Of a stretch of DNA of 36,907 nt, positions 1-36,907 are shown one piece after another. Under the pieces are notes generated by a model. That model had not been told where the DNA came from. It did no database searches and saw only the letters and a list, made by a program, of their open reading frames with translations. The stretch is from IMG/VR virus record IMGVR_UViG_3300023174_000373, positions 1 to 36,907 of that record, one strand, 5' to 3'. The translations under genes and the position numbers were made by a program. Origin of the DNA: a virus. Position 1 is the stretch's first letter, and every line of letters starts with the position of its first letter.

Positions 1-278
1 TTAACCTTGAGGTAGGTTCTGTATGCATTCATTATGACCTGCCATGGAAATGGTCTACATACACTCAGCGCGAAAACCGGATTCACCGAGTTACATCTAA
101 CTTTGAAACCGTCAGGTTTTACACACTACTGATGGCAAATTCAGTAGAAGACAGAAAACTTAAAGTTGTCCTTGACAAAATGGGATATCACGATGCTATC
201 TTTAAGGGGGCAATTGCCGATCAAGCAATTAGTCAAAGGATGAGCAAAAAAGATTTTATGTATATCCTTGAGGGTTAA
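1..278 (+). CDS. SNF2-type (SF2) helicase, C-terminal end only
   Basis: This is the last 91 codons of a plus-strand gene that begins outside the window, read in frame 3 and ending with TAA at 276-278. The peptide contains HYDLPWKW followed by QRENRIHRV. These match helicase motif V/Va and motif VI (QRxxRxHR, the arginine-finger region) of the SNF2/Rad54-like branch of superfamily 2. The downstream helical tail (VEDRKLKVVLDKM) is also typical. Such phage proteins are ATP-dependent DNA translocases or helicases used in replication, recombination or remodelling. The gene converges on the last tail gene, and the two stop codons share the palindrome TTAA. The helicase N-terminal lobe (Walker A and DExx box) cannot be seen here, so the exact subfamily is unknown. 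Confidence 0.8.
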   Translation, partial: NLEVGSVCIHYDLPWKWSTYTQRENRIHRVTSNFETVRFYTLLMANSVEDRKLKVVLDKMGYHDAIFKGAIADQAISQRMSKKDFMYILEG

Positions 279-1030
279 GCGTCGACTTTGGGATAAACCA
301 TAATTGATGTTATGCTTTTTCTACCCAAATTATCAATTACAGATAAAGTAACGGGAACTTGATCGGCTACATAATTTGATTCAACCGTGCGTCCGCCATA
401 TTTAAATTTATGGTATACGGGTTGATATATAACTGATGTATACGTTCCAGAAGACGTTGTGATACCAAAATCTTTTTCTACGCGATCTACTGTAAATGTA
501 GTTGAAGTAACACCTTTTACAATATAAGTTCCATTGTAATTATATGGTTTCATTCCTGTAATTGTAACCGAGCTACCGACTGACAAAGAGTGAGCCAAAG
601 AAGTTGTATAAGTTGTTGTTTTATATGTGTCATTCCAAGAATTTGCAGCAATTGAACAGTTTCCTTCTAAAACTGTTTTTTTACTTTCTAATTGTTCTTT
701 AGTATCATAAAAAATTTCTGACCCATCATCAAAATCCCATTTCATTTGAATTGGGTAATTTTTTAATTGAACGCCATGTAAAAACGCTTGAAATTGTACA
801 GTGGTATAATTGACGTTAGTTGCGTTAAAAACTGGAACAAAATAAGAATTTGTAAAAGATGGCGCAGTTGACAAATTAGGATTTGGTTTTAAACCTGTAG
901 TAGTTATATTCAAAGTGTAATTATTTAACGAAAGCAATCCCGTTTGATCTTTTTTTAACCCTTTTCTTTGCAAGCATATACCGATGCTAATTGGATCGTA
1001 CTGACTAGTATGTTGAATAAATTTACTCAT
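275..1030 (-). CDS. PKD/Ig-like distal tail protein with inserted YNG module
   Basis: This 251-residue protein of unknown exact role is the last gene of the late minus-strand run. Residues 98-104 read WDFDDGS and residues about 208-240 include HKFKYGG and VTLSVIDNLG. Together these resemble the first and last strands of a PKD (Ig-like) domain. The two halves are separated by a roughly 85-residue insert carrying the module LAHSLSVGSSVTITG...YNGTYIVKGV, which also occurs in the 3902-6586 and 8589-12995 products. PKD and related folds in phage tails usually support adhesion to the cell surface. The start is one base downstream of the stop of the preceding gene, suggesting translational coupling. 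It is most likely a minor tail or receptor-binding accessory protein. Confidence 0.55.
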   Translation of the reverse strand: MSKFIQHTSQYDPISIGICLQRKGLKKDQTGLLSLNNYTLNITTTGLKPNPNLSTAPSFTNSYFVPVFNATNVNYTTVQFQAFLHGVQLKNYPIQMKWDFDDGSEIFYDTKEQLESKKTVLEGNCSIAANSWNDTYKTTTYTTSLAHSLSVGSSVTITGMKPYNYNGTYIVKGVTSTTFTVDRVEKDFGITTSSGTYTSVIYQPVYHKFKYGGRTVESNYVADQVPVTLSVIDNLGRKSITSIMVYPKVDA

Positions 1031-1031
1031 G

Positions 1032-3905
1032 TTATCTTACAATAAAATTGCCCAAGGTTGCATATTTTGGAGCTACAGAAATTTTAGATAATTCAACAAA
1101 TGGAGTTTTTGCTAAAGCTTTAATTTGAAGTTCGTTACCAGCGGTTGCAAACGTTGCGCCATTTTTATTACTATTAATTACATCATTGATAGGAACCCAT
1201 TTATCCGCGCCAATTTGATTGACACCATTAACAAATGATCTGGCATACCAAGCAATTTGATTTTTTGTAATAGATAATTTATCTATCCACCAAACAGAGC
1301 CAACTTGAGAAGATTCCTCAGCAATTATTAATGAATAATTTCCTGTTGGATGGTTTTTTCCATCTAATATTAAATTAACTTCCTGCCACTGATTGTTATT
1401 AAAATCTGGTACGTAAACTGGTATAACAATATTCTTGGCACTGTTATACAACATTGCTGATATTTTTTGATTTAAAGTTGTAAAAATATTAAATTTGATT
1501 GAAAAATCAGTAAAGTCTTCAATTTCAAATTGATTAGTCATCACGCCTTGCCATGAACCGGAATCATTAGTAATGCGACGACACTGATTAGAATTGTTTT
1601 TCTTTTGATCAATTTCTTGTTTTGAAGTTCCAATATTAAATGGACTTGTTGTAATATTTGAAAGCAACTGAATTGCATTATTTGATTCAACAAAAATTTG
1701 TGTGCCTTTAACAGGGGTATAACTGTTTATTGGAGACGTTCTCATCTCTGCATAAATCAATTTTCTAGAACGAATGCTTTTAATGTGCGCGTCACCATTT
1801 GTTAAAGAAGCAGACCAACCTACGGTTCCTTTATTATTATGAATTAACAGATCGTGAATTAATCCTGAATCAAATATTTTAATCATATGATTTGGATCCC
1901 CTACCGAAGTATTATAAATTTCAAAACATTGAACTCTTAAAAATGTTCCTTCAACAGAGGGAACAAAAATATAATCCGTATTGGTTTTTAATTTATTAGT
2001 TAGGGCGAAAGAATATAAATCTATATTTGACTCGTCTTTAATTTTTAAAGTTGATCCTTCTGAATTCCATTCAATTGAAAAAGTAACATATGATATTTTA
2101 TTTAAATTAATGTAATTTTCAATGTCGTTTTGTGACCGACCATTTAATTGACTTTGGGCAGACCCGACTGCGTTTGTATAATTTGATGCATTTGATTGAG
2201 TGTAAAAATAAACGTTGGTGTCATTGTTGTGAGGTGCAGCCAAAGTTGAAAAATAACCCCTAGATGAGACAGTCAAAGTATTAGTAGTTGTATTATTTGC
2301 AGAATATGCAATGTATTCTTGATCAATTAAAATGACTCCGCTTGAAGGAAAATTACTTGAATTTGTAAGAGTAATAGATGTTGCAGAACTAGTAATTGCA
2401 CCATTAAGTTTTGTTGGAGTAGACGAAAACGTATAAGTGTCACCGATTGCAGTTGTAATTGACAGGGGTTCAAAATCAACGCGAGCGCCCGCAATATGAT
2501 TTGTGGCTAAAGTGTCAAGGTAACCCCGCCCGCCAGAGTAAACAGTAAAAACATTTCCTGATCTAGACAGATACCTAATATATTCAATTGTTGTTTGATC
2601 ATTATAGGTGTATTGAATTGCCAATAGCCCACCACCGGTTGGAAACCCTGAAGCATCGGCCACCGTTATGCTAGTGGCGGTATCACTAATGTCACCTGAC
2701 AAAGTAGATGTTGGACCGGCTGAGTAATTATTTGCAAGTTTTCCGGGAATTCTACTTATATCTTTTTGAAGATAATCTGATACAGTACTATTTATTGCAT
2801 CTAGTGTTTGTAAGTTTTCAAGAGCAGATTGTGTTTTTAAATTTAAGTCATTCTGTTGAGATTTTTGATTACCAAGTCTGAAATGTGTACTAATTGAATT
2901 TGTAGCAGCAGATAAAGTTCCAGAATTAAACCAAACTTCCATTTCGCCATCATTAAAAAGAGGTTTACTACCAGTTGTAATAGAATCACTATACGATTTA
3001 TATAAAGCGGGCCATACGGTTGGCAAATAACTGGAATTAGAATTAATTGGCCAATTTGGATAATCGGTGTTTGCTGTACCGCTCAACGCAGATCCATTTA
3101 AACTAGGCGTAGATGCAACTAAACCCCATTGCGTATTTATATCAACTGGAGCATAAACCCAATTATCAGAAATGCATCGGATGGATAAACATTTAAATGT
3201 AACCGTTGCACTGACGGCCACAATTTTAAACCGAACTGAAACGATGCCACCAATTGAATTAACTAATTTAAATAAAGGAATGCGTAATTCTTTTGCCGTT
3301 CCAGACCCAATAAATTGAATGTCTGGATCGTTAAAGAAAATTTCATCATAATCGCTAGATGTTGCAAAACTATTTGTTTTACTAAATGCAATGGAAGAAG
3401 TTGCCAAAGTAATATTTGTAACTCCGCTTGGAATAGAAATAGTTATGAAATCTGTTTCAGGGTTATATGCAGTTAAAATGATTGGTAAATTATCAGACAA
3501 AGTTGAAGTTGCAATTGTTTGTCCAACAGGGCAGGTAAGAGTTAAACCGTACCAATTGCTATATGATGACTGAACTCCAACGGATACAGCAGAACCGGAT
3601 GGTCCAGAAACCAACCAATTTTCACTTTTAATAACGTCAATTTGTCCTTTTAAATTTTGAACTTGAACGCCTTGAAGAGAAGAAGAGTTTACGGTTTTAT
3701 TGTTTAAATATAAAACGTAACTAGGTAAAGATTTAGGAACATAAAATGAGCGGATGTCAGTATGCTTTTGATTTTTAAGTTGACCCGTTTGTGATGCATC
3801 GTAAGAAAGTAAATTATTCCATTCGCCCGTATAGCTGTCAAACTCATCAGAAATAATATTAATTTTATTGTTTTTGGCAACATCATATGATGTGTAATTA
3901 CTCAT
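1032..3905 (-). CDS. large minor tail protein, carbohydrate-binding-like
   Basis: The product is 957 residues, rich in Ser, Thr and Asn, with no membrane segment or recognisable enzyme motif. It contains two copies of a beta module at about residues 398-480 and 498-570, with the pattern T-S-I-T-V...FPssG...I..eYI.Y...RGY..TLA..H. The same module occurs in the baseplate J protein and the sheath. The C-terminal part (about 760-930) resembles a jelly-roll carbohydrate-binding domain (GSWQGVMTNQFEIEDFTDFS...GSVWWIDKLSI). The start codon overlaps the stop of the upstream gene as ATGA (3902-3905). Its position after the baseplate wedge genes and its composition suggest a host-contact protein at the tail tip. 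Its receptor and precise role cannot be read from the sequence. Confidence 0.6.
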   Translation of the reverse strand: MSNYTSYDVAKNNKINIISDEFDSYTGEWNNLLSYDASQTGQLKNQKHTDIRSFYVPKSLPSYVLYLNNKTVNSSSLQGVQVQNLKGQIDVIKSENWLVSGPSGSAVSVGVQSSYSNWYGLTLTCPVGQTIATSTLSDNLPIILTAYNPETDFITISIPSGVTNITLATSSIAFSKTNSFATSSDYDEIFFNDPDIQFIGSGTAKELRIPLFKLVNSIGGIVSVRFKIVAVSATVTFKCLSIRCISDNWVYAPVDINTQWGLVASTPSLNGSALSGTANTDYPNWPINSNSSYLPTVWPALYKSYSDSITTGSKPLFNDGEMEVWFNSGTLSAATNSISTHFRLGNQKSQQNDLNLKTQSALENLQTLDAINSTVSDYLQKDISRIPGKLANNYSAGPTSTLSGDISDTATSITVADASGFPTGGGLLAIQYTYNDQTTIEYIRYLSRSGNVFTVYSGGRGYLDTLATNHIAGARVDFEPLSITTAIGDTYTFSSTPTKLNGAITSSATSITLTNSSNFPSSGVILIDQEYIAYSANNTTTNTLTVSSRGYFSTLAAPHNNDTNVYFYTQSNASNYTNAVGSAQSQLNGRSQNDIENYINLNKISYVTFSIEWNSEGSTLKIKDESNIDLYSFALTNKLKTNTDYIFVPSVEGTFLRVQCFEIYNTSVGDPNHMIKIFDSGLIHDLLIHNNKGTVGWSASLTNGDAHIKSIRSRKLIYAEMRTSPINSYTPVKGTQIFVESNNAIQLLSNITTSPFNIGTSKQEIDQKKNNSNQCRRITNDSGSWQGVMTNQFEIEDFTDFSIKFNIFTTLNQKISAMLYNSAKNIVIPVYVPDFNNNQWQEVNLILDGKNHPTGNYSLIIAEESSQVGSVWWIDKLSITKNQIAWYARSFVNGVNQIGADKWVPINDVINSNKNGATFATAGNELQIKALAKTPFVELSKISVAPKYATLGNFIVR

Positions 3906-6586
3906 TTAGATGTCCAACTTTCTCCGTCTAGTGTAAACGTATTAAATTCTGAATTAATGACATCTCCGCCAGATATTACATACATGTCATTATTTGAAAT
4001 AATTTTATGATCGCGCCTCTGAAAAGCAATTTCTTTAATGCCCACAAAATAAGCTTTATTATTTTGAAGTTTTGCAACTGCTTCTCTATAAGAGTGACGG
4101 GACGGTAAGAAAAAATACATATGGGGAATTGTTTTTTCTTGAATTAAATGATTTCTATTATGAGTAGAAACGTCACCGGTATTTGCTACAGTAATTAATT
4201 TATCCTCAATTGGGTAATTATTATAATTTGCATTAGACAAAGTAATTCCTGCAATTATTGAATCAAAGGTAGACCTATTAACCGGATGATCCATGAAAGG
4301 ATCAAGCGCAGTTTTTACTTTTGAATAAGTTGTCAAATCAAGAGAATCAACACCATCTGCATTTTTTAATAGCAAATTTTTAACCATTTGATCTAAATTA
4401 GCAGCGGACTCGTCAACAGTTTTAATATCATCTGCTTTCATATTATTTTGAATAATGTCATTTTTATAATAATTAAAAGCAAGCTGTAATAAATCAAATG
4501 AAACGTTTACTTTGCTAGCCGTAAAAGGATCATAGGTTTCATTTTTATTAAAAGCGTAAATTGATAAAAAGTAATCAAAAACCCATTGAGGATATTTTTT
4601 ATATAAAACTGTCTTTTGAAAATCTCCAGTTACATAAGGTTGAGCTTGAAGCGAAGTAAATTCAATTTTAAAGTACCTAGCAAATACTGAAGTAGGAAAC
4701 GCATAGTTTTGACGCTTAGTGGCTTTAAATTGCTTAGGAACCCTAGTCCAGAGCATAGAATCAAAGTCTGTAGATGATGAACCATTGGGTTGCTCATTGC
4801 CATTGATGTAATAAACATTAAAATTCACGTTTGGTGTAACAGGGTCAACAAACAAAGCCTCCACAACATCTTTTTTACCAAGGTCAAAATATAAACTTTC
4901 TACTCCGTATTTAGACGGATTTGCTTTAGACATCCACCAAGTGTCTGTGTTTAAATCAATTACATTTTCAACGGGTTGTTTATATATTGATGAACGATAT
5001 GAATTTCCAAAAATATCCGTTCCGTCATCTGCAACGTCACCCATCAACCTAAAACGAACGGCAACTGCATTTTGATTTTTTCTAATTCTTTTTTCTTTTA
5101 TTACTGATTGACTCCTGTTTGCAGTTCCAAGCCAGTTTGCATCTGTTGAATTGCCGTCAAAAAATGTTGGTATAGTTGAACTTACGGACATGATAAAACC
5201 AGTGTATTGAACCGTATAAGGAGTTAACCTGTTATTAGTCAATGCTTCCCAAGAGACATAAAATGTTGCCCAAGCCGCATTTGCGGGAGCGGTAAACGTC
5301 CCAGTTAAATTTACCCAATCAGTTGTTATAGAAATTGGAATTGCATTTTGAACCGAACCGGCAAACGTTCCAGAAGAATCTCTAAAGTAAGCATTGATTC
5401 TAACGTTGCCCGCTGCTTCCCCAGCTTTAAACCAAGCTGAAACAGAAATTTTTTCTCCAGCGGATATGGAAAGATAACCGTCTTCTTTCATTCCCGTGCG
5501 TGTGCCAGAGCCAGTATCCCCGCCTGTGGCGTTTGTAGTGATCCCTCCGTAATCTGTCGGAGTTACCGTAACTTTATACGAAGTTGTTAGTCCTGTATTT
5601 GCAGGGCCGTCAAAAACATTTGAAATTTTAGTGTAGCTCGCACTGGTACCGGCATATACACTCCATTTGTTTCCAGTAACACCCCTAGGGTCCGAAATTG
5701 TATTAGTTCGATAAGGGGACGCAATAGTAGGATCAGTAACAAAACAATCGTTTTGCTCAAATGAAGATTGCTCGGAATAATAAAATCCCGTTATGCCAGT
5801 CAATCCATGTACAACAATTCTGAATTTTTGATTGACATATTTAGGATCAATTGTAAACGATGCAAAGTTAATTTGAATCCATTTTGGACCAGAAGTTTGA
5901 TTTGTTGCAGTATGAGTTCCTTTAAAAATTTGCTTCCATTCATACGAAGCATTATAAGTTTCTATGCTGTATGTAATTTGATAATTAGCGCTGGTATTAG
6001 CGTTTAAATGAATGCCAGTAATTTTTGGGTATCTATTGTTACGCGCAAAATTTTGAGGTAAAAGAAATTCCTGAGCGAATGTTTTTAAAATAGTTGTTCC
6101 ATCTAAATCTAACAAGTAATTAGTTTGATTAAAAGAAGTTGAATCTGTTTTATTTTGATTAATAATAAAACCGCTTAAATCTATTTCAGTTTTAATTGCA
6201 GGGGTAGCAACGATTGGATTATCTTTACTTCCGTCAACAAAAAACTCAACGCTGTTCATTAATTGAATTCCAGATGTATCAAAAGTGGTTGTGTAATCAC
6301 TACTTGTTGCTGTTACGGTATTAGATCCAAATTGCGGCGTTATGACGCTCGCATTTTTAACTATGAAAGTGTACGAGTCTACAATTGTGTCAATAAGAAA
6401 TGAACCGTTGTATCCGCTTGTTGCTCCACTAATGGCAACTGTCATACCTTGAACAAATTTATGCGCAGCGGATGTGGTAAACGTGTAATAGCTTACAGGA
6501 TTTGTGGTGTCAGTTGCGTCTACAATTTTATAACTAGCAGTAGTAATTGTGCTAGTACTTGCTGCTACTGTTTTAGAAGTTGCCAT
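3902..6586 (-). CDS. minor tail protein with jelly-roll and discoidin-like domains
   Basis: This 894-residue product has a visible domain order. The N-terminal region (about 26-76) is a YNG module (AAHKFVQGMTVAISG...GYNGSFLIDTIV). A carbohydrate-binding, CenC-like jelly roll lies at about 295-490, where KWSVYAGTSASYTKI and ISVSAWFKAGEAAGNV precede TTDWVNLTGTFTAPANAAWA. It is followed by the phrase FFDGNSTDANWLGTANRSQS, frequent in actinophage minor tail proteins. A discoidin (F5/8C)-like region follows at about 535-655 (DTWWMSKANPSKYG, LYFDLGKKDVVEALFV, ARYFKIEF). The start shares one base with the stop of the upstream gene (TAATG at 6584-6588). These features point to a baseplate-attached adhesin. 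No depolymerase active site is apparent. Confidence 0.6.
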   Translation of the reverse strand: MATSKTVAASTSTITTASYKIVDATDTTNPVSYYTFTTSAAHKFVQGMTVAISGATSGYNGSFLIDTIVDSYTFIVKNASVITPQFGSNTVTATSSDYTTTFDTSGIQLMNSVEFFVDGSKDNPIVATPAIKTEIDLSGFIINQNKTDSTSFNQTNYLLDLDGTTILKTFAQEFLLPQNFARNNRYPKITGIHLNANTSANYQITYSIETYNASYEWKQIFKGTHTATNQTSGPKWIQINFASFTIDPKYVNQKFRIVVHGLTGITGFYYSEQSSFEQNDCFVTDPTIASPYRTNTISDPRGVTGNKWSVYAGTSASYTKISNVFDGPANTGLTTSYKVTVTPTDYGGITTNATGGDTGSGTRTGMKEDGYLSISAGEKISVSAWFKAGEAAGNVRINAYFRDSSGTFAGSVQNAIPISITTDWVNLTGTFTAPANAAWATFYVSWEALTNNRLTPYTVQYTGFIMSVSSTIPTFFDGNSTDANWLGTANRSQSVIKEKRIRKNQNAVAVRFRLMGDVADDGTDIFGNSYRSSIYKQPVENVIDLNTDTWWMSKANPSKYGVESLYFDLGKKDVVEALFVDPVTPNVNFNVYYINGNEQPNGSSSTDFDSMLWTRVPKQFKATKRQNYAFPTSVFARYFKIEFTSLQAQPYVTGDFQKTVLYKKYPQWVFDYFLSIYAFNKNETYDPFTASKVNVSFDLLQLAFNYYKNDIIQNNMKADDIKTVDESAANLDQMVKNLLLKNADGVDSLDLTTYSKVKTALDPFMDHPVNRSTFDSIIAGITLSNANYNNYPIEDKLITVANTGDVSTHNRNHLIQEKTIPHMYFFLPSRHSYREAVAKLQNNKAYFVGIKEIAFQRRDHKIISNNDMYVISGGDVINSEFNTFTLDGESWTSK

Positions 6587-8604
6587 TAAACCGTCCTACC
6601 AATCCTTAAATTTTTTACACAAATTGGCCAAACGTCACTATCGTTGTTATTATTAGTTAACCAATTTTTTACAAAATTACCATTTGAAGAATCAAACCTT
6701 CTATCAAATTTTATTCTTAAATATCTTGTATAAATAATATTTTGATTTGAGTCTTTAAAATTATAAGTGACGTACTCCCAAGGAGATAAATCGTCAGCGT
6801 AATAACTAAACTCTGTATCAAACTCATAAGTCTCTGTTGTCCCCGGAAGTTGTTCCTTTGACACTTGAACAAAATTTCTATACCCTTCATAATCATAGGT
6901 GTCATACCAGATGCTCACGGAGGCAGGGGATTTTAAAAATTCAAAACTTAAAAAGTTTACAGCCCTAGTTTTACCAAAATCAACTTCAAGGTATTCTGAT
7001 CCATTGTTCTTTGAAACAGAAGCCCAAAAAAGATCATTGGTTTGTTTTCTAGCTACGCCCGGTAAATTTAAATAAGATGCTGGGTAAATTCCATCAATTA
7101 ACGGGGTGTCGCTATTTAAATCGTAGCTGGTGGCAGTTCGCGGTTTGAAATGGTCAGCAACAGCTAAATCTGGAGTAAAATTTGTTTGATTATATTTTGC
7201 ATCATTAAACTGACTTAAATATGTAATTTTTCTTGTTAGGTTAGGATTAAACGATCCCGTGTTATAATTTAATTGTTTTTGAACAATAGATAAATCAGAG
7301 TCGTCTTGCGAATATGCATAAATTTTATTAATTTCATGAAAATTTTGATAAGATTCTTTAAAATCTTTTTTAAGAATTGGTGCCTCAACCTCTTCATTGG
7401 GTTTAATCCAATCAAGTGTTTTCTTGGTATTTTCAGGCCAAGGCACTTGACTATTTCCAGTTACATGTCTAACAACAGTAGTGTAATTACTGGATGAAAT
7501 TGGCGGAGTAGACTCTGGACTTGGAGCAATTTGATTCCAATCGCTTTGACCGGATACAAATACAGGGTAAGCATTTATTGGTCGCAACTTGTCAATTGCA
7601 ACTTCTAAATGTTTTTTAGATTCTGGAGATACAAAAGTAAATTCGTTGTTTGTAGAAATAACTCCGGAGTTTGATTGCACCGTTGCAGAGCAAATAGAAT
7701 TTGTTGATGATGACAAACCCGCCGCGTCTACTGATAAAATGTTATCATTGTTGTGTCCAATTGGGCCAACAAATTGAATTTTAATACCGGTTCTAGGAGT
7801 ACCAGAAACAATAATATTATTTTGAATAGAACTGTTTTGCGATAGCGCATTTTTAATATCTAAAGCAGTCGCTGAATAAGATATGGGTTGAGTGTTAACA
7901 AATTTGTATAAGATGGTAAACGTTCCAAAACTAGGAATTGGATCAAACGTAATTGTTTGAATAATAGAACCGCTTGTTTCTGGATTAGGAACAATTGCAA
8001 ACTTTTCGGTGCTATAAATTCCATCTTTATTAGGTTCAATTGCATTTTTAAAACCAACAATTTGATCGCTGTTTTGATCAAAAACGTATTCATAACCCTC
8101 TACAATGTTTACGTCTCTACCCAGTGCCGATTTAGCGGCGTATCGCATACCCTCAGGAGTACCACCAAGACGAGCGGCATGCATAAAATCTAAAACGCGA
8201 TTTTTATACGCTTGGTCTTTAGATTTAATTTTTGACCAAATATCATTATTTAATAAACCTGTTACATCTTCTGAAAAAGTTTCTTCGGCAATTCTGCCAA
8301 ATCCCATTGGGTTAGCATAAAAACTTTCTAATTGAGCCGACTCTAATCCCATCTCTTCAAATTTTAAACGAGCTTCAAAATAACCCCTTTTTAGAGACGC
8401 TACGCCAGCAGGACCAATTAGCGCATAAATTAATTTATATAAAACAGCGTCGGGAGACGTATTAAAAATGTTGTCTGGAAATTTATCTAAATAACTAGAT
8501 GGATGCTTAGCGCCATGAATTGCCTCAACAAAATAACGTTGATCAATTGTTTGAATATTTGTAGTTCCAGTAAATCCAGTAAATGACATTAGGCTATATT
8601 CCAA
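6586..8604 (-). CDS. baseplate wedge/minor tail protein (tail protein I position)
   Basis: The product is 672 residues. The N-terminal 200 residues are helical and contain GFGRIAEETFSEDVTGLLNND and MHAARLGGTPEGMRYAAKSAL, typical of a protein that follows the J protein in contractile-tail baseplates (the P2 gpI/XkdT neighbourhood). Residues about 220-315 hold a beta module of the form FGTFTILYKF...ISYSATALDIKNAL...ILSVDAAGL, a pattern seen in many phage tail and bacterial surface proteins. The C-terminal 140 residues look discoidin-like (YLEVDFGKTRAVNFLSFEF, TRYLRIKFDRRF). The gene overlaps the J gene by 16 bases. Its role is inferred from gene order: it would link the baseplate wedge to the fibres or adhesins that follow. 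Confidence 0.55.
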   Translation of the reverse strand: MEYSLMSFTGFTGTTNIQTIDQRYFVEAIHGAKHPSSYLDKFPDNIFNTSPDAVLYKLIYALIGPAGVASLKRGYFEARLKFEEMGLESAQLESFYANPMGFGRIAEETFSEDVTGLLNNDIWSKIKSKDQAYKNRVLDFMHAARLGGTPEGMRYAAKSALGRDVNIVEGYEYVFDQNSDQIVGFKNAIEPNKDGIYSTEKFAIVPNPETSGSIIQTITFDPIPSFGTFTILYKFVNTQPISYSATALDIKNALSQNSSIQNNIIVSGTPRTGIKIQFVGPIGHNNDNILSVDAAGLSSSTNSICSATVQSNSGVISTNNEFTFVSPESKKHLEVAIDKLRPINAYPVFVSGQSDWNQIAPSPESTPPISSSNYTTVVRHVTGNSQVPWPENTKKTLDWIKPNEEVEAPILKKDFKESYQNFHEINKIYAYSQDDSDLSIVQKQLNYNTGSFNPNLTRKITYLSQFNDAKYNQTNFTPDLAVADHFKPRTATSYDLNSDTPLIDGIYPASYLNLPGVARKQTNDLFWASVSKNNGSEYLEVDFGKTRAVNFLSFEFLKSPASVSIWYDTYDYEGYRNFVQVSKEQLPGTTETYEFDTEFSYYADDLSPWEYVTYNFKDSNQNIIYTRYLRIKFDRRFDSSNGNFVKNWLTNNNNDSDVWPICVKNLRIGRTV

Positions 8605-11600
8605 GTAGATTGAGATTTTGTTCTAATAGTCATAACGGATGAAAGGTCAAGCGAACCGTTAACAGATGTTCCATCCGGTAAAGTTGCTAATTCGTCATCG
8701 CCAATAACTAAGTCAGAATTGTAAGATCCCGATGCTCCTTCAAGGAATATATTTGACAGATTAAAATCTGCATTAAGGCCAGCATTATTAAACGTAATAA
8801 CAAATGGGTTTAACGCATCAGGAACTAAAGTTGTCGTAGACGTTTTACTAGAAAGTGCAACCGTAACTAATCCACTTGTTGCAGACGGATCATATGATAT
8901 ATACGCATTATTAATTTGATTTTGAATATAATTACAAGCTAAAGATGCCGTTGCAAAATTTTCTAAAACATCAACATCAATAATTGCAGAGCACAAAGAT
9001 TTAAAATTAATTTGAATTGTGCCAGTAGTCGGATTTCCAGTAAAATAAAAATTGTATTTAGTAGCATTGCCAGAACTATTTCCTCCAACGTACACTTTGT
9101 CTAATACTGCGCCTACAACAGGATTACCATATACATTGGTTTCTGTTAATCTAGTTCTAGGGTTACCGTCTGCATCAGTAGTTCCTAATAAGTTTGCAGT
9201 TGCAGACCCGATTACTTCGTAGGCGTTAAAATAATCTGTTGTACTTAAAGTAGATGAGACGCCACCATTTGATGCAGGTGCACTCAAAGTTACTGTAGTA
9301 GCAGTTTTTGAAACAATTGTTGGACTATTAGTAGAAGGAAATCCTCCTAAGCTTGCCGGGGTTCCCGCAAATGTACCAGTGTTTCCAACACTACTAACTG
9401 GAGATGACACCGTTCCAGTTACTTGAAATGAATCTGTGCTGACAGAACTTATTGTAAATTTGTTATTATAAGCAGAGCTGACCCCTGTAAAAATTAACAC
9501 CGCCCCGGACGCAACAGATGAAAGGCTTTTATTTAAAGTAATAAGGTTGCCGTCAACGTTTGTTACTACCGTTTGATTAGAATAAATTGTGACAGACGCA
9601 CCAGCGCCAATGGTTGCTGTAGGCGATGCGCTTAAAGTTATTGTAGTTCTTGCTGAATTTACAGAAGTTATGTATGTCCCACTAGATAAACTACTAGTAT
9701 GAGTAATTACCGATCCAACTCCAAAATTTGCTGGAAGCTCGGAGGACAAAACCATAGTTTTACTAGTTGTTGTTGTTGAATTACCACTTGAGGTTGTGGC
9801 GCTAAGAGAGTCTGAAACCCCCGCACCTGACACAATTTGATCAATTGCAATACCGGTTGCACTGACAACGGCAATAACGTTGTCATCATGGGTAAATGTT
9901 ATTGTGTCGTTAGTTGTAATATTACTAGTTGCGTTTGCGCTTAATGTCACGGTTTTTGGAGAAGAGGTGTTATCAATATTTGTTACATACGTGTCAGACG
10001 GAATTTTTGTTCCACTACTGACGAGTGCTCCGACCGACACACTGCTTGTAACGGCGCTTGAAAAAGAAAGAACATTATTTCCTGAAGACGTTGTGGCTGA
10101 CGGAGTTTTAGTAACCGTAGGAGAGGTTTCACTGGTGGTCGTTTGACGAGAATCCTGTACGCCGCTAATAACAACCGTTGATTCACTAGCTAAACCATGA
10201 CCTGTTGCATTTACAGTATAAGTGGTGCCAGATGCTGTAATGCCGCTACTATTAATGGATCCACCTTTAATACGTGAAACCGTTGATCCAACCGTCCAAT
10301 CGTCTGGAATGCCCGCGTTCAATGTCAATGTTGTTGTCCCGTCAGGCATAGAGGCAGTGCCACTGTTTACCGTACTTGGAGAATCAGAAGTAAATGATGG
10401 AGCACTTGTAGTTGAAAATGCCGTTGACCCTGTAACAACAAATTTATTTTTAGTTCCCGTTGGAATGGATTTAATTGCAAACAAACCATTATAAGCGTCA
10501 ATACTAGAACCATTAATTGTAACGGTGTCACCAACCGACATTTTGTGGTTAGTGGTAGTAGTATAAGTGTATTCTTTTGGTTTAAGAGCACTTTCAACTT
10601 TTGCCGATATAACAGGATAAGAAACACTCTTAATTGTTGAAATTAAATCTTTTGACCATTTGACATTATCAACGCCGGGTGTATTATGAATAATTTGTAA
10701 AAGATCTGATAATTGAATTGTGCTGCCAAAATAACTACCCTCAAAATAAGTTAACAAAGATTGACGAATAGACGATTTGACCGTTGAGAGGCTAACGCCC
10801 GAATTAGACATGATTGTAATATCTGGTTTAAAGTACCTAACTTTGGCTTTATGAGCCAAAACATCGGTGGTAACTTGCTTGACGCCTTCTAATGCGCCCT
10901 GCAAAGTGTAAATATTGTTATCAAATTTATACTGGTTAACTGTTACTGAAGTATCTGCATCGCTGTATTTAAGATAAACACTGGATCCAATATCGTGCGA
11001 GTTAATTAAAGTAGAATCGCTAGCTCTTGTAAGTCCAGTTAAAGCAATAGAGTTAAGGGAAGAATATGTTGTTGCAGTATAAGTACTTACAGGGCTGCCA
11101 GATGAACTAGTAGCAGAATATTGAATGTATTCATTATCTATTAGTACCGTTCCCGATGAAGGCCATTCGCCCGTATTTGGAACTACAATTTGAGCCGTTG
11201 ATCCCGTTCCATCAATTGAATAACCAAACGTCGCGGTTGTACTTGTGACTGCGAGAGTATTTGTGGTTGCTTTATTTAATGTTATGGTATTTCCATTGAC
11301 AAGTGTAACAATGGTTCCTGATTGAAAACACGTTCCAGTAACGCTCATTCCGGCTTTAACCGCAGTAGCCCCATCATTAGAAAGTTGCGTAGCCAAAGTT
11401 ATAGTCGTTGGCGTACTAGCCGCAATACTTACATCATAAACAACATTTGTTAAAGCTGATTCAAGCTTCTTTTGTAAAATGTACTGACCGGTATATGGAC
11501 CCGAAGAAATATCTCCGCTTTTTGCTCCACGAATTGTTGATGACCATTCAATGCCATTACGGGCGCGAACGGTGCCACCGATTGGCGTAACATCCTGAAC

Positions 11601-12995
11601 GGCCCAATAATGAATGTTTTTATAAAATGTAGTGTCACTCAAACTAATTGAATCTGGAAGGTCGGCGGCTGGTTGATTAAATAACGGTGTAAAAATGTTA
11701 CCGTCTACTGGACAATGACCGGGTTCATTCATTCTTGCAAAATTTTTAATATAAAAAGCGTTTGACGAATCGGTAGTAAATTTGATTGTAGGAATATTAA
11801 CTCCGGGCCTTGGGATAACCGCAGTTGCAAGTTGATAGTCGTTATTATTTACATAAACATCGACGCAGTTAAGTACTCCTTTTTCATAATCGTTTCTAGA
11901 AGCTTTAGAAAGATAAGAGTATTCGCTTAAAAGAATATCGCCGGGAGCTATAGTCGTTGCGGGTTTATTGGTAAGATTGGTAGCCGTCCAAACGTTATTA
12001 ATTGTTACCGATGGTCTATTACTGGCAGCCGCACTTGAAGGGTCAATATCAACATTATTTAAATACTCTCTGTATGCATCGCCTCTATTTTTTGATGTAC
12101 CAGTAAAATTCATTACAAAATCCAAGTCTTGCGTGTAATGAGTTATTGGCACAGTCTGATCATTGGCTAAATGATAAGCGACATTATCATAAACGTATTT
12201 AGCATTTGGATTAATAGAAAGGGCTGTTGTGTATTGATTTTGAGCGCCGTTGCCTGTATAGCCTTGATATTCAGTTGCATCATCAACCGCTGGCACTTGA
12301 ATGTATTCTTTGTACCTTGTAATAGGCCCAACAACAGTTGCCTTTTTAGCATAAGTAGAAATAGCCGTGGCAAGATATTGACTTTCGGTGCCAGATAGAT
12401 TTCTAAATGGTCCGGTTGCTTTAAATCGTGCTTTTATTTCTAAGTCACCTTCTGGATCTACGCCTCCTGAGGTTGCATAATCATTGTTAATAGATGTAAT
12501 GCCCACAATTGGTTTATTGTATGGTTCTGTAATTTTATTTGCGTCTACATTACCAGCCACTCCATTAACTTGACATGCAATTGGAACAATGATAGAAGTT
12601 GCGTTTGCGCTTAGGGTGGCACTACTAGTAGAATAAAATACGACATTTGCGTTGTCGGTATTTGTATTTCGCGCAATAAATTGAGTACCGGCAGGAATGC
12701 GAATATCTGCAACCGCAGATGTATCCCTTCCCAATTTTACATAACCAGTTGATTGAGTACCCTGCTGGCGACCAAATCCAAACAGTGCCAAAAACGCATC
12801 AAGATCGCTACCAATTTTTGCGTCAACATCAAGAACACCTTGAAGAACATTTAAATCAATTTGAGCTTCAGCCAAGGCTTGAGCCACAGTATCAATAATC
12901 ATTCGCTCAGGGGTTCCAACCTCTGCTGAAATGGCAGGGTCGGTTGCCCGAAGCTGGTCAATCATGTTTTGTGCAATATCTTTTTGAGTAGCCAT
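8589..12995 (-). CDS. giant baseplate J-like wedge protein
   Basis: This 1468-residue protein is several times longer than ordinary baseplate J proteins. Residues 1-230 carry the classic signature: an N-terminal helical start, then GVAGNVDANKI at about 145 and ATSGGVDPEGDLEIKARF near 175-192. The J C-terminal part is visible at about 690-790 (VRYFKPDITIMSNSGVSLSTVKSSIRQSLLTYF...TPGVDNVKW). Inserted at about 523-678 are an ITLS-type module and an FPSSG module. After residue 800 come YNG modules and further ITLS modules rich in Ser and Thr. The protein should form the baseplate ring that transmits the contraction trigger. The start shares one base with the stop of the gp25-like gene. Residues beyond 800 may be surface-exposed decorations. 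Confidence 0.85.
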   Translation of the reverse strand: MATQKDIAQNMIDQLRATDPAISAEVGTPERMIIDTVAQALAEAQIDLNVLQGVLDVDAKIGSDLDAFLALFGFGRQQGTQSTGYVKLGRDTSAVADIRIPAGTQFIARNTNTDNANVVFYSTSSATLSANATSIIVPIACQVNGVAGNVDANKITEPYNKPIVGITSINNDYATSGGVDPEGDLEIKARFKATGPFRNLSGTESQYLATAISTYAKKATVVGPITRYKEYIQVPAVDDATEYQGYTGNGAQNQYTTALSINPNAKYVYDNVAYHLANDQTVPITHYTQDLDFVMNFTGTSKNRGDAYREYLNNVDIDPSSAAASNRPSVTINNVWTATNLTNKPATTIAPGDILLSEYSYLSKASRNDYEKGVLNCVDVYVNNNDYQLATAVIPRPGVNIPTIKFTTDSSNAFYIKNFARMNEPGHCPVDGNIFTPLFNQPAADLPDSISLSDTTFYKNIHYWAVQDVTPIGGTVRARNGIEWSSTIRGAKSGDISSGPYTGQYILQKKLESALTNVVYDVSIAASTPTTITLATQLSNDGATAVKAGMSVTGTCFQSGTIVTLVNGNTITLNKATTNTLAVTSTTATFGYSIDGTGSTAQIVVPNTGEWPSSGTVLIDNEYIQYSATSSSGSPVSTYTATTYSSLNSIALTGLTRASDSTLINSHDIGSSVYLKYSDADTSVTVNQYKFDNNIYTLQGALEGVKQVTTDVLAHKAKVRYFKPDITIMSNSGVSLSTVKSSIRQSLLTYFEGSYFGSTIQLSDLLQIIHNTPGVDNVKWSKDLISTIKSVSYPVISAKVESALKPKEYTYTTTTNHKMSVGDTVTINGSSIDAYNGLFAIKSIPTGTKNKFVVTGSTAFSTTSAPSFTSDSPSTVNSGTASMPDGTTTLTLNAGIPDDWTVGSTVSRIKGGSINSSGITASGTTYTVNATGHGLASESTVVISGVQDSRQTTTSETSPTVTKTPSATTSSGNNVLSFSSAVTSSVSVGALVSSGTKIPSDTYVTNIDNTSSPKTVTLSANATSNITTNDTITFTHDDNVIAVVSATGIAIDQIVSGAGVSDSLSATTSSGNSTTTTSKTMVLSSELPANFGVGSVITHTSSLSSGTYITSVNSARTTITLSASPTATIGAGASVTIYSNQTVVTNVDGNLITLNKSLSSVASGAVLIFTGVSSAYNNKFTISSVSTDSFQVTGTVSSPVSSVGNTGTFAGTPASLGGFPSTNSPTIVSKTATTVTLSAPASNGGVSSTLSTTDYFNAYEVIGSATANLLGTTDADGNPRTRLTETNVYGNPVVGAVLDKVYVGGNSSGNATKYNFYFTGNPTTGTIQINFKSLCSAIIDVDVLENFATASLACNYIQNQINNAYISYDPSATSGLVTVALSSKTSTTTLVPDALNPFVITFNNAGLNADFNLSNIFLEGASGSYNSDLVIGDDELATLPDGTSVNGSLDLSSVMTIRTKSQSTWNIA

Positions 12996-13462
12996 TAGTT
13001 ATTATTAATTGTTAAATTTAAAATTTGAGAGGTTTTTGATGCCGTTGTAAGTTTAATTGTAACTTGAAATGCGTCTAAATGTTCAACAATATTTAAAGAG
13101 TTAATGCTAAAAACCACTTCTTTTGGAGTAAGAGTTGCCTTACCATAACTCATTTTGTCTCTTTTAGCCCTAGCCAGTTGCTTACTTTGATATTCATTAA
13201 CAATTCGATAAATTTCGCCCTGAATAATCATTTTGGCTCTGTCTTTATCACTCATTCCAATGACCGTTTCATGAGCTACGCCGTCAGGCGTTACGCCGCC
13301 ATCTAATAAAGATCCAAACTCTGGATGTAGATTATCAACGCCCATTTGTTGCAACAAATGAATTCTTAAATCTTGAACAAGTTTTTTCTCATCAATGGCT
13401 TTAGCTAATCTAACTCCATCTCTTCCAAGCTCTCCGTGTGTTAATTGTAAGCTCCAAGTCAT
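12995..13462 (-). CDS. gp25/GPW-like baseplate wedge subunit
   Basis: The 155-residue product matches the gp25-like (GPW) family in length and sequence pattern. The helix-rich start contains LVQDLRIHLLQQMGVDNLHPEFGSLLDGG, in which the N/P-x-FGS-x-L element is diagnostic. It ends with a beta-strand pair carrying VEHLDAFQVTIKL. In contractile tails this subunit joins the J protein and the sheath initiator at the core of the wedge. Gene order agrees, since it sits directly upstream of the J gene and overlaps it by one base. No strong Shine-Dalgarno sequence is seen before the ATG at 13462. Confidence 0.85.
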   Translation of the reverse strand: MTWSLQLTHGELGRDGVRLAKAIDEKKLVQDLRIHLLQQMGVDNLHPEFGSLLDGGVTPDGVAHETVIGMSDKDRAKMIIQGEIYRIVNEYQSKQLARAKRDKMSYGKATLTPKEVVFSINSLNIVEHLDAFQVTIKLTTASKTSQILNLTINNN

Positions 13463-13504
13463 ATCATATATTAACTGTGCGGAGTTGTTGTATGTGAAGC
13501 TAAA

Positions 13505-15340
13505 CTATGGCGAAATGGCGGCAATTGGACCCGAACTGGCAGACGCTCCGCCTGAAAGCGATGAAGGGTTAACAGATTGTCCACTAAGCGACCAAGCTTG
13601 AGCCGTGGACAAAGTGGTTCCTAGCCATGCATATGTTGGCGTGTGAGCCGTAACAGTTGTTGCAGCAACAGAAGCCCACATATTAAGCCAATAAGTTACT
13701 CCGGGACGAAGAATTGTGGCAGTTCCAAAGGTTGCAGTTTTTACTCCCGTAGTGGCTGTAGAAATTTGTCCAGTTGCAATTCTTGTAGTACCCGTGGCAT
13801 CAAAAATTGAAATATCTACTAACCCTCCCGTATTTGAACTTGTAACATTGAATAACGCTTTCGCTGCAACTAAATAAGATGGGCAAGTAAACCTTATTGC
13901 ATAGGCTGTATTAGAACTCATTGCGATTGTTGTTGCCGTAGATCCACCATTGGGAATAGTATAAAACCCCGGCGTACCTGAAGGTGTAAGTGCATCTGCA
14001 TAACTTTGAAGGGCAATCGTACCGGAGGCATCTGGAATGGTTAACGTTCTAGTTGCTCCTACCGTAATAGAAGCAGCATCAAATTTAAATTTTTTGACGT
14101 TTCCATAAGTTATAGATAATTGTGTAAGACCAACTTGGCCATCAGAAATATTATTTGGATTTACTTGATATAATTGACCACTTATAGTTGAATTCCAAAA
14201 TTGTCCTTTATATTTAGTTAAATTTTGCTGTATAGTTCCCGATTGACTAGAACCACTACTTTGATAATTTTGAGTCACTCCATTTTTATCAACAAATGTT
14301 CCGGTAATTGTGCCGGGAATTTTGCTTAAAGTGTTTTGAGTTTGAACGCCGCTTACATTTTGAATGTAAGTAGATGTATCATCAAGGGTTTTATTAATTA
14401 AAATTTGATTATCTGAAAGAGTTGCAACAACGCCATTGTCAATGGCAATTGATTTACTAGCAGATCCATTATAAGAAAAAGTGCTAATTCCCGCTCCCGA
14501 AGTTAAATCAGTTAAGTTGCCACCTAAAGAAACACCGGAGATTGTACTGTACGCCAACTTTGAAACGTCGATTCCCGCAGCGGGAGCGATGTCGCTATTA
14601 AAAATAGTGCTAGACCCTGAAACCACACGACCATACGTGTCCACGCCAACTTTGACATAATTTCCCGCAGTTATAATTCCAGATGCTAACCCAACAATTG
14701 GATAATAAGTAGTTCCCGTTACACTTATTCCATTTGTACCGGATACATTTTGAACCCCGCCCGGATCACCTTGAGGTCCTTGAACACCTTGAGGTCCAAT
14801 TGCACCAGTAGGACCTGTAGCTCCGTTACTCCCGTTTGTTCCATTAATACCATTTGTGCCGTCAACGCCGGGGAGTCCACGCGGGCCTGTATCACCCTGA
14901 TCTCCTTTTTCACCTTGAGGTCCTTGTGGACCAACAGCGCCATCGTAACTATTAGCTAAAACCCATTCGCCGTCAACAAAAGAAAGAACCTGATTATTAA
15001 TTGCCGAACTATCGTCAACAGCGACAACGTTTTTACCGGATTTTGTAGTAATTGTGTCAGCGTAAATTTTAGCTTCGCCGGGATTCAAATCATCAATTTT
15101 ATGATCATCATAAGTGTCAAGTCTTTTATCAAGTTTCCATATTCCGCTATCTTTGCGTACAGTCCAATATTCGCCTTCTCTGGGCCAAACAAAAACTGGA
15201 TCGGCATCAAAAGTTGCAATATGAACAATGCCGCCGTCTTTTAACGCCCCTTCAATTTTTCTATTTGAAGGGTCAACGGTAAGAATTTTTACCATTGAGC
15301 GGGCGGTTAGTCCCGGTTTAATATGATGATGAACGGCCAT
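13505..15340 (-). CDS. tail spike/fibre protein with collagen-like repeats
   Basis: The 611-residue product has three parts. Residues 1-80 look like a small beta barrel (VKILTVDPSNRKIEGALKDG, PREGEYWTVRKDSGIWKL). In this operon position that could be the OB fold of a gpV/gp5-like spike. Residues about 135-195 are Gly-X-Y collagen-like repeats (GPQGPQGEKGDQGDTGPRG onwards, then GTNG and GATGPTG units). The remainder is Ser/Thr/Gly-rich and beta-like, and ends in a Ser/Gly/Ala tail. Collagen-like repeats trimerise in phage fibres. The gene lies between the hub genes and the gp25-like gene, where a central spike is expected, but the long C-terminal part resembles a fibre. Either role is possible. 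Confidence 0.6.
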   Translation of the reverse strand: MAVHHHIKPGLTARSMVKILTVDPSNRKIEGALKDGGIVHIATFDADPVFVWPREGEYWTVRKDSGIWKLDKRLDTYDDHKIDDLNPGEAKIYADTITTKSGKNVVAVDDSSAINNQVLSFVDGEWVLANSYDGAVGPQGPQGEKGDQGDTGPRGLPGVDGTNGINGTNGSNGATGPTGAIGPQGVQGPQGDPGGVQNVSGTNGISVTGTTYYPIVGLASGIITAGNYVKVGVDTYGRVVSGSSTIFNSDIAPAAGIDVSKLAYSTISGVSLGGNLTDLTSGAGISTFSYNGSASKSIAIDNGVVATLSDNQILINKTLDDTSTYIQNVSGVQTQNTLSKIPGTITGTFVDKNGVTQNYQSSGSSQSGTIQQNLTKYKGQFWNSTISGQLYQVNPNNISDGQVGLTQLSITYGNVKKFKFDAASITVGATRTLTIPDASGTIALQSYADALTPSGTPGFYTIPNGGSTATTIAMSSNTAYAIRFTCPSYLVAAKALFNVTSSNTGGLVDISIFDATGTTRIATGQISTATTGVKTATFGTATILRPGVTYWLNMWASVAATTVTAHTPTYAWLGTTLSTAQAWSLSGQSVNPSSLSGGASASSGPIAAISP

Positions 15341-15346
15341 TTAGAT

Positions 15347-16876
15347 TTAAGCAGGTTTAGCTTTGTGAGTTTGAGTAGTACTTGCTTTTGGAACTGCAAC
15401 GGTTTCATTAACAAATGCTCTAATCATTCCAGAGTGAATCCAATCTTTATCAGATCCTTGATCAGCATCTCGCAACGCAGATGGAGCGGACAATTGAGCA
15501 ACAGTAGTAAATCCGTCTTGATAAGATCCGGAGTGAACAACTTCTTCTACATAGCATTGAAGTCCATGTTCTGGAAATGCAACTATGCCTCCGGGAAAAA
15601 GCTCAGGCATAAATGTAAATTCAAACGATGTAACAAATTGTTTAGCCCAAAGTAAACAAAATCTTTGAAATGCTAGGAAAGTTTCATAAATGGGAGACCT
15701 GACTGCTGCTACTGGCTCCATGTACTTTCTGGCTCCGTATTTTTTAAGAAAATTAATTGCTCCTTCTTTGTCTAATTCATCAGGAGATTTATTGCCGGGA
15801 TCTTTAGATTTGCCATCTGATGGTTTACCATTTAAAAACCCAGTTTGAAATGCATTAAAGATGTTAATAACACCAGTGGTGTTCATTTCGTCTACATAAT
15901 CAATAGTTCCAAACCCATATCCTGCACCTTCGCCACCTTGAGTATCACCAACAACAAAAACATGAGTTGCTAAATTATCGTCTGATAAATCAATTTTACC
16001 GCTGATAATTTCAATATCTGAAATGTTCCAGTATGGTTGACGATGAAATCCACCAAAATAATCAGGGTAAAACGCATAAAATTTGCCATCGGGCATTGAC
16101 ATAAAATTTCTTAATGAAGCTCCGCAAATTTGTTCAATAAAGGGAAATAGTGGTTCATCATTAAGCATACTTCTTTGACCGGTTAAGGCGTTAGATTCAA
16201 CTGAATTTACGGCACTTGGAAAAGAAAGAATTGTAGAAAATGCCGCACCTTTAGCAATTTGATCAGTTGTGTAATTATTACTTGCATTACTAGCACCCGA
16301 TCCATCATTGTTACCACTACTAGGAGAGGTGCTCCCCGATTCGGTTGCCGACCCGCCATAAGTATAATGTACGTATGGGGCGCTATCAAAATTGCCATCT
16401 CCGCCCGGTTCTCCCGCCGGTCTTTGCATCCAGAGGTGAACCCCGGAACCATGAAGCATGTTTCCACTAACGCCAATTTTTTGACCAGCTTCAACAGTTT
16501 GACCATCTGTAACGCTCGCTTGACCAGAACTGCCATAACCAAATTGATCGCCTTTTTTAATACTTCCCCTGTCTTCAAGAGCTTTTAAAGTAATAAGATT
16601 TCCGTCTCCGCCGCTCCAAGTTCCTACATATGTAACTCGGGATTTAACCATTGCATAAAGTTCTGTTCCCGGATCCATGGGATAATCGTTTCCGCCGTGG
16701 TTGTGAGCAGCGGTGGTACCATTTGCTGGGCGGTAAGCACCAAATTCCCCTCCACTTGAAACTGACGGTTCAGAAACCTTAAATGGTTTATGAACGTGTT
16801 TGCGATCCTCGGCATCTTTAATTTGCTGAGCGGATTGCGCGTTTGAATTTGCGTTTGGGTTCTTTGGTCTAGTCAT
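15347..16876 (-). CDS. hub second-half protein with degenerate M23 domain
   Basis: The 509-residue product begins with an M23 (lysostaphin-type) peptidase-like domain at about 35-175. The first zinc motif HxGxD is present as H60-G-G-N-D64, but the terminal HxH motif reads H147-L-W149, so one zinc ligand is lost and activity is doubtful. Residues about 190-480 resemble the second half of a gpD/gp27-like hub protein (FIEQICGASLRNFMSMPDGKF, ISDIEIISGKIDLSDDNL, THVFVVGD, then PGGIVAFPEHGLQCYVEEVV). The three genes immediately upstream carry only the first half of such a protein. The likely role is a baseplate hub component. A purine-rich AGAAAGAG precedes the start. Confidence 0.65.
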   Translation of the reverse strand: MTRPKNPNANSNAQSAQQIKDAEDRKHVHKPFKVSEPSVSSGGEFGAYRPANGTTAAHNHGGNDYPMDPGTELYAMVKSRVTYVGTWSGGDGNLITLKALEDRGSIKKGDQFGYGSSGQASVTDGQTVEAGQKIGVSGNMLHGSGVHLWMQRPAGEPGGDGNFDSAPYVHYTYGGSATESGSTSPSSGNNDGSGASNASNNYTTDQIAKGAAFSTILSFPSAVNSVESNALTGQRSMLNDEPLFPFIEQICGASLRNFMSMPDGKFYAFYPDYFGGFHRQPYWNISDIEIISGKIDLSDDNLATHVFVVGDTQGGEGAGYGFGTIDYVDEMNTTGVINIFNAFQTGFLNGKPSDGKSKDPGNKSPDELDKEGAINFLKKYGARKYMEPVAAVRSPIYETFLAFQRFCLLWAKQFVTSFEFTFMPELFPGGIVAFPEHGLQCYVEEVVHSGSYQDGFTTVAQLSAPSALRDADQGSDKDWIHSGMIRAFVNETVAVPKASTTQTHKAKPA

Positions 16877-16914
16877 AATTTAACTCTTTCTATATATTTA
16901 GTAACGGTATAGCT

Positions 16915-18036
16915 TTACAAATACTGATTATATGAACCGTTGTGATATGTTGACCAAGGTCCCCAATTAGACCCATCTGAAGATAGAGTAATAGCCGCTT
17001 TACAATTTTTGTTAGCATCTTTCATATCATCATAGCTCCCATTAGGAAAATAATTAGGGTGAGCTTTATTATTAATTTGCCAAAGTCCAACATCATAAGA
17101 CCCATCAGTATTTGGACCACCAACTTCTTTAGAGGTGCCACTGGATTCGGCTAACGCAATTGCTGCGGCCATATTTGCATTTCCTGCATTACCCCCATTT
17201 GCCTTCCAAAGATCTATTAATTGACGTTTGCTATAATTGCCGCCCCTAGATGGAGGCGCACTAGTGCCACTTGTAGGCGTAGAGGTCGGAGTAGGAGCCA
17301 TTCCAGCGTTTCCGCCACCAAGTTGACCAACGCCAATAATTTCATCTAAAAACGTTCTAAAAGTTTCAAACGAGGCCTTGGCATCCCCAGTTAAATCTTT
17401 ATACAGCGCACTTACAGCAGCACTTATTTGCTGACTGGGTAATTCCTGAATGTATATATCGTCATGACTCCAACCTCCGGCATCCATTAATACATCATAT
17501 AATAATTTGCCTAATGAAGAATCATTTAAATTTAATTTAGATGCCTCGGCATTAGCATTATTAGCAGTTCCTCCTGTTGCAGGGGTCCAACCTCTTTCCA
17601 TCAAATAATGATTAACAAAAGGCAGCCCCGGATCCCAATATGTATACATAAGTTTTTTCAAAGTACAAGATGCTGTCAAATTAGCAGTTCCGGGAAACAA
17701 TTGTATGTAAGGTGTTTTATCGCAGTATCCAGTAAAAACTTGAACTGGATGACCTTTTAATCTAGTCAAATTGATAATAATTGGATCCATAGGGTGAAAC
17801 ATTGGACTATAAGATATTGAACCATCTGATTCTTGAACTGGGTGCTGAGTAAACAAAAACCTTGAAACGCCATCAGGGTTTTCAACTTTAGGATTTCTAA
17901 ATGAAATAGAAGCCGTACTTGTAGAATTGACCTTTCGATTAATAGAAAAATTGACTATGTAGGGACTTAAATCAAAAATACCAGAGTCGGTTTTAACCCA
18001 AGCGTTTACTGATGGTGAATAAACAAGTCGTTTCAT
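16915..18036 (-). CDS. hub paralogue 3 with lysozyme/transglycosylase-like domain
   Basis: This 373-residue product has two parts. Residues 1 to about 238 are nearly superimposable on the same part of its two upstream neighbours (MKRLVYSP, AWVKTD, FDLSPYI, FHPMDPI, LTRLKGHPVQVFTGYCD, YTYWDPGL). They look like the first half of a phage late-control/gpD-type hub. After a Thr/Ser/Gly linker, residues about 272-373 form a GEWL/SLT-like domain: the catalytic Glu is probably E297 in ALAESSG, followed by YDVGLWQIN and WGPWSTYHNGSY. Such domains cleave the MurNAc-GlcNAc bond. The protein should sit at the tail tip and help the tube penetrate peptidoglycan. It follows the preceding gene by one base. 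Confidence 0.8.
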   Translation of the reverse strand: MKRLVYSPSVNAWVKTDSGIFDLSPYIVNFSINRKVNSTSTASISFRNPKVENPDGVSRFLFTQHPVQESDGSISYSPMFHPMDPIIINLTRLKGHPVQVFTGYCDKTPYIQLFPGTANLTASCTLKKLMYTYWDPGLPFVNHYLMERGWTPATGGTANNANAEASKLNLNDSSLGKLLYDVLMDAGGWSHDDIYIQELPSQQISAAVSALYKDLTGDAKASFETFRTFLDEIIGVGQLGGGNAGMAPTPTSTPTSGTSAPPSRGGNYSKRQLIDLWKANGGNAGNANMAAAIALAESSGTSKEVGGPNTDGSYDVGLWQINNKAHPNYFPNGSYDDMKDANKNCKAAITLSSDGSNWGPWSTYHNGSYNQYL

Positions 18037-18037
18037 T

Positions 18038-19282
18038 TTACAATTTTCCGTCCCTGACTATGCGCTCAGCTTTAGTTTTTCCACTACTTCCTTGACCGCA
18101 AAAATATAACTTCCAAGATCCTTGATCCGTTGGAAAATTAACGCTATGATCACTAGCCTGACTATAGCCAAATACGCCAACGGCGGCTGGTGTATTAACG
18201 TCTACAATTCGTCCCGAATTTGCATTGGGACCCCAATCTGATTGAGGTAATGCTGCTGCACGACCGCTGGGGGATCTCACTACATACCAATTCAAATTAT
18301 TACCCGCGCCAGCAGTTCTTCTTGTTGCGATTCCGGGGATGTCTGGATCTAAACCAGATGCCGGGGGTTGACTACCGTAACTATTGTCGTCGGGATCAGT
18401 ATAATTATATTTATGACTTGACCCATAAGTTGATCCACGACCGGAATCCGTCCAAGGTATTGCATTTTCAGACATATTGTTAGTTACCACGTTTTCAGTA
18501 GCGGGTGCCAAATTACTCGTACCAGACGAATTTGTTTGACTGACATTTGTGGCTCCTCCACCCGACCCAAGATTTCCATAACCGATGATTTGATCCAAAA
18601 AATCAGAGAAAGTTTCAAATGAAGCCTTGGCATCCTTTGTTAAATCTTGATAAATGGCTTTTACTGAAGCTTGAATTTGTTTATTAGGCAATTCTTGAAT
18701 AAATATGTCAGCATCATCCCAGCCTCCAACGTCTATCAATATGCGATAGAGCAAATAACCTATAGACGAATCATTTAAATCATTGCTGCGATTCTTTTCT
18801 GCGCCAAGGTTAATTTTTCCTCCGTCGCCACCCCAACCCAATTTACTTAAATATTCAATAACAAAAGTTAGTCCGGGATCCCAATAAGTGTACAATAATC
18901 GTTTTAAAGTACAAGACGCTGTTAAGCTAGCAGTTCCGGGGAACAATTGAATATATGGGGTTTTATCACAATAACCTGTAAACACTTGGACGGGATGACC
19001 TTTAAGGCGTGTCAGGGTAATTACAATAGGATCCATCGGGTGAAACATGGGGCGATATGATGTCGAACCGTCCGATTCCATTGTTTGATATTGAGTGAAA
19101 AGAAACCTTGATTTACCATCGCTACATTCAACTTTAGGGTTTCTAAAAGTTAATTCTGCACTACTAACAGCATTCACCTTTCTAGTAACACCATAAGATG
19201 TTATATAAGGACTTAAATCAAAAATACCAGTGTCTGTTTTAACCCAAGCGTTAATTTGCGGCGAGTAAACCAATCTTTTCAT
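18038..19282 (-). CDS. hub paralogue 2 with double-psi beta-barrel domain
   Basis: The product is 414 residues. The N-terminal ~240 residues are paralogous to those of the flanking genes (MKRLVYSPQINAWVKTD, FHPMDPI, LKGHPVQVFTGYCDKTPYIQ). A linker then leads to a C-terminal domain at about 300-414 with the pattern of an RlpA/3D-type double-psi beta barrel. Key elements are SDWGPNANSGRIVDVNTPAAV, with the DxGP aspartate at D349 and the RIVD strand, followed by GVFGYS. Barrels of this type act as lytic transglycosylases (RlpA, MltA) or non-catalytic wall binders. The start overlaps the preceding stop by four bases (19279-19282). The barrel assignment is by motif only and is less certain than the M23 and lysozyme-like domains of its paralogues. 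Confidence 0.7.
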   Translation of the reverse strand: MKRLVYSPQINAWVKTDTGIFDLSPYITSYGVTRKVNAVSSAELTFRNPKVECSDGKSRFLFTQYQTMESDGSTSYRPMFHPMDPIVITLTRLKGHPVQVFTGYCDKTPYIQLFPGTASLTASCTLKRLLYTYWDPGLTFVIEYLSKLGWGGDGGKINLGAEKNRSNDLNDSSIGYLLYRILIDVGGWDDADIFIQELPNKQIQASVKAIYQDLTKDAKASFETFSDFLDQIIGYGNLGSGGGATNVSQTNSSGTSNLAPATENVVTNNMSENAIPWTDSGRGSTYGSSHKYNYTDPDDNSYGSQPPASGLDPDIPGIATRRTAGAGNNLNWYVVRSPSGRAAALPQSDWGPNANSGRIVDVNTPAAVGVFGYSQASDHSVNFPTDQGSWKLYFCGQGSSGKTKAERIVRDGKL

Positions 19283-20493
19283 GACGGCGCTCCCGGAATA
19301 TTTCCAATGAGTTTAACTGGATTTCCAGTTGTGCAGGCAATATGCAAATGAGGAACTCCGTTTCCTGATCCTGACAACCCCATAGGGTCGCCCTTTTTAA
19401 CTTTTTGACCATCTGTGACAATTAAACGGGTATTATGTTGATAAAACCACTCATTGTCTTTAGTTTTTAAATGACATGTGAATCCATCTGTGCGAGCGGC
19501 TCCTCCGCTATATGAACCACCGACCCTTGTAATTGTTCCATCGTCAACAGCAAAAACAGAGGTTCCATTGGGAACTAAAATATCAACCGCATTACAAGAT
19601 TGCCAATTGTTAAATGTGCCTCCCCAAGTGTGAGTGCCCTGTCCGGGACCTCCGGCAAAAGTTCCCTTTGCGCCAAGTGGATAACCAACTGCTGCCGCTT
19701 GACCGCTTGGATTACCACCAGTGGTTCCGCTTGAATCAGTTGCAGATGTCGTTGTAGTTCCGCCACCGCCACCAAGGTTGCCATAGCCAATTATTTGATC
19801 TAAGAAATCAGAAAAAGTTTTAAATGAAGCTTTGGCGTCACCGGTTAAATCTTTGTATAGTGCCGTAACTGCGGCGCTTATTTGTTTATCAGGAAGCTCT
19901 TGAATAAAGATATCGTTATGATCCCAGCCGCCAATGTCCATTAATATGCGATATAATAAATAACTTATGGATGAGTCATTTAAAGTAGCTTCGCCGTTGC
20001 CTTCAACTCCAGCATTTACTGTCAACCCTTGCGCTGTTGGCATCCAACCTAACTTGGAAAGATAAGTAGTAACAAAAGCCAGTCCCGGATCCCAATAAGT
20101 GTACATTAACCTTTTTAAAGTGCAGGACGCTGTGAGGCGGGCAGTTCCCGGAAACAATTGAACGTAGGGCGAAGAATCGCAATAACCTGTAAATACTTGA
20201 ACTGGATGACCCTTGAGGCGCGTCAGGGTAATAATAATTGGGTCCATGGGATGAAACATGGGACGATAAGACATTGAGCCATTTGATTCTTTTGTTTCAA
20301 ATTCTGTAAAAAGATAACGAGACGACCCATCAGAATTTGTAACTTTTGGGTTTCTAAAAGTTAATTCTGCTGAACTAACTGAATTAACTTTACGATTTAC
20401 ACTGTATCCTGTTATATATGGGCTTAAATCAAAAACCCCCGTGTCTGTCTTCACCCAAGCATTAATTTGCGGGGAATAAACTAATCTTTTCAT
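19279..20493 (-). CDS. hub paralogue 1 with M23 endopeptidase domain
   Basis: The product is 404 residues. The N-terminal ~240 residues are the shared hub half (MKRLVYSPQINAWVKTDTG, FRNPKV, GHPVQVFTGYCDSSPYVQ). The C-terminal domain (about 272-400) is an M23 metallopeptidase. It has VDILVPNGTSVFAVDDGTI at the metal-site strand, the YQHN catalytic-histidine segment, KVKKGDPMGLSGSG, and a complete terminal H382-L-H384 motif. The first ligand motif, normally HxGxD, reads C300-N-A-V-D304, so Cys or Asn may replace the usual histidine. M23 enzymes cut the peptide cross-bridges of peptidoglycan. The gene starts five bases after the preceding stop, with no strong Shine-Dalgarno sequence. It is a probable tail-tip enzyme. 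Confidence 0.8.
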   Translation of the reverse strand: MKRLVYSPQINAWVKTDTGVFDLSPYITGYSVNRKVNSVSSAELTFRNPKVTNSDGSSRYLFTEFETKESNGSMSYRPMFHPMDPIIITLTRLKGHPVQVFTGYCDSSPYVQLFPGTARLTASCTLKRLMYTYWDPGLAFVTTYLSKLGWMPTAQGLTVNAGVEGNGEATLNDSSISYLLYRILMDIGGWDHNDIFIQELPDKQISAAVTALYKDLTGDAKASFKTFSDFLDQIIGYGNLGGGGGTTTTSATDSSGTTGGNPSGQAAAVGYPLGAKGTFAGGPGQGTHTWGGTFNNWQSCNAVDILVPNGTSVFAVDDGTITRVGGSYSGGAARTDGFTCHLKTKDNEWFYQHNTRLIVTDGQKVKKGDPMGLSGSGNGVPHLHIACTTGNPVKLIGNIPGAPS

Positions 20494-20498
20494 ATGTA

Positions 20499-21359
20499 TT
20501 ATCTTTGAGAGCCGCTTTGAGGAGGTGCACCTAGCCCATTTGGACCTAATTGATTAAAATCAGATTGTGGCATAAGATCAACAAGTGAGTCGCCACTGGT
20601 TTGATCTGAAAAATCAGGAGGGGATACTTTGCCTGAATCAAGCATGGGTTGACCGGCCTTCCAAGAAAAATGATATTTTTTAAACAAATCCATCCAAGAC
20701 ATAATTTGAGTTCCAAGGTCTAGGGTGTCTGAATAAATACCAACTTGACCAGTGTCAACGGAACTTGCAATAACAAAATCAAATTTAAACTGTGGAGCGA
20801 ATTCAAATTTGGTTGCTCCGGCGGCAATGTTTTTAATATAACCTCTAAACCCTAATGGCAAGTGATTACCTTTAAGATTTCTTTTAGGTTGAGTTTGTGT
20901 ACCAGATGAAGTCCCTTTGATAAAGAACCTAATTGTATTAGTGTCATATTTGTTATCTGCAAAAACTTCGCCAATATTTCGATTTACTTGATTAAGGGCA
21001 TCAAAATGACTTTCTCTAATAAATGAAGCCAATTTATTGTATTCAAATTGATTGGGCATCCGGCCAGACACCTTCATAGTTGGCTGATTAAAAGCCTTTG
21101 GATAAAATTGTTTTCTGTAACGACTTTGACCCGCAGATCCAGACATACTAAAATCCATTACAACATCTTCAATCCACAATTTTAAAACATTATTATTGTT
21201 TGTAATGAGCATCCCGCTCCAAGTTTTAGAATCATTGGCCCCCTTGTGTTTAGTTTTAACTGCATAACCCGTATCAATAGGGTTGTTAAGAATTTGAAGG
21301 GGTAATTCTTGATGGCCAGTACTTGGTTCGTAATTTTGATGGTAATTTTTGTCACTCAT
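20499..21359 (-). CDS. tail/baseplate protein, probably tube-proximal
   Basis: This 286-residue product lies between the tape measure and the hub genes. It is beta-rich, with segments LKLWIEDVVMDFSMSGSAGQ, FNQPTMKVSGRMPNQFEYN, IRFFIKGTSSG and FKFDFVIASSVD. The phrase about "MKVSGRMPNQFEYNKLASFIRE" style elements, a beta strand then a helix, also occurs in the next upstream protein in similar order, so the two may share a tube-initiator-like fold. The C-terminal 50 residues are Pro/Ser/Gln-rich and probably flexible. The start codon overlaps the preceding stop as ATGA (21356-21359). No family name can be assigned from the sequence alone. By position it would cap the tube or connect it to the hub. 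Confidence 0.55.
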   Translation of the reverse strand: MSDKNYHQNYEPSTGHQELPLQILNNPIDTGYAVKTKHKGANDSKTWSGMLITNNNNVLKLWIEDVVMDFSMSGSAGQSRYRKQFYPKAFNQPTMKVSGRMPNQFEYNKLASFIRESHFDALNQVNRNIGEVFADNKYDTNTIRFFIKGTSSGTQTQPKRNLKGNHLPLGFRGYIKNIAAGATKFEFAPQFKFDFVIASSVDTGQVGIYSDTLDLGTQIMSWMDLFKKYHFSWKAGQPMLDSGKVSPPDFSDQTSGDSLVDLMPQSDFNQLGPNGLGAPPQSGSQR

Positions 21360-22054
21360 GATGTTTTTGTTTGTTTTGAATCTTTAGGAGTATTTGGAAT
21401 TGAATAATCGGCTTCAATACTAGACCAATCTTTTTCAAGATAACTTTTAATTAAATTGTTATAGTGGTCGGCAATCTTTTTATTTTCTTTTTTAGCAGTG
21501 TCGGCATCAGTAGGTCCACTCCAAGGATTATTTTCTTTATAATCAAATGCGCCAGTAGTAGTTCCAAACGGCTCAAATCCTCCAGCTTGCGCTTCACCGG
21601 CAAACATTTCTTTACTTAAAATAGAGTCTTTAAAACTATCAGAATATTCTGACACAGCGGCTATTAATTCCCAAGTTGGGGCCACAACATCTTTGCCATA
21701 ACGAAACCCCGGAATCGACTTAGGATAAATTTCAAAAGTCCATTGCCTATGCGGATAATTCATAATTACTGGGCGAGTATCATACGATTCTTCACCCTTA
21801 CGACCTTGAGTTGCATTTTGCATGTAAGATATAAACCAACTATAAATTTCTTCAATCTCTTTATAAGTTCCAACCATACCTTTAATGTTTAAATCGCCAA
21901 CGTACATAGAAAGAATTTGTACAACTTCCCCGCCAAAAGTTGGATAATTTTTGGTATTTAAACCATAACTCCAAACAATTTGATCTGGTTTAACTTTAAC
22001 CGCTAAACTGTGCGTGATTGATGGGTGATGAAATGTTAACTCTGCAATATCCAT
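21356..22054 (-). CDS. tail/baseplate protein downstream of tape measure
   Basis: This 232-residue product starts three bases after the tape-measure stop. The N-terminal ~150 residues alternate strands and one helix (AVKVKPDQIVWSYGLNTKNY, GDLNIKGMVGTYKEIEEIYSW, RQWTFEIYPKSIPGFRYG). This resembles small tail-tube-like baseplate proteins that initiate tube polymerisation. The C-terminal ~80 residues are charged, helical and probably flexible. In contractile phages this slot commonly holds LysM or tube-initiator proteins, but no LysM motif is visible. The function is therefore inferred from position and general fold pattern only. Confidence 0.5.
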   Translation of the reverse strand: MDIAELTFHHPSITHSLAVKVKPDQIVWSYGLNTKNYPTFGGEVVQILSMYVGDLNIKGMVGTYKEIEEIYSWFISYMQNATQGRKGEESYDTRPVIMNYPHRQWTFEIYPKSIPGFRYGKDVVAPTWELIAAVSEYSDSFKDSILSKEMFAGEAQAGGFEPFGTTTGAFDYKENNPWSGPTDADTAKKENKKIADHYNNLIKSYLEKDWSSIEADYSIPNTPKDSKQTKTS

Positions 22055-22057
22055 TAA

Positions 22058-24235
22058 TTATCCTAACAAGTCCGCTAAAATACTTCCGCCGGGAATTTGA
22101 TCCAAAGCAGCTTGAACGATAGGTTGTCCACCGCCATTTGCACTACTCTTGTTATTATCAGAGGCGGTTTTAAGAATTTTCTTTGCGCTATCAGTAAGAT
22201 CAAACATAATTTTATCCTGTTTGCTATTTTCATCAGCGTCACTCTTTTTCTTTTGATGCTCTGCCATAATTTCCTTGTATTTTTTAGCTTGAGCATTGCG
22301 CCCCTCTTCGCTTTCACCAGAATCGCTCTCGCCAATACCCAAAAACCCTCCGGTCTTACCGGCGTCTTCAATTTGTTCGATTTCGTCTTTACTAAATCCA
22401 GAATCTTTCTTTTCAAGGTCTTTTTTCATTTTACCCCAAGCTTCAGTGCCGCCGCCTTGAATGTATCCGCCCTTGTCATTATTACTTATGTTTCCTTCTT
22501 GATCAATTCCAAACCCTTGCGACACCCTGCTAGTAATTTCCATTTCTTTGGCGGATTTTAATCTTTTTTGAATTTCTGGAACGCTCATGCCGGTATAAAG
22601 GCTAGCCGTTGCTAATTGTTTTTGTTTACCAGTTGCAGTAATTTGTTCTTTGCCAGTGTAAGGATTAATTTCTTTTGTATCACTGCCGACAGGTGTCATT
22701 TGCATAATGTCTTGTAACGTTTTATTTTGATTTGCAATCTTCTGCGATGGTGACATAAGTCCTAGTTGCCAAGGGGCCAACCCAGTTGAAACCATCGCGT
22801 TAGCTTTTACCAATCCATTATTTTCAAATTTAGTAAAACTTTGAGGGGGCAATCCTGTTGCCGCCGTAAAATCACTAATAGTATTTGCTGCTGAAATAGC
22901 AGGGTTTGCAGCGCCGGTACTTGCCAAAGTTTGTGTATAAGCAAACACTGCCTGCTGCATTTGTGGAATGCTAACTGAAGCTTTATTTGAAACATCGGCA
23001 AGGTTAAGCATTGCCTCAGCAGCCTTTTTAATTTCGTCTCCGCCTCCGAACCGAACCGCTTGATCCAGCCATTGAGTCTCTCCTTCACTAATGAGATTTG
23101 GATCGCGTTTATATAGTTTTTCTTGAGCGGCAACAAGTTTATTAAACTGTTGACTTGAATCAGTAAAAGTTCCCATGGCGCTACTGGGTTTATAACCCAT
23201 GCCAACAACGCCTCCTATAATATTACTTGTTTGAGTGGTATTCAAACCAGCACCCCTAGCATCAAAGGCAGCCCTAAGTTGCAAGGCCGCTCCGCGACGA
23301 GTGGCTTCATTAGTAAGAACGCTTTTAGTTCTTACACCAAAACCAAGAGGACCGTCAATATCTCCGGTTTCAGGATTACCTCCAGCTAAAGTACCATAAT
23401 CGGTTCTATCAGCCCTTCTTTTAAAAAATGGTTTAGAAATACGATTAGCCATGTCCGCTGCGGGTAAATATTTGTTAGAAGCCGTGTGAAGCATCTCTCC
23501 GGCTACGATAGCATTGGCACTAGCAACCGGCGCTTTGTCAGCTAACTTTGAACCAGCACCGGATAAAATATCTCCAGCTAAATTACCATAATCTTGAAGA
23601 GAATAATTTTCATCGCCAAATCTAGGCATAAATCGACCGCTAGACATTGGAGTTTGCCAAAAATCTGCACCCGGTCGAGAACTAGATCTAGAAAAACTGG
23701 CATTGGCTGACGGACGACCATACCAAGCTTTTTCAAGTCTAGTAGGCGGCGTTGTATTTCCATATTGCTTTGCAGCAGCCGCAGCCTGTTCTTGCATGTG
23801 TTGACGATAAGCTTTTATATCACCCTCGCCCTCAGCATCTATAAACCCGGCCTCGGCAGCGGCTTCCTTAGATGTATTACGACTAAATCCCCCAATCCTA
23901 TGAAACTCTTGATTAGTCATAGATGGGTCCGGAGATCGCCCTCCTCGCCACTGTCCTTGATTAGCCACTAATGGCTCGGGTCCACTTGTAGAAGTACTAG
24001 CTTGCGAACCAGACCTACTTGCATGTGGCGAAACACCACTTGCGCCCATTTGCGAAGTTTCTTTAATAGCTTGAGCAATGGCTTTAGGCAGTTTTTTTTC
24101 AAGCGCTTCAAGACTTTTAGCAATTCTGTCCATCTGCGTCCCAATGTCCTTCATGCCCGTAGTTTGAGCTTCAGTGATCTGACGAAGGACGCTATTATCA
24201 ACGCCCGCTACGTTTACATTGGTTTGATCTGCCAT
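22058..24235 (-). CDS. tape-measure protein (short)
   Basis: The 725-residue product occupies the tape-measure slot after the tail assembly chaperone. Residues about 14-65 form a predicted helical or coiled segment (MKDIGTQMDRIAKSLEALEK). A low-complexity Ser/Pro/Arg-rich linker and a central Ala-rich helical region with many Gln and Asn residues follow. The C-terminal 160 residues are strongly charged (Lys, Asp, Glu). There is no clear membrane segment or peptidase domain. If it sets tail length at roughly 0.15 nm per residue, a tail near 110 nm is expected. A Shine-Dalgarno-like AAGAGG lies eight to ten bases before the start. An alternative is a different internal tail protein, but no other candidate is present. 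Confidence 0.65.
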   Translation of the reverse strand: MADQTNVNVAGVDNSVLRQITEAQTTGMKDIGTQMDRIAKSLEALEKKLPKAIAQAIKETSQMGASGVSPHASRSGSQASTSTSGPEPLVANQGQWRGGRSPDPSMTNQEFHRIGGFSRNTSKEAAAEAGFIDAEGEGDIKAYRQHMQEQAAAAAKQYGNTTPPTRLEKAWYGRPSANASFSRSSSRPGADFWQTPMSSGRFMPRFGDENYSLQDYGNLAGDILSGAGSKLADKAPVASANAIVAGEMLHTASNKYLPAADMANRISKPFFKRRADRTDYGTLAGGNPETGDIDGPLGFGVRTKSVLTNEATRRGAALQLRAAFDARGAGLNTTQTSNIIGGVVGMGYKPSSAMGTFTDSSQQFNKLVAAQEKLYKRDPNLISEGETQWLDQAVRFGGGDEIKKAAEAMLNLADVSNKASVSIPQMQQAVFAYTQTLASTGAANPAISAANTISDFTAATGLPPQSFTKFENNGLVKANAMVSTGLAPWQLGLMSPSQKIANQNKTLQDIMQMTPVGSDTKEINPYTGKEQITATGKQKQLATASLYTGMSVPEIQKRLKSAKEMEITSRVSQGFGIDQEGNISNNDKGGYIQGGGTEAWGKMKKDLEKKDSGFSKDEIEQIEDAGKTGGFLGIGESDSGESEEGRNAQAKKYKEIMAEHQKKKSDADENSKQDKIMFDLTDSAKKILKTASDNNKSSANGGGQPIVQAALDQIPGGSILADLLG

Positions 24236-24278
24236 AAAATTATACCTCTTGTAATTATGCTAGAGATGCGTTACAATC

Positions 24279-24596
24279 GTGAGTATGTTCATAACTTACT
24301 ATCTTTTTATTCTTGGAATCACAGTCATTCAATTTCTGATTAGCCGTCGTCGTAATGGCAAAAATCCTGAAAACTCATTTGAGCCATTGACTCTATTTAC
24401 AAAATCATTCTTTAATTGCTTTTGGCCAGTGTATTTGGTTGTACTTGCTCTTGAATACAGCGCAATTGGTCAAATTTTGCCTGAAAGCAACTACAATGAT
24501 GTACAAAGGGCCGATTCATTAAGATCAGCGCCAAATTCTCCAAATCAATACGCCAATCGCGGAGGAAATATTTCAAATAGCCCCGATCAACTATGA
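24279..24596 (+). CDS. small two-helix membrane protein, opposite strand
   Basis: This plus-strand gene sits between the tail assembly chaperone and tape-measure genes. The start is either GTG at 24279 or ATG at 24285, giving 105 or 103 residues. Neither start has a strong Shine-Dalgarno sequence. Residues about 4-21 (FITYYLFILGITVIQFLI) and 45-65 (FFNCFWPVYLVVLALEY) are membrane segments, separated by a basic loop with RRRNGK. The ~35-residue tail is polar and rich in Asn, Ser and Pro. The stop overlaps the converging chaperone stop by six bases (24591-24596 versus 24591). Its codons look like real coding sequence. Possible roles are holin-like protein, superinfection exclusion or host membrane modification, with no evidence to choose between them. 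Confidence 0.6.
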   Translation: MSMFITYYLFILGITVIQFLISRRRNGKNPENSFEPLTLFTKSFFNCFWPVYLVVLALEYSAIGQILPESNYNDVQRADSLRSAPNSPNQYANRGGNISNSPDQL

Positions 24597-25363
24597 AATA
24601 ATTCCTTCCGCTTTGAGTTGACGCATCATCTTCTTGAGTGCTTCTTCACTATCTGGAACAATCTGTTCAATTTCATTTTCGTCAACTACAGCTTCTTCAT
24701 TAAACAATCTGTCGTACATTTCTGGATTAGAAATAAACACTTGGTTTTTGAAATCAATTTCCATAATTTCAGACTCTGATTTATTTTCCCTGTAAAGTAA
24801 ATAAATCAATAGCCTTTGTTGAAGACGATTTAATCCTCCGGAACCTCGTCCAGAAATTCCATTATCTCGGGAGGCAGAGAATCGGCCCTGTCTGTCGAAA
24901 ACTCGGGCGAGGCCATAAAGGTATCCTGACTCCCTTGAGATAAATTTTCCATTTCCTCCAAGGCGTTGACCTGACGCTCAATTAGATCCGCGTATCTGGC
25001 GTAGATGTAATTGACTGTTGGCTCAAACCAATTCCTTGACACATACTGAAATCTAGCTCTTGCATAATCTTTTTTATTTGGATTGGCTTGAGGGCAAAAG
25101 TTTTCATTACCATCAATGGAAACTAAAGCCATACCAACTTGAGCGGCGATCCAAGCCTTAGCTTGACCCAAAGTTTCAATATACTCTTTGCTTACAAGAG
25201 CAGCCAGCATTTCTTCTTCAAGGCGTAATGTACGAATTACAAATTCGTGGCCGCAAAAATCTACAACGTCTTCAAGGTACCCAAGCCAAAGCAATCCATC
25301 AACGTCTTCGACAACTTCATCTGGGAACCGATCCTCTTCTTCAAGAATCCTATTCTCTTCCAT
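24591..25363 (-). CDS. tail assembly chaperone, -1 frameshift fusion form
   Basis: Slipping back one base at the heptamer at 24941-24947 fuses the first 141 residues of the chaperone to a continuous 116-codon open frame ending at 24591, for a total near 257 residues. The shifted part stays open through 38 codons before the first possible TTG start at 24809. It reads SGGLNRLQQRLLIYLLYREN and then a charged helical tail ending QIVPDSEEALKKMMRQ. This tail is characteristic of the longer (GT-type) chaperone of actinophages. An independent start for the downstream part is less likely because TTG at 24809 has only a weak ribosome-binding site. The long form is expected at a low ratio to the short form. 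Confidence 0.7.
24830..25363 (-). CDS. tail assembly chaperone, short form
   Basis: The 177-residue product is acidic and helical, and lies between the tube gene and the tape-measure gene, the standard place for a tail assembly chaperone (lambda gpG-like). Its N-terminal half (LGYLEDVVDFCGHEFVIRTLRLEEEM, then LGQAKAWIAAQVGMALVSIDG) is typical of actinophage chaperones. The start at 25363 is preceded by AAAGGAAAG. The gene contains an in-frame slippery heptamer at codons 139-141. Ribosomes that do not slip terminate at 24830 after VPED. The chaperone binds the tape measure while the tube assembles around it and is not normally part of the virion. Confidence 0.8.
   Translation of the reverse strand: MEENRILEEEDRFPDEVVEDVDGLLWLGYLEDVVDFCGHEFVIRTLRLEEEMLAALVSKEYIETLGQAKAWIAAQVGMALVSIDGNENFCPQANPNKKDYARARFQYVSRNWFEPTVNYIYARYADLIERQVNALEEMENLSQGSQDTFMASPEFSTDRADSLPPEIMEFLDEVPED
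24941..24947 (-). promoter_or_regulatory. -1 ribosomal slippery heptamer A AAT TTA
   Basis: On the minus strand the chaperone codons GAA AAT TTA place A-AAT-TTA in the X-XXY-YYZ arrangement required for tandem -1 slippage (re-pairing as AAA TTT). AAT and TTA are codons 140 and 141. The -1 frame is open from here to the stop at 24591, and the zero frame stops at 24830. No stimulatory pseudoknot was identified by eye. Confidence 0.65.
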
Positions 25364-25379
25364 AACTTTCCTTTACTTG

Positions 25380-25407
25380 AATTTAAGAAGCCAATGCTTC
25401 TTAAATT
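25380..25407 (-). repeat. 12-bp perfect hairpin between tube and chaperone genes
   Basis: AATTTAAGAAGC (25380-25391) and its exact complement GCTTCTTAAATT (25396-25407) flank a four-base loop. The hairpin fills the short gap between the tube stop and the chaperone ribosome-binding site. In transcript orientation it has no strong U-run, so it is more likely an attenuator, a processing site or an mRNA 3' stabiliser than a full terminator. Confidence 0.6.
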
Positions 25408-25419
25408 AAGGTCCGGAAA

Positions 25420-26067
25420 TTAACCAAACGAGGTAGTTGAAGAATCATATGGAGTAAGTCCGCCAAGGTTAGCCGACCTACGCTCGCGCATTGGGTTGCG
25501 ATTACCGCGAGTCATAAAGGTGTAGTTAACGGTCATCTCTTTGATGATTTCCATTGTTCCAACCTGAATTGTTTCGCCGTCAGCAACCTGAGAAATAACG
25601 CAGTTATGATATTCTTCAGTATATGGCTTCATTGTCTTGCCACGAATTTGTGGTGGCTTAATATATTTGACAATACGGATAGGAGTAGGTGTATTAGCTA
25701 CAGCTTGGAAAATACCTACGATGTCAACCGGACCCTTGCCGCCGCCAGTAACGTTATCCTTGCGCACTGCTGAAGTTCCCCTAGGATCTCCGCCAAGATA
25801 ACCAGCAAGGCGTTCCCAAACTTGACCGCCATAAAGTTCATAAAGTTGCAATGTTAGCGTACCCATGCCAGCAGCTTGAGGAGTAATTAACTCTACTGGA
25901 TATGGCTCATCAAGAGGATGAATAGCAGCAGTAGCAGCTACAGGCTGAGGTGAAGTATGCACGATTTGCTGAGCAAAGAGAATTGGCTTGTTATCCCAAG
26001 TAAATACGGTAAAACCTGAACCCGCAACCCTTGCGCGGTTTTTTGCTCCTACGAGATCATCAGCCAT
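25420..26067 (-). CDS. tail tube protein
   Basis: The 215-residue product follows the sheath gene, as tube genes do in contractile tails. It starts with an Ala-rich N-terminus and the segment AGSGFTVFTWDNKPILFAQQ. Later strands include GTLTLQLYELYGGQVWERL and CVISQVADGETIQVGTMEII, followed by MTVNYTFMTRGNRNPMRE, consistent with the beta-sandwich tube fold. The start lies within the last codons of the sheath gene (8-base overlap) behind CAGGAG. Hexameric rings of this protein form the inner conduit for DNA. It should be among the most abundant virion proteins. Confidence 0.8.
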   Translation of the reverse strand: MADDLVGAKNRARVAGSGFTVFTWDNKPILFAQQIVHTSPQPVAATAAIHPLDEPYPVELITPQAAGMGTLTLQLYELYGGQVWERLAGYLGGDPRGTSAVRKDNVTGGGKGPVDIVGIFQAVANTPTPIRIVKYIKPPQIRGKTMKPYTEEYHNCVISQVADGETIQVGTMEIIKEMTVNYTFMTRGNRNPMRERRSANLGGLTPYDSSTTSFG

Positions 26068-28162
26068 TTATAACTCCTGAATTAATTTGATTAGTGATTT
26101 CGCCCGATGTTAAACCGCCGTTTGTAAGGTCAATTGAGAATACGATGTTTACATAATTGATTGGGAATGCTGGGCGATAAGCAAACCTTACTTCAATAAT
26201 AGTTGGACTCAAATTAAGCATCTTGGCTTGAACATCAGAGAAACCTACGATATCTCCATCATCAACCATTGTTGAAAGTACTCCGCCAATTGCCGACCCT
26301 ACAATCAGGGTGGCATTATTGTCAGCTACAATTTTACCAATGATCTGACTATCGACTGTGTACCTAAGTGAGTTGATAACTTTGTGCTTGGCCCTAATAA
26401 CTGAAAGTTCTGACTTGTCCACACTCTTAGTGTTAAGAGTAAGTGCGTGACGAACTTGAACAGCGTAACCCTTTTGTTCAACAACAAAGAGTCCCTTAGC
26501 GGAATCGTCAGTTTTTGATTTTCTACTAGTTGATGAATCAATTACTGTATCAAAACCTGTAATATTTTTGCGAGTCAAAGTGTCAGAAACGTTCCTAGAT
26601 ACGAGCATACCGGCCACTGCTGCTGCTGCGTACTGGCCGCCAAGATTAAGATTTGCTGCGGTTCCATTTGGAAGAGGGCGAGTAAACTTAGATGCTGAAA
26701 GCAAAACCATATTTTCAGCATATTTGCTGATTCCTGTAGAGTCTGCGTAAGCCGATTGAAGAATTTGAGCATGATTTTGAATTGCAGTTTTAGTAGCGTA
26801 AGTAACAACTGAATCAGTTCCGTCTTCACCGCAAATGATAATGTGGTATTGACCGTTATCTCTTAAATCTCCATCGACAAAATTTTGACAAGCTAGGAAG
26901 ATATTTTTAACACTTTCATCCGAAACCTCTGATGTCAAAATTTTAAATGACTGACCTGTTGAAATGATATTTGAACCTGTAAGTGACTTGGCCACAGTTA
27001 AAGCCGTGCCAGAGGTTGCTGCCGTAATTGTCGTTGTACTTCCATCAGCATAAACAAGAGTTTTGCCTACAAAGTTGTTATAGTATGTTTCAGTTGCGCC
27101 TGATTGAGAGGCTAATGTTACGGCAGTCCCCGTTTGTGTAAGAGTGCCAACGCTCCATATGCCATTTGCGGTTTCAAACGCATCTTTTGTTCCAATGGCA
27201 ACAGCAGAAGCTTGACCAATTACAGGAACAATAACGCCAATGCCTTCATAGTTTTTTAGAGCATCTAAAGTGGGACCCCAAGTGCGATTAATATCAGAAA
27301 TCTCTGAATTAGTAGGTTCTCTCTTAGTAACACCACTATCATTAGAATAAAATAGCGGTTGAATCATAACGCTAGAAGCGCCATTTTCAAAAGCTAGTTG
27401 AGCAGCAAATGAAAGCGGTGAGTTAATTGCAGTTTTAGATGCATTAAACTTTGAACCAAACTTATTTTCAACATCCGACATGTTATCAAATTTTTGTACG
27501 CTCCAAAAATCTTTGGGAACGTAAGAATAAGTTAATTGCACATACTCTGTATCTACTACAGCGGGTTTCCTACCTGTGGTTAATTGACCGGCAGCAGCGG
27601 CAACCCTTGCAATCGTGCGATTAGTTGTATCAATTGTAACTGAATTGCCGGAAGTAGTGCTATAACCAGCAGTTGGATCATAAGTTGTAACTACGGCTCC
27701 GTTTGAATGTGCAACTGCGGTTGCAGTAACAGTTAATGTACAAGGGGAACTGTTGTTGGTAGTTGTGCGTGATGCGACTGCAATTGCCTCGCCGTCGATA
27801 TAAATTGTAAACGCCCCAGATGATGGGAAGTTGCTACCATCAAGTACGAGGATTGAGGTTGCGCCAATGGCAATATCACCAATAAGTTTAGTGTTAGGGT
27901 TATTTAATTGCGCCTTGTTAGCGTCTACAGCACTAATTGATGAAATTGTAAAACTGGTGACATCTGATGGTAAATTTTGCAGAGTTACTGCGGTTGTACC
28001 AGAAAGCTGAAGCGTTTCAGTAGTCGTAACCGATCCTGAGCTAGGACCAACCAAACAAATGGCGTCCGACGTAGAAATAAGAGGAACTACATTTGCGTTA
28101 ACGTTCTCTTTAACAGAGACGCCGGGTTCAGTATAAGTTGGGTTAGTGTAGCTAGTTGGCAT
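26060..28162 (-). CDS. contractile tail sheath protein
   Basis: The 700-residue product has the typical sheath start (TYTEPGVSVKENVNANV). Its C-terminal region matches the sheath core: KGYAVQVRHALTLNT, LSVIRAKHKVINSLRY and IIEVRFAYRPAFPINYVNIVFSIDL. The C-terminal core makes the contractile lattice. Residues about 87-168 are an inserted beta module with the FPSSG pattern that is also found in the J protein and the 957-residue tail protein, and this insertion probably decorates the outer surface. The ribosome-binding site is strong (GAAGGAGAT). The presence of a sheath establishes this as a myovirus-type phage. Confidence 0.9.
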   Translation of the reverse strand: MPTSYTNPTYTEPGVSVKENVNANVVPLISTSDAICLVGPSSGSVTTTETLQLSGTTAVTLQNLPSDVTSFTISSISAVDANKAQLNNPNTKLIGDIAIGATSILVLDGSNFPSSGAFTIYIDGEAIAVASRTTTNNSSPCTLTVTATAVAHSNGAVVTTYDPTAGYSTTSGNSVTIDTTNRTIARVAAAAGQLTTGRKPAVVDTEYVQLTYSYVPKDFWSVQKFDNMSDVENKFGSKFNASKTAINSPLSFAAQLAFENGASSVMIQPLFYSNDSGVTKREPTNSEISDINRTWGPTLDALKNYEGIGVIVPVIGQASAVAIGTKDAFETANGIWSVGTLTQTGTAVTLASQSGATETYYNNFVGKTLVYADGSTTTITAATSGTALTVAKSLTGSNIISTGQSFKILTSEVSDESVKNIFLACQNFVDGDLRDNGQYHIIICGEDGTDSVVTYATKTAIQNHAQILQSAYADSTGISKYAENMVLLSASKFTRPLPNGTAANLNLGGQYAAAAVAGMLVSRNVSDTLTRKNITGFDTVIDSSTSRKSKTDDSAKGLFVVEQKGYAVQVRHALTLNTKSVDKSELSVIRAKHKVINSLRYTVDSQIIGKIVADNNATLIVGSAIGGVLSTMVDDGDIVGFSDVQAKMLNLSPTIIEVRFAYRPAFPINYVNIVFSIDLTNGGLTSGEITNQINSGVING

Positions 28163-28210
28163 TAATTAATAATCTCCTTCAGAAATTAGGTGGTAGTGTG
28201 ATAGAAAAAT

Positions 28211-28231
28211 ATAATGCTAGTTATGCATTAT
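28211..28231 (-). terminator. weak hairpin with U-run upstream of sheath gene
   Basis: On the minus strand ATAATGC and GCATTAT pair around a seven-base loop that spans the stop codon of the 28221-28904 gene, followed by ATATTTTT. The stem has only two G-C pairs, so termination would be partial at best. It could instead be an mRNA processing or stability element before the highly expressed sheath gene. Confidence 0.3.
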
Positions 28232-28904
28232 TCCAACTGGGTTCATCTTCAAGTCCAACTGGAGGTGTTTCAAGCCCATCAATGTAAGGATAAATGAATA
28301 CTTGAGAGACAAGTTCGTAAGGCATATCTTGAGGAAGACTATAAAATTCGCCAAACACTTGCACTCTATAAGAAACTGTGTAAATCAGTTCGTCTTCTGC
28401 GCCCCAAGGAACATCAGTTTGATTTTCTCCGATGCCGGTAATTACATCACTATTAATGTTAATAAAATGCCCAGCAGAATCAGGAATGGCATCAAAATTA
28501 GACGGATATAAACGATTAAAGAATCTATTTGTATACTCTGCAAGGTCGCCCATTGCAATCGTTTGAACAATTGTGTCTGAAATTAAATCTCTATCAAGGG
28601 AAGATAGAGCAGAAATAGCAAATTCAATGTCTCCCTTATAAAAATAATGTTTAAATTTCCAAGCTTGATCGTTATCGTCAATAAAATGCTCTTGATGACC
28701 CACGCCAGAATTCATAATTTGACTTTCATAAAATTTAACAACCACCGCTGGGAAAGATTGCCTCTCCTTAGGAAATTCAATTGAAACTTTAGTGGGCTGC
28801 AATTTTTGATCAACGTGATTTTGAAAAACTGATTTTAAACCTTCGACTAAAGCAGTTTTGATATATGTCTTGTACCTGACCGTTTTTTCTGGTAAATAAG
28901 TCAT
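28221..28904 (-). CDS. probable tail terminator/completion protein
   Basis: The 227-residue product lies immediately upstream of the sheath gene and overlaps the preceding connector gene by four bases (28901-28904, ATGA). The sequence has an N-terminal helix (YIKTALVEGLKSVFQNHVD), a strand bearing FPAVVVKFYESQI, and later strands GDIEFAISALSSLDR and DELIYTVSYRVQVFGEFY. This helix-then-sheet arrangement and position are those of gp15/gpU-like tail terminators, which cap the tube and sheath and join the tail to the head. No signature motif is decisive. Confidence 0.55.
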   Translation of the reverse strand: MTYLPEKTVRYKTYIKTALVEGLKSVFQNHVDQKLQPTKVSIEFPKERQSFPAVVVKFYESQIMNSGVGHQEHFIDDNDQAWKFKHYFYKGDIEFAISALSSLDRDLISDTIVQTIAMGDLAEYTNRFFNRLYPSNFDAIPDSAGHFININSDVITGIGENQTDVPWGAEDELIYTVSYRVQVFGEFYSLPQDMPYELVSQVFIYPYIDGLETPPVGLEDEPSWNNA

Positions 28905-29731
28905 CGATCAATCTCCACACTCATAAGAATATTATTTTCAGGAATAAGGGTAATAGGGTAGTTTTGATTAACAATATGACGGTTACCAAAATCACCTTCG
29001 TACTCTCTACGACCTTTGCGATCCATGCCTCTAATGCTGATCGGATTTGTCATTTTGGCTTGATAGCGCCTTCCAGAATCAACTACATGTCCATAATTGT
29101 CTAATTCAACGTGAACTATTAAATCATTGTCGCTTACCTGAGGAAACCAAGACATGGTTACTTCGGCAGTTTGAATTTCAATCATCGCGCCCGTAGGAGT
29201 CAAAGTAAAAAGATCTCTGGCCGCATCTGGTTCAATTACATAAGTTACAATGCCCGGACCAAAACCTCTATATTTTGGAGCTTTAGGCCAACTTGAATCT
29301 GGAACAAAATCGGATTTAATAACATCTCCAGTAGATGGATTGATCCATTCATTTTCTGATTTTTCTCTAGATACAAAACCTACGCCCCAAGATAAATTAT
29401 CATTATTTCTTGACTGGCCATAAATGCTTTCATAATTAGGCGAAGGTTCAGCAAGACCTTTTTCTACATCGGCAATTGTAAACATCTTTTTAATAATTAC
29501 AGGTTGACCCATGCGGCGCATCATGTCGTGCACCTGACGACGAAGGCGTTTAATATCTTGCGGAGCGTTTTCCTTACCCGCATATTTAGTTGCATACAAA
29601 AGGTCACCATAAGTGTGAACTTTGATGCCAAAACTTGTTGCTAGTTCAACAGAAGTTTTTAAAAAAGAATTAACGCCAACGGTGGCATTTAACGTTGATG
29701 AGGCGGAAAGAGACCCAGTATGATCGGTCAT
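28901..29731 (-). CDS. head-tail connector/neck protein
   Basis: This 276-residue protein lies in the connector gene block. It carries a basic helical region (DIKRLRRQVHDMMRRMGQPVIIK) and a beta-rich second half with MIEIQTAEVTMSWFPQVSDND, LIVHVELDNYG and a strand-turn NRHIVNQNYPITLIPENNIL. It has no enzyme motifs or membrane segments. A clear AGGGGAAG lies upstream of the start. Genes at this position between capsid and tail terminator form the neck that binds the portal. The role is inferred from gene order. Confidence 0.5.
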   Translation of the reverse strand: MTDHTGSLSASSTLNATVGVNSFLKTSVELATSFGIKVHTYGDLLYATKYAGKENAPQDIKRLRRQVHDMMRRMGQPVIIKKMFTIADVEKGLAEPSPNYESIYGQSRNNDNLSWGVGFVSREKSENEWINPSTGDVIKSDFVPDSSWPKAPKYRGFGPGIVTYVIEPDAARDLFTLTPTGAMIEIQTAEVTMSWFPQVSDNDLIVHVELDNYGHVVDSGRRYQAKMTNPISIRGMDRKGRREYEGDFGNRHIVNQNYPITLIPENNILMSVEIDR

Positions 29732-29739
29732 ATCTTCCC

Positions 29740-30183
29740 CTAGCTAATTGCGATAGTTAGATTCCCGACAGGAATAGTAAATGTGTCGCCATTAACCATA
29801 GTTATAGGCGCTGAAAGAGGGCCAAACCAGAGAAGGTTTCCTGAACCAACGGTTCCTGAGTCAAAAATTCCAATAGTTGTCACCGATGCGCCACTTGACC
29901 AAGTTCCAGTTGCAGTCCAAGTAAGTGCGGTGCTATTTGCAATTACACCATTTGCCGCCCCGCCCGATGTAATTGCACCACTTGTTATTACACCCCACGC
30001 AATAGATGAGCGAGCATAACCACCTCCGGTTACCTCGGTTCCATTACGAATATTAGATGTATAGGCGGTAGTTGGAGTAACTGTAAACAAAGCCGCATAA
30101 ACGGTTGTAGGTTTTGAAAAATTAAAAAACCCGGCGGCGTGATTAAGGAGTTGATTTTCTAAATATGTTGTAATGTTTGCCAT
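29740..30183 (-). CDS. small conserved phage virion protein
   Basis: The 147-residue protein begins YLENQLLNHAAGFFNFSKPTT, continues with VYAALFTVTP, GTEVTGGGYARSSIAW, then ATGTWSSGASVTTIGIFD and GNLLWFGPLSAP. I recognise this as a pattern common to small structural proteins in many tailed phages, in which YLxNxLLxHV and GTEVSGGGYAR are hallmarks. It is probably a fibre- or decoration-type protein of Ig-like beta structure. Its location among the connector genes, rather than in the fibre block, suggests a head or neck decoration. No strong Shine-Dalgarno sequence precedes the start. Confidence 0.55.
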   Translation of the reverse strand: MANITTYLENQLLNHAAGFFNFSKPTTVYAALFTVTPTTAYTSNIRNGTEVTGGGYARSSIAWGVITSGAITSGGAANGVIANSTALTWTATGTWSSGASVTTIGIFDSGTVGSGNLLWFGPLSAPITMVNGDTFTIPVGNLTIAIS

Positions 30184-30216
30184 CGTATATTAAGGTGTCG
30201 TAATTTATGATTAATA

Positions 30217-31134
30217 CTACCAATAACCGCGTCCAACACTTCTTGCCCGCATAGGAGCAGGAATAAGGCGACCGGCTTTGGATGAAACAATAAGTTTACT
30301 GTGACCAAGCTGAAGGAATCCACGCTTGTAAAGCGCCACCCAGCGCATATATTGCTCTAATTCTAATTGATACATGCTTTCCCAGCGCTGAAGATAATCA
30401 CGGCGATCTTGAAATGCAATTTGTGCACCAGTTGGCATAGGTTGCTCAACATAAGAACGCATAATATGACGAAGAACTTGAATAAAGATACCTTGAACAA
30501 GAAGTGGATAATTATCAGTAACCGTATTGTCAGCGTTTACAAAACTGTTAATTGTTAAACCAGTAGGAGGATTTTGATAATTAATATCAAAAAGAGCGTC
30601 TGCAATAAACTTTTCCATTTTTTCTTCACGGAAAAAATGCAAGGTCATATCTTGAACCCAAGGGCCTTCGTTTTCTGCATCAAAACAATCTTCAAGTTTA
30701 GTCCAAACGCCGTCTGCTACAACGCGAATGGGGGTATCAACAATTTCAAATGGATCAAAAACTTCAAAATCAACTCTAGTTGACTTTGTTGTTCCGTCAA
30801 TAAGTTCAAAAGTTGCAACGGCAATATAATGACCTAGGCGAGTAGTGTCATCATAAATTAAAACTCCGGTCCCATCTTCTAAAATTTCTCCATCTAAAAT
30901 ATCTTTTTCAGCAGGATTGGCATATTCTTGATTCTTTTTATTATCTGATAGATCGTCGCCTGTACGAGTAGCGGGCAATTGAATAGTAAAGGTTACCGAT
31001 CCAAGATCTTCATAGGAATACATTTGATCATCGTCATCATAAAGATGAGCAACAAGACGAGCGGAATCGCCCAATGCAACAATTTTAAGTTGTCTGTCAT
31101 AACCAAGGCTCATGCAACTATTAACTGTTGGCAA
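30217..31134 (-). CDS. neck/adaptor protein with N-terminal Ig-like domain
   Basis: The 305-residue product has an N-terminal beta domain (about 15-130), with LKIVALGDSARLVAHLYDDD, LGSVTFTIQLPATRTG and LGHYIAVATFELIDG, which resembles an Ig-like domain. The C-terminal part is helical and includes YPLLVQGIFIQVLRHIMRSYV and YLQRWESMYQLELEQYMRWV, ending with a basic tail (LIPAPMRARSVGRGYW). Helical adaptor proteins of this kind bind beneath the portal. The gene is preceded by a terminator at 31153-31177, so its expression depends on readthrough or an unidentified promoter in the ~60-base gap. The exact function is inferred from position. Confidence 0.5.
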   Translation of the reverse strand: MPTVNSCMSLGYDRQLKIVALGDSARLVAHLYDDDDQMYSYEDLGSVTFTIQLPATRTGDDLSDNKKNQEYANPAEKDILDGEILEDGTGVLIYDDTTRLGHYIAVATFELIDGTTKSTRVDFEVFDPFEIVDTPIRVVADGVWTKLEDCFDAENEGPWVQDMTLHFFREEKMEKFIADALFDINYQNPPTGLTINSFVNADNTVTDNYPLLVQGIFIQVLRHIMRSYVEQPMPTGAQIAFQDRRDYLQRWESMYQLELEQYMRWVALYKRGFLQLGHSKLIVSSKAGRLIPAPMRARSVGRGYW

Positions 31135-31152
31135 TAAATGATCTTAAAATAA

Positions 31153-31177
31153 AAAGAGCCGCACAAGGCGGCTCTTT
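31153..31177 (-). terminator. intrinsic terminator after the basic-tail genes
   Basis: A perfect ten-base stem (AAAGAGCCGC at 31153-31162 with GCGGCTCTTT at 31168-31177) with a five-base loop lies 20 bases downstream of the stop at 31197. In the minus-strand transcript it is followed by a U-rich run, as expected for an intrinsic terminator. Confidence 0.85.
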
Positions 31178-31196
31178 CATTAAAACATTGATAAGT

Positions 31197-31499
31197 TTAC
31201 TTATCTGACTCTTCAGTTGCAGGCTCAGCCTTTTTAGCAGCAGCTTTCTTAGGAGCAGCCTTCTTGACTTCTTCCTTAACTACTTCTACGGTTTCTTCAA
31301 CCTTTGCTACAACCTCTTCTACGGTTGTTGCGATTTCTTCAATTGTAGAAGAAGCAAGTTCTTTAATACGATTAGTAAGTTCTGCAACCCACTCTTCGTA
31401 AACAGCAAGCGTATTTTTAGTTTGATTAATCAGAACCTCAGTGCGCTCCGCTTCTTGTTTAAGAGTATCAATGTTTAAATTTGTAAGATCTAATTTCAT
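31197..31499 (-). CDS. small coiled-coil protein with lysine/alanine-rich tail
   Basis: The 100-residue product is helical from about residue 8 to 75, with a heptad-like charge pattern (TLKQEAERTEVLINQTKNTL, then IEEIATTVEEVVAKVEETVE). It ends in a histone H1-like tail, KKAAPKKAAAKKAEPATEES. It lies in the connector block, preceded by AAAGGAAAT and followed by a terminator. The tail suggests binding of DNA or of an acidic protein surface, and the helical part suggests oligomerisation. I cannot name a family. It may be a virion-internal or assembly protein. Confidence 0.6.
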   Translation of the reverse strand: MKLDLTNLNIDTLKQEAERTEVLINQTKNTLAVYEEWVAELTNRIKELASSTIEEIATTVEEVVAKVEETVEVVKEEVKKAAPKKAAAKKAEPATEESDK

Positions 31500-31520
31500 T
31501 TTATTTCCTTTAATATTAGT

Positions 31521-32072
31521 TTACAGCGCACTGCCGGGAACATTAACTCTTTCAGGAGCAACGCTGCGGGTAATTTCAGTCGCCTTTTCCTCATTTGGAC
31601 GACCCTCTACTTCATTAAGGTGACCGATTGTAATACTTTTTTCTGTATTAGACTGATCTAGGCCTGTAAAATTACCAGCATTACCAAGCTGATCGGTAAG
31701 AATGTCCTCAGGGCGAGGCTGTGACAAAGTTGATGCATTAGTCATCTGCTTTTCACGAATTGTCTGAGCGTCAGTGGCAGAAATAACTTCATAAAGACTG
31801 CCAAGGTTATTAAGGAAAATTGAATCATCTAATTCATCCTTGCTGATTGCAGTCATATCATTGCGCTGGCCTCTAGGAGCAAGTTCAATCTTGCGACCAG
31901 ATCCAAATGTAACGCGAACATTGACGCCGCGAACATTACGAACATACTTGCTTGTTGACGCGCTCTTTCTGGGAGCGGTCTTGGGCTTTGCGGCAGGCTT
32001 GCGAGTTGCAGCAACTTTTGCTCCGACGGGTTCAGCAGCCTGACCATTAGGGGTTAGCTTCTTAGGTGGCAT
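31521..32072 (-). CDS. virion-associated protein with basic N-terminus
   Basis: The 183-residue product starts with a disordered Pro/Ala/Lys stretch (MPPKKLTPNGQAAEP, then RKPAAKPKTAPRKSASTSK). A small beta segment (VRGVNVRVTFGSGRKIELA) and an acidic C-terminal half follow. No catalytic or membrane features are seen. It is the first minus-strand gene after the divergent intergenic region, behind AGAAAGAGAG. It and the next gene, which are separated by a 21-base gap, form a short unit ending in the terminator at 31153-31177. The function is unknown. Its position between the capsid and neck genes suggests a head or connector accessory protein. Confidence 0.6.
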   Translation of the reverse strand: MPPKKLTPNGQAAEPVGAKVAATRKPAAKPKTAPRKSASTSKYVRNVRGVNVRVTFGSGRKIELAPRGQRNDMTAISKDELDDSIFLNNLGSLYEVISATDAQTIREKQMTNASTLSQPRPEDILTDQLGNAGNFTGLDQSNTEKSITIGHLNEVEGRPNEEKATEITRSVAPERVNVPGSAL

Positions 32073-32355
32073 AATTTATTCTCTCTTTCTATAACAATAT
32101 AAGACTTGACTTGATACTACAAACGAGACTTGCCACTGATTAAGACCGGGATTCGATATAGTAATTAGGGAAGCCAAACTAAGTCTTGACAATTTGACTA
32201 TATGATATAGTCTTTGTACAAGTCAACGTTTGGCTTTTTATATAAATCGACAGAAGGAGTTAATTCCACTGGTCTCATTCAGCCCGTTAAGTTGTTAAGT
32301 AAGAGGGCTTGCGAAGTCAATGTAGGACAAATGAATGTGTTCCAAGGAAGATATT
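32073..32355. promoter_or_regulatory. divergent intergenic region with nested inverted repeats
   Basis: This 283-base region separates the minus-strand genes from the plus-strand lysin and should hold promoters for both directions. At 32171-32179 and 32228-32236 a nine-base inverted repeat (AAGCCAAAC/GTTTGGCTT) encloses TTGAC/GTCAA arms (32186-32190, 32222-32226) and a central perfect seven-base palindrome arm pair (32196-32202, 32206-32212). The outer arm is followed by a T-run. Several TTGAC-like hexamers occur and could serve as -35 elements (for example TTGACA at 32186-32191), but none pairs with a convincing -10. A Shine-Dalgarno-like AGAAGGAG at 32251-32259 has no start codon in reach. 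Confidence 0.5.
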
Positions 32356-33276
32356 ATGTTATATGCTAAAACAGCGGTTGTAGTAGCCGCCGTAATCGGT
32401 AGTTTTGCATCTACCCCAGAACCAGCGAAAGCTGTTAGTAAACAGGCCCACATTACTACAATTCCGGGTCCTGTAGTCACAAAAACAAAGAAGTACCGCG
32501 TAAGGGTGCCGATTCAGCACTTTTCCGTTAGAGCAACCGCTTATTCAACTGAAGGCTGTGATGCTTCAGGTGGCGGTAATATTACATCAATGGGAACAAC
32601 GCCTCGTTTTGGCGAAGTTGCCAATAATTTCCTTTCATTAGGAACAAGGATCTATTTCCCTAAGGCCATTTATGGTAAGCATTATTTTAGGGTTGAAGAT
32701 CATATTGGTTGGGGTTCTCAGCTTGACATTTGGGTTCATTGTGGATATCAAATGAATAATTGGAATAATCCCACTGTTCATTTTTATACATATAAATGGA
32801 AGGTGAAAACAAAGAAGATCCGAGTAAGGGCGTCAATCAGCCTTATTAAAGATCCTCTCAAACCCGTTGTAGTGGGTTCTAAGGCTCTTATATATAAAAA
32901 TGTAGCCTACGCCCCATCTAAGGCTCCAATTAATGTTAAACGAGTTGTATGGGCCGGAAACAAGATCAATGCGCTTCCATATGTATGGGGAGGCGGGCAT
33001 GGATCTTTTTTAGATTCTGGCTACGACTGTTCAGGATCAGTATCATATGCCCTTCATGGAGCAGATCTGATCAATACTCCACTGGATTCAGGATCACTAA
33101 TGTCTTGGGGTCAGTCAGGGCCGGGTAAATGGATTACGGTTTACGCTAATTCAGGCCACACATACATGCATGTTGCTGGTATTAGGTTTGATACATCAGG
33201 AGCCAATCCTTCAAGATGGCAATCTGATTTAAGGCCTAGCTTAGAATATGCTCTTAGGCATCCAAGTAATTTATAA
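32356..33276 (+). CDS. secreted two-domain lysin: 3D barrel plus NlpC/P60-like
   Basis: The start is placed at ATG 32356 because AAGGAAG lies five bases upstream. An upstream in-frame ATG at 32335 has no such site. The 306-residue product has a signal peptide (about 1-26, hydrophobic AVVVAAVIGSFAS and an AKA cleavage site). A 3D-type double-psi barrel (about 58-150) follows, with ATAYSTEGCD, LSLGTRIYF and QLDIWV. The C-terminal domain from about 200 is NlpC/P60-like, with Cys225 in YDCSGSVSYAL and His268 in GHTYMHVAG. NlpC/P60 enzymes cleave peptide stems of peptidoglycan. The architecture and closing segment (PGKWITVYANSGH, then HPSNL) look like actinobacterial enzymes. It is a probable endolysin or secreted wall enzyme. 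Confidence 0.8.
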   Translation: MLYAKTAVVVAAVIGSFASTPEPAKAVSKQAHITTIPGPVVTKTKKYRVRVPIQHFSVRATAYSTEGCDASGGGNITSMGTTPRFGEVANNFLSLGTRIYFPKAIYGKHYFRVEDHIGWGSQLDIWVHCGYQMNNWNNPTVHFYTYKWKVKTKKIRVRASISLIKDPLKPVVVGSKALIYKNVAYAPSKAPINVKRVVWAGNKINALPYVWGGGHGSFLDSGYDCSGSVSYALHGADLINTPLDSGSLMSWGQSGPGKWITVYANSGHTYMHVAGIRFDTSGANPSRWQSDLRPSLEYALRHPSNL

Positions 33277-33299
33277 AATAATATAAATGCAAATAAAAA

Positions 33300-33319
33300 G
33301 GCCCCCATTTCTGGGGGCC
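33300..33319. terminator. bidirectional intrinsic terminator
   Basis: GGCCCCCA (33300-33307) pairs with TGGGGGCC (33312-33319) around a four-base loop. AAAA on one side and TTTT on the other extend the stem and give a U-run in both transcripts. It lies between the convergent lysin and major capsid genes and should end both. Confidence 0.9.
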
Positions 33320-33349
33320 TTTTCTTTACCTTAAAGAGGAAAGCTAGGA

Positions 33350-34432
33350 TCAGGCAAGGCCTGAGATATCCAGCTTCTTGCTTGTTGTAGTGGTTGTGTA
33401 ATCAGAGATTGCACCGCCCTTAACAATACGTGAAAGGCCGCGAGCATTAAGGATCATCATGCCGATAAGTTCGTCCATGACCCAACCCTTCCAGAATGTT
33501 TCAACATTATGGTTCTCTTCAACGTCAAGTGAATACATGACGGGCATAACACCGACGTAATCAGGCTCAGCGGTAAGGAATACCTCGCCCTGTGGGACGA
33601 TGATTGAACGCTGGATCTGGAATTCACCAAATGTGGTGATCTTCTCTCCACCGAATACCTTATCCTTGAATTCAAAGCCAGTTACGTTGAGATCCCAGTT
33701 GTAGAAATCGCGAGCGTCAGCAGGGTGAATGATGACACGGCGAGCTTCAAGCTGGTTGATCTCGATCTGCGAAACAGCGCTGTAAAAGTCGCTAGGCTCA
33801 AGTGGGTTGCCATCACCAATAAGGATTGTCTGCTCACCTGATGAACCAGCGGCGATACCGGTCTGACGACCACCGGTAGGAGCAACGCCAACAGTTGTTG
33901 TAGCGGCGTTACGGTAAGAACCAAGCTCAGCAATAGCAGCCTCAAGAAGAAGGATAAGACGGGCGTCCTCCTGCTTCTGGATTGCCTGACGGCTTTCGTC
34001 CTGTGCGTACTCAACAGCGTTTACACGAAGGTAGTACAGATCTTCCTTACGAATACGTGGGAACGTAGCGATACGGAAAAGCTGAGGGAATGCCTGCTTG
34101 CCTTCGAATGGGGTGATCTTAACTTCCGCGTCGGTCTGGTTAAGGATATAAGCCCTGCCCAGATCGTCAAGGATGTCGTAAGGCATAAGTGGACCGCGCT
34201 CAAGAGTGTCCTCAATAAGAACATTACGAGTAATGCCCTCATAACGAAGACGAATCTGAATGGGACCGATCATACCCTGACCGATACGGCGCATTGCGTT
34301 CGATGAATCCTTTAGGATTGACTGAAGCTTCTGTGCCTTTGCTTCTTTGGTAAGCTTAGGTGCGTTAGCAAGCTTAGCCTCGTAGTCGGCTGATGAAACA
34401 GCCTTGCGTGATGTAATTTCCATATTAATCAT
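33350..34432 (-). CDS. major capsid protein (HK97-fold type)
   Basis: The product has 360 residues from ATG 34432, or 357 from the in-frame ATG at 34423. The AAGGAA Shine-Dalgarno sequence sits about ten bases before the latter and almost abuts the former, so the start is uncertain. The N-terminal helix-rich part (KAQKLQSILKDSSNAMRRIG) leads to IQIRLRYEGITRNVLIEDTL and FRIATFPRIRKEDLYYLRVN. A central A-domain-like region and a C-terminal strand-rich part with FWKGWVMDELIGMMILNARG follow. Size, position and its elevated G+C and codon bias fit a highly expressed capsid protein. It should form the icosahedral shell after prohead maturation. The terminator at 33300-33319 lies just past its stop. 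Confidence 0.8.
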   Translation of the reverse strand: MINMEITSRKAVSSADYEAKLANAPKLTKEAKAQKLQSILKDSSNAMRRIGQGMIGPIQIRLRYEGITRNVLIEDTLERGPLMPYDILDDLGRAYILNQTDAEVKITPFEGKQAFPQLFRIATFPRIRKEDLYYLRVNAVEYAQDESRQAIQKQEDARLILLLEAAIAELGSYRNAATTTVGVAPTGGRQTGIAAGSSGEQTILIGDGNPLEPSDFYSAVSQIEINQLEARRVIIHPADARDFYNWDLNVTGFEFKDKVFGGEKITTFGEFQIQRSIIVPQGEVFLTAEPDYVGVMPVMYSLDVEENHNVETFWKGWVMDELIGMMILNARGLSRIVKGGAISDYTTTTTSKKLDISGLA

Positions 34433-34441
34433 GTTCCTTTC

Positions 34442-35071
34442 TTATACCAGTAGATCCACGACAATACGGGATGAACCAACCTTTTCAATGAGACGAGCAA
34501 CCGCTTTTGCGTTTGCGTTAGCGCCCGGTGTAGTACCACTCTTATCAGTGGTAAGGCGACCATCGGTACCAGCGTAAAGAAGAACGCCTGTAGCTGCTGT
34601 ATCGATAGTTGTTGTACCACCAGTAATTGCTGAGGTTGAATCAACTGAAATGGTGCCAAACGCAGGAGCAAGAATCTCAAATACTGAGTCTGGTCCGCGC
34701 CAAATACCAACTGAATTCTGAAGAGAATCTCCAGCAAAACCTTCGTCAAAATCGCCACCAACAAAGTTGGCAAGAAGACCAAAGGGAACTTCATTTGCAA
34801 GACCAGTAGCGACTGTTACCTGCTCAGTGCCCACGATGCGAGCCATTACTGTGCCGGGGAAAAGGCTTGTGCCACCATTAACCGTATAACTTGCATCTAA
34901 AGTAACGCCAGTTGGCGGAACCCTAAGAGTGTTAGTGACAGTACGAAAACCCTTTGTACCAGCGGGATCAACATGCAGAGTTGCAGCATAGGGCGTAGCC
35001 TGAGTCTGGGCATACAACGGCCTACAAGTGCGCTTCTGATACTTATTAGCTAGATTTTTTAGTCTAAGCAT
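34442..35071 (-). CDS. probable capsid decoration/head stabilisation protein
   Basis: The 209-residue product lies between the protease/scaffold gene and the major capsid gene. It is beta-rich, with little charge, and includes TKGFRTVTNTLRVPPTGVTL, SLFPGTVMARIVG, NEVPFGLLANFVGGDFDEGF and NSVGIWRGPDSVFEIL. This composition and location match capsid decoration proteins that cement the expanded shell. An AGGAA lies about nine bases before the start, behind a structured 118-base leader. Its stop is nine bases before the capsid start, so the two are probably co-expressed. The assignment is from position and general pattern. Confidence 0.55.
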   Translation of the reverse strand: MLRLKNLANKYQKRTCRPLYAQTQATPYAATLHVDPAGTKGFRTVTNTLRVPPTGVTLDASYTVNGGTSLFPGTVMARIVGTEQVTVATGLANEVPFGLLANFVGGDFDEGFAGDSLQNSVGIWRGPDSVFEILAPAFGTISVDSTSAITGGTTTIDTAATGVLLYAGTDGRLTTDKSGTTPGANANAKAVARLIEKVGSSRIVVDLLV

Positions 35072-35113
35072 ATTTTAGTATTCCTATTTCTTGTTTTGTG
35101 ATTTTTAGTTTCA

Positions 35114-35156
35114 CGCCTTGTGGGCGCTACGCCGTTTCAATTGTTTTCTGACGGCG
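35114..35156 (-). promoter_or_regulatory. leader with alternating complementary arms
   Basis: In the 118-base gap before the decoration gene, four arms alternate in transcript order: CGCC (35156-35153), GGCG (35133-35130), CGCC (35126-35123), GGCG (35117-35114). Arms 1 and 2 extend to a six-base stem (CGCCGT/ACGGCG). Arms 2 and 3 or 3 and 4 form alternatives. The layout resembles a two-state leader RNA, though the shorter stems could be chance. Confidence 0.35.
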
Positions 35157-35189
35157 GGTTGTAAAAATAAAGTAATGTTCTCTTATTTT

Positions 35190-36116
35190 TTACATAAACA
35201 GAGCAGAGTCATCTGAATCTGCCTGAGTTGTTGCGGGAGCAGTACTTGCCTCCCTAACTAGAGACGGAAGCCTCTTAGCTGTCCGCGCCGACTTCTTAAG
35301 GCCCGCTGTCTTAACGCGATTAGCGTAAACCAGTGAAGCCTCAACAACTGCGGGCGCTGCCTTTTCAAGCTCAGCAACTCTTGCATACTTCTGTGAAGCG
35401 TCAAGAATGCCAAGTTCGATCTCAGTATCAGCCAGTTTGAAAGCCGACATAATATGAGCGTTGCTATTATTACCATCACCAAAAGCGTAATCTTTAGAAT
35501 CAACGCCAGTTGGATGAAATTCATTACTATTCTGATCTGCGTAAAAACTCTCACTTTGAGGGTCTACGGGATTAGCATTACGAGTTACCGCGCTATTACC
35601 ATCTGGGAAAGTAGCCGTTGGGCCAGAATCCTGAGTGGTAATTGCATATGGTCCCATGTTATCTGTTACATCAATGCGGTCATCAGCCTTGCCCATTGGA
35701 TCGGAAGGCTCCACGCCGCGAACATCTGATACAACCCATGATGAAGCCTTTGCTGCTGGCTCATGCATTGTAAGAGGCGTAGCGCTGTCTGAGTTAAATA
35801 CCTGATAGCTACTTACGTCAGTTACTGGGTCTTGCTGACCGAGTGAATCGCCCTCATTCGCACCAAAAGTATCCGTGTGGATGGCTTCAATGTTCTTTGA
35901 GTGTTCATCGCCCTGATCAACTTGTACTGTCTTTTCATCGCCAGTGCCAACACCAGAAATGCCACCAATATCGGTAACATTAACTTGAGCGTCAGCCTTG
36001 GATGCGTCTTCATTTGAAGCTCCACCAACGCCACCAGTTCCGATTACATCAATATTGTAATCGGGCTTGGCAACAGCCGGTGCGCTTGTCATTGCGTCAG
36101 CGATATGTGTTTCCAT
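35190..36116 (-). CDS. possible nested in-frame scaffold protein
   Basis: Within the preceding gene, ATG at 36116 (residue 264 of the visible part) is preceded at a five-base distance by AAAAAGGAA, one of the best Shine-Dalgarno sites in the window. Translation from here would give a 308-residue protein consisting of the disordered acidic region and the C-terminal helices, without the protease-like part or zinc ribbon. Phages such as lambda express a scaffold from an internal start in the protease gene (C/Nu3). This is an inference from the start signal and domain layout. A chance Shine-Dalgarno match cannot be excluded. Confidence 0.45.
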   Translation of the reverse strand: METHIADAMTSAPAVAKPDYNIDVIGTGGVGGASNEDASKADAQVNVTDIGGISGVGTGDEKTVQVDQGDEHSKNIEAIHTDTFGANEGDSLGQQDPVTDVSSYQVFNSDSATPLTMHEPAAKASSWVVSDVRGVEPSDPMGKADDRIDVTDNMGPYAITTQDSGPTATFPDGNSAVTRNANPVDPQSESFYADQNSNEFHPTGVDSKDYAFGDGNNSNAHIMSAFKLADTEIELGILDASQKYARVAELEKAAPAVVEASLVYANRVKTAGLKKSARTAKRLPSLVREASTAPATTQADSDDSALFM

Positions 36117-36907
36117 GTTGTTCCTTTTTCTGTTACCAGCAGCCGCAAGGAAATCCGATGCGGTGCGAACTGATGATGTGACGGGCTGTTTAGGGTCCTT
36201 CACAACATAGTCTTGCGGTTCATTAGACGCTGGTGGCGTCTGAACCGGAAGTATTGGTCGTTCAATTTTATTGATTTGTGAAATTTTTGTATCGGATACT
36301 GTCCATCCGGCATCTGTTACATGAGAGAGCGTAGGCAAATTATTAGTATCAACATCTAAAGTTGATAAAGATTCTTCATTTGCCTCTTCTGATTCGTCAT
36401 GAGCCTTAGCCGCAGTAAGATCGGGATCGCCAAAACCATCAGGTTCTGCTTCATAACCGCAAACGTCGCATTGTGGGCCATCCATAATTTCGCCACAAAT
36501 GTCGCAAACTTTATCTTCGCGCAAAGTATCTACTTCTTCGGGGGCGCGAGTTTTAGTATTTTGCGGTTTATCATTGGCTTCTTTTTTATTCTTTTTCTTG
36601 TTCATCGTGGCATAAAAAACTTCTTCGCCTTTTTCTTCGCCATACTGATCAATCATTGAATCTTTTGCCTTTTGAGCAGATCCTGCGCCGCCGAAGTACT
36701 TATCGTATTCACTCATTGGACCAAATTTATTCATTGATGCTTCCTTTACATTAGATCGTACTTCCCGAATGAGAGCAGTCTCATCAGCGGGGTCAAATAC
36801 TGCTGAAATCTCAAAGAACTTAATGCCGTAGCAATCCTCATATGATTTCTTTGAAGTTTTATGACCCGTCTCAGGATCGATGTAATCGCACATAGCGCCC
36901 TTCATGC
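35190..36907 (-). CDS. prohead protease/scaffold protein, 5' partial
   Basis: The reading frame runs to the right edge of the window, so the N-terminus is missing. The visible 571 residues begin KGAMCDYIDPETGHK and then FFEISAVFDPADETALIREV. The latter resembles the EISxV..PADxxA end of phage capsid-maturation protease domains. Four cysteines (CDICGEIMDGPQCDVCGYEA, about 133-152) form a zinc-ribbon-like CxxC-x-CxxC motif. The second half is acidic, low-complexity and probably disordered, and ends in helices (LGILDASQKYARVAELEKAA) as scaffold proteins do. A strong internal start at 36116 may produce a separate scaffold. The gene precedes the decoration and capsid genes, the usual order. Catalytic residues are not visible. 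Confidence 0.6.
   Translation of the reverse strand, partial: MKGAMCDYIDPETGHKTSKKSYEDCYGIKFFEISAVFDPADETALIREVRSNVKEASMNKFGPMSEYDKYFGGAGSAQKAKDSMIDQYGEEKGEEVFYATMNKKKNKKEANDKPQNTKTRAPEEVDTLREDKVCDICGEIMDGPQCDVCGYEAEPDGFGDPDLTAAKAHDESEEANEESLSTLDVDTNNLPTLSHVTDAGWTVSDTKISQINKIERPILPVQTPPASNEPQDYVVKDPKQPVTSSVRTASDFLAAAGNRKRNNMETHIADAMTSAPAVAKPDYNIDVIGTGGVGGASNEDASKADAQVNVTDIGGISGVGTGDEKTVQVDQGDEHSKNIEAIHTDTFGANEGDSLGQQDPVTDVSSYQVFNSDSATPLTMHEPAAKASSWVVSDVRGVEPSDPMGKADDRIDVTDNMGPYAITTQDSGPTATFPDGNSAVTRNANPVDPQSESFYADQNSNEFHPTGVDSKDYAFGDGNNSNAHIMSAFKLADTEIELGILDASQKYARVAELEKAAPAVVEASLVYANRVKTAGLKKSARTAKRLPSLVREASTAPATTQADSDDSALFM

Follow-up and report, generated by a model that had tools for sequence, protein, structure and literature searches.

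A predicted contractile-tail hub divided between two chains, one of them encoded in three versions, in a metagenomic phage

Hubs of the gp27 type are taken to be symmetric homotrimers of one chain. What kind of hub, then, is encoded by a phage in which three consecutive genes begin with the same hub-like half and end in different domains? The question is raised by IMGVR_UViG_3300023174_000373, a 36.9-kb virus record (the window, meaning here the whole of this stretch of DNA) that carries head and contractile-tail genes on the minus strand. A first-pass annotation made from the sequence had described the three genes as a triplicated hub half fused to three different wall-degrading domains, and had suggested that their products might assemble into a heterotrimer. 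We refer to these genes as N-genes and to the gene that follows them as the C-half gene (Table 1).

Four hub genes in the slot of one

The minus-strand structural module of the window includes genes for a major head protein, a sheath protein, and a tail assembly chaperone, together with a tape-measure-like gene (22058-24235) assigned by its position. Behind the tape measure and two small genes come the four hub genes, followed by genes for a collagen-like fiber, a gp25-like baseplate protein, and a baseplate J protein (gpJ). Synteny shows that phages E3, Finch, and Phabba have their one hub gene at this point, and a position between the tape measure and gp25/gpJ is also that of gp27/gp44-type hubs. 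Other genes of the module have features of their own. The baseplate J protein (8589-12995, minus strand) has 1468 residues, with the Baseplate_J/phrog_6 match confined to the first ~210, and thus carries a very long extension compared with the 613-residue gp122 of E3. An 894-residue tail protein (3902-6586, minus strand) weakly matches the carbohydrate-binding module CBM_4_9 (E 0.0015). The sole long plus-strand gene within the module (32335-33276) has a weak NlpC/P60 match (E 0.0011) and may be an endolysin gene or a late insertion.

Table 1. Positions of the hub genes and their domains in the window
Feature	Position	Strand	Size or match
N-gene copy 1	19279-20493	-	404 aa
Hub N-half of copy 1, residues 1-240	19774..20493	-	phrog_2810, 6.7e-37, profile 47-254
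M23 metallopeptidase domain of copy 1, residues 301-389	19327..19593	-	Pfam PF01551, 3.5e-11
N-gene copy 2	18038-19282	-	414 aa
Hub N-half of copy 2, residues 1-240	18563..19282	-	phrog_2810, 4.6e-37
C-terminal tail of copy 2 (double-psi barrel possible but unconfirmed)	18041..18442	-	related to tail of third N-gene of L018
N-gene copy 3	16915-18036	-	373 aa
Hub N-half of copy 3, residues 1-240	17317..18036	-	phrog_2810, 8e-45
Lysozyme/transglycosylase-like SLT_3 domain of copy 3, residues 281-363	16948..17196	-	Pfam PF18896, 4.6e-20
C-half gene, whole	15347-16876	-	509 aa; adjoins N-gene copy 3
M23-like domain, N terminus of C-half gene	16427..16702	-	Pfam PF01551, 9.9e-10
Hub C-half, residues 205-509	15347..16264	-	phrog_2810, 1e-56, profile 633-923

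The shared N-terminal half reported for the three genes is borne out: over ~240 residues the copies are 69 to 79% identical (copy 1 versus copy 2, 79%; copy 3 versus copy 1, 69 to 71%; copy 3 versus copy 2, 69%), and all three N-halves match positions 47 to 345 of the virion protein profile phrog_2810. Past ~240 residues, pairwise alignment found no useful similarity among them. The DNA of the N-half regions is just 67 to 74% identical and synonymous differences are near saturation, so the copies are real paralogues; an assembly duplicate is ruled out by the same DNA identity. The N-genes are tightly packed (the end of copy 1 and the start of copy 2 have 4 nt in common, and there is also a 1-nt gap), an arrangement consistent with cotranslation. 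As with VgrG proteins, three paralogues with different C-terminal cargo are thus found in one genome.

Two of the three tail domains named in the first-pass annotation were recovered by Pfam, namely, the M23 domain of copy 1 and the SLT/lysozyme-like domain of copy 3, the latter also matching SLT (PF01464, 1.8e-6). Aligned by eye, the M23 domain of copy 1 apparently has Cys in place of the first zinc-ligand His; the Asp and the YQH and HLH motifs are present. The double-psi barrel proposed for copy 2 stays unconfirmed. That tail has no match in Pfam, NCBIfam, or PDB sequences, and profile comparison did not link it to the group of tails in which one weakly matches DPBB_1. Inspection by eye does reveal a DPBB-like motif, ..D.GP....GRI.D, and the L018_N3 tail shares 54% identity with this one. 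The structure model of the copy 2 protein was poor (pLDDT 53.9 overall, <50 in the tail) and was excluded from the fold search.

The fourth piece of the locus, the C-half gene, and with it the division of the hub into two chains, is absent from the first-pass annotation. The hub C-half is present as a single copy in the window record and is 36 to 38% identical to E3 gp119, Finch 52, and the Bxz1-like hubs. In the alignment, the M23-like domain that precedes it has lost both catalytic His residues (GYGH has become GYGS, and the first His of HxH is gone) and keeps the zinc-ligand His/Asp and the last His; judged by these residues, it is probably inactive. By eye, L006 and two of the C-genes of L019 appear to have an intact corresponding domain, with these His residues retained, whereas the domain is unrecognizable in L008, L009, L010, L016, and L018. 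The window pairs a degenerate M23-like domain in the C-half gene with another M23 domain in N-gene copy 1.

A predicted hub fold that is a single chain in relatives

The phrog_2810 family, which has 952 profile positions, holds both half-hub sequences of the window, and the N- and C-segments of the window proteins match it with E values of 7e-37 to 1e-56. In Bxz1-like mycobacteriophages (Ceeclamvirinae), Gordonia phages, and the Rhodococcus phages E3 (gp119) and Finch (52), the same two halves are the ends of one gene, which occupies the same place in the tail operon as the four genes of the window. The middle of these single-chain hubs, in the examples scanned, carries a lysozyme-like domain, one of the NlpC/P60 or M23 type, or both. 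Wall-cutting domains thus lie between the halves of one chain in these phages, whereas in the window the halves are separate genes and the N-chain comes in three versions.

An AlphaFold2 model of one single-chain relative, L011 (926 aa; pLDDT 76.8), resembles known hubs, with Z scores of 20.9 for Agrobacterium phage Milano, 19.0 for Mu gp44, 18.9 for pyocin R2, 18.4 for VgrG1, and 15.2 for T4 gp27. The matches span residues ~8 to 887, across N-half and C-half, and the two-part, tube-like hub fold is found in the N- and C-terminal regions of the model. An insert at residues 251 to 388 has a transglycosylase fold and matches lytic transglycosylases (Z 11.7). Because the model aligns with hubs across both halves, one gp27-type monomer in the relatives is predicted to consist of the N-half, the C-half, and the wall-cutting enzymes inserted between them in mid-chain. 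By homology to L011, the hub fold of the window is cut into two chains, of which the N-chain alone is triplicated; the fold of the window halves is taken from sequence homology, the window model itself being poor. The gp27/gp44/VgrG hubs of T4, Mu, pyocin R2, and type VI secretion systems (T6SSs) are akin to the single-chain relative in fold (Z 15 to 21) and alike in their position below the tube. They keep the fold in one chain, whereas the window divides it between two genes, and the enzymes lie within the fold here, not on a separate gp5-like spike chain.

Copy number and tail exchange among split hubs

N- and C-genes were counted by profile searches of all loci and then of whole records. 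The first-pass annotation had proposed a search for the same gene trio in related metagenomic phages, and three N-genes with one C-gene were indeed found in seven, namely, the window, L006, L008, L009, L010, L016 (with its near copy L017), and L018. No further N or C copy occurs anywhere in these records, two of which are 127 and 132 kb long. The same count is found in a cultured phage, LE2-3, which grows on Eggerthella lenta DSM 2243 and has three N-genes (LE23_91, LE23_92, and LE23_104) and one C-gene (LE23_105), annotated merely as baseplate/tail proteins. LE2-3 is like the window in this count but distant in sequence, and its N-gene tails are NlpC/P60-like, Amidase_5, and phage tail lysozyme domains. 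Unlike in the window, its third N-gene lies ~5 kb from the other two, beyond a cassette of fiber/tail genes and next to the C-gene. Within that interval, LE2-3 genes 93, 96, and 97 are similar to one another (L068, 14233-16015).

Other counts exist. L019 has five consecutive hub genes (6156-12949), two of them N and three C, the C-genes carrying M23, M23, and NlpC/P60-like domains, a layout that mirrors that of the window. L020 has one N-gene and one C-gene, and L044 has one of each plus a fused gene, the complete fused hub gene coming directly after the split hub (6291-11808). The remaining loci searched encode single-chain hubs. More than three copies of either N or C were not found in any record, and reading frames are intact in all the split-hub records found and in LE2-3. 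Trees reject the grouping of all split forms in one clade (p-AU 0.007 for N and 5e-5 for C), with the caveat that LE2-3 has long branches. On these sequences, exactly three N-genes are present in at least two lineages, and a third layout has three C-genes. Searches found no relatives of the N-half in bacterial genomes and no viral contigs resembling the LE2-3 N-halves, and further viral scans gave no additional split-hub phages.

N-copies are kept one-to-one within the related pairs L008/L009 and L016/L018; across more distant phages, they are most similar to the other copies of their own genome. Some tail classes are common to separate phage groups at about the identity of the N-halves. The L009_N1 and L010_N2 proteins, for example, are 57% identical in the tail and 52% in the N-half, against 72 to 74% to their own paralogues. 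These patterns suggest either that N-halves within one phage homogenize each other or that tails move between phages. Tails do move, since the N-halves of L016 and L018 are 88 to 93% identical and their tails are unrelated or 40% alike. Exchange of the whole trio between L008 and L009 is unsupported, identity being similar throughout. The cargo of L010 includes an unusual example (3243-4865), in which the N-half is followed by GDSL-esterase-like and VanY-like domains, both below the Pfam cutoff.

The first N-gene of L008 (246 aa) is without any enzyme domain. Comparison with its orthologue gives a dN/dS of ~0.06, an approximate value with dS near saturation, and its branch is no longer than those of its sisters; these values point to purifying selection on this enzyme-less copy. 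Other comparisons of the copies are less informative. In phages with three N-genes, no two tails within one genome are homologous, but this does not exceed chance (P 0.15); within-genome diversity of cargo is therefore not counted as support, and nonredundant cargo was dropped as evidence of cooperation. Paralogue-specific sites number 32 and 49 in two phage pairs, with 16 positions in common, but rate variation alone could account for them.

Proposed arrangement of the N-chains in the hub

We propose that the four genes encode the tail hub of a contractile phage and that its three N positions are filled by the products of the three N-genes, mostly one each, a reading to which we give a probability of about one-half. 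The chain that is continuous in relatives would be broken in the window within the inserted region. An N-chain, with the opening portion of the fold and an enzyme at its C terminus, would pair with a C-chain, made of the degenerate M23-like domain and the closing portion of the fold, into one hub subunit, as homology suggests. The ring would then offer three positions to each kind of chain. Those for C would be occupied by three copies of one protein, and those for N would be shared among the three N-gene products, usually with each present once. One tail tip might thereby carry at least two different cell wall hydrolases and the copy 2 tail as the tube enters the envelope.

The copy number and the enzyme-less copy of L008 favor three hub positions filled by different N-chains, since neither bet-hedging nor neutral duplication accounts as well as a threefold hub for the ceiling of three and for the conservation of a copy that has no enzyme. 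Together with the gp27-type fold of the homologue, they lend considerable support to the heterotrimer first suggested for this locus, and the N-chains may form a sorted 1:1:1 heterotrimer. In its strictest form, which we put forward tentatively, the heterotrimer would be programmed, with one of each N-chain in fixed places around a homotrimeric set of C-chains. The result would be an asymmetric, multi-tool tip, a layout reached at least twice by N-triplication and once by C-triplication. Three different N-chains are not generally needed, because phages with one N and one C (L020), two N and three C (L019), and N, C, and a fused gene (L044) exist. Tube-like domains alternate around the ring in gp27-type hubs. 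If the N- and C-parts do so here, the N-chains may touch little, and there may be no evident basis for sorting one of each.

The strongest rival, which we regard as unlikely but serious, is that interchangeable N-chains enter hubs at random, homotrimers included, as a form of bet-hedging over hosts or wall types. It is serious because one C-chain has to serve as partner for all three N-chains, and it fits the 69 to 79% identity of the N-halves and the free exchange of tails between N-slots. It leaves unexplained why there are exactly three N-genes in two independent lineages and never four, and why an enzyme-less copy is conserved.

Distinctly less probable is that any given virion builds its hub from three copies of a single N-chain, with expression or the condition of the host deciding which. 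In favor of this, different VgrG homologues within a single Serratia T6SS form no heterotrimers (PMC4924876). Against it, the N-genes of the window are packed in tandem and seem to belong to a single transcription unit, and no invertase or other switch was recognized among the window proteins searched; moreover, an L008 virion built with copy 1 only would be without an N-chain enzyme, and its C-chain has a degenerate M23-like domain. About as improbable, or slightly more so, is that one N-chain is a hub part and the other two are wall hydrolases anchored elsewhere in the virion, or assembly factors. In LE2-3 one N-gene, the third, is set apart from its two sisters and adjoins the C-gene, which would suit such an arrangement, but all copies keep the N-half under similar constraint and none is without the hub part. 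Neutral or transient tandem duplication, for which the repeated origin of splitting and duplication (AU test against one split clade) might speak, is already contradicted by conservation (intact frames, near-saturated synonymous divergence with low dN/dS, and retained orthologues) and is very improbable, and a broken single-chain gene is ruled out by a layout conserved in many records.

The closest parallel to three hub chains of different cargo comes from outside phages. Vibrio cholerae has three hub paralogues, VgrG-1, VgrG-2, and VgrG-3. Two of them end in effector domains, and the one that has no such domain is comparable to copy 1 of L008. VgrG-2 interacts with VgrG-1 and VgrG-3, and a homo- or heterotrimer has been proposed (PMC3166118); later work explained the requirement for multiple VgrGs by the loading of effectors (PMC8668125). 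Given also the Serratia result cited above, VgrG mixing is a contested T6SS precedent. The V. cholerae VgrGs are whole chains from separate genes, whereas the window encodes a split phage hub. A search of the open literature, with most subscription papers outside its reach, found no split or heteromeric (heterotrimeric) phage hub.

If the three N positions are indeed filled by different chains, a contractile tail could bring several wall-cutting activities to bear at once, and cargo would be swapped by exchanging tails behind a fixed N-half, as in L016 and L018. Phages would then have a counterpart of the VgrG heterotrimer that is under debate for T6SSs.
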